The notes under the pieces are model-generated. The model saw only the letters and a list, made by a program, of their open reading frames with translations. It made no database searches and was not told the origin of the DNA. A program made the translations under genes and the position numbers. This document shows positions 1 through 64,000 of a stretch of 64,000 nucleotides of DNA, piece by piece (the stretch's first letter is position 1; each line of letters starts with the position of its first letter). Where the stretch lies: NCBI GenBank assembly GCA_019694595.1, contig JAIBBQ010000012.1, positions 1 to 64,000 on the forward strand. Reading direction: 5' to 3'. The DNA is from Myxococcaceae bacterium (GTDB lineage Bacteria; Myxococcota; Myxococcia; Myxococcales; Myxococcaceae).

Positions 1-855
1 CTGGGTGTAGTCGCGGTCGCCTTCGAGGAGCGACTGCTCGCGCGCGAGGAACTTCCACTTCTCGAGCCAGGGGCCCTTGAGCGCCGCCTCGCGCTCCGCG
101 GGCGAAGCCGGGGCGAGCGGGGCCGAGGCGGTCGCCGCGGGCGGCAGCGCCGGCGCCGCGGCGGTGGTGACGACGCTGGGCCCGCTGCCGGCGTCGAGCT
201 TGCGCTCGGGGAGCTTCACCTCGTCGGGGACCGCCGCGGCGGCCACCGCGGGGCCGGCGTCGCGCTGGGTGTCGATGGCGAAGGTGCGCTGGGTGCCGTC
301 GGGCTTGTTGAGCACCGCGCCCCGGCACTTGAGGCCTTCGGTGTAGAGCCAGCTCTTGTACGACTGGTACTCGTTGAGGACCAGGCCGGCCAGGCGCGCG
401 AGGTCCATGCGGTTCTGCGCCATGGCGAACAGCTCGCCGCGGCTCTTGCTCTGGCAGTCGGCCGCGGCGCTCGGCTTCTCGTAGAGCCCCGAGCGCTTGG
501 GGGCGTACTTGAGGCCGCGGAACGGCCGGTCGAAGTCGGCGAGCGCGGTGGCGAGCAGCTCGCGCGACTGCGCCTTGCCCTTCACCGTGACCAGCGCCTC
601 CTCGCACGAGGAGATGGCACGGGCGCAGTCGCCGGTGGCGACGCCGGGCTTGGCGCCCTTGGCCTTCTCGCCCCCGCTCCACACGCCGCTGCCCTCGAAG
701 CACCAGGTGGCGACGGCGTCGAGGCTGGCGGAGAAGGCGCTGTCGAGGTTCGACAGCTCCTTGAGCGGCGCGGTGTCGCGCAGCTCGGGCGGCTCGCACT
801 CCTTGGGGAGCGGGAGCGGCCCCAGCACCAGCAGCAGGACCAGCGGCGACGCCAT
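1..855 (-). CDS. Exported hypothetical protein, 3' part only
   Basis: The reading frame starts at ATG 855 and stays open to the window edge, so at least 285 residues are present and the C-terminus is missing. The N-terminus (MASPLVLLLVLGPLPLP) looks like a short signal peptide. The mature part has scattered cysteines, a helical middle and, from about residue 205, an Ala/Pro-rich low-complexity linker followed by a charged segment. I do not recognise a family. The start codon directly abuts the stop codon of the trans-sulfuration gene (no spacer), so the two are probably cotranscribed with this gene second. No functional link between them is evident. Confidence 0.6.
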   Translation of the reverse strand, partial: MASPLVLLLVLGPLPLPKECEPPELRDTAPLKELSNLDSAFSASLDAVATWCFEGSGVWSGGEKAKGAKPGVATGDCARAISSCEEALVTVKGKAQSRELLATALADFDRPFRGLKYAPKRSGLYEKPSAAADCQSKSRGELFAMAQNRMDLARLAGLVLNEYQSYKSWLYTEGLKCRGAVLNKPDGTQRTFAIDTQRDAGPAVAAAAVPDEVKLPERKLDAGSGPSVVTTAAAPALPPAATASAPLAPASPAEREAALKGPWLEKWKFLAREQSLLEGDRDYTQ

Positions 856-1998
856 CTAGGCGCTCTCGAAGGCCTGCTGGAGGTCGGCGATGAGGTCGCC
901 CGCGTCCTCGATGCCCACCGAGAGGCGGATGAGGCCGTCGCTGATGCCCAGCTTCTCCCGGTTCTCCTTGGGAATGGAGGCGTGGGTCATGATCGCCGGG
1001 TGCTCGATGAGCGACTCCACGCCGCCGAGCGACTCGGCGCACGCGAAGATCTTCACCGTCTTGAGGAACTTCCGTGCCGCTTCCAGGCCGCCCTTCATCT
1101 CGAAGGTCATCATGCCGCCGAAGCCCTTCATCTGCTTCTTGGCGAGCGCGTGCTGCGGGTGCGTCTCGAGGCCCGGCCAGGTCACCTTGGTCACCTTGGG
1201 GTGCTTCACCAGGTACTGGGCGACCGCCTCGGCGTTCTTGGCGTGGCGCTCCATGCGCACGTGCAGCGTCTTCACCCCGCGCAGCACCAGGAAGCTGTCG
1301 AACGGCGAGGCGACGCCGCCCACCGCGTTCTGGTGGAAGTAGATCTTCTTCGCCAGCTCGTCGTCGTTGGTGCAGACGAAGCCGCCGACGCTGTCGGAGT
1401 GGCCGTTCAGGTACTTGGTCGTCGAGTGGCAGACGACGTCGAAGCCGAACTCCAGCGGGCGCTGGAAGTACGGGGTCATGAAGGTGTTGTCGCAGACCGA
1501 CATCAGCTTCTTCGCCTTGGCGACGGCAGCGACCTGCGCCAGGTCGATGAGCTTGAGCATCGGGTTGGTCGGGGTCTCGACCCACACCACCTTGGTCTTG
1601 GGGGTGATGGCCGCCTCGAGCGCGCCCGGCTTGGTGAGGTCGACGAAGGAGAAGCTCAGCCCCTGGCGGCGGAAGACCTTGTCGAAGAGGCGGAAGGTGC
1701 CGCCGTAGACGTCGTCGCTCACCACCACGTGGTCGCCCGCCTCGAGCAGGTGCATCAGGCAGTCGGTGGCCGCGCAGCCCGACGCGAAGGCGGCGCCGTA
1801 CTTGGCGCCTTCGAGCGCGGCGAGGCAGTTCTCGAGCGCCACGCGGGTGGGGTTCTTGGTGCGCGAGTACTCGTAGCCCTTGTGCTCGCCCGGGCCGTCC
1901 TGGACGTAGGTCGACGTCAGGTAGACCGGCGTCATGATGGCGCCGGTGGTGGGGTCGGGCGACTGGCCAGCGTGAATGGCGAGGGTGTCGATCTTCAT
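856..1998 (-). CDS. metB: PLP-dependent trans-sulfuration enzyme (cystathionine gamma-synthase / beta-lyase family)
   Basis: A 380-residue cytoplasmic enzyme of the Cys/Met metabolism PLP family, the usual length. Visible family features are the N-terminal TLAIHAGQ segment, the phosphate-binding SRTKNPTR region (residues 45-52), the ETPTNP segment (141-146), CDNTF (169-173) and the Schiff-base lysine K195 in STTKYLNGHSD. These enzymes make or cleave cystathionine, linking cysteine with homocysteine and methionine. The sequence does not decide between gamma-synthase, gamma-lyase and beta-lyase, so the symbol is tentative. A TATAG sequence about 10-15 nt upstream of the start could be a -10 element. 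The exported hypothetical gene follows with no gap. Confidence 0.85.
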   Translation of the reverse strand: MKIDTLAIHAGQSPDPTTGAIMTPVYLTSTYVQDGPGEHKGYEYSRTKNPTRVALENCLAALEGAKYGAAFASGCAATDCLMHLLEAGDHVVVSDDVYGGTFRLFDKVFRRQGLSFSFVDLTKPGALEAAITPKTKVVWVETPTNPMLKLIDLAQVAAVAKAKKLMSVCDNTFMTPYFQRPLEFGFDVVCHSTTKYLNGHSDSVGGFVCTNDDELAKKIYFHQNAVGGVASPFDSFLVLRGVKTLHVRMERHAKNAEAVAQYLVKHPKVTKVTWPGLETHPQHALAKKQMKGFGGMMTFEMKGGLEAARKFLKTVKIFACAESLGGVESLIEHPAIMTHASIPKENREKLGISDGLIRLSVGIEDAGDLIADLQQAFESA

Positions 1999-2071
1999 GG
2001 CCCCGCCCTATAGCGCGCCGGGGGCGATTTGAGGCCACCAGAAGTCCCTCGACGGCCGAGGCCTGCCCACT

Positions 2072-2674
2072 TCAGGGTGCGACCAGGTAGCCCCTCAGGG
2101 TGTTGTTCGCGGCGCAGAGCTGGGCGCCGCACAGCGCCGGTGCCGACGGGCAGTTGCCGTTGCAGTCCTCGTAGCGGGGAATCGCGGCCGCGTTGCAGGT
2201 GGTCCCGCACGACGCCGAGATGTAGTTGCAGGAGGCGCTGAAGGTGATGGTCCCACTGCCCGAACACTGGGCCGACGTGGCGTAGACGGCGACCCCGCCC
2301 GCGGTGAGCTTGGCCTTGGTGACCGAGCCGTCTTGCAGCTTGGCGGTGCCGATGGCCCCGTCGGCGACCTTCACCGTGGTCACCGCGCCATCGGCCACCT
2401 TCGCGGTGGCGACCGCGCCGTCGGCCAGGAAGGGAGTGACGACGGCCCCGGCGGGGAGCGCGACCGCCTGCCCGACCTGGCCGACCTTGGCCTCGAGCCA
2501 CGCGACGATCTGCCCGTAGTTGCCGTTGATGCTGGAGGCCAGCGCCGGGGTGTTGGGGCAGACGAACACCAGGGGCGCACGCCAGCCCGCCGGTGGCGAG
2601 CAGGTCTGGGCGGCGGCGGGCAACGAGACGCAGACCACCACGACGGAGAGGGCGAGGAGCAGCGAGCGGGCCAT
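2072..2674 (-). CDS. Exported protein with short DGAV/KVA repeats
   Basis: The start is placed at the ATG preceding a clear signal peptide (MARSLLLALSVVVVCVSLPAAAQ) rather than at an upstream in-frame codon. The 200-residue product has a central run of about five imperfect 10-residue repeats of the type DGAVxTxKVA (about residues 80-130). Such repeats resemble those in tail-fibre-like and structural surface proteins. The C-terminal third contains about ten cysteines, likely disulfide-bonded. The gene lies upstream of metB on the same strand, 73 bp away, and is divergent from the RlmK-like gene. A surface or structural role is inferred from composition only. Confidence 0.65.
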   Translation of the reverse strand: MARSLLLALSVVVVCVSLPAAAQTCSPPAGWRAPLVFVCPNTPALASSINGNYGQIVAWLEAKVGQVGQAVALPAGAVVTPFLADGAVATAKVADGAVTTVKVADGAIGTAKLQDGSVTKAKLTAGGVAVYATSAQCSGSGTITFSASCNYISASCGTTCNAAAIPRYEDCNGNCPSAPALCGAQLCAANNTLRGYLVAP

Positions 2675-2763
2675 GGGCCGGTTTCTACCAGGCCGGCCCC
2701 GCCCCGGGGCGCACGTGTTGCTGCGCCGAGGAGGTGGCGTGGGCGAGTACATTGGCCCCCCGC

Positions 2764-3711
2764 ATGTCCGCCTTCGGCAACCGGCTCGCGAAGAACGCCG
2801 CCCAGCGCTTCGCGTGGGCGAAGAAGGAAGGGCTCACCGCCTTCCGGGTCTACGACCGCGACATGCCGGAATACCCGGTGGCGGTCGACTGGTACCAGGG
2901 CCACGCGGTGATTCACGAGTACCCGCGCAGCCGCGCCGCCAAGGCGGGCAAGGCCGAGGCGCTCTCGCAGGAAGTCCAGGCGGAGACCGCCCGCGTCCTC
3001 GAGCTGCGGCCGGAGAAGATCTTCCCCAAGCGGCACGAGCCCAAGGCCTGGGGCTCGGAGCAGTACGGGCGCTTCGGGCGCTCGGGCGTCACCACCACCG
3101 TCGAGGAGTACGGGGCGAAGTACGAGGTGAACCTCTCCGACTACCTCGACACCGGGCTCTTCATGGACCACCGCAACACCCGCCGCCGGGTGCGCGCCGA
3201 GGTCCAGGGCAAGACCTTCCTCAACCTCTTCGCGTACACCGGCGCCTTCACCGTCGCGGCGGCGCTGGGCGGCGCACAGGCCACCACCACCGTCGACCTC
3301 TCGGGCAGCTACCTCGCCTGGGGGCGGCGCAACCTCGCGCTCAACGGCATCGCCCCCGCCGCGCACACCTTCGTCGAGGCCGACGTGCTGGGCTGGCTCG
3401 AGCAGCCTGGGCCGCGGTTCGACGTCATCGTCTGCGACCCGCCGTCGTTCTCGGTCTCGCACCGCATGGGGCGCCGCTTCGAGGTGCCGCGCGACCACCC
3501 GTGGCTCGTGCAGCGGCTGCAGGAGCGGCTCACCCCGGCCGGCGCGCTCTACTTCTCGACCAACTTCCTCGAGTTCGCGCTCAGCCCGGCGCTGGCACCG
3601 GCGGAGGAGCTCACGCCGCGGTCCATTCCCAAGGACTTCCGCGAGCGCCCGCACCGATGCTGGCGCTTCACGGCGGCGCCGGCGGATCCTGCGCGCCCTC
3701 GTACACCTTGA
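2764..3711 (+). CDS. Class I SAM-dependent methyltransferase, RlmK-like
   Basis: The 315-residue product matches the C-terminal RlmK half of the enterobacterial bifunctional RlmKL protein, which methylates a guanine of 23S rRNA to m7G. Seen are an N-terminal segment ending in RVYDRDMPEYPVAVDWY, a FLDHR-like LFMDHRNTRRRV motif, the SAM-binding LNLFAYTGAFTVAAA (about residues 155-169), the acidic end of strand 2 (TVDLSGSYL) and the catalytic-type VIVCDPPSF motif. The RlmL partner domain is absent. The start is the ATG before SAFGNRLAKN; in-frame codons further upstream give an Arg-rich, non-coding-looking extension. The 3' end overlaps the convergent minus-strand gene by 44 bp. Confidence 0.8.
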   Translation: MSAFGNRLAKNAAQRFAWAKKEGLTAFRVYDRDMPEYPVAVDWYQGHAVIHEYPRSRAAKAGKAEALSQEVQAETARVLELRPEKIFPKRHEPKAWGSEQYGRFGRSGVTTTVEEYGAKYEVNLSDYLDTGLFMDHRNTRRRVRAEVQGKTFLNLFAYTGAFTVAAALGGAQATTTVDLSGSYLAWGRRNLALNGIAPAAHTFVEADVLGWLEQPGPRFDVIVCDPPSFSVSHRMGRRFEVPRDHPWLVQRLQERLTPAGALYFSTNFLEFALSPALAPAEELTPRSIPKDFRERPHRCWRFTAAPADPARPRTP

Positions 3712-4294
3712 GCGGGCCCAGGCTGCCGGCGTCGACCTTCGCTTCCAGCCCCGGCGGAGGGCCCACGCGCGGGACCTTGGGCGGCGGCGCGGCGCCCAGC
3801 ACCAGGTCGGCGAGCAGGTAGAGCACCACGCACGCGGCGATGAGGCCGAGGAGCACCTTGGTCTGCGGGCGGACGATGCCGCCGTCGTCGTCGGCGGCGA
3901 AGGACGCGCCCACCGCCTCGCTGACGCCCTGGTACCGCCCGGCGAACTGCGCGGTGCGCAGGAACTGGTCGACGATGGCGCCTTCGTCGGCCAGGCCCAC
4001 GTCGCGCGAGAGCTGCGGGTCGACCAGGCGCGCGTCGAGCTGCTTGGCGAGCGCGCTGGCTTCCTGCACCACCTCGCGGATCAGCTCGAGCCGATCCGAC
4101 AGCGGCACCTTGAGCTCGCTCGCCACCACCGCGCCGGCCTCCACCCAGCGCCGGCACTCGACCTCGCCCGAAGGCAGGCGCCACACCCGCGTCCCGTCGC
4201 CCTGCACCTTGGCGCCGCGCGCGTCGAGCAGCGCCTCCAGCGCGGCGGCGTCGTACGGCCCGCTCCGGGCCTGGATGAGGAACTCGTAGCGCAC
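3668..4294 (-). CDS. Tail-anchored hypothetical protein
   Basis: The GTG at 4294 begins a plausible protein (VRYEFLIQARSGPYDAAALEALL); codons further upstream encode an Arg-rich extension that is probably not translated. The 208-residue product has a soluble N-terminal domain with a conserved-looking RVWRLPSGEVECRRWVEAG segment and one hydrophobic helix near residues 155-175 (VLLGLIAACVVLYLLADLVL). A Pro-rich tail of about 35 residues follows, so most of the protein is probably cytoplasmic with a C-terminal anchor. No family is recognised. It overlaps the convergent methyltransferase gene by 44 bp and is divergent from the GH25 gene across 215 bp. Confidence 0.65.
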   Translation of the reverse strand: MRYEFLIQARSGPYDAAALEALLDARGAKVQGDGTRVWRLPSGEVECRRWVEAGAVVASELKVPLSDRLELIREVVQEASALAKQLDARLVDPQLSRDVGLADEGAIVDQFLRTAQFAGRYQGVSEAVGASFAADDDGGIVRPQTKVLLGLIAACVVLYLLADLVLGAAPPPKVPRVGPPPGLEAKVDAGSLGPLKVYEGAQDPPAPP

Positions 4295-4509
4295 GGACGA
4301 GGGCAGTCTGCCCCGGCCGAGCACCCCGCCCAAAGCACGCTGTCGCCTGCGTGCGGCAGCAGGCGAATCGCCCGGGTGACGTCGCCACTTCGGACGCCTG
4401 AAGCGCCCCAGGCCACCTGACGCTGTAAGGACCCTTGCACGCAGGTGGAGCCGCCCGTCGCATCGGCGGTGTCCCTCCCGGTGGCACGCTTGTCGCTTTT
4501 CTCCCCGGC

Positions 4510-6711
4510 ATGGACCGCACGAGCCCCCACACCCCCGCCGTTCACTCCAGGTGGCGTCACGCGGTGGTGCCACTGCTGGTGGCGCTGGCGGCTGGCTGCG
4601 GGCCGGGCATCGAAGGCTTCGGCGACGACGCCATCGACGCCCAGTCCGAGGCGCTCTGCGCGTCGGGCGCGACGCTCAACGGCATCGACGTGTCGTACTG
4701 GCAGCAGAGCATCAACTGGGCGTCGGTGAAGGGCGCGGGCAAGGTCTACGCCATCACCCGCGCTGGCCACGGCACGGCCACCGACACGTACTTCGCCCGC
4801 AACTGGTCGGGCATGAAGGCCAACGGCATCATCCGCGGCGCGTACCACTACCTGGTGCCCAACCAGAGCATCAGCACGCAGGCGAACATGATGATCCAGG
4901 CGATGGCCACGCTCGGGCCCGACGACCTGCCGCCGATGCTCGACGTGGAAGAAGTCGACGGCGTCTCGCCCGCCGGCATGGCGGCCGCGGTCGGGCAGTG
5001 GCTCTCGGCGGTGAAGGCGGCCACCGGCCGCACGCCGATGATCTACACCGGCAGCTACTTCTGGAACGACTACGTGAAGAGCAGCGCCTTCACGAGCAGC
5101 GCGCTGGTGCTGCCCAACTATTCGAGCAGCTGCCCCACCCCGCCCACGGCGTGGAACAAGTGGACCATTCACCAGCACTCCAGCACCGGCTCGGTGGCCG
5201 GCATCTCGGGCAACGTGGACCTGGACCGCTTCAACGGCGACCTGCCGGCGCTCAAGGCGTTCATCGCCAGCGGCGAGACCGGCCCGGTGACGCCCCCGGG
5301 CACCGGCACCGTCACCGGCGCCATCTACGAAGGCACCACCACCACCAACCGCGTCGCGGGCGCGGTGGTCTCGGTGGGAGGCCAGACCCAGACGACCGCG
5401 GCCGACGGCATGTACAAGTTCGACCTCGCCCCCGGCACGTACACGGTGACGGCGACCAAGGCCGGCTACGCCACCAACTCGGTGAGCCGCACGGTGACGT
5501 CGGGCCAGACCATCTGGGGCTCGATGGGGCTCACCGTTGCCACCACCAGCAGCACCGGCACCCTCGCCGGCCTCGTCTACGCGTTCAACGTCGAGCACGC
5601 GGCGGACATGAGCGCGGTGCTCTCGGGCGTGCTGGTGAGCGCGGGCGGCAAGAGCGCCACCACCGACGCCGCGGGCAAGTTCAGCCTCACCCTGGCGCCG
5701 GGCACCTACACGCTGACCGCGACCAAGGCCGGCTTCGCCATGGCGAGCTCGACGCGCACGGTGACCGACGGGGCCACCACCACCGCGCAGATCGGCCTCA
5801 CGCCCGCGGGCGGCAGCGACGTGAAGCCGCCGGACCTCGCCATCACATTCCCCGCCGACGGCACCTCGCAGGACGTGGCGCAGCTGACGCTCACCGGCAC
5901 CGCGAGCGACGACACCGGCGCGGTGGCCTCGCTCAAGCTGAGCGTCAACGCGCTGCCGGGCACCGACGTGCCGGTGACCGCGGGCAAGTTCGCGGTGGAC
6001 CTGAAGCTGCGCCCGGGCACCAACGTGCTGCTGCTCACCGGGAAGGACGCGGCGGGCAACCAGCGCCAGGTCACCCACACGGTCACCTTCCGCGCCGGCG
6101 TCAGCGGCACGGTCCGGCGCGACGGCTCGCAGGTGAAGATCCCCGGTTCCACGGTCGACCTGCTCGACTCCAACGGCGCGCCGGTGACGCAGTTCCGCAG
6201 CGCCACCGGGGACTTCGCGCTCGACGTGGCGCAGGTGCCCGGGGAATTCGTCCTCGTGGGCAGCGCGCCGGGCTTCATCACCTCGCGGCAGCCGATTCAC
6301 CTCGGCGACGACGCGCGGCTCACCTTCGACCTCACGCTGGTGCAGGGCGTGGAAGGCGACGGCGCCCCGATGGTGCGCTTCGTCAACCTGCACGACGGCG
6401 ACGAGGTCGACGCCGACCACCTCAAGGTCGAGGCCGAGGTCAGCGGCATGGACCTCGCCGGCGGCGCCATCAACGGCGTGCCCGCGAGCCTGTACGCCGG
6501 CACCCAGCTCACCGCGACGGTGGCGCTGGCGCCCGGCGACAACACCCTCACCGCCACCGTCATCGACGGCCAGGGCCACACCGCGACGGCCACCGTCACC
6601 GTGCACCGCCCCGGCACCGCCAAGGCGCCGGGCGGCTGCTCGACGGCGGCGGGGCTCGACCTCACCGCGCTGCTCGCCCTGACGCTGCTGCGCCGCCGCG
6701 CGCGCCGCTGA
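4510..6711 (+). CDS. GH25 muramidase lipoprotein with Ig-like repeats and a MYXO-CTERM-like tail
   Basis: A 733-residue predicted exported peptidoglycan hydrolase. The start is the ATG before a basic signal peptide ending in VALAAGC, a lipobox. A GH25 lysozyme domain follows (about residues 45-250) with the expected acidic positions in GIDVSYWQ, PPMLDVEE and NVDLDRF. Next come two carboxypeptidase-regulatory-like beta domains (repeated FDLAPGTYTVTATKAGYA and LTLAPGTYTLTATKAGFA), then further Ig-like modules. The C-terminus (GGCSTAAG, a hydrophobic stretch, then RRRARR) resembles the MYXO-CTERM sorting signal. Having both a lipobox and a MYXO-CTERM-like tail is odd. Roles in prey lysis or wall remodelling are possible inferences. 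Confidence 0.85.
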   Translation: MDRTSPHTPAVHSRWRHAVVPLLVALAAGCGPGIEGFGDDAIDAQSEALCASGATLNGIDVSYWQQSINWASVKGAGKVYAITRAGHGTATDTYFARNWSGMKANGIIRGAYHYLVPNQSISTQANMMIQAMATLGPDDLPPMLDVEEVDGVSPAGMAAAVGQWLSAVKAATGRTPMIYTGSYFWNDYVKSSAFTSSALVLPNYSSSCPTPPTAWNKWTIHQHSSTGSVAGISGNVDLDRFNGDLPALKAFIASGETGPVTPPGTGTVTGAIYEGTTTTNRVAGAVVSVGGQTQTTAADGMYKFDLAPGTYTVTATKAGYATNSVSRTVTSGQTIWGSMGLTVATTSSTGTLAGLVYAFNVEHAADMSAVLSGVLVSAGGKSATTDAAGKFSLTLAPGTYTLTATKAGFAMASSTRTVTDGATTTAQIGLTPAGGSDVKPPDLAITFPADGTSQDVAQLTLTGTASDDTGAVASLKLSVNALPGTDVPVTAGKFAVDLKLRPGTNVLLLTGKDAAGNQRQVTHTVTFRAGVSGTVRRDGSQVKIPGSTVDLLDSNGAPVTQFRSATGDFALDVAQVPGEFVLVGSAPGFITSRQPIHLGDDARLTFDLTLVQGVEGDGAPMVRFVNLHDGDEVDADHLKVEAEVSGMDLAGGAINGVPASLYAGTQLTATVALAPGDNTLTATVIDGQGHTATATVTVHRPGTAKAPGGCSTAAGLDLTALLALTLLRRRARR

Positions 6712-6763
6712 GGCGGGCGGTTTTGGAGCCTGGGGCGCGGGCGCTCGTGTCAGAGTCCCGCCC

Positions 6764-7927
6764 GTGCAGCCCTCGGTGTCGTTGACCCCCAAAGGCCTGG
6801 CCCGCTGGAAGAGCGGCCACCCGTGGATTTACCAATCGGACGTCTCGGCCCCCAAGCACCTGCTCGGCGGCGAGGTGGTGCGAGTGACGGACGCGCGCGG
6901 CGCGTTCCTCGGCCAGGCGTTCTACTCGCGCGAGTCGAAGATCACCCTGCGCTGGCTGGCGTGGAACGACCGGCCCATCGACGAGGCGTACTTCCGCGAG
7001 CGGATCATCGCCGCCGATGCGCTGCGCAAGGAGCTGTTCCCCGGCGAGACGACGTACCGGCTCATCCACGGCGAGGCCGACGGCATTCCCGGGCTGGTGG
7101 TGGACCGCTACGGCGACTACCTCTCGCTGCAGCTGCTGGTGCCGGGCACCGAGAAGCGCAAGGAGCTCATCGCCGACGTGCTGGAGTCGGTGCTGCGCCC
7201 CAAGGGCATCATGAACCGCAGCGACCCCGGCGTGCGGGCGCTCGAGGGCCTGGCGCCCGAGAAGGGCGTGCTGCGCGGCTCGGTGCCGCCCACCGTGCCG
7301 TACCGCGAAGGGCCGATCGAGTTCCGCGCCGACCTGCTCAACGGGCAGAAGACGGGCGCCTTCCTCGACCAGCGCGAGAACCACCTGATGGCGGCGCAGT
7401 ACACCCAGGGCGAGGCGCTCGACTGCTTCAGCTACCTCGGCGGCTTCGCGCTGCAGCTCGCGCGCCGGGCGAGCCGGGTGACGGCGGTGGAGATCAGCGA
7501 GGCGGCCTGCACCAACCTCAACGCCAACGCCCAGCTCAACGGCCTCAAGAACGTCGACATCGTGAACGCCAACGCGTTCGACTACCTGCGCGACCAGGTC
7601 GACGAAGGAAAGAAGTACGACACGGTGGTCATCGACCCGCCGTCGTTCGCCAAGAACAAGTCGGCCATCGAGGCGGCCAAGCGCGGGTACAAGGAACTCA
7701 ACCTGCGGGCGATGATGCTGCTCAAGCCCGGCGGCTTCCTCATCTCCGCGAGCTGCACCTACCACGTCGACGAGGCGACCTTCGAAGCGCTGCTCGACTC
7801 CGCCGCCGCCGACGCCAAGCGGCGGGTGCAGATCATCGAGCGGCGGGGCGCCTCGCGCGACCACCCGGTGCTCGCCGGGCTGCGCGAGACGCGCTACCTC
7901 AAGTGCTTCGTGCTCCGCGTGCTGTAG
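6764..7927 (+). CDS. rlmI: 23S rRNA (cytosine-C5) methyltransferase RlmI
   Basis: A 387-residue cytoplasmic rRNA methyltransferase of the length expected for RlmI, which makes m5C at position 1962 of 23S rRNA (E. coli numbering). It has an N-terminal PUA RNA-binding domain (LTPKGLARWKSGHPWIYQSDV through about residue 75), an EEHRE-like linker and a Rossmann domain with LDCFSYLGGFALQLA. The VVIDPPSFAKNKS motif and SASCTYHVD, which carries the likely catalytic cysteine, follow. The start is a GTG 52 bp after the GH25 stop. This is the second 23S rRNA methyltransferase in the window; the two share the DPPSF motif and the segment order of the same superfamily. Confidence 0.88.
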   Translation: MQPSVSLTPKGLARWKSGHPWIYQSDVSAPKHLLGGEVVRVTDARGAFLGQAFYSRESKITLRWLAWNDRPIDEAYFRERIIAADALRKELFPGETTYRLIHGEADGIPGLVVDRYGDYLSLQLLVPGTEKRKELIADVLESVLRPKGIMNRSDPGVRALEGLAPEKGVLRGSVPPTVPYREGPIEFRADLLNGQKTGAFLDQRENHLMAAQYTQGEALDCFSYLGGFALQLARRASRVTAVEISEAACTNLNANAQLNGLKNVDIVNANAFDYLRDQVDEGKKYDTVVIDPPSFAKNKSAIEAAKRGYKELNLRAMMLLKPGGFLISASCTYHVDEATFEALLDSAAADAKRRVQIIERRGASRDHPVLAGLRETRYLKCFVLRVL

Positions 7928-7940
7928 CGCGCGCGAAGGC

Positions 7941-8924
7941 TCAGGGGTCGCTCACCGGCGGCAGGCCGCTGCCGTTGCGCAGCGAGAGGAACAGGCCGCA
8001 CATCAGCAGCTGGGCGAGCGCGCTCGCGGGAATGACGCCCACGCAGCAGGCGAACACGCCGGCCATGGTCACCAGCCCGGCCATGAAGCCGAACCCGAAG
8101 GTGGGGAGCCGGAAGCCGTTCACCATCTTCCAGGAGCGGCTGAGCGCCTCGGTGGCCGAGCAGTCGCTGTACATCAGCTCGTGCGACGCGAGGCTGACGC
8201 CCAGGGACACGTAGATGAGCGGAAGGAAGAGGATCACCACCGCGAGCACGAAGAGCGGCAGCACCTTCAGCAGGCCGTGGCGCATGAAGTCGTCGAGGCT
8301 GCTCGAGTCCGCCATGCGGTAGCCGACCAGGGCGAGACCGCCCAGGAGCACCAGCACCGGCCCGCCGATGAGCACCAGCTGGATGAGGTACTGCGCCAGG
8401 AAGCGGCCGACCTTGGAGACCTGGGAGAACAGCCGGGTGGTGTCGGCCTTCTTGCCCTGCAGCACGTCGACGGCCACGCGGTAGAGCCCCATCTGCACCA
8501 CGCCCTGCACCGCGCCCTGGACGACCTGCTGGAACACCGCGCCCAGGCCGGCGACCAGGCCCATGCGCACGGGGTCGTTCGGGCTGGCCTCACCGACGAT
8601 GGCGGTGGCGATGCCGCGGAACGCCGCGCCGAAGATGCCGACCGCCATGCTCACCGCGAAGAGGATGAGCACGCACACCGAGAGCATCGCCCACTCGACG
8701 CGGAAGCGCTCGTAGCAGAAGGCCCACACGCGCCCGAAGTCGAAGTCGTTGCGGCTGAAGGGGAAGGTGCCGGTGCCCGCGAGCTCGCGGCAGCTCGGGC
8801 ACTGGGTCTGCTGGCCCAGGTCGGAGCACTCGTCGCACATGAAGTTGCCGCAGCGACTGCAAGTCCTCGCCGCGGGCACCGCGGGGTGCCTTGCGCACAG
8901 CGCACCGAAACCGGCCGGAGTCAT
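7941..8924 (-). CDS. Zinc-ribbon/B-box polytopic membrane protein
   Basis: The start at ATG 8924 is supported by a strong ribosome-binding site (GGGAGAGGG). The 327-residue product opens with a Cys/His cluster resembling a B-box or zinc ribbon (CARHP, CSRCGNFMCDEC, CPSC; residues about 9-42). After a short linker come about five or six hydrophobic segments, including a Val/Leu/Ile helix near residues 70-95 and others at about 170-310. This architecture, a small zinc module on a DUF975-like multi-pass membrane domain, occurs in uncharacterised myxobacterial proteins. Function is unknown. It is convergent with rlmI (13 bp apart) and divergent from the YkgJ-type gene (69 bp). Confidence 0.7.
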   Translation of the reverse strand: MTPAGFGALCARHPAVPAARTCSRCGNFMCDECSDLGQQTQCPSCRELAGTGTFPFSRNDFDFGRVWAFCYERFRVEWAMLSVCVLILFAVSMAVGIFGAAFRGIATAIVGEASPNDPVRMGLVAGLGAVFQQVVQGAVQGVVQMGLYRVAVDVLQGKKADTTRLFSQVSKVGRFLAQYLIQLVLIGGPVLVLLGGLALVGYRMADSSSLDDFMRHGLLKVLPLFVLAVVILFLPLIYVSLGVSLASHELMYSDCSATEALSRSWKMVNGFRLPTFGFGFMAGLVTMAGVFACCVGVIPASALAQLLMCGLFLSLRNGSGLPPVSDP

Positions 8925-8993
8925 GGTCCCTCTCCCTTGAAAGACTGAAATCGCGACCGTAGCAACCGGACGCCGCGCATACACTGACTGTCG

Positions 8994-9428
8994 ATGACCA
9001 CCCGCGCCGCGCTTCTGGAAACGAAAGCGGTGCTCCGCCACGCCGACCGGACCTGGGCGCGCTGGTCGTGTCCGTCGACCGCGGAATGCTGCCAGCTCGC
9101 CACCACCCGGCGCCCGCCGTGGCTGTGGCCTTCGGAGTGGGCGGTGCTGGAAGAACACCTGGCGCACGAAGGCCGCGCGCTCCCGCCGCCGCGCGCCGAC
9201 GGCGGCTGTCCCTTCCTCGACGAGAGCGGCAAGCGCTGCACGGTGTACGAGGCCCGCCCGTTCGGCTGCCGCACGTTCTTCTGCCACCGGGTGCGTGGAC
9301 CGTCGAAGCACCCCGGCGAAGGCACCGACGCACTGCTGCGCCGGCTGAGCGCCCTCAACCTCGAACTCGACGACGCCGCCCAGCCCCGCCCGCTGCCCGA
9401 GTGGTACGAGGAGCGGCGCCATGCTTGA
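8994..9428 (+). CDS. YkgJ-type cysteine-cluster protein
   Basis: A 144-residue protein with the CxxC-type cluster of the YkgJ family (putative zinc or iron-sulfur chelating): CPSTAECC near residue 26, then CPFLDESGKRCTVYEARPFG, then CRTFFC. The family is widespread but has no settled function. The stop codon overlaps the ATG of the next gene by 8 nt (9421-9428), which implies translational coupling with the exported hypothetical protein downstream. Confidence 0.8.
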   Translation: MTTRAALLETKAVLRHADRTWARWSCPSTAECCQLATTRRPPWLWPSEWAVLEEHLAHEGRALPPPRADGGCPFLDESGKRCTVYEARPFGCRTFFCHRVRGPSKHPGEGTDALLRRLSALNLELDDAAQPRPLPEWYEERRHA

Positions 9429-10740
9429 GCTGCTCGCCGCCGCTGCCCTCGCCGCCGCGCCAGCGCTCCCGGCGCGCGTCGACTACCCCACCCCCACCCA
9501 GGCCCGCGCCGCCAAGCACCTGGTGGCGATCGCCGACGGGCGGCTGTGGTGGGCCCCGGTGCCGGCCGACGGCGCGGCCCCCGCGTGGGCGCTCCTGCCT
9601 CCCGACGGCCTGCCCCAGCAGAAGGTCGGCGCGGTGAAGAAGCTGGCCGCCAAGCTGCCGGGCGGCGCGCCGCTCTTCGAGCGCCCCGAGCGCCTGGTGT
9701 CGCTCACGGCCGACGGCGACAACCTCATCGCGGTGAGCGACCAGCAGCAGGTCTTCTACGCCAAGCTGTCCACGCTGGAATGGACCCACCTCTGGGGGCC
9801 GAGCGGCGCCCAGCGCCCCTTCTTCCTCGAGCGTCCGTTCGCCGTGCTGGCCGCGAGCCACCGCATGAGCGCGTACGAGGACCTCGACGGCAACCCGCAC
9901 CCGGTGACGGTCGGCGTCTCCACGCTCTACGCGCTGGAAGAAGGCGGCCAGGCGATCAGCTACACCGACCCCTGGCTCCCGCCGGCCTTCGAGCGCCGCA
10001 TCTGCCTGCCCAACCGCGGCGACTTCAGGGCGGTGGCGCTCGCGGCGAGCGCCAGCACGCTGGCAGTCATCGACGCCCAGGGTCACCTCTTCACCCGGCT
10101 CGCCGACTTCGACACCCTGGGTGAGGACCCGGCGCTGCCGTACTCCTACGAGCGCAAGGTGCGCCGGGGCGTCGCCGGCGCGGTGCGCTCGCTCCCGCCG
10201 GAAGACTGGCAGGCGGCGCCGCCGATTCCCGGTCCCCACTCCGCGCGCCTCGGCATTCACCAGGTCGGCCCCCACAACCAGGACCGGGAACTCACCGTGG
10301 AAGGCGACGGGGGACTCTGGGTGCGCCGCCTCGACGAGCCCGCGTGGCGCTTCGTGAAGACCGGGCTGCCGATGGCGGGCCAGGCGCTTCCGGCCGACGC
10401 CGGCGAGGCACCACGCGGTCAGACGCACCGCGAGCTCAAGGGGCGCTCCACGCTGACGGGCGCGAGCGCCGAGGCCACGCTCGACTGGAGCTTCGACTGC
10501 TCGCCCAGTCCGCTGCGGGTCGGGCCTCGCACCTTCGAGCTGCACGCCCGCCGGGGCTCGGTGCTCGAGGCCCAGGGCCCGCGCTTCAAGGGGGCGGTGC
10601 TGGAGAACGGCAAGCTCCTGAAGCTGGTCGAGCTGCGGGCGACCCGCACCGGTGACGAGGTGACGGTGGAGGCCTTCGACCCCAACGACGCCACCCGCAC
10701 GCACCCGCTGCTGTCCGTCACCGGCCCCTGGGGCCCCTGA
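9421..10740 (+). CDS. Exported hypothetical protein, possible beta-propeller
   Basis: A 439-residue product starting with a short hydrophobic signal-like segment (MLELLAAAALAAAPALPA). The rest is predicted beta-rich, with repeated short strands and aromatic/Gly turns (ADGRLWWAPVPADG, ADGDNLIAVSDQQQVFYAKL, DGGLWVRRLDEPAWRFV), which could form a propeller. No catalytic motif is seen. Translation probably starts within the overlap with the cysteine-cluster gene (8 nt), so the two products are likely made together. Function is unknown. Confidence 0.65.
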   Translation: MLELLAAAALAAAPALPARVDYPTPTQARAAKHLVAIADGRLWWAPVPADGAAPAWALLPPDGLPQQKVGAVKKLAAKLPGGAPLFERPERLVSLTADGDNLIAVSDQQQVFYAKLSTLEWTHLWGPSGAQRPFFLERPFAVLAASHRMSAYEDLDGNPHPVTVGVSTLYALEEGGQAISYTDPWLPPAFERRICLPNRGDFRAVALAASASTLAVIDAQGHLFTRLADFDTLGEDPALPYSYERKVRRGVAGAVRSLPPEDWQAAPPIPGPHSARLGIHQVGPHNQDRELTVEGDGGLWVRRLDEPAWRFVKTGLPMAGQALPADAGEAPRGQTHRELKGRSTLTGASAEATLDWSFDCSPSPLRVGPRTFELHARRGSVLEAQGPRFKGAVLENGKLLKLVELRATRTGDEVTVEAFDPNDATRTHPLLSVTGPWGP

Positions 10741-10756
10741 CGGCGCGGCAGCGCGC

Positions 10757-12010
10757 TCAGGCCAGTCGCTGCTCGAGGGTGCGCAGGAGCTCGACGTCCT
10801 CGAGCCGCTGTGCCGCCTCGGCATTGCCGGTCGAAGCGCCGCGCGCGCGGGCGGTGGCGTCGGCCAGCTCGGCGAGGACGCTGCCCTGGCGGAAGCAGGC
10901 GCGGGCGGCGAAGGTGGCGGCGCGCGCGGCCTCCGCGGCGGCGGCGAGCCCGGCCGCGGCGGCCTCCTGGGACGAGATCTCCGCGGCGCTCGCCGCGAGC
11001 GAGACCTCCTCGGGGCCGGCGCGGCCGTAGGCCCAGGCGCGCGCGGTGGCGATGGCCCAGCACGGCCCCCAGTCGTTCGCGCGCGGGAGCGTGAAGGCCT
11101 CGGTCACCGCGGCCTCGGCGAGCGTGCAGCAGGCGAGCACCACCTGGGGCACGGGCAGGCGCGCGGCGGCCTTCTCCAGCAGCGCCCGGGTGTCGAGTGC
11201 GCCAGGCGCGCGGGGCACCCGCGGGGCGCTCGGCGGCGGCGTGGTCGCCTCGAGCTGGCCGTGGAGCAGCGCCAGCATGCGCTGCTGGTGGGCGAGCGCT
11301 TCCGGGGTGCGGGCGCCCTCGGCGCGCACCTCGGTCACTCGACCGTGGGCGAGCCGGGCGCGCAGCTCGAAGCGCAGGGGCGAGCGGCCGAGCCGCTCGA
11401 AGGCCCAGCCCAGCCCCGCGTGGCCGAGCTCCAGGCGGCTGACGGTGAACCCCGCCTCTCGGTACAGCCGGCGCACCGCGCGCGCGGCGCCGTCGAAGGT
11501 CGCGCCGGGGAAGCCGCCCGGCGGCGGAGCGGCCGACGAGCGCAGCGGCGCGTGTGGACCGACCTCGTCGGCCTGGGCGATGAACTCCGCCGGCGACGGC
11601 CCGCCCGCACGCGCGCGCAGCGCCTCGAGGGCTCCCTCGCACGCGCGCAGCGCCACCGAGGGCGTCTGCGCGCGGAGCCAGGCGGCGAAGGCGTCACCGT
11701 CGAAGCGGCCGTCGGGGCGAAGCACCCGGGTGAGGTGGTGGCCGCGCACCCAGGGCAGCGCGAGGAGCCCACGCCTCAGCGCGCCGAGGCGATGGGGCGT
11801 GCCCCAGGGGAGGCGCTCGAAGCGCGCACGCGACGGCGGAGGAAGCTCCGGCAGCACCACGTGCCGCACGACGAAGCCGAGGACCTCGAGCGCCGAGGCC
11901 ACTTCGGGGAGCGCCCCCACCCCGGACTGGAGTGGCTCGAGCGTGGCCGAGGACAGCCCGGCGGCCCGCGCGGAGGCGACGACGGCAGCGGCGACCGGGT
12001 TCAGGCTCAC
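10757..12010 (-). CDS. Ala/Arg-rich hypothetical protein
   Basis: A 417-residue predicted cytoplasmic protein, mostly alpha-helical and rich in Ala, Arg, Leu and Gly. I place the start at the GTG before SLNPVAAAVVASARAAG; an in-frame TTG at 12043 would add 11 residues and cannot be excluded. No domain is recognised. The N-terminal half contains RVLRPDGRFDGDAFAAWLRAQ and the C-terminal third is a long Ala-rich helical region. It lies downstream of the AAA-TPR ATPase on the same strand, separated by 183 bp that hold hairpin-repeat copy 1. It is convergent with the exported gene ending at 10740. Confidence 0.55.
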   Translation of the reverse strand: MSLNPVAAAVVASARAAGLSSATLEPLQSGVGALPEVASALEVLGFVVRHVVLPELPPPSRARFERLPWGTPHRLGALRRGLLALPWVRGHHLTRVLRPDGRFDGDAFAAWLRAQTPSVALRACEGALEALRARAGGPSPAEFIAQADEVGPHAPLRSSAAPPPGGFPGATFDGAARAVRRLYREAGFTVSRLELGHAGLGWAFERLGRSPLRFELRARLAHGRVTEVRAEGARTPEALAHQQRMLALLHGQLEATTPPPSAPRVPRAPGALDTRALLEKAAARLPVPQVVLACCTLAEAAVTEAFTLPRANDWGPCWAIATARAWAYGRAGPEEVSLAASAAEISSQEAAAAGLAAAAEAARAATFAARACFRQGSVLAELADATARARGASTGNAEAAQRLEDVELLRTLEQRLA

Positions 12011-12093
12011 GCGCGCGCAGTTGTAGTGGAGCGCGCGCACCAATGGGCATCAAACCGGGGCAGGAGCGCGTCGCGAAGGCAGAACCAGAAAGA

Positions 12094-12178
12094 GCGTTCG
12101 GTCGTTCGATCCGAACGCCACCCGTTGGACGGGGCGAAAGCCCCGCCGCCTTCGCGGGCGGGAGCCCCTCGCGAAGGC
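12094..12178 (-). repeat. Three-hairpin repeat element, copy 1
   Basis: Lies 15 nt beyond the stop codon of the AAA-TPR gene. In plus-strand order it contains hairpin 1 (GCGTTCGG 12094-12101 with CCGAACGC 12111-12118), hairpin 2 (CGGGGC-GAAA-GCCCCG, 12130-12145) and hairpin 3 (GCCTTCGCG 12148-12156 with CGCGAAGGC 12170-12178, loop containing GGCGGGAGCC). All stems are perfect. The same architecture recurs at 34503-34586 and 62216-62302. A partial extra hairpin-3 copy sits at about 12056-12087: the 17-mer TCGCGAAGGCAGAACCA occurs at 12071-12087 and again at 12170-12186. No strong U-tract follows in either direction. Confidence 0.85.
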
Positions 12179-12193
12179 AGAACCAAAAACATC

Positions 12194-14710
12194 TCACCGC
12201 GCGCGGCCGAGGTCGTTCCACAGCGACAGCACCCGCGCGTAGCCGCGCTGCTTGAACCAGGCGAGCGCGGGCCCGAGCGGCTTGCGCGCGACGTGGTCAG
12301 CTGCGACGGCCAGCCAGGCCTGCGAGGCCGGGGAACTCGGCGGAAGCCGGCCTTGCGCGTGCCGCACGAGCTGCTCCGCGCCCGGGACGTCGCCTCCCAG
12401 CGCGGTGGCCGCCGCGAGCACCGCGTACACCTCGCCCGGGTCGAGCTCCTCGGTCCAGGCGAGCCCCTTCGCCTCGAGGATGCGGAGCGCCCCCTTGAGG
12501 TCGTCCTTGGCCCGCTCCAGCAGCGCAGCGTCCCGGGTGGACAGCCAGCGCAGCACACGCGCCTGACCGACCAGCGCACGGCCCCAGGCCTGCAGAAAGG
12601 TCCACCCGTGCTTCTCGGCGAGCGCCTCCACCCGGGCCACCCGGCGCTCGGCGCTGTCGAAGGCGCCGTTGGCGAGGTCGAGCACCGCGAGCGAGAGCGG
12701 GCCATAGCCCTGCGCGGTGCCGTGGCCGATGGCCGCGCCCAGCGAGAGGTAGAGCCCCTGGGACTCCTGCGCCGCCGAGAACTCTCCCAGCTCGCCCTGC
12801 ACCAGGCCCAGGTTGTGGAGCGCGATGGCCTCGCGCCGGCGGAAGCCGATCTGCCGGGCGAGCTGGAGCGAGCGCTCGAAGGCGTCCCGGGCCGCGAAGA
12901 GGTCGCCCTGCCCCAGCTCGAGGATGCCGCGGGTGCTCAGCCCCATGCACTCCTCGCTCACGTCGTGCGCGCGGCGCGCCAGCGCGAGCTGCTCGTCCGA
13001 CAGCGTGCGCGCGCGGGCGAAGTCCCCAGAGCGCGAGGTGGCGAGCTGCTCGGCGCGCACCGCGGCCGCGCCGTTGACGTCGGCCTTCACCGCCGCGTCG
13101 CCGACCAGCGCGCGCACGCGGGCGCGCGCGGCGAGCGCGGCGCGCGGATCGGCGAGCGTCTCGCCCACGAACCACGCCCAGGTCTTGAGCCAGCGCACCC
13201 ACAGCTTCTGCGCCAGCGGCCCTGCGAGCGCGGCGAGCAGCTGCTCGGCGCCCAGGAACGCGGCCTTCGCCGGGTCCGCTCTCCCAACGTGCGCGAGCAC
13301 CTCGGCGCGCGCGAGCTCGAGCGCCACCCGCGCCTCGGCGAAGGGCAGGCTCTCCCAGGCGTCGAAGGGGCCCGGCGCGAGCGCGGCGCGGCGGCGCGCG
13401 ACGAAGGGCGGAGGAGGCGGCGGCGGCTTCGGCGAGACGTAGCCCAGGGCGTCGACCACCCCGATCGCCCGGTCGGGCTCGCCCTGGAACGCGTGGAGTT
13501 CGCAGAGCTGCCGCGCGAGGACCATGCGACGCACGCCCGCGCTGGGGCCGAGCGCGCGCTCCAGGTGGGCGATGGCCTCGCCACGGCGCCCTCTCGCCAG
13601 CGCCGCGCTCGCGGCGAGCTCGTCGAGCAAGCTCGCGCGCTCTCCGTCGGTCCACACCAGCCGCAGCGCGTCGACCGCCTCGACGCTCTCGAGGCCCTCG
13701 GCGAGCGCCCAGGCCTCCAGCCGCATCAGGTCGAGCCGCAGCGGCAGCCGCGCCACCGCCGAGCGGGTGCGCGCTTCGGCCCAGCGAATGGGCGGCCCGG
13801 CCTTCACCAGCCCGCGAGAGGCCAGCATCGCCACCCCGGCGCGCGCCTCGTCGGGGCCGAGGGCGGCGGCGAGCACCGGATCGCGCACCCCACCGGGGAC
13901 CCGGGCCACCACCGCGGCGACGCCCGCCGCGGACGCGGACAGCAGCTCCACGCGGCGCACCGCGAGCTCGCCGAGGTCCGACGGGAAGGGCTCGGCGAGG
14001 CCTTCGGCGCGCGCCTTCGCGAGCTCGAAGGCCAGGCGCACGCTGCCCTGGGTGTACGGGACCAGGGCCTCGGGCGCGGGGACCTGGGCCAGCTTGAGCA
14101 GCTCCACCATCGCGTTGCGCCGCAGGCCGGCGAGCGGCAGCTCGCGTGCGCCGGGGTTCGCGGCGCCGACCGTCACCAGGAGCGCGGGCCCCGAGAAGGG
14201 GTGAGCGCCCAGCCAGTCGAGGAAGGCCCGGGCATCGGCGTCGAGGTGATCGGCGTCGTCCACCAACCACACCAGCGGCCGCTCCAGCGTGCGCTGCTCG
14301 AGCCAGCCGAAGAGGGCCGAGCAGAGGCTCTCGAGCCGCTCGCTCGCCGCCAGCTGGGGCACCGGCGCCACGCCGAGCAGCCCCGCGAAGATGGAAACCG
14401 GAGCGCTCGCACGCGCGGCGAAGTTGCGCGCCAGGGCCTGGGAGATGGCCGCCGCGCCGGCATCGGGCTCCACGCCGAGCCGGCCGCAGACCAGCCCCAC
14501 CAGGGCGGGCACGGTCGCCTCGAGCCCCGGGTGAAAGGCGGTGTCCCAGCCGAGCTGCAGCGCGCGCGTCCGCGCCGCCTCGAGCACCGCGGTGCGGCCG
14601 ACACCCGGCTCACCGACCAAGGCGAGCCGGCGCAGGCTGGTGGCGCGCGGCAAGGCCTCCAGCTCGCGCTGGAGGACCTCGAGCTCCGCCTCGCGCCCCA
14701 CCACGCGCAC
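12194..14710 (-). CDS. AAA ATPase with TPR-like C-terminal region
   Basis: An 838-residue STAND/AAA_16-type ATPase starting at a GTG preceded by GAGGAAG. It opens directly with the VGREAEL motif, then a Walker A sequence LVGEPGVGRT (about residues 31-40) and a Walker B-like LVWLVDDAD. From about residue 370 it is a long series of helical repeats rich in Ala/Leu/Arg resembling TPRs (for example LFAARDAFERSLQLARQIGF and REAIALHNLGLVQGELGEFS). In myxobacteria this architecture is often fused behind a Ser/Thr kinase or before a LuxR-type DNA-binding domain. Neither is present here. It lies 33 nt downstream of the DUF6748-like gene and is probably cotranscribed with it. Confidence 0.75.
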   Translation of the reverse strand: MRVVGREAELEVLQRELEALPRATSLRRLALVGEPGVGRTAVLEAARTRALQLGWDTAFHPGLEATVPALVGLVCGRLGVEPDAGAAAISQALARNFAARASAPVSIFAGLLGVAPVPQLAASERLESLCSALFGWLEQRTLERPLVWLVDDADHLDADARAFLDWLGAHPFSGPALLVTVGAANPGARELPLAGLRRNAMVELLKLAQVPAPEALVPYTQGSVRLAFELAKARAEGLAEPFPSDLGELAVRRVELLSASAAGVAAVVARVPGGVRDPVLAAALGPDEARAGVAMLASRGLVKAGPPIRWAEARTRSAVARLPLRLDLMRLEAWALAEGLESVEAVDALRLVWTDGERASLLDELAASAALARGRRGEAIAHLERALGPSAGVRRMVLARQLCELHAFQGEPDRAIGVVDALGYVSPKPPPPPPPFVARRRAALAPGPFDAWESLPFAEARVALELARAEVLAHVGRADPAKAAFLGAEQLLAALAGPLAQKLWVRWLKTWAWFVGETLADPRAALAARARVRALVGDAAVKADVNGAAAVRAEQLATSRSGDFARARTLSDEQLALARRAHDVSEECMGLSTRGILELGQGDLFAARDAFERSLQLARQIGFRRREAIALHNLGLVQGELGEFSAAQESQGLYLSLGAAIGHGTAQGYGPLSLAVLDLANGAFDSAERRVARVEALAEKHGWTFLQAWGRALVGQARVLRWLSTRDAALLERAKDDLKGALRILEAKGLAWTEELDPGEVYAVLAAATALGGDVPGAEQLVRHAQGRLPPSSPASQAWLAVAADHVARKPLGPALAWFKQRGYARVLSLWNDLGRAR

Positions 14711-14743
14711 GGCCGGGAACTTCCTCGCGGGCGCCGCGACCGA

Positions 14744-15652
14744 CTACTGCGCCGCGGGCACGGTGAACGTCGGGTCGCAGGCCACCACGGGGCACGCGTT
14801 GGCGCGGCCCTTCCACTGCACGCGGGTGTACCCGTCAGGGCACAGCGGCAGGAAGAAGGTGCAGGGCCCCGGCGTCACGCACATCGACGGGAGCACGCAG
14901 CGGTCCTCGGTGCGGGTCTCGTTGTAGACCTTGCCGCCCTGGCACGCCGGCATCTTCACCAGCGGGCACGGCCCCGGCTGCTCGGGCAGCTTCAGGTACA
15001 CCTGGCTGGCGTCGAGGAGCGGGCCGTCGTTGGGCGTGGTGCCCAGCTTGGCCGCCACCAGCGCGCCGTGCTCCTCGATGCGGTTCGCGAGCCAGGTCTG
15101 GTCCACCGCCATCAGCGAGGCGCGGCCGACGGCCACGTCGCCCACGCGGGTGCTGCCGCCGGCGTTGAGCCGGGTGGCGAGCAGCTGCGGGCAGGGCGTG
15201 GTGAAGCACTCGATGCGGCTCTGCGCGACGCGGAAGAACGACTCGCCCGCCGCGCGGGTGATGCCGGGCAGACCGCGCCAGGCCGCGCTCACCAGGAACG
15301 GACGGGTGTTGAAGCGCGCCTCGGCCGGGCCCAGCTTGCCGTAGAAGACGACCGCCTCGCCCTGCAGCGCCGCGTCGATGCTCTCCTGCGAGAGGTTGGA
15401 GCCGCTGAAGTCGAGCCCGTTGACGTAGACCTCGCGCAGCGTGGCGCGGTTGACGTCGGCCACCCAGTAGCCGCCGCAGAGGGGCGAGATGCACTTGCGC
15501 ATGTCGTGACGCACGGTCACGTAGGTGCGCGCCGCGCTCCCGAGCTCGGCCGAGCCTTCGCCCTGGGGCGCGTCTTCGCCGACCAGCTGCGACTCGGTCA
15601 CGCCACAACCAACCATCACCACCACCGCCGACAGCGCCGCCATTCGGAACAT
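14744..15652 (-). CDS. DUF6748-like lipoprotein
   Basis: The start is ATG 15652 with GAGGA upstream; ATG 15643 is a second option. The 302-residue product has a lipoprotein signal (MFRMAALSAVVVMVGC). The mature part contains TYVTVRHDMRKCISPLCGG and YWVADVNRATLREVYVNG, which I recall from the DUF6748 group of myxobacterial proteins (tentative). The C-terminal 60 residues are cysteine-rich (CPLVKMPACQGG, CVLPSMC, CPDGY, CPVVACDPTF), probably a disulfide-stabilised module. No function is known. It is divergent from the hydrolase gene with only 20 bp between start codons. Confidence 0.7.
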   Translation of the reverse strand: MFRMAALSAVVVMVGCGVTESQLVGEDAPQGEGSAELGSAARTYVTVRHDMRKCISPLCGGYWVADVNRATLREVYVNGLDFSGSNLSQESIDAALQGEAVVFYGKLGPAEARFNTRPFLVSAAWRGLPGITRAAGESFFRVAQSRIECFTTPCPQLLATRLNAGGSTRVGDVAVGRASLMAVDQTWLANRIEEHGALVAAKLGTTPNDGPLLDASQVYLKLPEQPGPCPLVKMPACQGGKVYNETRTEDRCVLPSMCVTPGPCTFFLPLCPDGYTRVQWKGRANACPVVACDPTFTVPAAQ

Positions 15653-15672
15653 GAGAAGGTCCTCGTCCAGGT

Positions 15673-17307
15673 ATGAGACTACGGTGGGCGCAGGTAGCAC
15701 TGTGTGCGACAGCTGTCTACACCCTCCCCGGCTGCGGCCCGAAGGCCACCCAGACGGACGACCCGGCAGTCATCGAGGTGAGCCCGCAGCGGATCCGGCG
15801 GGAGATCTTCACCGTCGCCGGGGCCCCGGCCGACGCGATGCTTCCGGCGGCGATTGGCTCCCAGGTGGTGCGCTACCGCCTCGACTCGAGCCCGCCGAAG
15901 CCCGTGCGCGCCGTACTCCTCTTTCTCCCGGGGTTTCTCGAAGGCGCGGGGGCGGCCGACGCCTTCGCCCGCGCGGTGGTGCGGCGCTCGACGGCGGACG
16001 CGGCGCTCGAGGTCTGGGCGCTCGATCGCCGCAGCAACCTGGTGGAAGACCACAGCGGGCTCGACACCGCCATCGCCCAGGGCAACGCCAACCTCGCCAC
16101 CGGCTACTACTTCGAGAACGCCGCCATCGAAGGGAAGCGCTTCGACGGTTTCCTCACCGCGCCGCAGGCTGCCGCGATGGCCGAGTGGGGGCTGCCGACG
16201 ATGGTGGCCGACGTGCGCGCGGTGGTGGAACGCTTCCCGGCCGAGGCCCGCCGCGCGCGGGTCTTCCTCGCCGGGCACTCGCTCGGGGGCCAGTTCGCGG
16301 TGGAGTACGCCGCGTGGGACTCGGGCGGCAAGGCGCTGGGGGAAGAGCTCGCCGGCCTGCTCATGCTCGACGCGGTCACCGGCGGCGAAGGCCAGGCGGA
16401 CGCGGTCACCCAGCAGCAATACGAGGTCGACGGCGTGCCCGACCCCGACCTGGGGACCCAGCCGGGCCTCAAGGACATTCACGACGGCACGCCCTTCATC
16501 ACGCTGCCGCTGCTGGAGACGCGGCTCTACCCGGTGGGCGCCATCGCCGCGCTGCGCGCGCGCCTCAACCCCGACGGCTTCGACCCCGACGCCCAGCGCT
16601 CGCAGGCGCTCCAGCTCCTCTTCTCCACCGACAAGCTGCCGCGCATCACCAACGAGGCGGCGCTCGGCCTCGCCTTCGACGACCAGAGCTGCCCGCTCAC
16701 CGACGCGCGGGTGAGCCTGGGCCAGGCCACCGGGGGCCCGCTGGAAGAGGTGGCCTCGCCGCTCGGCGGAACGGTGCGGCGTCCGTCGGATCCGAGCGCG
16801 ACGTACCGGTGGCTGCGCTTCGACCAGGTGACGCCCGAGGAGCACACCGCGATGGCCGACTTCACCATCGCGTGGACGCGGCCCACGGTGGACTTCGGCG
16901 AGTGGTACTTCCCCACCCGGCTGGGGCTCGACGGTGTCGCTGCGGCCTCGCTGATCCTCGACCCGTCGAGCTGGCAGACGACCAGGTACGGCCTGCGCGC
17001 GAGCCACGGCCGCGAGCTCGAGCTTCCCATACTGGTGGAGGCCACCTCGCTCAGCGGCGGCACCGCCGCGGGGTACGACCACCTCAAGGCGCTCGCCGCG
17101 CCGCTGGGCGCAGGGCGCCCCTTCGCGGGAAAGACGCGCGCCGAGGCGGAAGCGTTCCGCGCCATCGCCCACCCCGAGCTCACCCACCTGGATCCGCTCA
17201 ACGGCGCCGACGTCCCCGGCACGGTCACCGGCACCTGGTACGACGCGGTGGCGAGCTTCCTCCTCGACCATTCGCCCACGGGCAGCGTCGGAATCGCGGT
17301 CCAGTAG
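15673..17307 (+). CDS. Alpha/beta-hydrolase lipoprotein
   Basis: A 544-residue predicted exported enzyme. The N-terminus (MRLRWAQVALCATAVYTLPGC) ends in a possible lipobox. An alpha/beta-hydrolase fold follows: AVLLFLPGFLEGAG looks like the strand 3 and oxyanion-hole region, VWALDRRSNLVED is a typical strand-4/loop segment, and VFLAGHSLGGQFAVEYAA carries the nucleophile elbow GHSLGG (nucleophile serine near residue 200). A distal acid and histidine are likely in the C-terminal part (IAHPELTHLDPLNG). Substrate is unknown; a lipase or esterase role is an inference. It shares a 20-bp intergenic gap with the divergent DUF6748-like gene. Confidence 0.75.
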   Translation: MRLRWAQVALCATAVYTLPGCGPKATQTDDPAVIEVSPQRIRREIFTVAGAPADAMLPAAIGSQVVRYRLDSSPPKPVRAVLLFLPGFLEGAGAADAFARAVVRRSTADAALEVWALDRRSNLVEDHSGLDTAIAQGNANLATGYYFENAAIEGKRFDGFLTAPQAAAMAEWGLPTMVADVRAVVERFPAEARRARVFLAGHSLGGQFAVEYAAWDSGGKALGEELAGLLMLDAVTGGEGQADAVTQQQYEVDGVPDPDLGTQPGLKDIHDGTPFITLPLLETRLYPVGAIAALRARLNPDGFDPDAQRSQALQLLFSTDKLPRITNEAALGLAFDDQSCPLTDARVSLGQATGGPLEEVASPLGGTVRRPSDPSATYRWLRFDQVTPEEHTAMADFTIAWTRPTVDFGEWYFPTRLGLDGVAAASLILDPSSWQTTRYGLRASHGRELELPILVEATSLSGGTAAGYDHLKALAAPLGAGRPFAGKTRAEAEAFRAIAHPELTHLDPLNGADVPGTVTGTWYDAVASFLLDHSPTGSVGIAVQ

Positions 17308-17413
17308 ACGCGCGGTCGCGGCCGGCGGCCCACGACGCGCCCCCTCTGCAGGGCCAGCAGACGTGGCGTACGCCTTGCTCAATGGGTTCAGACCGCTACG
17401 GTCCACACCCCCG

Positions 17414-20400
17414 ATGCCCCTCTCCTTCCTGCTTCCGCTCTGGCTCTCCGCGGCAACCGTGCAACCGGCGCAGGTGCCGGCGCAGGGCCGCCACGATGCG
17501 CTGGTCACTCTCGACGCCGCCGGCATGGTGCACCTCTCGGCGCGGTCGGGCCCCGGCACGGCGTGCACGGTGGTCGACCGGGTGCGCGGCCCCTTCGAAC
17601 GCTCGGGCGTCGCCGGCCGCAGCAACTGCGAGCTCGACCTGCTGCTCGACCAGGGCACCTACAAGCTGCGGCTCGACTCACCCCTCAAGGGCAAGGGCCA
17701 GGTGAAGGTCGAGGCCAAGCCCTTCGTGGAGCTGAACCCCAAGCCTCCGCGGCTGAGCGCCGGCGGCAAGCTCGAGCAGAAGCTGCGGCCGGGCGAGCAG
17801 GTGTCGTTCTGGGTGAGCGCCGTCAACGGGACCGAGCCGACCTTCCTGCGGGTCATCGGGCGGACCGCGGGCGAGCTGCGGCTGTGGCGCGCGGGCGAGT
17901 GGGTGGAGTCGGTTCCCTTCGCGCACGAGGAGTCGCGCACCGTCGCCGCGCACCCGGTGCACGAGTGGTTCCTCGCCGGCCCGCTCGAGGCGGGCGACCA
18001 CCTGGTCACCGTGTACGGGGCCAAGGCGCTCCCCTGGAGCAACGCCGCCGGCGACGACACGCTCACCGTGGAGCTGGGCTTCCCCGCGGCGCCGCCGGAG
18101 CGCGCGCTGCCCTTCACCCTCGGCCCGAGCGGCAGCCTCACCGTCGCGCTCCCCGCGGAGCCCACCGCCGCGCTGCTCACCTTGAAGCAGGCGCCGCTCG
18201 TGGCCACCGAGCTGTCCCTCGCCGCCGCCGACGGCAGCTGGGTGTCGCTGTCGCGGTGCGCGGTGCAGCCCAAGACCCTGCAGCCTTCCTGCGCGGCGAT
18301 GGGGAGCGCCTCGAAGCGGCTGGTGGCGCGGGTGCGCGGCGCGCCGGGCACCTCAGGCCTGCTCGAGTGGGCCCCGTCGTACCTGAGCGCGCGCGGCTGG
18401 GCGGGCGGGTACTACGGCGAGGCCACCACCAGCCTGCGCTTCAGCGCCCCGGCGCAGGACGCCCTGGTCGGCGTGCACGACCTGCCGCTCGACACCGACG
18501 CCGCACCGCTCGGCTGCCAGCTGGAGCGCGAGCTCAAGACCGGCCCCGAGGTGGTGGCGCGCGACGTGCTCACGCTCCGCGACGGCCAGCAGCTCGACAC
18601 CGAGTTCAACTACGCCAACGGCGCGGTGGTGTGGTTCGAGGTGACGCAGGCGAACCGCTACCGCGTCGTCACCAAGGGCGGCCGCAAGTCGGGCTGCAAC
18701 CTCTCGCGCCTCAAGCCCGACGGCGCGCTCGAGGTGCTGGCGAGCTCCCGGACCGACAGCGCGTGCGAGCTCTCGCAGCTGCTCACCCCGGGGCCGTACC
18801 AGCTCTCGCTCAACGGCGGCCTGTCCGGCATCGAGCACCTCGTCATCCGCGAGGACACGCAGCGTGCGCTGACCTCGGTGGCGCCGAAGGCCGGCTGCCT
18901 CCTCCGTGCACGGCTGACCGGCGGCGACTACCGGCTGGTGCTGACCCGCACCGGCACACTGACCGCGCGCGGCCTGGTGCTCACCCCGCTGCCGCTCGCT
19001 GCCAGCGTCCCGGTGCACTTCACCCTCGAGGCGGGCCAGGCGCTCACCCTGCCCCTCGCCGCCTCGGGCGAGCTCGCGGTGCGCGCCGCGGCCGGAGCGC
19101 CGTTCCGCTGCCAGGGCAAGGACACCGCGGGCGCGGAGTGCCGGGTGAGGGACAGCGCCGAGCTCTCGCTGGTCAACACCTCGCCGGGCCCGGTGTCCTT
19201 CGCGGTGGCGCGTCCGTCGCGCGAGCTCGAGCGCGGGGCGCCGCAGCCCTACGAGGCGCAGCCGCTGCCCTTGCCCAAGGCGGCACCCGGCACCCCGACC
19301 TACTTCGCCTTCGGAGCGAGAGAGTCGCGCTCGCTGGTGTTCGACGTGGCCGCCCCCGGACTCTACGAGGTCACCACCCAGGGGCTGCTCGCCACCGAGT
19401 GCGCGCTGCGGACCCCGGTCGCGCCCAGCGTGGCGCAGGACTCGGGCTCCGGCCGCGGCCGCAACTGCCTGGTCTCGGGGTACCTGCGGCCCGGGCGCTA
19501 CCGGACCACGGCCACCACCGTGGGCCAGAGCCAGGGCCGCGCCGCCCTGGTGCTCAACCGCCGCGAGGCGACCGACTTCGGCACCGTGGCCGCCGAGAGC
19601 GACGCCTTCTTCCGCGTCGCCGCCGGCGCGCTCGCCCAGCAGAAGCTGGTGGTGAAGACGGGCGGCGAGTACGAGCTCGCCACCACGGCGCAGGGCACCG
19701 CGCTCGCCTGCCGCCTGGAAGACGCCGACGGGTGGCCGCTCGAGCCGGTCCCCAGCGCCTGCAGCGGCCGCCGCAGCCTCGCGCCGGGCACCTACCTGTG
19801 GACGCAGCTGCCGCTCACCGTGGAGTCGATGCGCCACACCCAGCTGCAGCGGGTGCGCGCTCCTCGCGTGCTGGAAGGCAATCAGCCGCACGCGCTCGAC
19901 TTCTTCACCTGGTACGACGCGCGGCTGGGCAAGGACGGCAGCGACGAGTTCCGCTTCTCCCTCGAAGGCGCGGCGACCGTCGACCTGGTCCTCACCAACG
20001 GCATGCAGGGCCGGCTGCTCAAGCTCGAGCCCGGACAGAGCCCGAAGCCCATCGAGGTCATTCCCCCCATGGGCGGCGCTGCAGCGGCACCGGAGCCGGA
20101 AGGCGACGGTGAGAGCGAGCGGGAGTCGGAGCCCGAGCAGCCCCGCGAGGACGAAGGCGAGGGTGAGGGCGAAGGTGAAGGCGAGACCGAGCGCGCGGCC
20201 GAGCCGATGGCGGCCGGAGTGGCCCCGCTCGCCGCCACGCAGGCGCCTCCCCCGCCGTCGGGCTTCCAGCTGAACCTCGGGCCCGGCCAGTACCAGCTGA
20301 TCGCCGTGCACTCGCGCGGCGACGTGGGCATCGAGTACCAGCTCCACCTGGGCACCCGCGAACTCCAGCCCGGCATGACGCGCACCTTGAGCGCGCCTTC

Positions 20401-22627
20401 CGAGGTGCCGCTGCTCATTCCGCGCGACGGCACGCTGCGGCTGCGCACGCGCGGCGAGGTCGACGTGCGCTGCCGCCTCTTCGACGAGAAGAACCGGCTG
20501 GTGCTCGAAGGCTCGGAGAACGGCGCCGACTGGAACTGCGCCCTCGCCGAGCCCATCACCCAGGGGCGCTACCGCCTGGTGCTGGAGAGCGAGACCCAGC
20601 GCGCCGGCGACGTCGCGGTGGCGGTCGCGCTGGCGACGGTGGAGGACAAGGGCGAACTCAAGGACGGCCTCGAGCTGCCCCTCGCCGCGCCGGTCGCGGT
20701 GCTGTCGATTCCGGTGCCCGCCCAGGACGCCGTGCAGGACGTCACGCTCACCAGCGGCCAGCCGTTCAGCTGCGCGCTCGAGGACGGGGCCGGCGCGGTG
20801 GTGTTCCGCAAGACGCGGTCCACCGAGTGCGCGGTGCTCCTGCACCCGCTCCAGGAGAAGTACCGCCTGCGCGCCTGGACCACCGATGGCGCGGCGAAGG
20901 TGAAGGTGGCCTTCAAGAGCCGCGCGGTGACCGCCGGGAGCCCCGGCGCACTGCCTTCGAGCGGCGCGCTCAAGCTCGAGGTGCCCGCCCCGGGCCGCTA
21001 CCGCACCGGCTCCGCGGTCTTCTGTCTCGGCGCGACCGAGCGCGGGCTGCTCGCGCCGTGCAGCGGCGAGACCTCGCTCGCCCAGGGGCCGACGCTCTTC
21101 TCCACCCGCGCGGCGCTGAGCGGCTCGGTGGCGCTGGACGAGGTGCTGGGCCCGACGGGTCCGGTCGCCGACGCGCAGGACGTGGCGCTGTCCACCGCCG
21201 CGTGGCGGCAGACGCTCACCGCGCCCTACCCCGCGGTCTTCGTGGTGGAGGCTGCGGTGGCCCCAGGCGAGCGCACTGCGCCCGCCTGTCGCTTCGAGGG
21301 CAACGGCGGCGTGCTCGAGAGCCGCGCGCAGGTGTGCCTCGCCGCCAGCGCCGCTGGCCAGCGCGCCACGGTGCGCGCCTGGGCACCGGTGAGCGCCGAC
21401 GAGCCCGCGCCGGGTACCCTGCGACGCCGCGCGCTGCCGGTGCCGCGGTCGAGCACCACGCTGACCGCGGGACACCAGCGGCTCACCTGGACCGGGCCGT
21501 CGGCGCTCTTCGCGCTGCCGGGCGCCGCGCGCGCCGAGCTCCTCGTGCCCGCCGACGCCTGGGCCGTGCAGCTCGACGAGCAGGACCGCGCGCTCGACGT
21601 CTGCGGCCCCCGCGAAGGTCTTCACCGCTGCGTCTTCAGCGGCGCCAGGACGCGCCTGCTGCTGACCAGCGCCGAGTCCGCGATCGACGCCACCGTGCTC
21701 CTGTCGGTTCCCGCGCGCAGCACCACGCTCTCGGGCCTGTACGAGGAACAGTCCACCGAGGAAGGCACGCTCGACGTCGCGGTGCCCCAGGCCACCGAGG
21801 CGCGCAGCCTGGTGGTGGAAGGCGCCTCGGCCTGCGTGCTCGTGCGCAGCGACGGCGTGCGCGCCACCGGTTGCCGCCAGACGGTGCCCGCGTCCATCTC
21901 CGCCCGGCTGACCGTCGAGCACGGCGTGGGCCCCCTGCGCGCCGCCCTCTCGCCCGTCGGCAGGGAACGCAACGCCCTCTTCGGCGTCGAGGCCTCGTCC
22001 GGGCAAGCGGCGGAGCTCGTCTCGTCGACCTCCGCCCCGCTGGGTGCGCCGCGCTTCGAGCGCACGCTCCCCGTGAGCCGCTCCGCGGCGGTCCGGGTGC
22101 GCGCCGAGTCGGGCGTGTGCGGCGTCTTCCGCGGGAAGGAGCTGCTCGCGAGCTCCGGCCCGGGCAGCGGCTGCGACCTCACCCGGGTGCTGCCCGCCGG
22201 CAGCTACCGCCTCGTGGTGCGCCCCTTCGCCGGCGGTGCGCTCACCGGCGCCGTCTCGTGGAGCGAGGAAGCCGTCGTCCCGCTCGCCGAGGGCGTCGGC
22301 CCCGAGGAATGGCTCGGCCCCGGCCAGGTGCGCGTCTTCCAGTTCGAGACCAAGGGCCCCGGCAAGGTCGGCCTCGGCCTGCAGACCACCAGCGAGGCGC
22401 TCGACTGCCTCGTGGAGCGCGACGGCGCCAAGGTGCTCGGCGAAGGCTGCCACCAGTACCTCTCGCTCGAGCAGGGCCGCTACCTGCTGACCGTGCGGCA
22501 CCCGCGGGGCCCGTCGGCCGCGCCGCTGCGCTTCCGCCCCGTGCTCCTCGGCCTGCAAGGCAGCGCTGCCGAGGTGCCCGGCGAGTACCTGCAGGACCTC
22601 TTCCGCCGCATCGGAGCGACGCCATGA
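17414..22627 (+). CDS. Giant exported protein with about 15 cysteine-pair beta repeats
   Basis: A 1737-residue predicted periplasmic or surface protein. The chosen ATG gives a signal peptide (MPLSFLLPLWLSAATVQPAQ); a GTG at 17363 would add 17 residues. Almost the whole length consists of a repeated module of roughly 100 residues: a cysteine in a CxL-type strand, 15-25 residues later a second cysteine, then a terminal strand such as PGxYRLxL (TPGPYQLSLNG, RPGRYRTTATT, TQGRYRLVLES, PAGSYRLVVRP, EQGRYLLTVRH). This resembles PPC-like beta sandwiches. An acidic Glu/Gly linker interrupts it near residues 895-935. The stop overlaps the macroglobulin start (ATGA), so the two are translationally coupled. 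Function is unknown. Confidence 0.75.
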   Translation: MPLSFLLPLWLSAATVQPAQVPAQGRHDALVTLDAAGMVHLSARSGPGTACTVVDRVRGPFERSGVAGRSNCELDLLLDQGTYKLRLDSPLKGKGQVKVEAKPFVELNPKPPRLSAGGKLEQKLRPGEQVSFWVSAVNGTEPTFLRVIGRTAGELRLWRAGEWVESVPFAHEESRTVAAHPVHEWFLAGPLEAGDHLVTVYGAKALPWSNAAGDDTLTVELGFPAAPPERALPFTLGPSGSLTVALPAEPTAALLTLKQAPLVATELSLAAADGSWVSLSRCAVQPKTLQPSCAAMGSASKRLVARVRGAPGTSGLLEWAPSYLSARGWAGGYYGEATTSLRFSAPAQDALVGVHDLPLDTDAAPLGCQLERELKTGPEVVARDVLTLRDGQQLDTEFNYANGAVVWFEVTQANRYRVVTKGGRKSGCNLSRLKPDGALEVLASSRTDSACELSQLLTPGPYQLSLNGGLSGIEHLVIREDTQRALTSVAPKAGCLLRARLTGGDYRLVLTRTGTLTARGLVLTPLPLAASVPVHFTLEAGQALTLPLAASGELAVRAAAGAPFRCQGKDTAGAECRVRDSAELSLVNTSPGPVSFAVARPSRELERGAPQPYEAQPLPLPKAAPGTPTYFAFGARESRSLVFDVAAPGLYEVTTQGLLATECALRTPVAPSVAQDSGSGRGRNCLVSGYLRPGRYRTTATTVGQSQGRAALVLNRREATDFGTVAAESDAFFRVAAGALAQQKLVVKTGGEYELATTAQGTALACRLEDADGWPLEPVPSACSGRRSLAPGTYLWTQLPLTVESMRHTQLQRVRAPRVLEGNQPHALDFFTWYDARLGKDGSDEFRFSLEGAATVDLVLTNGMQGRLLKLEPGQSPKPIEVIPPMGGAAAAPEPEGDGESERESEPEQPREDEGEGEGEGEGETERAAEPMAAGVAPLAATQAPPPPSGFQLNLGPGQYQLIAVHSRGDVGIEYQLHLGTRELQPGMTRTLSAPSEVPLLIPRDGTLRLRTRGEVDVRCRLFDEKNRLVLEGSENGADWNCALAEPITQGRYRLVLESETQRAGDVAVAVALATVEDKGELKDGLELPLAAPVAVLSIPVPAQDAVQDVTLTSGQPFSCALEDGAGAVVFRKTRSTECAVLLHPLQEKYRLRAWTTDGAAKVKVAFKSRAVTAGSPGALPSSGALKLEVPAPGRYRTGSAVFCLGATERGLLAPCSGETSLAQGPTLFSTRAALSGSVALDEVLGPTGPVADAQDVALSTAAWRQTLTAPYPAVFVVEAAVAPGERTAPACRFEGNGGVLESRAQVCLAASAAGQRATVRAWAPVSADEPAPGTLRRRALPVPRSSTTLTAGHQRLTWTGPSALFALPGAARAELLVPADAWAVQLDEQDRALDVCGPREGLHRCVFSGARTRLLLTSAESAIDATVLLSVPARSTTLSGLYEEQSTEEGTLDVAVPQATEARSLVVEGASACVLVRSDGVRATGCRQTVPASISARLTVEHGVGPLRAALSPVGRERNALFGVEASSGQAAELVSSTSAPLGAPRFERTLPVSRSAAVRVRAESGVCGVFRGKELLASSGPGSGCDLTRVLPAGSYRLVVRPFAGGALTGAVSWSEEAVVPLAEGVGPEEWLGPGQVRVFQFETKGPGKVGLGLQTTSEALDCLVERDGAKVLGEGCHQYLSLEQGRYLLTVRHPRGPSAAPLRFRPVLLGLQGSAAEVPGEYLQDLFRRIGATP

Positions 22628-25600
22628 CCCGCCGCCTCTTCGCGCTCGTCGCCCTGCTCGGCGCCGCCGCCGCGCTCGCCCAGTACCAGCCCGCCGACAA
22701 GGGCCAGCGCCCCCAGGGCGGGGGTCTCAAGGTGCTGCCCGACACGTTCCTGCGCGGGTACGACCCGGTCACCGTCTACTTCTCGAGCGACGTCGTGGGC
22801 CCCGAGGCCACCGGCGACGACGGCGAGAAGTACCTCAAGCTCACGCCCGGCTGGCCCGGTGCCTACACCTGGGTCGACCGCCGCACCCTGCAGTTCCGGC
22901 CCGCGGAGCCGTGGCCCGCGCTCGCCCGCTTCCAGGTCGACGCGCAGGGCACGCGGAAGATCCTCACCACCATGATGTCGCCGCCGCAGGCCATGGCGCC
23001 GTCGCCCGGCTCCGAAGGGCTGCGCCCCTTCCGGGTGGTGACGCTGACCTTCCCCCAGGCGCTCCCGGCCGCGTCGCTCAAGAAGATGATCGCCCTCGAG
23101 CTGCGCGACCTGCCCGGCCTCGCCGACTCGCCGCGCCAGAAGGTGAGCGACTTCACCCTGGCACCCCTGCCGCGCGCTTCCCACCGCGACCCCGCGACCT
23201 GGGCGCTCACGCTCAAGGACGACGTCCCCGAAGGGAAGCTGCTGCTCGTCTCGGTGAGCCTGGCGCTGGGCTCCGAAGGCACCACCCTGTGGTCGGGCCG
23301 CGTCGCGACCCGCACCGCCTTCACGCTCAACGCGGTGCGCTGCGGGAACACCGAGCAGCCACTCGCTGCGGGCACCTCCGTCCCCAAGGACCTCGCGCTC
23401 GCCTGCGGCAACCGCGGCGACCAGCCGCAACTCTCCCTCTCCGCCAGCGTCGCCAACCTGACGCTCACCCAGCTCCACCAGCTGGTGCGCCTCGAGCCCG
23501 CGGTCGCCGACCTCCACTTCGCGACCTACGGCAGCCGCGTGCAGCTGCAGGGCAAGTTCGTCCCCGACACGCTCTACAAGCTGAGCCTCTCGCCCGCGGC
23601 CATCGAGGACGACTCGGGCCGGCCGCTCAAGCCGGTGCCGCCCACCGAGCTCTACTTCCACCTCGGCTGGCGGGCGTCGTTCCTCCGCTTCACCCAGGGC
23701 ACCGCGATGCTCGAGGCCAGGGGCCCGCGCATGCTCCCGCTCCAGGGCTACGGCGAGCCGCGCGCCGACGTGCGCATCTTCCGCGTCGACCCGCTGCACC
23801 CGGGCCTGTGGCCGTTCCCCGCGAGCCCCGTCTTCGTCGACGACCAGGCGGCACCTCCCTTCCCCGGTGAAGAGCCCGCGCTGCCCGCCACCCCCGGCGA
23901 GGTCGACGCGTCGTCCCTCACCCGGCACCTCAAGCTCCTCGGCTCTCCGCTGGTGTCGAAGGTGGTCGAGCTGCCGTCCGGCCAGCGGGCGAACCCGGCG
24001 CGCTTCGGGCTCGACCTGAAGCCCCTGCTCGACCCGGTGGTCGGCGCGTCGCGCCCGGGCACCTACCTCGTCGGCCTCCGCCGGCTCACCGGCCGCGGCG
24101 AGCGCGCGTGGATGCGGGTGCAGGTGACCAACCTCGCGGTCACCTCCGCCGAGGAGCGGGACAAGGCGGTGCTCTTCGTCCGCACCCTGGACACCGCCGA
24201 GCCGGTGCGCGGCGCGGTGCTCACCCTGGAAGGCCTGCTGGTGCGCCCGGAGTCGCCGCCGGCCGGCTGGCAGCCGCAGACCCGGGTGCAGCTCACCTCC
24301 GACGACGCGGGCCGCATCGTGCTGCCCGCCCGCACCGGCTGGCAGCGCTTCACCCGCATCACCGTCGCCAAGGACGACGACGTGCTGGTCTTCAGCCCCG
24401 ACCAGGCGCCGCCGCGCTTCGCCGACAACCACTGGTACTCGGGCGACCGCTGGCTGTCGTGGCTCCTCAACGAGAGCGCCCCGCCCCCGCGCAACGACGC
24501 CACCCTGGGCTTCGTCTTCACCGAGCGCCCCATCTACAAGCCGGGCGAGAAGGTCTTCCTCAAGGCCTTCGTGCGCAGCAAGAAGAGCGGTGAGCTGCAG
24601 CTGCCGCCGCGCCTCGAGAGCTACGGCCTGCAGGTCGAGAGCGAGGACGGGCAGTCGTGGCTCCCCAAGGTCACCCGCACCGCGCTCGGCGGCCTCGCGG
24701 CCGAGTTCGAGGAGTCCAACGCGCCGTCGGGGCAGTACACCGCCAGGCTCTTCGAAGGCGACCCGCAGCACGTGGTCGCCACCCGCTCCTTCCGCATCGA
24801 GGCCTACCGGGTGCCCACCTTCGAGGTGCAGGTGGTGGCGCCGGGCAAGGCGCGCCTCGACGCCCCCATCAAGGTGAAGGCGGTCGCCCGCTACTTCGCG
24901 GGTGGCAACGTGGCCAACGCCCCCGTCAAGTGGACCGTCACCCAGCGGCCGTACGCCTGGCAGCCCAAGGGGCTCCCCGGCTTCCTCTTCGCGTCCTCGA
25001 GCCAGTTCGCCCGGCCGCAGGCGCAGCGCCCCCAGGGCGCCACGTCGCAGGACGGTGAGCTCGACGACTCCGGCGCCTCCGAGCTGCCGCTGAACCCCCA
25101 GCTCGACCTCGACGGGAGCGCGCGCGTCTACCACCTGGAAGCCACCGTCACCGGGCCCGACGAGCAGCAGGTCACCAGCACCGCCGAGGTGAAGGCGCTG
25201 CCGCCCTTCGCCCTGGGCCTCAAGCTGCCCCGCTACCTGGAGAAGGCGCAGAGCCTCTCGCCCGAGGTGGTGGCGGTGGGCATCGACGACGCGCCGCTCG
25301 CCGGCCAGGACATCACCGTCAAGCTCATCAAGCGCACCTGGCACTCGACGCTGCGCGAGACGGCCTTCGCCACCGGGCAGCCCAAGTACGTCACCGAGCA
25401 GCAGGACGTGCCGGTCGCCGAGAAGTCGTGGAGCTCGCAGGCGAAGCCGTCGGGGCCGGTCTTCGAGCTCAAGGACGCGGGCGTCTACGTGGTGGAGCTG
25501 AGCGCCCGCGACAAGCTCGGGCGCGTGCAGACGCTCTCCGCCGACCTCTACGTCGGCGGGCCGGCGCCGGTGGCCTGGCAGAAGTCGCGCGACGGCGTCT

Positions 25601-28359
25601 TCGAGCTCAAGCCCGACCAGGCGAAGTACCTGCCCGGCCAGACCGCCCACGTGGTGGTGCAGAGCCCGTGGGCCTCCGCGCGCGCGCTCGTCATCCTCGA
25701 GGAGCCGCGCGGCAACGTGTACCAGTGGAAGGACGTCAGCGGCGGCAAGGCGGTCATCGACGTGCCGCTCGACGCCCACCACGTCCCCAACCTCCCGCTG
25801 CACGTGGTGCTGATGCGCGGCCGGCTGGGCGAAGGCCAGAGCGACGACTCGCGCTACCGGCCCGCCACCGTGGCCGCCTCGGTGGACCTGGAGCTCGAGC
25901 CCGCGAGCCACCGCGTCACCGTGGCGGTGAAGCACCCCGAGCAGGCGCGGCCCGGCACCGTGCAGGACTTCGTCATCTCCCTGAGCGACGACAAGCAGCG
26001 CCCGGTGGGCGGCGAGGTCACCTTCTGGCTGGTCGACGAGGCGGTGCTCTCGCTCGCGCCCGAAGGCTCGCTCGACCCGCTCACCGCGCTCATCCGCGCC
26101 AACGCGCGCACCACCAGCCTCCACGACACGCGCAACCTGGTCATCGGCCGGCTGAGCGAGCTCGACGAGGAGCCCGGCGGCGACGGCAGCGACGAGGAGC
26201 AGAACGGCGGGAAGAAGATCATCCGCAAGAACTTCCAGACGGTGCCCTACTACCAGGCGACCCTGGTGGTCCCCGCGAGCGGCACCCTGAAGGTGCCGGT
26301 GAAGCTGTCCGACGACCTCACCAACTTCCGCGTGCGCGCGGTGGCGGTGAGCGGGGCGACCCGCTTCGGCGTCAAGCAGTCCACCTTGAAGGTCCGCCTG
26401 CCGGTGCTGGTCCAACCCCAGCTCCCCCGCTTCGTGCGGGTGGGCGATCGCTTCTGGCCGGGCGCGCTCGCGCGGCTCGTGGAGGGGAGCGATGGCCCAG
26501 GCACGGTGGAAGTGGCGCTCTCCGGCCCCGTCGACGCGGCGCCGAAGACCGAAGGCGTGGCGCTCAAGGCCAACCAGGCGCTCAGCGTGCAGACCCAGGC
26601 GCTGGTGAAGGCCATCGACGGCGAAGGGGTGCTCACCGTGCGGGGCTCGGTGGTGCGCAGCGCCGACAAGGCGTCCGACGCCTTCGAGGTGAAGCTGCCG
26701 GTGCTCCCCGACCGCTCGGTGGAGAAGGTGCTCGCGGTGAAGACGCTCCCGGTGGGGAAGACCACCCTCGACCCGTTCCCTGAAGCCGCCCGGCCCGGCA
26801 CCGCGCGGCAGACCTTCAACTTCACCAACGAGCCCGGGCTCCTCGAGCTCGCCACCAGCCTCGACTACCTCGCCGCCTACCCCCACGGCTGCCTCGAGCA
26901 GAAGATGAGCCAGCTCGCGCCCGACCTCGCGCTGGCCTCGGTGCTCAAGAAGCTCGAGCTCGAGACGCGCTTCACGCCGCAGCTGCCGCGCAACGTGGCG
27001 CACCTGGTGGAAGAGCTCGCGACCCACCAGGACGACCTCGGCTTCCTGAGCTACTGGCCCGGCACCGGCGGCGACATCGGCGTCACCGCCCAGGGCGTGG
27101 AGTTCCTCGCGCTGGTCAAGAAGGCCGGCCTGCCGGTCGACGAGAAGGTGCGCACCCGGGCGCTGGAGGCCCTCAAGCGCTCGCTCCGCTCCGACTTCCG
27201 CGGCGGCCTGGGCGCCTACCGCGTCGACGAGCAGGCGGCGGCGCTCCGGGCGCTGTCGCGCGCCGGCGAGCTCGACGAGCACTACCTGCTCGAGCTGTTC
27301 GCCAGGCGAAAGGACTTCGGGCCGTCCGCGCTCGCCGACCTCGCGCTGGCGATGAACGAGCGGCCGCAGGTCTTCTCCAGCAACCTCGCCTCGCTCCAGA
27401 GCGAGCTCTGGGACTCGGTGGTCTTCAAGCTGGTGAAGGGCGCCAAGGTCTACGACGGCCTGCGCCGCGAGCGCACGAGCTGGACCGGCGAGTACCTGGG
27501 CTCCTCCACCGCCTCCACCGCCCAGGCGCTGGAAGCCCTGGTCCGCCTGAGCCCCACCGACGAGCGGCTCCCGCTGGTGCGCGACGGCCTGCTCGCCCGC
27601 TCCGTGGGCCCGCGCGGCTTCGGCTCCACCTACGAGCACCGGCGGGCGGTCGCGGCGCTCGGCGCGTACCTCGAACGTTCGCGCGTCAGCCAGCCCCAGG
27701 TGCACGTCACCGTGCCGGGCGCGGCCGAGGTGGCGCTCGACGAGAGCAAGAAGGCGGCGCGGCGCACCGTGGCCGGCGCCGACCCGCTGTCGCTCACCGT
27801 CAGCGGCGCGCCGGTGAGCGCACGCGTCGCCTACAGCTTCCTCCCCCAGGCGCCGGGCGATCAGGTCACCCCCAGGAAGAGCGGGCTCCTCGTCTCCCGC
27901 AGCCTCACCTGGCTGCACCCCGACGGCAGCGCCCCCACCCACCACGACGACCAGCCCGGCGCCACCCTCACCCTCGCCCCCGGCGACGTGGTGGAGGTGC
28001 ACGCCCAGCTGACGCTCGACGCCCCGCGCAACCACGTCGCGCTGGTGGTGCCCTTCGCCGCCGGCTTCGAGCCGCTCAACCCCAACCTCGCCAACGCCTC
28101 CAGCGACGCCAGGCCGTCGCAGGCCGACAGCACCGCGCCGACCTACGCCCAGCGGCTCGACCAGGAAGTCCGCTACTACTTCACGTCGCTCGGCGCGGGG
28201 ACCCACAGCTTCCACTTCCGCCTGCGCGCGACCAGCGAAGGCAGCTTCGTGCACCCGGCGCCCTACGCCGAGCTGATGTACCAGGAAGACGTGCGCGGCC
28301 GCGGCGCGGGCATGCGCATCGTCGTCGAGGGCGCGAAGCAGAAGGCGAAGGGCAAGTAG
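22624..28359 (+). CDS. Bacterial alpha-2-macroglobulin with thioester
   Basis: A 1911-residue member of the bacterial A2M family (YfhM/YfaS type), proposed periplasmic protease traps that protect the envelope. The signal peptide (MTRRLFALVALLGAAAALAQ) has no lipobox, unlike E. coli YfhM. Macroglobulin-like beta domains occupy the first 1150 residues (typical FTERPIYKPGEKVFLKAFVR near 635). The A2M core segment TVPYYQATLVVPASGTLKV lies near 1210. The thioester motif is intact as C1423-L-E-Q1426 within YPHGCLEQ, followed by the alpha-helical thioester domain. It starts in a 4-nt overlap with the giant repeat gene and ends 8 nt before pbpC, the classic A2M-pbpC pairing. Confidence 0.92.
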   Translation: MTRRLFALVALLGAAAALAQYQPADKGQRPQGGGLKVLPDTFLRGYDPVTVYFSSDVVGPEATGDDGEKYLKLTPGWPGAYTWVDRRTLQFRPAEPWPALARFQVDAQGTRKILTTMMSPPQAMAPSPGSEGLRPFRVVTLTFPQALPAASLKKMIALELRDLPGLADSPRQKVSDFTLAPLPRASHRDPATWALTLKDDVPEGKLLLVSVSLALGSEGTTLWSGRVATRTAFTLNAVRCGNTEQPLAAGTSVPKDLALACGNRGDQPQLSLSASVANLTLTQLHQLVRLEPAVADLHFATYGSRVQLQGKFVPDTLYKLSLSPAAIEDDSGRPLKPVPPTELYFHLGWRASFLRFTQGTAMLEARGPRMLPLQGYGEPRADVRIFRVDPLHPGLWPFPASPVFVDDQAAPPFPGEEPALPATPGEVDASSLTRHLKLLGSPLVSKVVELPSGQRANPARFGLDLKPLLDPVVGASRPGTYLVGLRRLTGRGERAWMRVQVTNLAVTSAEERDKAVLFVRTLDTAEPVRGAVLTLEGLLVRPESPPAGWQPQTRVQLTSDDAGRIVLPARTGWQRFTRITVAKDDDVLVFSPDQAPPRFADNHWYSGDRWLSWLLNESAPPPRNDATLGFVFTERPIYKPGEKVFLKAFVRSKKSGELQLPPRLESYGLQVESEDGQSWLPKVTRTALGGLAAEFEESNAPSGQYTARLFEGDPQHVVATRSFRIEAYRVPTFEVQVVAPGKARLDAPIKVKAVARYFAGGNVANAPVKWTVTQRPYAWQPKGLPGFLFASSSQFARPQAQRPQGATSQDGELDDSGASELPLNPQLDLDGSARVYHLEATVTGPDEQQVTSTAEVKALPPFALGLKLPRYLEKAQSLSPEVVAVGIDDAPLAGQDITVKLIKRTWHSTLRETAFATGQPKYVTEQQDVPVAEKSWSSQAKPSGPVFELKDAGVYVVELSARDKLGRVQTLSADLYVGGPAPVAWQKSRDGVFELKPDQAKYLPGQTAHVVVQSPWASARALVILEEPRGNVYQWKDVSGGKAVIDVPLDAHHVPNLPLHVVLMRGRLGEGQSDDSRYRPATVAASVDLELEPASHRVTVAVKHPEQARPGTVQDFVISLSDDKQRPVGGEVTFWLVDEAVLSLAPEGSLDPLTALIRANARTTSLHDTRNLVIGRLSELDEEPGGDGSDEEQNGGKKIIRKNFQTVPYYQATLVVPASGTLKVPVKLSDDLTNFRVRAVAVSGATRFGVKQSTLKVRLPVLVQPQLPRFVRVGDRFWPGALARLVEGSDGPGTVEVALSGPVDAAPKTEGVALKANQALSVQTQALVKAIDGEGVLTVRGSVVRSADKASDAFEVKLPVLPDRSVEKVLAVKTLPVGKTTLDPFPEAARPGTARQTFNFTNEPGLLELATSLDYLAAYPHGCLEQKMSQLAPDLALASVLKKLELETRFTPQLPRNVAHLVEELATHQDDLGFLSYWPGTGGDIGVTAQGVEFLALVKKAGLPVDEKVRTRALEALKRSLRSDFRGGLGAYRVDEQAAALRALSRAGELDEHYLLELFARRKDFGPSALADLALAMNERPQVFSSNLASLQSELWDSVVFKLVKGAKVYDGLRRERTSWTGEYLGSSTASTAQALEALVRLSPTDERLPLVRDGLLARSVGPRGFGSTYEHRRAVAALGAYLERSRVSQPQVHVTVPGAAEVALDESKKAARRTVAGADPLSLTVSGAPVSARVAYSFLPQAPGDQVTPRKSGLLVSRSLTWLHPDGSAPTHHDDQPGATLTLAPGDVVEVHAQLTLDAPRNHVALVVPFAAGFEPLNPNLANASSDARPSQADSTAPTYAQRLDQEVRYYFTSLGAGTHSFHFRLRATSEGSFVHPAPYAELMYQEDVRGRGAGMRIVVEGAKQKAKGK

Positions 28360-28367
28360 CCGACCCC

Positions 28368-30722
28368 GTGCGACCGAGCGCGCTCACGCCCCGGAGGCGC
28401 AAGGCGGTGCTCGCCGCCGCGCTCGTGGTGTGCCTGGGCCTCGGCGTGCGGCTGTGGCGCTCGCTCGACGGCACGCTCGTGGTGCGCGCCCCGAGCCACG
28501 TGCTGCTCGACCGGCACGGCGCCTTCCTCGGCGAGCTGAGCGCTCCCGACGGCGCGCTCGGCTACTGGCCGCTGCCCGCGGCACTCCCCGACAAGCTGGT
28601 GCGCGCCACGCTGGAGACCGAGGACCGCCGCTTCCGCGAGCACCCGGGCATCGCGCCGTCGTCCATCGCCCGGGCCGTCTGGCAGAACCTGAGCTCGGGC
28701 CACGTCGTCTCCGGCGCCTCGACCATCGCCATGCAGGTGGCGCGGCTGCAGCACCCGCGCGCGCGCACCCTGTGGGCCAAGGCCCGCGAGGCGGCGGAGG
28801 CGCTGCTGCTGGTCGACCGCCACGGACACGATCTCGTGCTGCGGCAGTACCTGACGCTCGCGCCGTACGGCGAGCGGGTGCACGGCGCGGCGCGCGCTTC
28901 GCAGCTCTACTTCGGCAAGCCGGTCGAGGACCTGAGCTGGCTGCAGGCGACCTTCCTCGCCGCGCTGCCGCAGCAGCCGGTGAAGATGTCGCCCTGGACC
29001 AAGGACGGCCTCGCCCGCGCCATGGCGCGCACCCGCCGCATCCTCGCCACCTTGGAGGCCCGCGGGGTCATCGACGCCGAGACGCACCGGCAGGCGCTCG
29101 TCTCCGAGCTCGGCCTGGTGAAACGGCCCGAGCGCCCCGAGGCCGCGATGCACGCGCTCCTCGCTGCCGCTCCCCTCGCCCGTCGGACCGGAGCGCCGAC
29201 CATCGTGCGCACCAGCATCGACCTCGAGCTGCAGCGCGACGCCCAGCGCCAGGTGGAACTCACCTTGCGCCGGCTGCGCGGCCAGGGCGCCGGCAACGCC
29301 GCGGCGCTGGTGGTCTCGCCCGCGACCGGCGAGGTGCTCGCCTACGTCGGCAGCGCCGGCTACTTCGAGGCGCAGGACAAGGGCGCCATCGACTACCTCG
29401 CCGCGCGCCGTTCGCCCGGCTCGGCGCTCAAGCCCTTCCTCTACGCGCTCGCCCTGCAGGACGGGCGGCTCTCCCTCGCCACCCCGGTCCCCGACGTGCC
29501 CACCGAGTTCCCCACCGCGCTGGGGGCCTGGGTGCCCGAGAACATGACCCACACCTTCCTCGGGCCGATGCTCGCCCGCGAGGCGCTGGGCAACTCGCGC
29601 AACCTCCCCGCGCTCCACGTGCTGCAGCAGGTGGGGGTCGACCGCGCGCTGGAGTTCTTCGGCCGCGGCGGCGTGCGGCGCATCTCCAGCGACCCCGGCG
29701 AATACGGGCTCACGTTGGCGCTGGGGAGCCTGCCGGTGACCGCGCGCGAGCTCGCGGTCCTCTACTCCGCGCTCGCCAACCACGGCGTGCCCCGCCCGCT
29801 CACCTTCCTCCCGGTCGAAGCGGTGACCGCCGCCGAGCCGCTGCTCCACCCCGACGCCGCCGACGCCATTCTCCACGTGCTGGCCGACCCCGAGGCGCGC
29901 CGGCCGGGCTTCCCCCCCGGCGGCCCGCTCGACTTCGACACCCCGGTGGCCATCAAGACCGGCACCTCCCAGGGCCACCGTGACGCGTGGGCCGTGGCGG
30001 TGAGCCACCAGCTCCTCGTGGTGGGCTGGGTGGGCAACGCCGACTGGCAGAAGATGAACGGCGTGTCCGGCGCGATGGGGGCAGCGCCGCTGGTGCACCA
30101 GCTCTTCGAGCGCGTGAACGCCCCCGCGTCGGTCATCACCTCGCCCCAGGGCTGGAGCGCGGTGGAGATCTGCCCGCTGTCTGGTCGCCGCCCGGGTCCG
30201 CTGTGCCCTCACCACCGCACCGAGTACTTCGCCAAGGGCACCGAGCCACTGGAGGCCTGCCCGTTCCACCAGGCGGTGCCCATCGACGTGCGCACCGGGC
30301 TGCGCGCGAGCGCCGCCTGCGACGCGCGGTACGTCTCGCGGCGGCCGCTGCTCGACCTGCCCCCCGAGTACGGGAGCTGGGCGCGCGCGCAGCACCTCGA
30401 CGTCGCCCCTCCGGGCGAGAGCCCCCTGTGCCCGTCGGGCCCGCCGCCCGCGCCGGCGCTGGCCATCACCGAGCCGCGCTCCCGCACGCGCTACCTCTTC
30501 GACCCTTCGACGCCGCGCGAGTTCTCCACCGTGCGGCTGAGCGCCCGGGTGACGCCCGCCACCGAGGACATCACCTGGCTGGTCGACGGCCGTCCGGTCG
30601 GGCAGGTCGGCTGGCCACACGAGCTGCGCGTGTCGCTGGCGCCTGGCCCGCACGAGGTGCGCGCCGCCTTCAGCCACCACGCCGTGCTCAGCGCCCCGGT
30701 GACGGTGGTCGTCGAGGACTGA
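28368..30722 (+). CDS. pbpC: Penicillin-binding protein 1C
   Basis: A 784-residue bifunctional peptidoglycan synthase starting at GTG, 8 nt after the macroglobulin gene. An N-terminal membrane anchor (residues 12-30) precedes the GT51 glycosyltransferase domain with the ETEDRRFREHPG motif and GASTIAMQVARL. The transpeptidase domain has all three motifs: SALK (catalytic S352), SRN and KTGTS. The C-terminal 80 residues (SRTRYLFDPSTP to the end) match the BiPBP_C Ig-like domain of PbpC. It acts at the cytoplasmic membrane. Pairing with A2M is known in other Gram-negatives and suggests a joint role in repairing or protecting the wall during protease attack. Confidence 0.93.
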   Translation: MRPSALTPRRRKAVLAAALVVCLGLGVRLWRSLDGTLVVRAPSHVLLDRHGAFLGELSAPDGALGYWPLPAALPDKLVRATLETEDRRFREHPGIAPSSIARAVWQNLSSGHVVSGASTIAMQVARLQHPRARTLWAKAREAAEALLLVDRHGHDLVLRQYLTLAPYGERVHGAARASQLYFGKPVEDLSWLQATFLAALPQQPVKMSPWTKDGLARAMARTRRILATLEARGVIDAETHRQALVSELGLVKRPERPEAAMHALLAAAPLARRTGAPTIVRTSIDLELQRDAQRQVELTLRRLRGQGAGNAAALVVSPATGEVLAYVGSAGYFEAQDKGAIDYLAARRSPGSALKPFLYALALQDGRLSLATPVPDVPTEFPTALGAWVPENMTHTFLGPMLAREALGNSRNLPALHVLQQVGVDRALEFFGRGGVRRISSDPGEYGLTLALGSLPVTARELAVLYSALANHGVPRPLTFLPVEAVTAAEPLLHPDAADAILHVLADPEARRPGFPPGGPLDFDTPVAIKTGTSQGHRDAWAVAVSHQLLVVGWVGNADWQKMNGVSGAMGAAPLVHQLFERVNAPASVITSPQGWSAVEICPLSGRRPGPLCPHHRTEYFAKGTEPLEACPFHQAVPIDVRTGLRASAACDARYVSRRPLLDLPPEYGSWARAQHLDVAPPGESPLCPSGPPPAPALAITEPRSRTRYLFDPSTPREFSTVRLSARVTPATEDITWLVDGRPVGQVGWPHELRVSLAPGPHEVRAAFSHHAVLSAPVTVVVED

Positions 30723-30725
30723 GGC

Positions 30726-31199
30726 TCACTGCGCCAGCTGGCCGAACCAGATGTTCTCGAAGGTCCGGTTGAGCGTCTTGCTGGCGAAGTTGTTCATCAG
30801 CGCGGCGTCGGCCACCGTGACGTTCTGCCCGTTCTTCAGGTCGGTCCGCGTGGACACCGCCGCCCACTCCTCGCCCTTCGCGGTCTTGAGCCGCAGGTAC
30901 GTGAAGTTCGGGACCTGGATGATCTCCAGCAGCTCACCGCTGACGTTCATGCCCCCGGACGGCGCCGACGGCGCGGGGTGACCCGCCGGTGGCCCCCCTG
31001 CACCATTGAGCGCCTGGAGGCTGGCGAACGGAGCCGGCTTGCCGGCCGGAGCCGACGGCATCGCCATCGGCGCCTCCATCGGCTTCGCGGACGGCATCGG
31101 GGCCGGAGGCGCCACCGCGGCCACCGTCTGACGGCCCACCGCGATGCCCCCGAGGAACGCCGCCACCACCAGCAACACGACTGCCAGGAGTCGACCCAT
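30726..31199 (-). CDS. Membrane-anchored OB-fold protein (NrfJ-like)
   Basis: A 157-residue protein with an N-terminal hydrophobic anchor or signal (MGRLLAVVLLVVAAFLGGIAVG). A Pro/Ala/Met-rich linker (about residues 30-80) follows, then a compact beta domain: SGELLEIIQVPNFTYLRLK, a short turn, GEEWAAVSTRTDLKNGQNV, and NFASKTLNRTFENIWFGQL. These segments resemble the OB-fold domain annotated as NrfJ-related or nucleotide-binding-like in several proteobacteria; the actual ligand is not known. It is convergent with pbpC, 3 bp apart. Confidence 0.65.
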   Translation of the reverse strand: MGRLLAVVLLVVAAFLGGIAVGRQTVAAVAPPAPMPSAKPMEAPMAMPSAPAGKPAPFASLQALNGAGGPPAGHPAPSAPSGGMNVSGELLEIIQVPNFTYLRLKTAKGEEWAAVSTRTDLKNGQNVTVADAALMNNFASKTLNRTFENIWFGQLAQ

Positions 31200-31225
31200 G
31201 CGCCGTCATCTAGCACGCGCTGGCC

Positions 31226-31603
31226 TCAGTGCACCGCCGTCACCTCGGCGCTGTCGCCCGCGAAGAGCGCCTCGAGCCCGGCCTGCTCGCTCTGCACGCC
31301 ATGGAGGCCGGCGATGGTGCGACGGAAGCGCCCACGCACGAAGCCCGCCCGGTCCCACTCGAAGCCGCCGCGGTAGCCCTTCGCCCACAGCGCCTGGCAC
31401 AGCCCGTTCGTGAAGCCCACCAGCGCGTCCGTCGCCAGTGCCACCCGGTTGAGTGGCCCCGGCGCCGTCAGCTTCTGGCGCACGAAGACCGTCGACTGCG
31501 CATACCCCGCGCGCGACCGGATCTGCGCCGCCACCACCCACTCGCTGCCCGCTTCACGCAGCGACCACGCCTGCTCGTCCAGCTCGTATCGACGCCACCC
31601 CAT
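31226..31603 (-). CDS. Small hypothetical protein
   Basis: A 125-residue soluble protein preceded by a strong GGGAGG ribosome-binding site 6 nt upstream of the ATG. Features are MGWRRYELDEQAWSLREAG, a Trp/Arg-rich N-terminus, and later GLCQALWAKGYRGGFEWDRAGF. No signal peptide, cysteine cluster or recognised domain is present. It ends 26 bp before the start of the NrfJ-like gene on the same strand and may form an operon with it. Confidence 0.6.
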   Translation of the reverse strand: MGWRRYELDEQAWSLREAGSEWVVAAQIRSRAGYAQSTVFVRQKLTAPGPLNRVALATDALVGFTNGLCQALWAKGYRGGFEWDRAGFVRGRFRRTIAGLHGVQSEQAGLEALFAGDSAEVTAVH

Positions 31604-31669
31604 GCCCCACCTCCCAGGCGGAAGGTGTACCAGCGCGGGCCGACATGCGGCGGCGCCGGGCGCGCCCGA

Positions 31670-32215
31670 CTACGGCATGCAGAAGGTGTGCGTCGCCGGG
31701 CACACCGGCTTCTTCTCGGGGTTGAAGCAGCGCAGGTTGCCCTTGCAGGTGCAGCCCGCCATGCACTGCTGCATGAAGCCGCCCACGCCCTGCGCCGTGC
31801 CGCCGTCGCCCGCGGTCGCCTGCCCACCGTCGTGCGCCGGAGGCGGCGGAGGCGTGAAACCGCCATCGCCCTGCGGAAGCTTGATGCCGCCGTCGCCGCC
31901 GCCGAAGTGGTGGTGGTGGCCCCCATCCCACTGGTGGTGATGGTGGAAGGGGAAGCCGCCGTCGCCGTGGTGACCGAAGCCAGGCAGGCCGAAGCCGCCG
32001 TCGGCGCTGCCGAAGAGGCACTTGCGCAGCTCGTCTTCGAACTTCTGCGGGTCGGCCTTGGCGCCCCCGTCGAAGGCGCCGCACTTCTCGAGGCAGTTCC
32101 TGGCGTGCAGCTCCTGGCCCGAGCTCAGCTGCTCGTCGCCTTCGGAAGCAGTGCCTTCACAGTGGGTGAGCAGCGCGAGCGCAGAGAGCGACAGCACGAC
32201 TCGAAGCGTCTTCAT
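31670..32215 (-). CDS. His- and Asp-Gly-Gly-rich exported protein
   Basis: A 181-residue product. The start has GGAGG 8 nt upstream. The N-terminus (MKTLRVVLSLSALALLTHC) could be a lipoprotein signal with C19, but His at position -1 is unusual for a lipobox. The middle (residues 48-140) has eight DGG triplets and two histidine runs (HHHH at 91-94 and 100-103). The C-terminal 35 residues contain six cysteines (C151, C155, C157, C163, C172, C179). Together these suggest divalent metal binding in the periplasm or at the surface, which is an inference. A sigma-54-type promoter lies about 40-55 nt upstream of the start. Confidence 0.65.
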   Translation of the reverse strand: MKTLRVVLSLSALALLTHCEGTASEGDEQLSSGQELHARNCLEKCGAFDGGAKADPQKFEDELRKCLFGSADGGFGLPGFGHHGDGGFPFHHHHQWDGGHHHHFGGGDGGIKLPQGDGGFTPPPPPAHDGGQATAGDGGTAQGVGGFMQQCMAGCTCKGNLRCFNPEKKPVCPATHTFCMP

Positions 32216-32253
32216 CGATGGAACCTCCGGCACCAGGGGCAGCCACTCCCTTG

Positions 32254-32269
32254 AGCAAGGGGCAAGCCA
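32254..32269 (-). promoter_or_regulatory. Sigma-54-type promoter (-24/-12)
   Basis: Read on the minus strand, the sequence is TGGC, seven bases, TTGCT. The GG and GC dinucleotides are separated by ten bases, the spacing needed by RpoN. Transcription would begin near 32244, giving a leader of about 30 nt before the His/DGG-rich gene. It was identified by eye from one site only. Confidence 0.45.
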
Positions 32270-32360
32270 CCTGACGTTCCTTCTGATTCCGCGGAGCTGC
32301 GGTGGCCGGTGGCGTACCAGCACACCAGGACACGCACACTGGAGGGGGCACCTCGTCGCG

Positions 32361-32924
32361 CTACTGCGGCGAGCCAGCGCTGGCGGCCGGCGCGGCCAGG
32401 CCGGCGTCGGCAGCGCCCACCAGCATCCCGTCGAGCAGCGGAGCCACGCGGGAGACCAGCGGCTCGGCCACGTTCTCCAGCGCCTCGCTGCCACGCTCAT
32501 GCTCGAACTGCAGCAGCGCGGGCAGGTCCACCGCGTCCTGCGACGGCGCGGTGCCGGCGCGCGCGGCGGTGAGCTTCACCGGCACGCTCCAGCGGTAGCG
32601 ACCTTCGATCTGCGAGAAGAACCGGGTGCGCGCCTCGACCAGCAAGGCGAAGGGCGCGTCGGTGGCTGCCCGCAGCGCCGCGAAGCGCTCGGCGGTGAGC
32701 CGCTGTCCCTGCAGCTGGGCCACCGGCACCTCGCGCACCTCGAGGTTGCGCGACTGCGCCACGTCCTTGAGCCGCGCCCGGAAGGCGTCGGGCACCTGCA
32801 CCTCGTCGTCCACCACGATGGCCACCGCCAGCGCGGCCGGCTGCTCCAGCCGCTGCGGCGCCACCTTGGGCAGGCAGCCCGAGAGCACCACGCCCACCCC
32901 GAGCAGCAGCGCCCTCAGAACCAT
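32361..32924 (-). CDS. Small lipoprotein downstream of the porin
   Basis: A 187-residue lipoprotein: MVLRALLLGVGVVLSGC is a clean signal with lipobox LSGC. The mature part starts LPKVAPQRLEQPAALAVAIVVDDEV and continues with alternating strands and helices ending in an Ala-rich tail. This resembles other bacterial lipoproteins with an ABC-transporter-auxiliary-like fold, but no family is certain. The start lies inside the end of the porin-like gene (10-nt overlap), so translation is probably coupled. It is the last gene of the starch locus. Confidence 0.7.
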   Translation of the reverse strand: MVLRALLLGVGVVLSGCLPKVAPQRLEQPAALAVAIVVDDEVQVPDAFRARLKDVAQSRNLEVREVPVAQLQGQRLTAERFAALRAATDAPFALLVEARTRFFSQIEGRYRWSVPVKLTAARAGTAPSQDAVDLPALLQFEHERGSEALENVAEPLVSRVAPLLDGMLVGAADAGLAAPAASAGSPQ

Positions 32925-34411
32925 CCTTCGGCCTCCAGGGAGATCAGGTGGTGCCAGTGCACTTCCGACCCGGGGAACTGGTTGAACTGGCTCAGCGAGT
33001 CCGAGAAGCCGTTGCCGAACGCCGCCTGCTGGTTCGAGTGCTGCACGCCGTAGAGCAGCCGCAGCGACGGCCGCGCGTACACGCCGAACCCGGTGGGGTT
33101 GAGCACCACGCCGGCCTTCATCTGCACCGTGTTGCGCACGCTCAGGTCGCCGAACTCGAGCCCGCGCGAGTCGCTGATGCCGCCGGTGCTCTGGAAGATG
33201 GAGTCGTAGTGCGCCCGGTACGCGTTCCCCAGGCTGCTGCGCTCCTGGGCCAGCGAGCCTTCGAAGAGCAGGTGGAAGGTGCGGGTCAGGTACACCTGGG
33301 CGCGCAGCACCGTCGAGACGTACGTGCGGTTGGCGTCGGTGGGCTTGAGCGTGTTCGCGAAGTCGGTGTCGCGGCCGTACACCACGCCCCACACCGCATC
33401 GAGCCGGTCGGGGACGAGCTTGAGCTGCATCTCGTTGCCCAGCTGCAGCTGGTACCGGTCGCGGGTGAGGTCCGCGGTGTAGATGGTGTAGTCGCGGCCC
33501 TGGTAGCTCTCGACGTACGACTGCTCGGGCGCCAGGCGGCCGTAGCGCACGAAGAAGTTGTTCCACCGCAGGGGCCCCAGCTTGCCGAAGCCCAGGTAGC
33601 CCACCACGCGGAACGGCACCGCCGCACTCGCCGCCGCGGGCTTGGGGAACAGCAGCTCCTGGCCCGGGTTGTCCTGCACGTAGCGCTGCGCCACCTCGCG
33701 CCGCAGGAAGTCCTCGTACGCCACGTTGGGCGTCTGGTGCGGCGTGTAGCGGTCGCCGTCGATGCTCGCCTCGTACGCGAGCTGGCCGCCGCCGCCGAGT
33801 TCCACGTGGTCGCCCAGGCGCACCCGCACCGCGCCGCCGGCGGTGAGCATCGGGCTGTACTGCAGGCCGCGGTTGAAGAAGCCCGAGTCGCCCACGCCGA
33901 TGAGCACGTCGACGTTCTTCGACTGGTAGCGCGCCGACAGGCCCATGGTGTCGTCGAACACCGTGGCGGGCCGCAGGTCGTAGAGCCCCAGGTCGCCGAA
34001 GAAGTACACCAGCGTGCCGACCTGCCAGGTCACCTTGTCGAGCAGCAGGTTTCCCGCGCGGGCGTAGAGCTGCGACAGCCGGAAGTTCACCAGCGAGCCG
34101 TTGCCCGGGTCCGCCGCGCCGACGCTGCCGCCTTCGACGCGCGCGTGCACGCTGGCCCAGAGGTCGTTCGACTCCGGCGCCGCCTGCAGCAGGTCGAGCT
34201 TGAGCTCCAGCGCCGCGTAGGAGCCTTCGTTCATCAACCGGCCGTAGAGGTTCCAGAACCCGAGCCGCCCGTTGCCGCCCTGCCAGTCGGGCCGCGCGGA
34301 GATGCGGAAGTAGCCGCCCGCACTCACCCGATCGCCCTGGGCCTGCGCCAGCGCAGCCGACGCCAGGAGCCACCCGAGGACGAAGACGCTGCGCATCGCG
34401 GCCGGCCTCAT
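32915..34411 (-). CDS. Porin-like outer-membrane protein of the starch locus
   Basis: A 498-residue predicted outer-membrane beta-barrel. The start is placed at ATG 34411 (AGGTGG just upstream) with alternatives at 34426 and 34396; the signal peptide is MRSVFVLGWLLASAALAQAQG. The rest alternates amphipathic beta strands with Gly/Asn/Asp loops and ends in SLEAEGWF, the C-terminal aromatic signature of barrel proteins. Its place behind extracellular amylases suggests a maltooligosaccharide channel analogous to LamB, an inference from context. Hairpin-repeat copy 2 separates it from the isoamylase-like gene (176 bp from that stop codon). Confidence 0.75.
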   Translation of the reverse strand: MRPAAMRSVFVLGWLLASAALAQAQGDRVSAGGYFRISARPDWQGGNGRLGFWNLYGRLMNEGSYAALELKLDLLQAAPESNDLWASVHARVEGGSVGAADPGNGSLVNFRLSQLYARAGNLLLDKVTWQVGTLVYFFGDLGLYDLRPATVFDDTMGLSARYQSKNVDVLIGVGDSGFFNRGLQYSPMLTAGGAVRVRLGDHVELGGGGQLAYEASIDGDRYTPHQTPNVAYEDFLRREVAQRYVQDNPGQELLFPKPAAASAAVPFRVVGYLGFGKLGPLRWNNFFVRYGRLAPEQSYVESYQGRDYTIYTADLTRDRYQLQLGNEMQLKLVPDRLDAVWGVVYGRDTDFANTLKPTDANRTYVSTVLRAQVYLTRTFHLLFEGSLAQERSSLGNAYRAHYDSIFQSTGGISDSRGLEFGDLSVRNTVQMKAGVVLNPTGFGVYARPSLRLLYGVQHSNQQAAFGNGFSDSLSQFNQFPGSEVHWHHLISLEAEGWF

Positions 34412-34502
34412 ACCACCTGGCCGCATGGCGCCAACCCCGGATCTCCCATCGAGCCCCTGGGAACGCCAGGTGCGCTCCCCTCCTCGCAACTCGAGTGACG
34501 AA

Positions 34503-34586
34503 GGGTTCGGTCTCTCGATCCGATCCCCACCCGTGGGAGGGGGCGAACGCCCCGCCGTCGTCGCGGGCGGGAGCCCTCGCGACGAC
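34503..34586 (-). repeat. Three-hairpin repeat element, copy 2
   Basis: Lies 1 nt beyond the stop codon of the isoamylase-like gene, in the gap before the porin gene. Hairpin 1 is GGGTTCGG 34503-34510 with CCGATCCC 34520-34527 (one T:T mismatch). Hairpin 2 is GGGGCG-AA-CGCCCC (34540-34553). Hairpin 3 is GTCGTCGCG 34557-34565 with CGCGACGAC 34578-34586, loop GGCGGGAGCC plus CT. The outer part of hairpin 3 differs from copies 1 and 3 yet pairs perfectly, so the change is compensated on the opposite arm. Confidence 0.85.
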
Positions 34587-34587
34587 A

Positions 34588-37098
34588 CTAATCAGCCTGG
34601 AGCACCACGATGCTCCGCGCCGCCACGCCGTACGTGCTGCCGGGAATGACCGTGCCCTTGGTGAGCGTCGCGTTGGCGCTCGAGCGCAGCGGCAGCTTCT
34701 CGGCGTTCAGGTACTGCGCGGTGTCGAAGTACGCCTGGGTGTCGACGAGCCGCCGCCAGGTCCGCCCGGGCGGCAGCATGAAGTCGGTCGCCCCCTGCCC
34801 CATGTTGATGAGGATCGACAGCTCCGGGCCCTTCGACTTGTCGAGGTAGTTGATGGCGAGCTGCTTGCCGCCCCAGTCCGGCATGCCGTAGCTGGGCGAG
34901 CGCCAGTCCACCGGGTTCGAGCCGTAGTCGTCCGCCGCGAACGCGTAGGCGTGGTCCTTGCGCAGCTGGATCACCTGCCGCACGAAGTCCTTCATGCGCA
35001 CCCGCTCGTCGCGCGCTTCCCAGGCGCCCCAGTCGTGCCAGCTGTACGGGTTGTCCGCTTCCACGGTGTACGTGTTGTTGTTGCCCAGCTGCGTGCGCAG
35101 GAACTCGTCGCCGCCGTAGACCATCGGCGTGCCCTGACTCACCATCATCAGGGTGAAGAGGTTGCGCATCATCTGCCGCTTGAGGCCCTCGTCGCCCCAG
35201 TTGCGCGAGCGGTTGTCGTCGGTGCCGCTCTTCTTCGCCTCGTCGCAGAACGAACTCAACGGCGCCGTGCAGCACACCGGGTTGAGCGGGCTGCAGTCGT
35301 TCACCTTCTTCTCGTAGGTCACCAGGTCGTACATGGTGAAGCCGTCGTGAACGGTGATGAAGTTCACCGAGTGGTACGGCCGCTTCCCCGCCGCCTGGTA
35401 GAGCCGCGAAGCCCCCAGCAGCAGGTTCCCGCCGTCCTTGTCCGCTGCTCCATCGCCGCTGGAGATTCCCCAGCTGTCGTAGTTGACGAACGAGCGCGCC
35501 CAGTCGCGGAACCAGCCATTCCACTCCGCCCACGCCACGTTCTTCCGGACCGTGCTCGCCGGGAACTGCCCCACCGGGTAGCCACCTGCGCCCCACGGCT
35601 CGGCGATGATGCGGGTGTTGTGCGCCAGCAGCACCGGGTCGTCGATGATGTCCTGCACCACCGAGTTCTTGGGGTCCCACCAGATGCCCTGGGTCCCTTC
35701 CTTGTTCGACGACGTCGGGCACTTGTCGTACTGCGAGTCCTTCGCGCCCAGCGCCGGCGCGAGGTCGAACCGGAAGCCGTCGACGTGCATGTCGCGCACC
35801 CAGTAGCGCAGCGAATCGATGATCAACCGCCGCATCACCGGGGTGTTGCAGCGCATCGTGTTCCCCACCGAGGTGTAGTCGCAGTACTCGCGGCCGTTGG
35901 TGGGCGGCAGCGCGTAGTAGCTCGCGTTGTCGAGCCCGCGGTACGAGAAGAGGCTCGCGATCTCCTGCGGGTCCAGGTTCCACGGCGCGCTCGAGCCCTG
36001 CTGGTAGATCTTCTCGCGCCACAGGCCGCCTTCGCCCGAGTGGTTGAAGACGATGTCCAGGATCACCTCGATGCCGCGCTTGTGCAGCTCCTCCACCATC
36101 CACTTGAACTCGTCGATGACCTCTTCCCGCGCGTTGCGCGACGCGAACGACAGCTCGGGCGCGAAGAAGCTCAGCGTGTTGTAGCCCCAGTACCCGCCGT
36201 CGAGCGGCTTCTCGAAGGGCGGCATCAGCTCCACCGCGGTGACGCCCAGCTCCTTCAGGTAGTCCGCCTTCTCGCCGAAGCCCCGGTAGGTGCCGAAGTG
36301 CGCCACGCCCGACGCCGAGTTCGCCGTGAAGCCCTTGGGGTGCACCTCGTAGATGATGAGGTCCTTCCAGCGGTGCCCGACGAAGTTCTCGTCGCGCCGG
36401 TTGCTGCGGAAGGTGAGCTCCGCCTCGCCCCACTGGTGCTTGCTCTTCACCACCACGCACTTCGCCGACGCCCCGTACGTCGACTGCGTGCGGTACGGCC
36501 CGGTGCCCAGCGAGCCCTTCGACCAGTCGTGGTCGCGGGTGAAGGCCTTGCAGTACGGGTCGAACAGCAGCTTGTTGGGGTTGAAGCGGTTGCCCGCGAA
36601 GTCCACGTCGGCCACGAAGCCCTTGCTCGAGCCCGGGTACCAGTCGGGGTCGAACTTCCAGTTGGGGCCCCAGGCCACGTAGCCGTACGCCTGACCCAGC
36701 CCCACGCCCTGCACGAAGACGTTCCACACGTCGCCCTGCCGGGTCATCTCGAACTGCCGCGTCGCCTGGTCCGCGTCCGCGCTGTCGAAGAGCAACAGCT
36801 GCACCTTCTCGGCGCGCTGCGAGAAGACGCTGAAGTTGACGCCCTGCGGGGTGCCGGCCTGGTCGCGAACGATGTTCGCCCCCAGGAAGTGCATCTGCTT
36901 GATGCCGTCGGCGTCGATGGCGACCGGCGGCGGCGCTTCCTCGGTCGCGTCGTAGAGCGCCGGCGTCACGTCGGTCACCAGCCCGGCCGGAGGCAGCTCC
37001 GCGCTCTGGTACAGCCGCGGCTTCTCGTCGGACTCGCAGCTGAGCGACAGCCCCGCCACCACCACCACCAAGGACTTCAACGTCTGGGAGCGGATCAT
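34588..37098 (-). CDS. Isoamylase-like GH13 debranching enzyme lipoprotein
   Basis: An 836-residue exported glucan hydrolase. The signal peptide ends in GLSLSC with lipidated C21. An N-terminal CBM48-type beta domain (about residues 65-230) precedes a GH13 barrel with EVHPKGFT, region I DIVFNHSGEG (348-357), region II DGFRFD with nucleophile D445, acid/base E500 in IIAEPWG, and VHD with D585. This order and the PWNLDP-type inserts fit isoamylase or GlgX-like alpha-1,6 debranching enzymes. Lipid anchoring suggests action at the periplasm or cell surface, cleaving branch points of starch or glycogen. It starts 10 nt after the alpha-amylase stop and is probably cotranscribed with it. Confidence 0.88.
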   Translation of the reverse strand: MIRSQTLKSLVVVVAGLSLSCESDEKPRLYQSAELPPAGLVTDVTPALYDATEEAPPPVAIDADGIKQMHFLGANIVRDQAGTPQGVNFSVFSQRAEKVQLLLFDSADADQATRQFEMTRQGDVWNVFVQGVGLGQAYGYVAWGPNWKFDPDWYPGSSKGFVADVDFAGNRFNPNKLLFDPYCKAFTRDHDWSKGSLGTGPYRTQSTYGASAKCVVVKSKHQWGEAELTFRSNRRDENFVGHRWKDLIIYEVHPKGFTANSASGVAHFGTYRGFGEKADYLKELGVTAVELMPPFEKPLDGGYWGYNTLSFFAPELSFASRNAREEVIDEFKWMVEELHKRGIEVILDIVFNHSGEGGLWREKIYQQGSSAPWNLDPQEIASLFSYRGLDNASYYALPPTNGREYCDYTSVGNTMRCNTPVMRRLIIDSLRYWVRDMHVDGFRFDLAPALGAKDSQYDKCPTSSNKEGTQGIWWDPKNSVVQDIIDDPVLLAHNTRIIAEPWGAGGYPVGQFPASTVRKNVAWAEWNGWFRDWARSFVNYDSWGISSGDGAADKDGGNLLLGASRLYQAAGKRPYHSVNFITVHDGFTMYDLVTYEKKVNDCSPLNPVCCTAPLSSFCDEAKKSGTDDNRSRNWGDEGLKRQMMRNLFTLMMVSQGTPMVYGGDEFLRTQLGNNNTYTVEADNPYSWHDWGAWEARDERVRMKDFVRQVIQLRKDHAYAFAADDYGSNPVDWRSPSYGMPDWGGKQLAINYLDKSKGPELSILINMGQGATDFMLPPGRTWRRLVDTQAYFDTAQYLNAEKLPLRSSANATLTKGTVIPGSTYGVAARSIVVLQAD

Positions 37099-37108
37099 CG
37101 AAGGACTC

Positions 37109-39307
37109 CTATTTCAGGGACAGCACCACCGCGCCCCGCGCCGGAACGTCGACGGTGACGGTGGAGCCCGCGAAGGGCTTGTCGGTCTGGCTCAGGTGCT
37201 CGCGCAGCGTGCCCATCGGCCACTTGAGCTCCGTGGGGAAGTTCAGCACTACGTTGGTCCAGGTGTTGCCGGTCAGGTTCAGCACCACCACCGCGGTCTG
37301 CCGCGGGTCGGCGTCGGTGCGCGCGTAGGCGTAGAGGTTCCCCTTGCCCTGCCCCCACGGCTCCTCGTTGCACCACAGATCCTGCTGCGGGCCCCGGCGC
37401 AGGCCGCGCAGCGCCGCGCGCGCCTTGAGCAGCCCCTGCATGCGGTTGAGCTGGTTCTTCTGCTCGGGAAAGTACGTCGCCGCCTGGTTCATCAGGTGCC
37501 GGTTGTCCGGGTCCGCCCCGCCGAACTCGCCGTACTCGTCGCCGTAGTAGATGAGCGGCACCCCGGGCGTGGTCATCAGGCTCGCCATCGCCAGGAACAG
37601 CCGGTCGTACGGCACCTGGCCCTGCGGCGCGCCCGGCAGGTTGTCCCACTGGTTGCCCTGCCGGTCGCGGTTCGCCGGGTCCGCCTTGGTGATGAAGCGC
37701 GCCACGTCGTGGTTGCCCACGAAGGTCACCATCGGCGACGCCCCGAAGTCGCTCAGCGTGCCCTGCACCGCCGAGCGCACCTGCTGCAGCCCCTGGTCGT
37801 CGCGCGCGAAGACCGGCTCCGGCACCCCGAAGAAGAGCGGGAAGTTGAGCTGCCCGTCGAGCGCGTTGGGCGCGATGGAATGCTTGATGAGCCCCACGTC
37901 GCCGGTGAAGGTCTCACCGAACATGTAGTACTCGGTGCCCGCGGTCTCGAAGCGCTCCCGCACCTTGCCGGTGAGATCGATGACCGCCGCGTCTTCCACC
38001 TGCTTCACCGCGTCGACCCGGATGCCGTCGAGGTCGAAGTGCTCCATCCACCACACCATGTCGTCGCTGAACTGCGCCGCCGCGTCGTTGTTGGTCCAGT
38101 CGATGTCCGGCATGTAGTCGCGGAACAGACAGGTGAGCCGGGCGTTGTCCCACCCGCACTCCGGCGAGCTGCCGCACAGGCAGCCGGTGCGGAACCACTT
38201 CTTCTTCGCCGGGTCCTGGAAGTACTCGTGGTCGGCGTGCACGTGGTTCAGTACGGCGTCCATCACCACCCGGATTCCATGCCGGTGCGCTTCCTGCACC
38301 ACCGCGGTGAGCGCCGCCTCGCCGCCGAAGCGCGGGTCGACCTCGCGCGCCTTCACCGGCCAGTAGCCGTGGTACCCCGACACCGCGTGCACGCCGTCGT
38401 CCACGTGGCTGCGCGACGGCTGCGTCTGCCACGGGCTCAGCCAGATGGCCTTCACGCTCAGGCCGTCGAAGTACCCTTCCTTGAGCGCCTGCAGCACGCC
38501 CTGGAGATCGCCGCCGCGGAACGCCGCGTTCCCGGTGCCGGTGCCGGGCACGTCGTTCGACGGGTCGCCGTTGCGGAAGCGGTCGATCATCAACATGTAG
38601 AGCGGCGAGTCGCGGAAGGTGAAGGTCTCCGCCTCCACCCAGAACGGCAGCAGGAGCGACTCCCCCGCCTCGCCCTTGGCGTTCTTCCCCACCAGCGACA
38701 CCGTGTACTTGCCGTCGGCCAGGCCCTGCAGCACCAGCGCGGCGCTCCTGGCGTCGTCGGCGAGCTGCAGCTCGGCGCCCGTGAGCGGCCGGCTCGAGCC
38801 GTCGGGCAGCCGCACCGTCCCGGTGAGCGCCTCGCCGCCGGTCACCGAGAGCGTCGCCTCGAAGCGCCCGGCGCCCGCGGACGCCCGCGTGTTCTTGATC
38901 GAGCCCTGGGCCACCGACAGCAGCGGCTTCGTGCAGTCGGGCACGCGCATCGCCGCCCACGGCTTGCCGTCGACGTAGCGAATCGCCGTCGCCTCCGCGG
39001 GCGGCGCTTCTGCGCCGTTCTCCACCACCGCGTACGCCCAGGTGCCCGGCGCCACCTTCACCGTGCCCGACCAGGTGCCGTCGCTCTGCGCGGTGAGCTT
39101 CTGGCCGGAGCGGTCGAAGCCGTTCCACTCGCCCACCACCGCCACGCTGCTCGCGGTCATCGTCGGGCGGTGGCTGAACGTCACCGGGCAGCCCAGCTCC
39201 TCGGGGCCCGAGTCCATCGGCCCACCCGGCGAGCCCTGGCTGCAGGCGGCGAACGACACCGCGGCCCCGAGCAGGGCGCCGCGCAGACCAGGTGACAGCT
39301 CGAGCAT
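37109..39307 (-). CDS. Alpha-amylase (GH13) lipoprotein with N-terminal E-set domains
   Basis: A 732-residue protein. The start is ATG 39307 with GGAG 7 nt upstream, giving a lipoprotein signal with C22 in SFAAC. Residues about 40-125 contain a CBM48/E-set-like module (VAVVGEWNGFD), followed by a second beta domain (about 150-225). The GH13 catalytic barrel starts near residue 235 with DSPLYMLMIDRF. It shows MDAVLNH (349-355), GIRVDAV with nucleophile D432, MFGETF with acid/base E465, and FVGNHD with D534. Secreted alpha-amylases of this kind cut internal alpha-1,4 bonds. It sits between the small two-repeat gene and the debranching enzyme. Confidence 0.9.
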   Translation of the reverse strand: MLELSPGLRGALLGAAVSFAACSQGSPGGPMDSGPEELGCPVTFSHRPTMTASSVAVVGEWNGFDRSGQKLTAQSDGTWSGTVKVAPGTWAYAVVENGAEAPPAEATAIRYVDGKPWAAMRVPDCTKPLLSVAQGSIKNTRASAGAGRFEATLSVTGGEALTGTVRLPDGSSRPLTGAELQLADDARSAALVLQGLADGKYTVSLVGKNAKGEAGESLLLPFWVEAETFTFRDSPLYMLMIDRFRNGDPSNDVPGTGTGNAAFRGGDLQGVLQALKEGYFDGLSVKAIWLSPWQTQPSRSHVDDGVHAVSGYHGYWPVKAREVDPRFGGEAALTAVVQEAHRHGIRVVMDAVLNHVHADHEYFQDPAKKKWFRTGCLCGSSPECGWDNARLTCLFRDYMPDIDWTNNDAAAQFSDDMVWWMEHFDLDGIRVDAVKQVEDAAVIDLTGKVRERFETAGTEYYMFGETFTGDVGLIKHSIAPNALDGQLNFPLFFGVPEPVFARDDQGLQQVRSAVQGTLSDFGASPMVTFVGNHDVARFITKADPANRDRQGNQWDNLPGAPQGQVPYDRLFLAMASLMTTPGVPLIYYGDEYGEFGGADPDNRHLMNQAATYFPEQKNQLNRMQGLLKARAALRGLRRGPQQDLWCNEEPWGQGKGNLYAYARTDADPRQTAVVVLNLTGNTWTNVVLNFPTELKWPMGTLREHLSQTDKPFAGSTVTVDVPARGAVVLSLK

Positions 39308-39388
39308 CACGACTCCGTTGGGCGTTCCGGCACCGCGCGAGGGCTTCTCGTACTCGGGGCCCTGCCGCAATTCAACCCGACCCGAGGC

Positions 39389-39856
39389 TCACGCCCGGAC
39401 CGCGGACAGCACGCCGCGCACCAGGTACGCCAGCACCATCAGGTGCACGTGCCCCGCCCGCGTCGCGTCGTCGCGCGCGCCGGTGACCTTGATGGAGAAC
39501 GCGTTCAGGAACGCGAGCACCGAGTCACCCACCTCGGCCGTCATCCGCTGCTCCAGCGCCGCGCCCGACAGCGAGGCCACCGACTCCACCGCCTTCTTCG
39601 CCTTCGGTTCCGCCGGCGCCGCCACCTTCTTCGCGTCCAGATCGCCGCGCAGGAAGTACGCCGCCAGCATCAGCTCCACCCGCTGGGCGGTCTGCGCCTC
39701 GGCCGCCTTGGGGAAGAGCTTCTTCGCCAGGATCACGAAGAACGCCACCAGCGCGTCGCCCGCCTCCACGTGCCGCCGCTCGTCGAACTTCGACTGCGGC
39801 ATCGCCGAGAGCGTGAGCCCGGCCGCGCGCGTCTGCGCCAGCGTGGGAATCGCCAT
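39389..39856 (-). CDS. Two-repeat small protein in the starch operon
   Basis: A 155-residue protein of unknown family, encoded 4 nt after the GH13 gene starting at 42110 and 81 nt before the alpha-amylase gene. It has no signal peptide. The N- and C-terminal halves align: VEAGDALVAFFVILAKKLF then QRVELMLAAYFLRGDL in the first half, AEVGDSVLAFLNAFSIKVTG then GHVHLMVLAYLVRGVL in the second. Both halves are helical and are joined by a Lys/Ala linker (residues 75-90). The tight spacing implies cotranscription with the starch enzymes, but its role is unknown. Confidence 0.7.
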   Translation of the reverse strand: MAIPTLAQTRAAGLTLSAMPQSKFDERRHVEAGDALVAFFVILAKKLFPKAAEAQTAQRVELMLAAYFLRGDLDAKKVAAPAEPKAKKAVESVASLSGAALEQRMTAEVGDSVLAFLNAFSIKVTGARDDATRAGHVHLMVLAYLVRGVLSAVRA

Positions 39857-39860
39857 CGCC

Positions 39861-42110
39861 TCAGCCCACCTTCTCGAGGCTCAGCGCCTGGATCTGGTAC
39901 GGCCGCAGCTCGACGTAGACGCCCTTCTCCAGCAGGTCGGAGCCCTTCAGGCGCCCGCTCCACACGTTGGCGGTCGGGTCGTCGGCCATCAGGTCCTTCG
40001 CCACGTACCAGCCGTCGGGGTCGATGCGCGCGCGCCCCTGGTCGTCGAGCCGGAAGTTGTTCTTCACCGTGTCCTGGTTCGCCAGGTTGGCGAACACCAG
40101 CGCGGGCGGCCGCTTGGCGTCGTCGGCGAACCGCGCCAGCGCGAGGATGTTGCGGTTCGGCCCGTCGCCCCGCAGCGGCGAGCGCAGCACCGTCTTGAAC
40201 GACGGGTCGTTGGTCTTCGCCACCCCGGCCCGGCGCAGCGCCTCGCGCAGCTCGAGGTTCGCCTCGGGGAGCGTCCCCTTCTCCAGCGCCTCCAGCACCG
40301 GCGGCACCGCGCCCTGCTTCTTGAACTCCAGCTTGCGGCCTTCGCCGAACTCGTCGCCCATCACCGTGGTGCTGATGCCACCGAAGAGGTCGAGCATCGC
40401 CAGGTAGCGCCCGGTCGCCATCAGGTCGCCGTCGAACGACTTCACGATGCGCTCCTCGTCGTGGTTCCCGCCACGCAAGGTCTCGAAGAAGTAGTCGTTG
40501 GTGACGATGCCCAGCGCACCTTCCACGTTCGAAGTCTTGAACGCCTGGATCAGGTCCTTGTACCAGCCGGACTCCATCGCATCGCCGAAGACCCGCAGCC
40601 GCTCCTGCTGGTTGAAGTCTTCCTGGATGAAGGCGAGCGGGTGGTCGACCATGCCCTGCAGCTGGGTGAGCGAGCGCTCCCAGAACTCCGGCGGCAGGTT
40701 GGTCGAGTGGTCGAGCCGGAAACCGTCGACGCCGTGGCCATCGGCCGGGGCGCCCTTCTCGGTCGGCGGCGGCGACGACCAGTACTTGAGGATCCGCGTG
40801 TGCCAGTCGGTGACGCTGCGGTTGATGGGCGTGTCGAAGATCTGCCCGCCCCAGTTGAAGGCGCCGGTGTTGAGCTGCTTGGTGTCCGCCCACTCGCCGT
40901 TACCGCCGCCGATGGTCTCCGATGGAGCGTGCGCCCCGGCCGGGTCGTGGCTCTTCGCTGCGAACATCTCCGGGAAGAGGTCCTCGCCGACGTCCGCCGG
41001 GTTCGCCAGGAGCCGCCTCGCCACCGCCGCCTGCTGCTCGGGGTTGACGGTGAGCTGGTCGAAGTTGTCGCGGACCACCTTCTCGCCCACCACCGGGTCG
41101 TCGAACAGGTCGCGAATGGTGGTGTCGTGCCCGGTGTGGTTGAGCGCGATGTCCAGGATGACCTTGAGCCCCTTGGCGTGGGCCGCCTTCACGAAGTCCC
41201 AGAACTCGGCGTTGGCGATCTCCCGCAGCTTGTCGGTGTCCCACGACGGCACCCCGCTGCGCTGACAGTCGCGCGAGTAGCGCGGATCGATGCTGAAGAA
41301 GTCGGTCGCCGCGTACGGGCTCCCCAGCGTGTCGTGCGGGTCGAGGCCGTCCCACTTCTTGGCCACGAACGGAGGCTGGAGCCGGATCGCGTTCTTCCCC
41401 GCCGCCTTGATGGCGTCGAGGTTGTACTTGCCCGGCCCTTCGTCCATCAGGTCCCGGAACGTCGAGATGGTCGCCGCGCCGGAATCGGCGTTCGCCAAGC
41501 CAACGTGCACCACCTGCTCCGCGATGTTCTCGTTCTCCACCGCGTGCGGGCGGAAGCGCACGTCGCTCACGCCGCCGTCCTTCGCCCACTGCCACTGCGG
41601 TCGATCGGCCCGGCCGCTGGTCGAGATGCGCCCGGTCACCCGGAAGTTGCCCAGCCGCTCGATGGGGATGCTCACCTTGTAGATGGCGACGTCGCCGTTC
41701 ACCGACGCCAGCGACATCGGGTACGCCTCGAAGTCGCTCGGGTTGGCGTTGTGGTTGATGTTGGTCCACAGCTCCGGCGTCACCCGCTCCTTCGAGCCGC
41801 TCGAGACCTTCACCGACATGTAGAAGGTCTCGCTGTCCCCGGGCCCGTGCCAGCGCATGCGCGGCAGGCCACCCCGGTCGCTCGCCGTCCACAGCCCGAG
41901 GATCTGCGCCTGCGCCGGAGGCTTGGTCGCCGCGAGGTCGAAGTTCGCTCGCCGCGCCGCGATGCGCTGGAACTCGTCCGCCGGCAGGCTGGTCGGCGGC
42001 ACCGCCGCCGGGTTCACCAGCGCTTCGGTGCGCCGCGCGTCGGCGGCCGCCGCGGCGGTCGTCTCCCCGCCACGCGAGAACCCCACCACGGTCGAGAGCT
42101 TGATGGTCAT
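39861..42110 (-). CDS. GH13 alpha-amylase-family protein without a canonical signal peptide
   Basis: A 749-residue GH13 protein. The N-terminus (MTIKLSTVVGFSRGGETTAA) lacks a hydrophobic signal, unlike its neighbours, so it is either cytoplasmic or exported by another route. The catalytic region has KVILDIALNHTG (region I), GVDGFRLDHST with nucleophile D467, IQEDFN with acid/base E497 and GGNHDEER with H550 and D551. The C-terminus ends in a typical GH13 beta domain (VELRPYQIQALSLEKV). The ATG overlaps the glucoamylase stop by 4 nt. Substrate specificity cannot be decided from sequence; maltodextrin-type alpha-glucans are the likely class. Confidence 0.82.
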   Translation of the reverse strand: MTIKLSTVVGFSRGGETTAAAAADARRTEALVNPAAVPPTSLPADEFQRIAARRANFDLAATKPPAQAQILGLWTASDRGGLPRMRWHGPGDSETFYMSVKVSSGSKERVTPELWTNINHNANPSDFEAYPMSLASVNGDVAIYKVSIPIERLGNFRVTGRISTSGRADRPQWQWAKDGGVSDVRFRPHAVENENIAEQVVHVGLANADSGAATISTFRDLMDEGPGKYNLDAIKAAGKNAIRLQPPFVAKKWDGLDPHDTLGSPYAATDFFSIDPRYSRDCQRSGVPSWDTDKLREIANAEFWDFVKAAHAKGLKVILDIALNHTGHDTTIRDLFDDPVVGEKVVRDNFDQLTVNPEQQAAVARRLLANPADVGEDLFPEMFAAKSHDPAGAHAPSETIGGGNGEWADTKQLNTGAFNWGGQIFDTPINRSVTDWHTRILKYWSSPPPTEKGAPADGHGVDGFRLDHSTNLPPEFWERSLTQLQGMVDHPLAFIQEDFNQQERLRVFGDAMESGWYKDLIQAFKTSNVEGALGIVTNDYFFETLRGGNHDEERIVKSFDGDLMATGRYLAMLDLFGGISTTVMGDEFGEGRKLEFKKQGAVPPVLEALEKGTLPEANLELREALRRAGVAKTNDPSFKTVLRSPLRGDGPNRNILALARFADDAKRPPALVFANLANQDTVKNNFRLDDQGRARIDPDGWYVAKDLMADDPTANVWSGRLKGSDLLEKGVYVELRPYQIQALSLEKVG

Positions 42111-44611
42111 CGATCGGTTCGCTCGCCCCGACGCTTACCACCGCGGCGGGTCCACCACAGGAGTACACCCAGCCCGGGCCACAGCTGCAAGTCGGTGGCA
42201 CAGCCACACCCCGAAGCTTTTCCAGGGGTTCCGCCGCCACTGCCCCCGCCCGCGCTGCCACCGGCACCTCCTCCGCGCCCCCCGCCGCCCGAGCCACCGC
42301 CAGCGCCGCCACCTGACGCGCCCGCGTCGGCCGCCGACTCGTCGAAGAACGCCCCGCACGCCGGGGAAACCGCGCCTTCCCCGCGCTGCGCCAGCGCCAG
42401 CACGTAGGCCCCTGCGCCGAAGCCGATCATCGGCGCGTTGAACTTCCAGGCGCCGGTCACCTCGTCGTACGTCTCGGGAATCACCCCCGCGTTGAGCTGT
42501 GAGCGCTGCGTCGTCCACCCCACCAGCGCATCGGCCCGCATGGCGTCGAACGCGCGCAGCCCCATCGCCCCGCGCAGATCGGTGAACACCCACTCCGCGC
42601 TGTCGTACTCGCTGCCCCACGGCGAGAGGTCGGTCTTCCCCGCGTGGTCCGCCCGGTCGTCGTTGCGCGCCCACCCAGGCCCGGCAGTCACCTTGAGCTT
42701 CGCGTCGAGCGCGGCGAACGTCGCCCGGGCGATGCGCCCGTCGGGCCGGAAGAGCCCCAGCGCGAAGGCCTCCAGCACCGCCGCGTCGAGGTACCCCTCG
42801 CCCGACGCGAGCTCCTCCGCGTTCGACGCCAGCGCGCCGGTGCCGTCGGTCAGCCGCTCGGCGATCGCCGCGCGCAGCGAGAGCGCCGCGGTCCGCCAGC
42901 GGCTCGCCCGCTCGGCCTCGCCCCGGCGCTCCGCCATCGCCGCCGCGTCGCACAGCCCGCGCACCGCGGTGATGTTGGTGAAGGCCCAGCTGCGCTCCCG
43001 CCCGTTCCAGTGCGTCTCCCAGATCGACGAGTCCTTGCGCAGCAGGTGCGTCGCCGGGTCCACCAGCGCGACCAGCGGGTCCGCGATGCGGGTGGCGATG
43101 GTCTCGAAGTCCGAGTCGGTGAGCGTCAGGTCGCCCGAGCGCTTCTCGTGGTCGCGCAGCGCCCACAGCACCAGCCCGAAGCCGTCGAACTCCAGGTTCG
43201 GTCCCGAGCCGTTGAAGTCCGTCTCCTCCACGCCGAAGCCGGTGTACCGGGTGAGGCTCGGCAGGTACGGCGGCATCGCGTACGGCTTGAGCTCGTTCCA
43301 CTGCGCGAACCGGCCCGCCTGCGCCGAGAGCACGAAGCGCAGCGCGTCGCTCGCCTCGGCGTCGAGCCCCAGCGCGCTCAGCGCCGCCGCCGCGTACGCA
43401 CCGTCGCGCGTCCACGCGTACGTCCATTCCCCCGGCGGCAGACACGCCAGCACCGCGCCTTGCCCCTGGTGTCGAACCGTCGTGGGCAGCGCGGCGCTCC
43501 CGCCGTCGGCCGCGGGGAACCGGGTGCGGCGAACCTCACCATCCTGGGTCAGCCACTCGCGCAGGTACGCCTCGCGCTCGCGCACCTGCGCCATCGCCAG
43601 CATGGCCGCCGACTGACGCGCCACCTGCGCCTCGCTCGCGCTCGCACCGGCCGGCACCCTCACCCGCTGCTGGAAGGCGGCCCACTGCGCCCGCTCGTCT
43701 TCCACCAGCTGCTGCGCCGTCTTCCCGCCGGCGTACCCGTCGAGCCAGCCCTTCACCTCGGCCGCGGCGAACGGGTCGCCCTTCGACGCCACCACCACCG
43801 CGAGCCAGCGCTCCTCCCCGCCCGCCATCGTCCCCACCGAGAACTGGAAGCCGCTCGCCCAGTCGTTCGCCACGCCCAGGTTGCCGGTGTCCCGGCTCGG
43901 GAAGTCGGTGGTGCCTCCCGCCTGCACCAGCTGGAACCCGTTGTCCCCGGAAGCGCTGCCCCCGTTCCACGCCAGCGCCGCTTGCGCGAAGCCCACCGGC
44001 CGGGCCAGCACCACGCCGGCGAAGCCCCGCTCCTCGATGTCCTTCTCGGGCGTGGTCACCACCGTCTCTCCGTTGGTGCCCACCACCCCCGCTGGCCCCG
44101 GGCGGCCGAAGCCCAGGTGCACGTTGAGCAGCGAGAAGGCCGACACGTTGTCGATGGTCGCGCCCGTCGCGTTGCGCACCCGCAGCGCCATCACGAAGGC
44201 GGCGTGGGGCAACCCGCGCGGCGCGAACACCCAGGTGGTGAGCTCCAGCCCGGACACCTTCTGCGACCAGCTCGCCATGCCCGAGCCAGGAGCGTCGTAG
44301 CCCGACGCGTCCACCGGCACCGAGGTGAGCCAGCGCTGCGTGCCGCCGCTGCGCAGCCCGAAGTAGGCGTCGAAGAGCAGGTTCCGGCTCTTGATGATCT
44401 GCGGCTGGTTGCCCGCGAAGACGTCGGCGCCCTGCGCGTCGATGACCGGCTCCTCGGTGGCCGGCAGCCGCTCGCGGAAGTGCACCACCGCCGCCTTCGA
44501 CGCGTCGCCCACCACCACCGAGTGCCCGTTGGACGACGGCAAGGTGAAGAAGCTGCGCTGCGCGTTCGCCGGGACCGCAGCCACCACGACCAGGAGCACC
44601 CAGGGCTTCAC
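42107..44611 (-). CDS. GH15 glucoamylase with MYXO-CTERM-like tail
   Basis: An 834-residue exported exo-acting glucan hydrolase releasing glucose from starch ends. The GTG at 44611 gives a signal peptide (VKPWVLLVVVAAVPANAQ); in-frame codons further upstream encode an unlikely extension overlapping a divergent gene. A large N-terminal beta-sandwich domain precedes the (alpha/alpha)6 barrel, with TYAWTRDGAYAAAAL, E532 in SIWETHW (probable acid) and E713 in VIPETYDE (probable base). A long Gly/Ala/Ser linker ends in ASGCGCATD, a hydrophobic WPGLGVLLWW stretch and a basic RRGGKRR tail, like MYXO-CTERM. It is the first gene of the starch operon and is divergent from a small-protein gene. Confidence 0.88.
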   Translation of the reverse strand: MKPWVLLVVVAAVPANAQRSFFTLPSSNGHSVVVGDASKAAVVHFRERLPATEEPVIDAQGADVFAGNQPQIIKSRNLLFDAYFGLRSGGTQRWLTSVPVDASGYDAPGSGMASWSQKVSGLELTTWVFAPRGLPHAAFVMALRVRNATGATIDNVSAFSLLNVHLGFGRPGPAGVVGTNGETVVTTPEKDIEERGFAGVVLARPVGFAQAALAWNGGSASGDNGFQLVQAGGTTDFPSRDTGNLGVANDWASGFQFSVGTMAGGEERWLAVVVASKGDPFAAAEVKGWLDGYAGGKTAQQLVEDERAQWAAFQQRVRVPAGASASEAQVARQSAAMLAMAQVREREAYLREWLTQDGEVRRTRFPAADGGSAALPTTVRHQGQGAVLACLPPGEWTYAWTRDGAYAAAALSALGLDAEASDALRFVLSAQAGRFAQWNELKPYAMPPYLPSLTRYTGFGVEETDFNGSGPNLEFDGFGLVLWALRDHEKRSGDLTLTDSDFETIATRIADPLVALVDPATHLLRKDSSIWETHWNGRERSWAFTNITAVRGLCDAAAMAERRGEAERASRWRTAALSLRAAIAERLTDGTGALASNAEELASGEGYLDAAVLEAFALGLFRPDGRIARATFAALDAKLKVTAGPGWARNDDRADHAGKTDLSPWGSEYDSAEWVFTDLRGAMGLRAFDAMRADALVGWTTQRSQLNAGVIPETYDEVTGAWKFNAPMIGFGAGAYVLALAQRGEGAVSPACGAFFDESAADAGASGGGAGGGSGGGGRGGGAGGSAGGGSGGGTPGKASGCGCATDLQLWPGLGVLLWWTRRGGKRRGERTDR

Positions 44612-44702
44612 CGCTCCGCGGGTACTCCACCTCGGCCTCCCCGGGCAACCGCGCACGAAACTTCTGGTGAATCCTTCTCCGGCCGCCGAGGCTCCAAGGG
44701 GC

Positions 44703-44909
44703 ATGTGCCGACGCGTGAAATGTGACCGCTGTGGGAAGACGACCTGGGCCGGCTGTGGCGCCCATGTGGACCAGGTGATGGCCGGGGTGCCCAAGAGCGA
44801 GCAGTGCCAGTGCGCTCCCCAGAGCCAGGGCAGCAAGCGCTCCTGGAACACCTGGGTGATGCTCGCGGTGGTGGCGACCTTCGCCGCCTACTTCGCGACC
44901 CGCGCCTGA
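44703..44909 (+). CDS. Small MCRRV-type cysteine protein with C-terminal membrane segment
   Basis: A 68-residue protein that opens with MCRRVKCDRCGKTTWAGCG and AHVDQVMAGVP, a pattern I recall from an uncharacterised small protein family in actinobacteria, proteobacteria and fungi. Seven cysteines (C2, C7, C10, C18, C35, C37 and the QCQC context) suggest metal binding. A hydrophobic segment WVMLAVVATFAAYFA ends the protein, so it may be membrane-bound. The ATG has AGGGG just upstream. It is divergent from the glucoamylase gene across 91 bp. Confidence 0.65.
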   Translation: MCRRVKCDRCGKTTWAGCGAHVDQVMAGVPKSEQCQCAPQSQGSKRSWNTWVMLAVVATFAAYFATRA

Positions 44910-44945
44910 CCGCCCGAGAACCTCGACCCTCATGACCGCTCGCAA

Positions 44946-44973
44946 GGCGAGGTGGACTCCGGTCCGCCTCGCC
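44946..44973. terminator. Hairpin between convergent genes
   Basis: An inverted repeat GGCGAGGTGGAC (44946-44957) and GTCCGCCTCGCC (44962-44973) forms a 12-bp stem with one T-G wobble and a TCCG loop. It lies between the 3' ends of the small cysteine-protein gene and the OsmC-like gene. There is no clear T-tract, so it may be a bidirectional barrier rather than a canonical intrinsic terminator. Confidence 0.5.
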
Positions 44974-45048
44974 GCGTCGCGCTCTGGGCAATGCCCCGAG
45001 GGCTCGGTCGCACCGGCGCCCCCGAGGGCACCGGCGTTCCTCGCCGCG

Positions 45049-45468
45049 TCAGGCCGCCGACTGGGCGCGCGCGACCTCCACCGAGATCTCCGGCTGCGCA
45101 GCGATGGCCTTCTTCACCGAGCACTGCGACACCACGCGTTCCAGCGGCTCGCGGTAGCGCTCCGGGAACTCGGCGGGCAGCTCCAGCCGCAGCGACACCG
45201 TGCGCAGCACGCCGTCGTCGCCGTAGCTCGGCGTCTCGACGAGCCTGATGCCTTCGGTCGGCAGCTTCCGCGCCGCGCAGAACCCCTGCACGAAGATGCC
45301 CGCGCACGCCCCCAGCGACGCCAGGAACAGCTCGAAGGGCGAAGGCGCCGTGTCGTCGCCGCCGTTGCTCACCGGCTGGTCGGTGTGCACCACGTGGGCG
45401 CCGACCTGCACGTCCACCCGGCGGCCTCCGGGCAAGGTGACGAACAGCGGTCGAGTGTCGGCGGCCAT
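45049..45468 (-). CDS. OsmC-family peroxide-detoxification protein
   Basis: A 139-residue OsmC/Ohr-family member, the usual size. The start is the ATG before AADTRPLFVTLPGG. The typical SPFELFLASLGACAGIFVQ segment carries C55, and C116 lies in VVSQCSVKKAI; these are the likely peroxidatic and resolving cysteines, as with C59/C125 of OsmC, and C64 is extra. The family reduces organic hydroperoxides. It follows the anti-sigma gene by 56 nt on the same strand, so it probably belongs to the redox-responsive sigma operon. Confidence 0.82.
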   Translation of the reverse strand: MAADTRPLFVTLPGGRRVDVQVGAHVVHTDQPVSNGGDDTAPSPFELFLASLGACAGIFVQGFCAARKLPTEGIRLVETPSYGDDGVLRTVSLRLELPAEFPERYREPLERVVSQCSVKKAIAAQPEISVEVARAQSAA

Positions 45469-45524
45469 GGCGTGGGTCCTCTCTCTCTCTCGAGGAGTGT
45501 GAGCCAGGGCCCCGCCGGAAGGAT

Positions 45525-45776
45525 TCAGCCCGGCCCGCGCACGCCCACCAGGAGCGTCTTGAGGCGATCCTTGAGCGCCGCCGGGGCCTCGTTCGACGCA
45601 CGCAGGTGGCTGCGCAGCGCCTCCACGGTCGCCTTGAGCTCTCCGTTGGTCGCCGCGCACGCCTCGCAGCCCTTGAGGTGGGCTTCCACCGCGAGCCGCT
45701 CCGGCGCCGTCAGCTCACCGTCGAGATAGTCCGACATCCGCTCGAAGACCTGCGCGCACGTCATCGGCTCAGCCAT
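45525..45776 (-). CDS. Soluble zinc anti-sigma factor (RsrA-like)
   Basis: An 83-residue protein with no membrane helix. The zinc-binding anti-sigma (ZAS) motif is complete: H33-x3-C37-x2-C40 within AHLKGCEAC. C7 lies 26 residues before the histidine, the same spacing as C11, H37, C41 and C44 of Streptomyces RsrA, which releases its sigma factor on disulfide formation. It should bind the ECF sigma factor encoded immediately upstream, and its start overlaps that gene's stop by 8 nt. A thiol-oxidation switch is a strong inference but not demonstrated. Confidence 0.85.
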   Translation of the reverse strand: MAEPMTCAQVFERMSDYLDGELTAPERLAVEAHLKGCEACAATNGELKATVEALRSHLRASNEAPAALKDRLKTLLVGVRGPG

Positions 45777-46377
45777 GGGGTCTCCTCACGTCCAGTTCCA
45801 GGGCCTGCACCACGCTCTGCCCGAGCCGCTGTTCGACTGCCGCCTTGAGCCCCAGCCGGCCGCGGTGCAGCCGGCTCTTCATCGCCGCCAGGCTCAACCC
45901 CAGGAGCGCTGCCACCTCGTCTCCCGGCATCCCTTCGACGTCGCGCAGGAGCACCACCTCGCGCTCGGCCAGCGGCAGCGTGGCCAGCGCTGCGTCCATC
46001 GCCCGCCCCAGCTCCGCGCCGCCCGCCTGCACTTCGGGGCTCGGGCCCTGGGCCTCCGCCTGCGCGGCCGCCTCGAGCGACAGCGGCGCGGCCGGCTCGC
46101 CCTTGTGGGTCCGCCTCAGGTGCCGGCACGCATTGAGCAGCACCGAGAAGAGCCAGGTGCGCACCGCGCTCTCGGCGCGGTAGCTGCTCGCCTGCCGCCA
46201 CGCCGCCAGCAAGGCCTCCTGCACCGCGTCCTGGGCGCGCTGCGGGTCGAGACACATGCGCACCGCGAAGCGGTACAGCGGCGTCGCGTGGCGCCCGGCG
46301 AGCACGTCGAAGGCGTGCGTCTCACCACGCGCGGCGCGCGCGAGGAGCTCCTCGTCGCGCGCCTCGGCCTCGCTCAA
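45769..46377 (-). CDS. ECF RNA polymerase sigma factor
   Basis: A 202-residue extracytoplasmic-function sigma factor. Region 2 contains LYRFAVRMCLDPQRAQDAVQ and RTWLFSVLLNACRHLRR. Region 4 contains LPLAEREVVLLRDVEGMPG and AALLGLSLAAMKSRLHRGR, the DNA-binding helix-turn-helix. I chose a TTG start at 46377 because it overlaps the upstream DUF2892 stop in a TTGA arrangement and has AGGAG about 10 nt upstream; no ATG or GTG fits. The stop overlaps the anti-sigma start by 8 nt. The target regulon is unknown but probably includes its own operon. Confidence 0.88.
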   Translation of the reverse strand: MSEAEARDEELLARAARGETHAFDVLAGRHATPLYRFAVRMCLDPQRAQDAVQEALLAAWRQASSYRAESAVRTWLFSVLLNACRHLRRTHKGEPAAPLSLEAAAQAEAQGPSPEVQAGGAELGRAMDAALATLPLAEREVVLLRDVEGMPGDEVAALLGLSLAAMKSRLHRGRLGLKAAVEQRLGQSVVQALELDVRRPHG

Positions 46378-46610
46378 TGCCCGTGCGCTCCTCGCGAGAG
46401 CAGGGCGTAGCCCGAGAAGGGCAGCCCGAGCAGCGGGGCCAGGACGCAGACGTTGCCCACGCCCGCCCACAAGGGAACGAGGCCCACGGCGGCGAGCACG
46501 ATGCCGCCAGTGCCGCCGACCACGCCGATTCCCACCGCCATCAGCCCGAGACCAGCTCCCACCCGCAGGAGCCGGCCCCACATCCCGGCCATGAACATCG
46601 CGAAGCCCAT
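46374..46610 (-). CDS. DUF2892 small membrane protein
   Basis: A 78-residue inner-membrane protein (MGFAMFMAGMWGRLLRVGAG then two hydrophobic helices, about residues 15-35 and 38-58). It matches the DUF2892 family found in YgaP-type and redox-related operons. The chosen ATG has GAGGG 5 nt upstream. Its TGA overlaps the TTG of the sigma factor by 4 nt, making it the first gene of the sigma, anti-sigma and OsmC operon. Function is unknown; DUF2892 domains often occur next to rhodanese or redox proteins. Confidence 0.75.
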   Translation of the reverse strand: MGFAMFMAGMWGRLLRVGAGLGLMAVGIGVVGGTGGIVLAAVGLVPLWAGVGNVCVLAPLLGLPFSGYALLSRGAHGH

Positions 46611-46668
46611 GGTGCCCTCACTTTCGCACGTGAGAGCCACCCGGTCGTCGTTTGGATTCTTTCGGGAC

Positions 46669-47043
46669 TCAGTTCGGGGTGGCGGAGGCCTTCTTGGCCG
46701 CCACCAGCGCGTCGAGCTTCTTCGACAGCTTCGACAGCTCGCGCTTGATCTCCCCCACCTGCGCCTGGCTCGCCACGCCCACCGCCTCCACCACGCGGTG
46801 CTGCAGGCCGTCGAGCACCTTCTTCACCTCGGCGGTGGTGTCCTCGGCCCGGGTGCGAATGCCCTTCAGGTCCGGCGCGCCGTCCTGCAGGCGCTGCAGG
46901 AGCCCCTCGAGCTCCTTGCGCTGCTGCTTGCTGCGCGTCACCAGCTCCTTCTCGAAGCGGGCGATCTGCTTGCGCGCCTCCTCGAGCTGCCCCACCACGA
47001 ACGTCTGCACCCCATTCGCCTTCTGCGTCGCCTTGCTCACCAT
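46669..47043 (-). CDS. Phasin-like coiled-coil protein
   Basis: A 124-residue charged, almost entirely helical protein. It has an N-terminal helix (NGVQTFVVGQLEEARKQIARFEKE), a middle helix, and a C-terminal coiled coil ending in VGEIKRELSKLSKKLDALVAAK, the form typical of PhaI/PhaF-like phasins that coat polyhydroxyalkanoate granules. No PHA synthase gene is visible here, so the assignment rests on fold resemblance. A palindrome overlaps its predicted promoter. It lies 58 bp upstream of the DUF2892 gene. Confidence 0.55.
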   Translation of the reverse strand: MVSKATQKANGVQTFVVGQLEEARKQIARFEKELVTRSKQQRKELEGLLQRLQDGAPDLKGIRTRAEDTTAEVKKVLDGLQHRVVEAVGVASQAQVGEIKRELSKLSKKLDALVAAKKASATPN

Positions 47044-47078
47044 GGTCGGCTCCTTTGCCGTTCGACTTCCCCTGCCAC

Positions 47079-47106
47079 CAGATAACGCATCGCGTTAGCC
47101 GGTCAA
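47079..47106 (-). promoter_or_regulatory. Promoter with palindromic operator for the phasin-like gene
   Basis: Read on the minus strand, TTGACC (47101-47106) and TATCTG (47079-47084) are separated by 16 bp and resemble -35 and -10 boxes. Between and overlapping them is a perfect inverted repeat, TAACGC-GAT-GCGTTA (47083-47097), a typical size for a repressor site. TetR-like or PhaR-like repressors act at such sites in PHA genes. No regulator gene is visible nearby. Confidence 0.45.
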
Positions 47107-47299
47107 GCATTTCTCGACGCGTCGCGGCATGGTTTCGCCGGGCCAAGGGCCCTCACAGTGATCCGCCCGCGCCGGCCGACCTGCGCTTCAGGCGCACCAG
47201 TGGACTGTGCCGGCGCTTCCCATCGGCTGGGAGCCGAGTCCCAGTCTTCTCGTCGTTTCAATGACTTGGCTCTCGGCACCGGCTTTGTATTGCCCCCTG

Positions 47300-47373
47300 C
47301 CGGCGGCTCGATAGGCGAGCCACTGGCGCGGTTCCGGGGTCTCCCCTTTCCCCGGAACCGCGCAATCTTTTTG
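47300..47373 (+). ncRNA. Candidate small RNA or leader attenuator
   Basis: A weak promoter match, TTGGCT (47266-47271) and TATTGC (47288-47293) with 16-bp spacing, precedes a short region. It contains one small hairpin, GGCTCG-ATAGG-CGAGCC (47305-47321), followed by a strong terminator. No start codon is needed, and the RNA would be about 75 nt. Alternatively it is the attenuated leader of the TPR lipoprotein gene 44 nt beyond. Expression is not shown by sequence alone. Confidence 0.35.
47326..47373 (+). terminator. Intrinsic terminator
   Basis: A perfect 14-bp stem, GCGCGGTTCCGGGG (47326-47339) with CCCCGGAACCGCGC (47350-47363), has a 10-nt loop and is followed by AATCTTTTTG. It is the strongest classical terminator in the window. 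No annotated plus-strand gene lies upstream of it. The rest of the 373-bp gap 47044-47416 holds the phasin promoter, a CGACGCGTCG palindrome at 47115-47124 and no recognisable gene. Confidence 0.8.
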
Positions 47374-47416
47374 CGGGCCTGAATCGCCCCCGGCCGGCGT
47401 ACGTTCGTCCGCCCGC

Positions 47417-48838
47417 GTGCGCTCCCGCCTCCCAGTCCTGCTGCTGTGCCTGGCGGCCGGCGCCTGCACCCGCTTCCGCGCCGCCAACGAGCTCGCCGAG
47501 CAAGGCAAGTTCGTCGAGGCCGCCGAGCTCTTCGAGCGCCTGCACCAGGAGAAGCCCGACGACCCGGAGATCGCCGAGCACCTCGAGCGCGCCCGTCGGC
47601 GCGCCGTCGAGCAGGCGCTCGGCCAGTCGCGCCGCGCCCGCCTCGAAGGCCACAGCGACGAGGCCTTTCACACCTACGCCAAGGGCCTCGAGCTGCGCGA
47701 CCGCTGGAGCGTGAAGCTCGACGGTGCGCTCGAGTCCACCGTCGACGAGGCGCACGAAGACCTGGTCGCCCAGCTGCGGCAGCAGGCGGCCCCGTTCGCC
47801 AGCGCCGGCGAAGGGCTGGCGCTCCAGGCGCTCACCCACCGCCACGACTTCGTGCTCCGCTTCCCCGAGCAGAAAGGTCTGCGAGACGAGCTCACCGCCC
47901 AGACCCAGGCCACCGGCCGCGCGCGCTGCGAGGCGCTGCGCAAGAACGCCGGCGCCGACCGCCCGTACTGGTCGCTCCTCGTCGCCCGCTACTGCGCCCA
48001 CTTCAACGTCGACGGGCCGCGCCAGTGGCCGCTGCCCGAGCTGCTCAACGCCGCCACCACCAGCGCCGCCGTCTCCGGGCTCGCCGAAGGGCACGCCGGC
48101 GCTCTCGAAGGCGCCCTGCGCACCGTGTTCGACGCCAGCCCCTGGTACTCCGACAAGGGCACCGCCGCCGGCGCCCTGGCCATCGCCGGGCAGGCGGCCC
48201 AGCGCACCACGGAGCGCCCGGTCACCCTGTCCGCCGAGTGGACCGAGAAGGTCCCCTACACGGTGAACGTCACCAAGACGCTCGAGGAAGAGGTGCCGGT
48301 CACCGAGTGCGAGACCTACGAGACCCGCAGCGCGACCGGCCAGACGCTCGTCCAGTCGCGCGAGGTGCAGCGCACCAAGAAGAAGACGCGCGAGGTGGTG
48401 GTCGCCGAGACGCGGTTCCGCGACGTGCCCCGCGTCTTCGAGTACCAGGCGCTGCGCGTCGAGCGGGCCGCCAGCTACTCGGTGCGCGCCACCCTCTCGG
48501 CCCAGGGGCAGACCATCGCCTCCGCCGGCCGCGACGAGCAGGACACCCAGTCGGCGTACCTCCATGACGTGCGCTTCGAACCTGCCGGGGTCGTGCCGCA
48601 GCGCCCGGGCTTCGGGCCCGCCGAGCACTGGTACCGCGGCCGTACCGACGAGCTGATCGCCAACTTCACCACGGCGCTCTCCGACGCCTACCGCGCTCGC
48701 TTCTGCACCAGCGGCAGCCTCGCGCTGGAGGAAGCGGCCCGCTGCGTGCGGGTGAAGCGACAGGTGCCCACCGCCGCGGTGCTGTCGCTCAAGGCCGAGC
48801 TCGGCGAAGACGCCCGCTTCGCGTCCGACCTCTTCTAG
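47417..48838 (+). CDS. TPR-containing lipoprotein
   Basis: A 473-residue exported protein starting at GTG. MRSRLPVLLLCLAAGAC is a lipoprotein signal with C17. One or two TPR-like units (ELAEQGKFVEAAELFERLHQEKPDDPEIAEHL) occupy residues 24-60. The rest is charged and beta-rich, including TVNVTKTLEEEVPVTECETYETRS and a run of Lys-rich and Val/Glu-rich strands in the C-terminal half. No catalytic motif is recognised. The 3' end overlaps the convergent membrane-protein gene by 4 bp. Confidence 0.65.
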   Translation: MRSRLPVLLLCLAAGACTRFRAANELAEQGKFVEAAELFERLHQEKPDDPEIAEHLERARRRAVEQALGQSRRARLEGHSDEAFHTYAKGLELRDRWSVKLDGALESTVDEAHEDLVAQLRQQAAPFASAGEGLALQALTHRHDFVLRFPEQKGLRDELTAQTQATGRARCEALRKNAGADRPYWSLLVARYCAHFNVDGPRQWPLPELLNAATTSAAVSGLAEGHAGALEGALRTVFDASPWYSDKGTAAGALAIAGQAAQRTTERPVTLSAEWTEKVPYTVNVTKTLEEEVPVTECETYETRSATGQTLVQSREVQRTKKKTREVVVAETRFRDVPRVFEYQALRVERAASYSVRATLSAQGQTIASAGRDEQDTQSAYLHDVRFEPAGVVPQRPGFGPAEHWYRGRTDELIANFTTALSDAYRARFCTSGSLALEEAARCVRVKRQVPTAAVLSLKAELGEDARFASDLF

Positions 48839-49584
48839 CTCGCCGGCTGGGCGGTCACCGGGCGCCGCTCCCGCCGCCGCTGCCAGGCCTCGGCCCAGCT
48901 CACCCCGGCCGCCGCGAAGAAGCAGTACCCGCCCGCCACGCAGCTCGGAGGATCGGCCGCACCGAGCCCCAGCCCCGGCATCACCGGCGCCCAGTGCCAG
49001 GTCCCCAGCCAGGTGCCGAAGAGCTCGAGCGCGGAGGCGACCAGGAAGGTCCAGGCGTGCGCCCCCGCCCGCTTCGAGAACGTCATCAGCGTCGCGAAGA
49101 ACGGCCAGTACAGCGCGCCGTGCCAGTCGCGCACGCCGCCCAGCGCCGGCGCCACCACCAGGCCCCACAGCCCCCACGCCGTCGCCAGCCCCAGCACGCT
49201 CCGCGTGAACGCCCGCTCGTGCCGCACCACCCAGCCGGCCCGCGAAGCGCGGGTGCACGCGAGGAAGATGAGCCCATGTCCCGGCGGCACGTACGGGGGC
49301 ACGTTCAGGAAGCGGTAGCCGTAGAGCCCCCACACCTGCGTTCCCCACAGCTCCAGGGCCAGGCTCACCACGATGGTGCACCACAGCTCCCGCCGCCCGT
49401 CGGGGCCCAGCTCCCTCGAAAGCCAGAACAGCAAGGCGAACGCCGTGGCGGCGAGCGCGAACTGCGGCCACACCGTGGTCAGCCGCGCATCCGTCACCAG
49501 GAGCACGACCGTGTAGCCACAGAGCGCCGCGTACAGCCCCGCCTCGCGCCAGAAGGGGCGTGTCGCCATCACGACCACATGCAT
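48835..49584 (-). CDS. Seven-helix membrane protein of unknown function
   Basis: A 249-residue integral membrane protein with about six or seven hydrophobic segments spread over the length (the first near LYAALCGYTVVLLV, others near IVVSLALELWG, AFTRSVLGLATAWGLWGLVV and HAWTFLVASALELFG). The start is ambiguous among ATG 49584, ATG 49569 and GTG 49602; I chose 49584. There is no Cys/His cluster or known domain. It lies divergent from the di-haem peroxidase gene (about 100 bp apart). Confidence 0.6.
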   Translation of the reverse strand: MHVVVMATRPFWREAGLYAALCGYTVVLLVTDARLTTVWPQFALAATAFALLFWLSRELGPDGRRELWCTIVVSLALELWGTQVWGLYGYRFLNVPPYVPPGHGLIFLACTRASRAGWVVRHERAFTRSVLGLATAWGLWGLVVAPALGGVRDWHGALYWPFFATLMTFSKRAGAHAWTFLVASALELFGTWLGTWHWAPVMPGLGLGAADPPSCVAGGYCFFAAAGVSWAEAWQRRRERRPVTAQPAS

Positions 49585-49685
49585 ACCCCAGCCCACGGCC
49601 ACCGCACGCCCAGGAGCAGCGCGCGGCGCGAATCCGTGCGACGATTCAGGTCGATCGCTGTTTGCTCTCTCCCGGTCTGCCCACC

Positions 49686-50828
49686 ATGCCCCGCCAGCGT
49701 TCGATCCCCACGACCCTCGCCCTCGCGTCCCTGACGCTGCTCGCCACCGCCTGCGCCGAGGACCCCTTCCCGAGCGACGCCGAGCTGCAACAGCTCCTCG
49801 ATGCCACCCGGCTCACCAGCTCGGCTCCGCTCGACGCCACCAACGCCCACCAGAACGACCCGCTCGCCATCGAGCTCGGCACCAAGCTCTTCCACGACAA
49901 GGGCCTGTCGTCGTGCGGCACCATCTCCTGCGAGAGCTGCCACGGCGGCATGGGCCTGACCGTCGACACCCCGCTCGCCAAGGGCTGCGGCGGCGACACT
50001 GCCCACAACCCTCCGTCGCTGTGGAACGTGGCGTGGCTCGACGAGTTCATGTGGGACGGCCGAGCCGACCGCCTGTGGAACCAGGCCGTGTTGCCCATGA
50101 CCAACCCGGTGGAGATGGCCGCCACGCCCGCCACCGTGCGCACGCTCCTCACCACCAGCTACGCCGCCGACTATCAGAAGGTCTTCGGGGAACCGGTGAG
50201 CGCCACCGCCGACGAGCGAATCCTCGCCAACGTCTCCAAGGCGATCGCCGCCTACGAGAACACCCTGCGCAGCCCCAACCCCCGCTTCGACGAAGACGTC
50301 GCCCGCTTCGCTGCCGCGGTGAAGGCCGGCACCGAACCCCAGGACCCGTCGTTCCTCGGCTTCAAGGTCCTCGTCCGCCGCGGCGCCTGCCTCACCTGTC
50401 ACAAAGGCCCCCGGCTCTCCGACTCCGGTTTTCACAACGTCGGCGTCAGCGACCTCAACGCCGGCGCGGCCGGCGCGCTCCTGGGCATCGACGCGACGTA
50501 TGACTGGCCCTACAGCTCCCGGGGCCCGCACAGCGACGACCCCGAGGGCGCGGCCGCCAACCGCCTGTTGACCTTGCGCCTCGAGATCCAGCAACGCCCC
50601 GCCAACTTCCTCGGGGCCCGGCGAACGCCGTCGTTGCGCGCCATCGGACTGACCGCGCCGTACATGCACACCGGCGCCCTGGCCAAGCTCGAGGACGTGG
50701 TCGACTTCTACAGCCGCGGTGGCGACAAGGAAGGCACCTTCCTCGGCGCCAAGTCGGTGACCATCGTCCCGCTCAACCTCTCCAACGAGGAAAAGGCGGC
50801 GCTGCTCGAGGTCCTCAAGTCGATGTGA
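49686..50828 (+). CDS. Di-haem cytochrome c peroxidase (MauG family) lipoprotein
   Basis: A 380-residue exported haem protein. The ATG at 49686 begins a signal peptide with lipobox LLATAC. Two CxxCH haem-binding motifs are present: CESCH near residue 79 and CLTCH near residue 239. A typical distal-region segment, APYMHTGALAKLEDVVDFYSRGG, follows near residue 325. The family reduces hydrogen peroxide with c-type cytochromes in the periplasm, or carries out MauG-like oxidations. Membrane anchoring by the lipid is inferred. Its stop overlaps the possible GTG start of the next gene. Confidence 0.88.
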   Translation: MPRQRSIPTTLALASLTLLATACAEDPFPSDAELQQLLDATRLTSSAPLDATNAHQNDPLAIELGTKLFHDKGLSSCGTISCESCHGGMGLTVDTPLAKGCGGDTAHNPPSLWNVAWLDEFMWDGRADRLWNQAVLPMTNPVEMAATPATVRTLLTTSYAADYQKVFGEPVSATADERILANVSKAIAAYENTLRSPNPRFDEDVARFAAAVKAGTEPQDPSFLGFKVLVRRGACLTCHKGPRLSDSGFHNVGVSDLNAGAAGALLGIDATYDWPYSSRGPHSDDPEGAAANRLLTLRLEIQQRPANFLGARRTPSLRAIGLTAPYMHTGALAKLEDVVDFYSRGGDKEGTFLGAKSVTIVPLNLSNEEKAALLEVLKSM

Positions 50829-50833
50829 CGGCG

Positions 50834-51901
50834 ATGACCGTGCGGCCGAGCCCACCACGCCTGGCCCTGCTGCTCGTCTCCCTCGTCACCGCCGCGTGCG
50901 CAGCGGGGCCGGCAGGCAGCGGCGGTGGTGGCGGAAGCGCGGGTGGAGGAACCGCGGCGGGCGGCGCGGGTGGCGGCCTCGCCTCGGGTGGCGGCGCGGG
51001 TGGAGGAGGCGCCTCCTCGTCGGGCGGGGGCGCGGCGGCTGCCGGAGGAGGCGCTGCGGGCGGTGGTGCGAGCTCCGGCGGAGGTGCCGCCATCCCCTCC
51101 GGCTGGCCAGGGCCCGGCAACACCGGGGTTCCTTCGGGGACCGTGCTCACCGCCTACGCCGGCCCGTGCAGCATCACCACCGCGGGCACGGTCATCGACT
51201 CCAAGCTGGTGAGCTGCGACCTCGACATCCGCGCGGGCAACGTCACCATCAAGAACAGCAAGGTGAACGGGCTGGTGACGCTCGACACCGACCTCGCGGC
51301 GTCGAGCGGCTGGTCGCTCACCCTGGTCGACTCGGAGGTGAACGGCGGTCCGGTCCAGCGCGCGGCAGTGAGTGACGGCAACCTGCTGGTGTTGCGCAGC
51401 AACGTCCATGGTGGCGAGACGGCGGTGCACTGCGGCGAGAAGGCGCTCACCTGCAAGGTCCAGGACTCGTATCTCCATGGCCAGTACATGCCGCAGGGGG
51501 TCGACTGGCACCTCGGAGGCTTCCAGTCGAACGGCGGCACCAACGTGCAGCTGATCCACAACTTCGTGGTCTGCGATCACCCGGTGAACGACGTCGGTGG
51601 TGGCTGCACGGGCGACATCAACCTCATCCCCGACTTCGCCGTCGTGCAGAACTTCACCATCGAAGGAAACCTCCTGGGCGCGAACGTCGACGGCTCGTAC
51701 TGCACGTATGGCGGCGAGAAGGCGACGGCGCCCTACCCGCACGCCAACCACGTCGCCTACACGAACAACGTCTTCCAGCGTGGCGTGAACGGCAAGTGTG
51801 GCGCCTACGGTCCGGTCACGGGCTTCGACGTCAACGGGACCGGCAACGTGTGGACCAACAACACCTGGGAAGACGGCGGAATCGTGCTTCCGGAGAACTG
51901 A
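50834..51901 (+). CDS. Beta-helix lipoprotein with Gly-rich linker
   Basis: A 355-residue lipoprotein (MTVRPSPPRLALLLVSLVTAAC) starting at ATG 50834; a GTG at 50825 overlapping the previous stop (GTGA) is also possible. After the signal comes a Gly/Ala/Ser-rich linker of about 60 residues, common in myxobacterial surface lipoproteins. A right-handed beta-helix-like region follows, with regular short strands and Asn/Gly turns (NVTIKNSKVNGLVTLDTDL and LVLRSNVHGGETAVHC). Several cysteines (for example CDHPVNDVGGGC) may form disulfides. It is probably cotranscribed with the peroxidase. Function is unknown. Confidence 0.7.
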   Translation: MTVRPSPPRLALLLVSLVTAACAAGPAGSGGGGGSAGGGTAAGGAGGGLASGGGAGGGGASSSGGGAAAAGGGAAGGGASSGGGAAIPSGWPGPGNTGVPSGTVLTAYAGPCSITTAGTVIDSKLVSCDLDIRAGNVTIKNSKVNGLVTLDTDLAASSGWSLTLVDSEVNGGPVQRAAVSDGNLLVLRSNVHGGETAVHCGEKALTCKVQDSYLHGQYMPQGVDWHLGGFQSNGGTNVQLIHNFVVCDHPVNDVGGGCTGDINLIPDFAVVQNFTIEGNLLGANVDGSYCTYGGEKATAPYPHANHVAYTNNVFQRGVNGKCGAYGPVTGFDVNGTGNVWTNNTWEDGGIVLPEN

Positions 51902-51936
51902 CCCGCGTCTCTCCGGGCGAGTCGAGGTGAGGGCCT

Positions 51937-52018
51937 CTCGTCGAGTGCTTTCGTCGAGTGCTTTCGTCGAATGCTTCTCGTCGAGTGCTTCTCGTCGAGG
52001 GCCTCTCGTCGAGGGCTT
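51937..52018. repeat. Six tandem 13-14 bp repeats with CTCGTCGAG core
   Basis: Six direct units of CTCGTCGAGTGCTT and close variants are consecutive in a non-coding gap. Each contains the interrupted palindrome CTCG-T-CGAG. The gap 51902-52279 has no convincing gene. Besides the array it holds short inverted repeats around 52088-52112 and, at its end, the rpoC terminator. Confidence 0.7.
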
Positions 52019-52215
52019 CCGGTGAACATCCGTGGGCGTGGGGGGCAGCGACAGGGGCCCCAGAAGCGACTCGCGCGCCCGGGTCATTCATCCCCTGCGT
52101 CCCGCAGGATGAGTCCCGAGCCTCCGCCCGAAGCTCCCGTCGCGCGATCGCTCTCTGGGGGACAGTCGCGTCGCGGGGCCCCACGCACTGAACCCCCTCG
52201 AGCGCTCACCTCCTG

Positions 52216-52252
52216 AAAACACGACGGGGCGCCTCCCGGAAGGAAGCGCCCC
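52216..52252 (-). terminator. Intrinsic terminator of rpoC
   Basis: Read on the minus strand, a GGGGCGC...GCGCCCC stem (52226-52252) is followed within a few bases by GTCGTGTTTTC. It lies about 28 nt beyond the rpoC stop codon, in the expected position for ending the rpoBC transcript. Confidence 0.75.
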
Positions 52253-52279
52253 GCAGTGCTGCTCGAGCTGCCCAGCGCC

Positions 52280-56491
<4,212 letters not shown>

Positions 56492-56543
56492 GAGCGGCTC
56501 CGGGGAAAAGAAACGAAGTTGAGTAGCGAAAGGTGTCTGGGAA

Positions 56544-56569
56544 GGGACCTGGCCCAATGGCCAGGTCCC
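56544..56569. other. Perfect hairpin in the rpoB-rpoC spacer
   Basis: An 11-bp perfect stem (GGGACCTGGCC, loop CAAT, GGCCAGGTCCC) lies between the rpoB stop and the rpoC start. No T-tract follows in the transcript direction, so it is more likely an RNA-processing or stability site than a terminator. Confidence 0.6.
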
Positions 56570-56583
56570 GGTTCAGGAACGAC

Positions 56584-60789
<4,206 letters not shown>

Positions 60790-60834
60790 TCGCGCTCCCA
60801 GAAGGGCTGTGACGTGATGAGTGCTGCGGAATAG

Positions 60835-60866
60835 AAAAAAAGAGCCGTGCTTCGTAACGGCGAAGC
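60835..60866 (-). promoter_or_regulatory. Attenuator-like structure between rplL and rpoB
   Basis: Read on the minus strand, GCCGT (60861-60857) and ACGGC (60848-60844) can form a stem, followed by a T-rich run that includes seven T residues (60841-60835). An overlapping alternative stem pairs GCTTCG with CGAAGC (60849-60854 with 60861-60866), so the two are mutually exclusive. A further 13-bp imperfect hairpin lies upstream at about 60865-60895. This fits partial termination that sets the ratio of L7/L12 to RNA polymerase, as in E. coli, but is unproven here. Confidence 0.5.
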
Positions 60867-60924
60867 CGGAAGGGCGCTTTTCGCGCTCCTCCGGCTCCTC
60901 CGCGACCGCTATGAGATGAAGCGG

Positions 60925-61302
60925 TTACTTCAGCTCGACGGTGGCACCCACCGCGGTGAGCTTCTCCTTCATCTTCGCGGCGTCATCCTTCGCGACGCCT
61001 TCCTTCACGGTCTTGGGCGCGCCCTCGACCAGGTCCTTCGCCTCCTTGAGGCCCAGGCCGGTCAGCTCGCGAACGACCTTGATCACGTCGATCTTCTTGT
61101 CGCCGGCCTTCGCCAGCACGACGGTGAACTCGGTCTTCTCCTCGGCCGGGGCCGCAGCCGCGCCGCCCGCCGCCGCAGGGCCAGCAACCGCGACCGCGGC
61201 CGCCGAGACGCCCCACTTCTCTTCGAGCTTCTTCACCAGGTCCGCCGCCTCCATGACGGTGAGCGCCGAGAGCTGGTCAACGATGGTGTTCAGGTCTGCC
61301 AT
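60925..61302 (-). CDS. rplL: Ribosomal protein L7/L12
   Basis: A 125-residue protein of the ribosomal stalk. It has an N-terminal dimerisation helix ([26 protein letters not shown]), an Ala/Gly hinge (residues 37-53) and a C-terminal globular domain with [20 protein letters not shown] and [14 protein letters not shown]. An AAGGAAG ribosome-binding site precedes the ATG. It recruits translation GTPases. It follows rplJ by 49 nt. Confidence 0.98.
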
Positions 61303-61351
61303 GACTTTTCTTCCTTGTGAGTTTTGAAACGGTTGGTTGGGTTGGGTTGGT

Positions 61352-61864
61352 TCACTGCTTCTCGGACTTGGCCTTCAGCACGCGCGCGAACGCGTTCGCA
61401 GGCTCGGCGATGGTACGAACCAGCTTGCCGGCCGGCTGATTGAACAGGCCCAGCAGCTTGGCGCGCAGCTCGTTCAGGCCCGGCATCTTCGCCAGCGCCT
61501 TCACGCCGTTGAGGTCCTGCTTCTGGCCCTCAATCACCGCGCTCTTGATCTTGATCGTCTCGAGGTCCTTGACGAACTCGACCAGGATCTTGGCCGGAGC
61601 CACCACGTCGCCGTACGACAGCGCGACCTGGATCGGCCCCACGAAGTCGTCGGACACCTTCTCGACGCTCGTGCCCTTCGCGGCGCGCTTCGCCAAGGTG
61701 TTCTTCAGCACCTTGAGCTCCACACCGCCGTCGCGCAGCTTCTTGCGCAACCGGGTGACCGTGGCGACGTCGACCTTGTTGAACTCGGTGACGACGACCG
61801 CCTTCGCCCGCCCGAACTTGTCGGACAGGTCCTTGATCATCTCTTCTTTCTCGCTCTTCAGCAC
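61352..61864 (-). CDS. rplJ: Ribosomal protein L10
   Basis: A 170-residue stalk-base protein. I take GTG 61864 as start with GGAGGTGA about 10 nt upstream; an internal ATG at 61840 is a weaker alternative. Characteristic segments are [43 protein letters not shown] and a C-terminal helix that binds L7/L12 dimers ([14 protein letters not shown]). The L10-L7/L12 complex usually represses its own operon by binding the leader RNA. Confidence 0.97.
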
Positions 61865-62139
61865 TTCGGTCTCACCTCCTCACCAGCGTGTTCCCTAGCC
61901 AAAGTGCTTCAGAGCGAGACGGAAGGAACTGCTCACCCTTCCCACCACCGCTCCCTAACTCGGCAGGGCTGGCCGGACTGCGCCGTTTGAACCGTTCGCC
62001 TCGTCCGCTTTCCTTCGCCCCGTACCGGAGCTGCCAAGAAGGTCTGCGCGATCGCGACTGGTCCCTGCTGTCTTCGTCCAGGGGGACTTGACGACACGGC
62101 CTCATCGGCCTTGGCGTCGTGTTTGCAATGACCGGCGCG
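61865..62139 (-). promoter_or_regulatory. Leader of the rplJ-rplL-rpoB-rpoC operon
   Basis: About 270 nt of transcribed leader lie between the predicted promoter and the rplJ start. It includes a hairpin near its 5' end (about 62089-62120, arms ACGAC/GTCGT and GGCC/GGCC) and Gly/Ala-type purine runs downstream. Its position and length fit an L10 autoregulatory leader. I could not confirm the conserved kink-turn by eye. Apart from this leader, the promoter and repeat copy 3, the 453-bp gap 61865-62317 holds nothing recognisable. Confidence 0.5.
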
Positions 62140-62167
62140 CTTACACGAACCGACACACCGGTGTCAA
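62140..62167 (-). promoter_or_regulatory. Promoter for rplJL-rpoBC
   Basis: Read on the minus strand, a perfect -35 TTGACA (62167-62162), 16 bp and TGTAAG (62145-62140) form a housekeeping-sigma-type promoter. Transcription would begin near 62133 and run into rplJ. It starts about 50 nt beyond repeat copy 3, which would separate it from the upstream nusG-rplK-rplA transcript. Confidence 0.7.
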
Positions 62168-62215
62168 CAGAGGGGGCCCGAGCTCCGAAGCCCCCGTAAA
62201 CTCTCGTGGTCCTGA

Positions 62216-62302
62216 AGCGTTCGGTGGTTCGATCCGAACGCTCATCGGATGGACGGGGCGACGCCCCGCCCCTGATCGCGGGCGGGAGCCGCGCGATCAG
62301 GG
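62216..62302 (-). repeat. Three-hairpin repeat element, copy 3
   Basis: Lies 15 nt beyond the rplA stop codon. Hairpin 1 is AGCGTTCGG 62216-62224 with CCGAACGCT 62234-62242. Hairpin 2 is CGGGGCG-A-CGCCCCG (62254-62268), more likely a 3-nt loop in RNA. Hairpin 3 is CCCTGATCGCG 62270-62280 with CGCGATCAGGG 62292-62302, an 11-bp perfect stem with the conserved loop GGCGGGAGCC. The sequence TGATCGCG also occurs at the rplA stop (TGATCGCGGGGC), resembling the hairpin arm. Confidence 0.85.
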
Positions 62303-62317
62303 AACACGGCCCCGCGA

Positions 62318-63025
62318 TCAGCGGAAGCGAGCCGCGATCTCCTGGGTGTCGAGCTTGATGCCCGGGCCCATGGTCGACGAGATGGTCATGCCCTTGAGGT
62401 ACACGCCCTTCGCGGTCGCCGGCTTCATCTTCATCACCAGGTCGATCAGCACGCCGAAGTTCTCGGCGAGCTTCTCCGCCGCGAACGACGCCTTGCCGAT
62501 CGGCGCGTGAACGATGCCCGCCTTCTCCGCGCGGAACTCGATCTTGCCGCCCTTGGCTTCCTTGACGGCCTTCGCCACGTCCATGGTCACCGTGCCGACC
62601 TTGGGGTTCGGCATCAGGCCGCGGGGACCGAGCACCTTACCGAGGCGACCGACCACGCCCATCATGTCGGGCGTCGCGATCACGGTGTCGAAGTCCATGA
62701 AGCCTTCCTCGATGCGCTTGGCCAGGTCGGCCTCGCCCACCACGTCGGCGCCCGCGTTGGTCGCCTCCGTCTGCTTCTCGCCCTTGGCGAAGACCGCGAC
62801 GCGCGCGCTCTTGCCGGTGCCGTGCGGCAGCACCACCGCGCCGCGGACCATCTGGTCGGCGTGCTTGGGGTCGATGCCCAGGTTGATCGCCACGTCGACC
62901 GTCTGCTCGTACTTGGTCTTGGTGAGCTCGATGGTTTCCTTCAGCAGCTTGAAGCCTTCGGGAATCGGGTAACGCTTGTTGCGGTCGACCTTCTCGGCAG
63001 CCGCGCGAAATTTCTTACCAGCCAT
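62318..63025 (-). CDS. rplA: Ribosomal protein L1
   Basis: A 235-residue protein starting [20 protein letters not shown], a normal L1 length. It has two-domain L1 features: [54 protein letters not shown] and the C-terminal [20 protein letters not shown]. It binds 23S rRNA at the L1 stalk. In many bacteria it represses its own operon by binding the mRNA of rplK. It follows rplK by 43 nt. Confidence 0.98.
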
Positions 63026-63068
63026 GGTTGGTTCCTCGTGTTCTTTGGGAAAGGGTGAAGAAAGGGGG

Positions 63069-63515
63069 TCAGCCGACGATCTCGATGCCCATCGAGCGCG
63101 CCGTGCCCGCGATGGTGCGCATCGCCGCCTCGACGTTCGCCGCGGTGGTGTCCTGGATCTTGGTCTTGGCGATCTCTTCCAGCTGCTTCTTGGTGATCTG
63201 CCCGACCTTTTCCTTGCCCGGCTTCTTGGCCCCCGAGCCCTTCTTCTTCTCGGTGTGCAGCTTCGCCGCCTTCTTGAGCAGGATGCTCGCGGGCGGAGTC
63301 TTCATGATGAAGTCGAAGCTCTTGTCCGCGTACACCGTGATGATCACGGGAATGATGAGCGCTTCCTTCATCTGGGCCTGCGTGGCGGCGTTGAACCGCT
63401 TGCAGAACTCCATGATGTTGACGCCCTGCTGACCGAGCGCCGGCCCGATGGGCGGCGCAGGGTTCGCCTTGCCGGCAGGGATCTGCAGCTTGACCTGCCC
63501 GGTGACCTTCTTCAT
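63069..63515 (-). CDS. rplK: Ribosomal protein L11
   Basis: A 148-residue protein starting [20 protein letters not shown]. It contains the [20 protein letters not shown] region that binds thiostrepton-like antibiotics and the rRNA GTPase centre, and the C-terminal domain near [20 protein letters not shown]. Length and motifs are normal. It lies between nusG (93 nt upstream) and rplA. Confidence 0.98.
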
Positions 63516-63569
63516 CGCTGTCTCTCCTCGTGGTCTGACGGTCCCGCGAAGGGACCTCCCACGCCTTCA

Positions 63570-63593
63570 TTCCCGCGGTGAATTCCGCGGGAA
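63570..63593 (-). other. Hairpin after nusG
   Basis: A perfect 9-bp stem (TTCCCGCGG, 63570-63578, with CCGCGGGAA, 63585-63593) lies 15 nt beyond the nusG stop codon. It is followed by a second small stem, GTCCC-GCGAA-GGGAC (63541-63555). No T-tract is present, so it is probably an mRNA processing or stability element within the nusG-rplK-rplA transcript. Confidence 0.5.
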
Positions 63594-63608
63594 AATCTCA
63601 AACCGTGA

Positions 63609-64000
63609 TCAGGTCGACGTCTTCTCGACCTGCATGAAATCGAGCTCCACCGGGGTGGCGCGGCCGAAGATCGACACCAGCACCTTCACGCGGCCCTTCT
63701 CCGGGTTCACCTCTTCGACGGTGCCGTTGAAGTTGGTGAACGCGCCGTCGATCACGCGCACGTTGTCGCCTTCTTCGAACTGCACGCGGGGACGCGGCTT
63801 CAGCGCGCCTTCCGAGATCTGCGTGGTGACCCGCTGAACCTCGGCGTCGGTCATCGGCGGCGGGTCCTCGTGCGGACCGCCACCCACGAAGCCGGTGACC
63901 TTGGGGGTGTTCTTCACCAGGTGCTTGGTGCGGTCGTTCATCCGCATCTGCACCAGGATGTACCCGGGCATCACCTTCTTCTTGGTGGTCTTCTTCTCGC
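63609..64000 (-). CDS. nusG: Transcription antitermination factor NusG, 3' part
   Basis: The frame is open to the right edge of the window, so the N-terminal part of the gene is missing. The visible part begins in a Lys-rich segment and MPGYILVQM of the NGN domain, then a linker. The C-terminal KOW domain follows (DNVRVIDGAFTNFNGTVEEV to ELDFMQVEK). NusG couples RNA polymerase to Rho or to the ribosome. It is first in the visible nusG-rplK-rplA group; secE and perhaps a tRNA gene would be expected upstream, outside the window. Confidence 0.96.
   Translation of the reverse strand, partial: EKKTTKKKVMPGYILVQMRMNDRTKHLVKNTPKVTGFVGGGPHEDPPPMTDAEVQRVTTQISEGALKPRPRVQFEEGDNVRVIDGAFTNFNGTVEEVNPEKGRVKVLVSIFGRATPVELDFMQVEKTST

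Follow-up and report, generated by a model that had tools for sequence, protein, structure and literature searches.

Does the A2M-PbpC system of bacteria include, in some lineages, a third and very large protein, and what might such a protein do? Bacterial alpha-2-macroglobulins (A2Ms) are related to the protease-trapping macroglobulins of human blood, and for two decades they have been discussed as partners of PbpC in a system of two genes; the purpose of this system lacks proof so far, with defense against proteases as the standing hypothesis. The window analyzed here (the whole 64,000-nt stretch of a contig from a Myxococcaceae bacterium) contains, immediately upstream of such a gene pair, a gene for a giant protein in which an earlier note, made from the DNA letters, had suggested a third component of an envelope defense against proteases or prey and predator enzymes. 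The A2M-PbpC system itself is already known, and the family of the giant is, so far as we searched, undescribed: no published description was found in the literature covered, in which subscription journals were thinly represented, and priority is not established because that coverage is incomplete.

Layout of the locus

The genes for the giant, the A2M and PbpC follow one another in this order on the + strand:

17414..22627, + strand: gene for the giant protein, 1737 aa; predicted to be secreted, all-beta and multi-module, without a database family (ORF, family searches, AlphaFold models)
17414..17473, + strand: N-terminal signal peptide region of the giant (MPLSFLLPLWLSAATVQPAQ), without a lipobox (sequence; plain signal peptides across 67 orthologs)
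22624..28359, + strand: A2M, 1911 aa, with a plain signal peptide (MTRRLFALVALLGAAAALAQ) and without a lipobox (sequence, domains, A2M tree)
26887..26901, + strand: thioester motif GCLEQ of the A2M, residues 1422-1426 (sequence)
28368..30722, + strand: pbpC (PBP1C), with transglycosylase, transpeptidase and BiPBP_C domains; motifs EDRRFREH, SALK, SRN and KTGTS present (domain searches and sequence)

The frame of the giant opens with an ATG and carries 30 cysteines; an alternative in-frame GTG start at 17363 would lengthen the product to 1754 aa. Its stop codon shares the letters ATGA with the A2M start codon (ATG at 22624), confirming the 4-nt overlap reported in the earlier note, and pbpC starts 8 nt past the A2M stop. 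The A2M scored over the cut-offs for PF01835, PF07703, PF00207 and PF17973 (MG2, bait region, A2M and bMG10), and PbpC over that for TIGR02073. By its domain set, its CXEQ thioester and its pbpC neighbor the A2M is of type I, except that a plain signal peptide stands where ECAM has the lipobox for inner-membrane anchoring. The giant had no family match in Pfam, NCBIfam or PADLOC, and none at E < 0.5 among PDB sequences; the PADLOC anti-phage defense models returned zero families for the giant, the A2M and PbpC alike.

A hydrolase gene upstream (15673-17307) was considered as a fourth member of the unit and dropped, because a relative lies upstream in just 2 of the 80 loci described below (L043 and L067). 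Divergent to this lipoprotein hydrolase gene, at 14744-15700 on the - strand, lies a gene for a DUF6748 protein. Further downstream, a run of genes at 32915-44851 on the - strand, encoding a LamB-type porin, three alpha-amylase family proteins and a GH15 protein, is a starch or maltodextrin utilization cluster.

Conservation of the gene triplet

One scan of 84,980 species genomes yielded 80 giant loci, distributed over Myxococcota, Acidobacteriota, Eiseniibacteriota, Nitrospirota, Elusimicrobiota, Poribacteria and Pseudomonadota, Alphaproteobacteria among them, with the cassette found also on Rhizobium plasmids. The length of the protein is even across the family (mostly 1680-1900 aa). An A2M gene lies directly downstream of the giant on the same strand in 66 of the 69 loci with room to see it, the exceptions being two Poribacteria and L095, and pbpC comes next after the A2M in 56 of 59 loci (in L068 it lies upstream, and L080 and L082 have none near). 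The proposal of a third component thus holds over several phyla. The same note had taken the 4-nt overlap as a sign of stoichiometric coupling, and as a general feature this fails: the spacing between giant and A2M varies between -4 nt and some tens of nt and exceeds 100 nt in a few loci. Only the three genes stay together, and the Rhizobium records differ in their flanks.

Within Alphaproteobacteria the giant is patchy, considering that a class-wide sample had a clear giant in 3 of 142 genomes. The cassette of L094, a record named Mycobacterium sp. KBS0706, is nearest to those of Acetobacteraceae in the A2M tree, and the organism name of that record is probably wrong. An apparent fusion of giant and A2M in G180, an open frame of 4329 codons, was rejected: the long open frame runs across the giant in a different reading frame and owes its length to high G+C. 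In two genera of large genomes from the family of the window itself (g23 and g26), no giant was found in the genomes listed. Since the giant occurs in Rhizobium and Methylocystis and the cassette is missing from these two genera, a link with predation is weakened.

Pairing with one A2M clade

We then compared giants and A2Ms across 193 Myxococcota genomes, setting aside four weak giant matches (E > 1e-10). The bMG10 domain was present in 158 of the 193 genomes and a clear giant in 47. Scores against the window A2M split sharply: those of the giant clade exceeded 700 bits where the sequence was long enough, and all others stayed below 345. By this score 46 of the 47 giant-bearing genomes have a giant-clade A2M, while the remaining one (G069) has a diverged A2M fragment, 38% identical, beside its giant; none of the 193 genomes has the A2M clade without a giant. 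The resulting co-occurrence has a Fisher p of 7e-44, a value that ignores kinship. The association with A2M that the earlier note proposed to test across Myxococcota therefore stands for one A2M clade and not for A2Ms generally, because most Myxococcota genomes have A2Ms and no giant.

In a tree of 83 A2Ms, the 47 giant-linked proteins and two from Poribacteria formed one clade (SH-aLRT 100, stem 0.92), and all 34 sampled giant-less A2Ms fell outside it. The PbpCs of giant loci likewise form a clade of their own. Pairwise distances among giants, A2Ms and PbpCs correlate (r=0.98), which can be explained by shared operon history alone. In Poribacteria (giants L076 and L119; A2Ms L143 and L144) the giant and the clade A2M lie far apart in the genome, so that linkage alone does not account for the pairing. 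No pbpC turned up in the vicinity of the clade A2M in Poribacteria, whose giant lies upstream of genes that by eye resemble lpxB and lpxK of lipid A synthesis. Taken together, these results place the giant in a unit of three genes, PbpC included, as the near-obligate partner of a single A2M clade. That it is an unrelated neighbor, with no functional link to the genes that follow it, we regard as highly improbable, given synteny over several phyla, joint clades and co-occurrence even where the genes are unlinked.

The CXEQ thioester is kept in 46 of 60 clade A2Ms and lost in 14, in several lineages, with the giant retained. Two alternative roles bear on this observation. One is that the giant, instead of tethering its own A2M, serves it as a chaperone or lock or regulates its activity, so that the A2M stays unfired or its bait is presented. 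The near-perfect pairing and the persistence of the giant after thioester loss would fit such a role, as does MagD, which works without a thioester and with partner proteins (PMC5764988); however, no sequence feature points to a lock and a much smaller protein would suffice, and we consider this role unlikely. The other is that the unit builds the wall or maintains the envelope, with A2M and giant as structural parts and no role in defense. Intact motifs in the window PbpC, loss of the thioester in several lineages and the occurrence of the cassette in free-living methanotrophs as well as symbionts speak for it, but most clade A2Ms retain CXEQ, and the A2M domains with their bait region are recognizable, so that it seems to us rather improbable.

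Predicted modules and fold of the giant

The giant was modeled in two overlapping AlphaFold runs built from 64 homologs, covering residues 1-1180 (pLDDT 89.4, pTM 0.77) and 560-1737 (pLDDT 86.4, pTM 0.62), with module borders drawn manually on the DSSP string. Apart from a short helix at the C terminus, the models consist almost entirely of beta structure, arranged in about 17 tandem beta-sandwich modules, of which 14 contain a close cysteine pair:

17468..17728, + strand: module 1, residues 19-105, Cys 51/72; among the most conserved modules (model, conservation, sequence)
17765..18076, + strand: module 2, residues 118-221, no Cys (model, conservation)
18104..18484, + strand: module 3, residues 231-357, Cys 282/293 (model, conservation)
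18488..19033, + strand: modules 4 and 5, residues 359-540, Cys 428/451 and lone Cys 368 and 495 (model, Cys mapping)
19040..19213, + strand: module 6, residues 543-600, Cys 566/576 (model, conservation)
19298..19591, + strand: module 7, residues 629-726, Cys 663/685; GLYxVxTxGLLxT...GRGRN...YLRPGRY, strongly conserved among phyla (conservation)
19598..19876, + strand: module 8, residues 729-821, Cys 766/783, DGWPL motif (model, conservation)
19913..20371, + strand: module 9, residues 834-986, split by an acidic loop (model, conservation)
20072..20248, + strand: acidic low-complexity disordered loop, residues 887-945; pLDDT < 50 over 889-934 (model)
20378..20656, + strand: module 10, residues 989-1081, Cys 1020/1042, DWN motif, PPC-like look (conservation)
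20672..22273, + strand: modules 11-16, residues 1087-1620, the least conserved part of the giant; Cys 1120/1139, 1204/1216, 1292/1308, 1397/1406, 1474/1487 and 1569/1587 (model, conservation)
22301..22558, + strand: module 17, residues 1630-1715, Cys 1665/1679, well conserved (model, conservation)
22580..22609, + strand: C-terminal helix, residues 1723-1732, in the conserved tail P-x-E-Y-L-x-x-x-x-x-R-x-G (model, conservation)

The C-terminal helix and tail may serve as a docking peptide. Profile-profile comparison of non-overlapping windows detected internal repeats, with E = 9e-14 for residues 639-729 against 996-1086 and E = 6e-13 for about 691-799 against 1593-1695, and by these profiles the modules are mutually related beyond chance. 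All modeled modules are beta-sandwiches and not unrelated folds, and the suggestion of about 15 modules, each with a cysteine pair, was roughly right in its count. It went astray in treating the pair as the hallmark of the repeat. Besides two lone residues, the cysteines of the giant form 14 close pairs with a spacing of 9-23 residues, and among Myxococcota orthologs each of the 30 is conserved in 22-23 of 23 rows; in 45 other family members there is no cysteine at most of the 30 columns, and several giants have 0-2 cysteines in total. We therefore rejected the pairs as a defining repeat or metal site, since they are mostly absent outside Myxococcota. In the AlphaFold models both cysteines of a pair usually lie in or beside neighboring strands of the same module, and on a plain reading the pairs would be lineage-specific disulfides. 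The position of the acidic disordered segment likewise differs between lineages: it lies in module 9 in most Myxococcota and in module 10 in Alphaproteobacteria (about residue 1066), whereas some records from Acidobacteriota, Elusimicrobiota and Nitrospirota have it in the C-terminal tail, a pattern that looks like repeated, independent gain.

When the models were compared with the PDB using Foldseek, the ColG tandem collagen-binding domain 5iku ranked first for the N-terminal half and third for the C-terminal half (probability 1.0, E 2.6e-6 and 5e-7, with low TM-scores as whole chains were compared). For the C-terminal half, cubilin CUB domains came first, and the jelly rolls of HA70, neuropilin and SIDT1 also followed. 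The closest solved folds would thus be collagenase PPC-type domains and CUB jelly rolls, a likeness that, because whole-chain TM-scores are low, concerns module type only. Sequence comparison did not reach these families. The window giant had no match to PPC (PF04151), for which the best score in the family was 23.8 bits against a cut-off of 25.9, and membership was rejected after single proteins and two module alignments had been tried without reaching the gathering cut-off. Alignments of two giant modules found no significant solved relative in the PDB, Pfam CUB had zero matches in the giant family, and a PKD hint on module 7 appeared in 3 of 36 members (best E 5e-4). The region of modules 7 and 10 gave weak matches (E 1e-4 to 1e-8) to proteins of about 480-850 aa (G067, G073, G080, G046 and others), which suggests that smaller relatives are built from the same module type.

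In 10 alphaproteobacterial giants the N terminus is extended by 141-180 residues (extended giants are L023 at 13446-19085, L024, L077, L086, L096, L111, L113, L115, L116, L118, L121 and L122). At this N terminus, an LprI domain (PF07007, cut-off 22) scored 36.5 bits in rhizobial giants and 24.2 in L077; L023 and L077 are over the cut-off, L086 is just under it (21.8), and the rest were judged by length and a similar start. These extensions, and nearest folds that are binding modules (collagen-binding ColG s3, cubilin CUB, HA70), would suit a giant that does the capture or recognition itself, its modules binding incoming enzymes, glycans or peptidoglycan, the fused LprI of some Alphaproteobacteria blocking or regulating wall hydrolases, and A2M and PbpC acting afterwards. 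Yet LprI was found in alphaproteobacterial giants only, a beta-sandwich likeness reveals no ligand, and in Salmonella the LprI protein ScwA is tied to wall enzymes but has no role in lysozyme resistance (PMC7933661). We consider a capture role fairly unlikely.

Membrane anchors and a proposed scaffold

The giants have plain signal peptides across 67 orthologs, with no convincing lipobox. Among giant-clade A2Ms, 65 of 67 lack a lipobox pattern match; on inspection by eye the matches in the remaining two were dismissed as false, the pattern lying inside a hydrophobic stretch that is followed by a normal cleavage site. PbpC is the only one of the three proteins with a membrane anchor. In giant-less, pbpC-linked Myxococcota A2Ms, a lipobox-like cysteine was present in 17 of 17, three of them read by eye and some of the set close relatives. 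The difference falls on a single branch of the A2M tree and therefore represents one evolutionary event, not many. A rule that an A2M has either a lipobox or a giant was rejected as universal: Rhizobium has a second, distant A2M (L151, L153) that is pbpC-linked and giant-less and also lacks a lipobox.

Our preferred reading, to which we give an even chance, is that the three genes form one periplasmic unit in which the giant is a modular beta-sandwich scaffold holding the non-lipidated A2M near PbpC and peptidoglycan. The scaffold would bind its own A2M and keep it close to the membrane-anchored PbpC and to the wall, which would bring wall repair and the trapping of proteases (or another, related A2M function) together at one site; in the giant-less myxobacterial systems the lipid anchor of the A2M would do the positioning. 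We prefer this scaffold because it best accounts together for the lack of anchors, the large size, the type of module and the parallel with the Mag complex discussed below. Slightly short of even, in our estimate, is the broader proposal that an undescribed family of fixed size (about 1700 aa, about 17 CUB/PPC-like modules) forms a three-part periplasmic complex with its A2M clade and PbpC, and that the three have spread together across phyla. The complex would be comparable to a rudimentary complement system that brings its own scaffold, a protein partner having taken over from the lipid anchor of the A2M.

A third, very large protein alters what must be purified, deleted and assayed in work on A2M and PbpC, and the scaffold would explain, in a form open to test, how an A2M without a lipid anchor is kept in place. 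Large genes annotated as "hypothetical protein" in Rhizobium, Methylocystis, Myxococcota and other genomes can also be assigned to this family.

Comparison with known systems

The locus resembles E. coli ECAM (yfhM-pbpC) and Salmonella Sa-A2M (type I with PBP1c) in having a thioester A2M beside PbpC, both periplasmic. In contrast to these characterized type I systems, which consist of two genes and in which the A2M, as in E. coli ECAM, is anchored to the inner membrane (PMC4498604), here the gene for the giant comes first and the A2M lacks a lipobox. The Pseudomonas Mag complex (magABCDEF) offers a parallel on this point, as it likewise combines a lipobox-less A2M with co-encoded partner proteins on which, in Mag, the A2M depends: MagD has neither lipobox nor thioester, and MagB is needed for its membrane association and stability (PMC5764988). 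However, the Mag complex has six genes and no PbpC, whereas the unit in the window has three genes including pbpC; the window A2M and most clade A2Ms carry CXEQ, unlike MagD; and the six-gene operon with MagA, MagB and MagF was not found here. MagB differs from the giant in its length of 589 residues and its predicted transmembrane helix (PMC5764988).

At the level of modules, PPC domains (PF04151, the collagen-binding domains of ColG) may resemble the predicted modules of the giant in fold and look, to judge by Foldseek hits with low whole-chain TM-scores, and the sequence match lies below significance. CUB proteins (cubilin, neuropilin, PCPE-1) share tandem jelly-roll modules, with two cysteines per module in the Myxococcota giants; the likeness is one of fold only, with low whole-chain TM-scores, and the cysteine pairs of the giant are missing outside Myxococcota. 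Rhizobial giants, finally, carry the domain of LprI proteins (PF07007) as an N-terminal fusion, and this domain is missing from the giant of the window.
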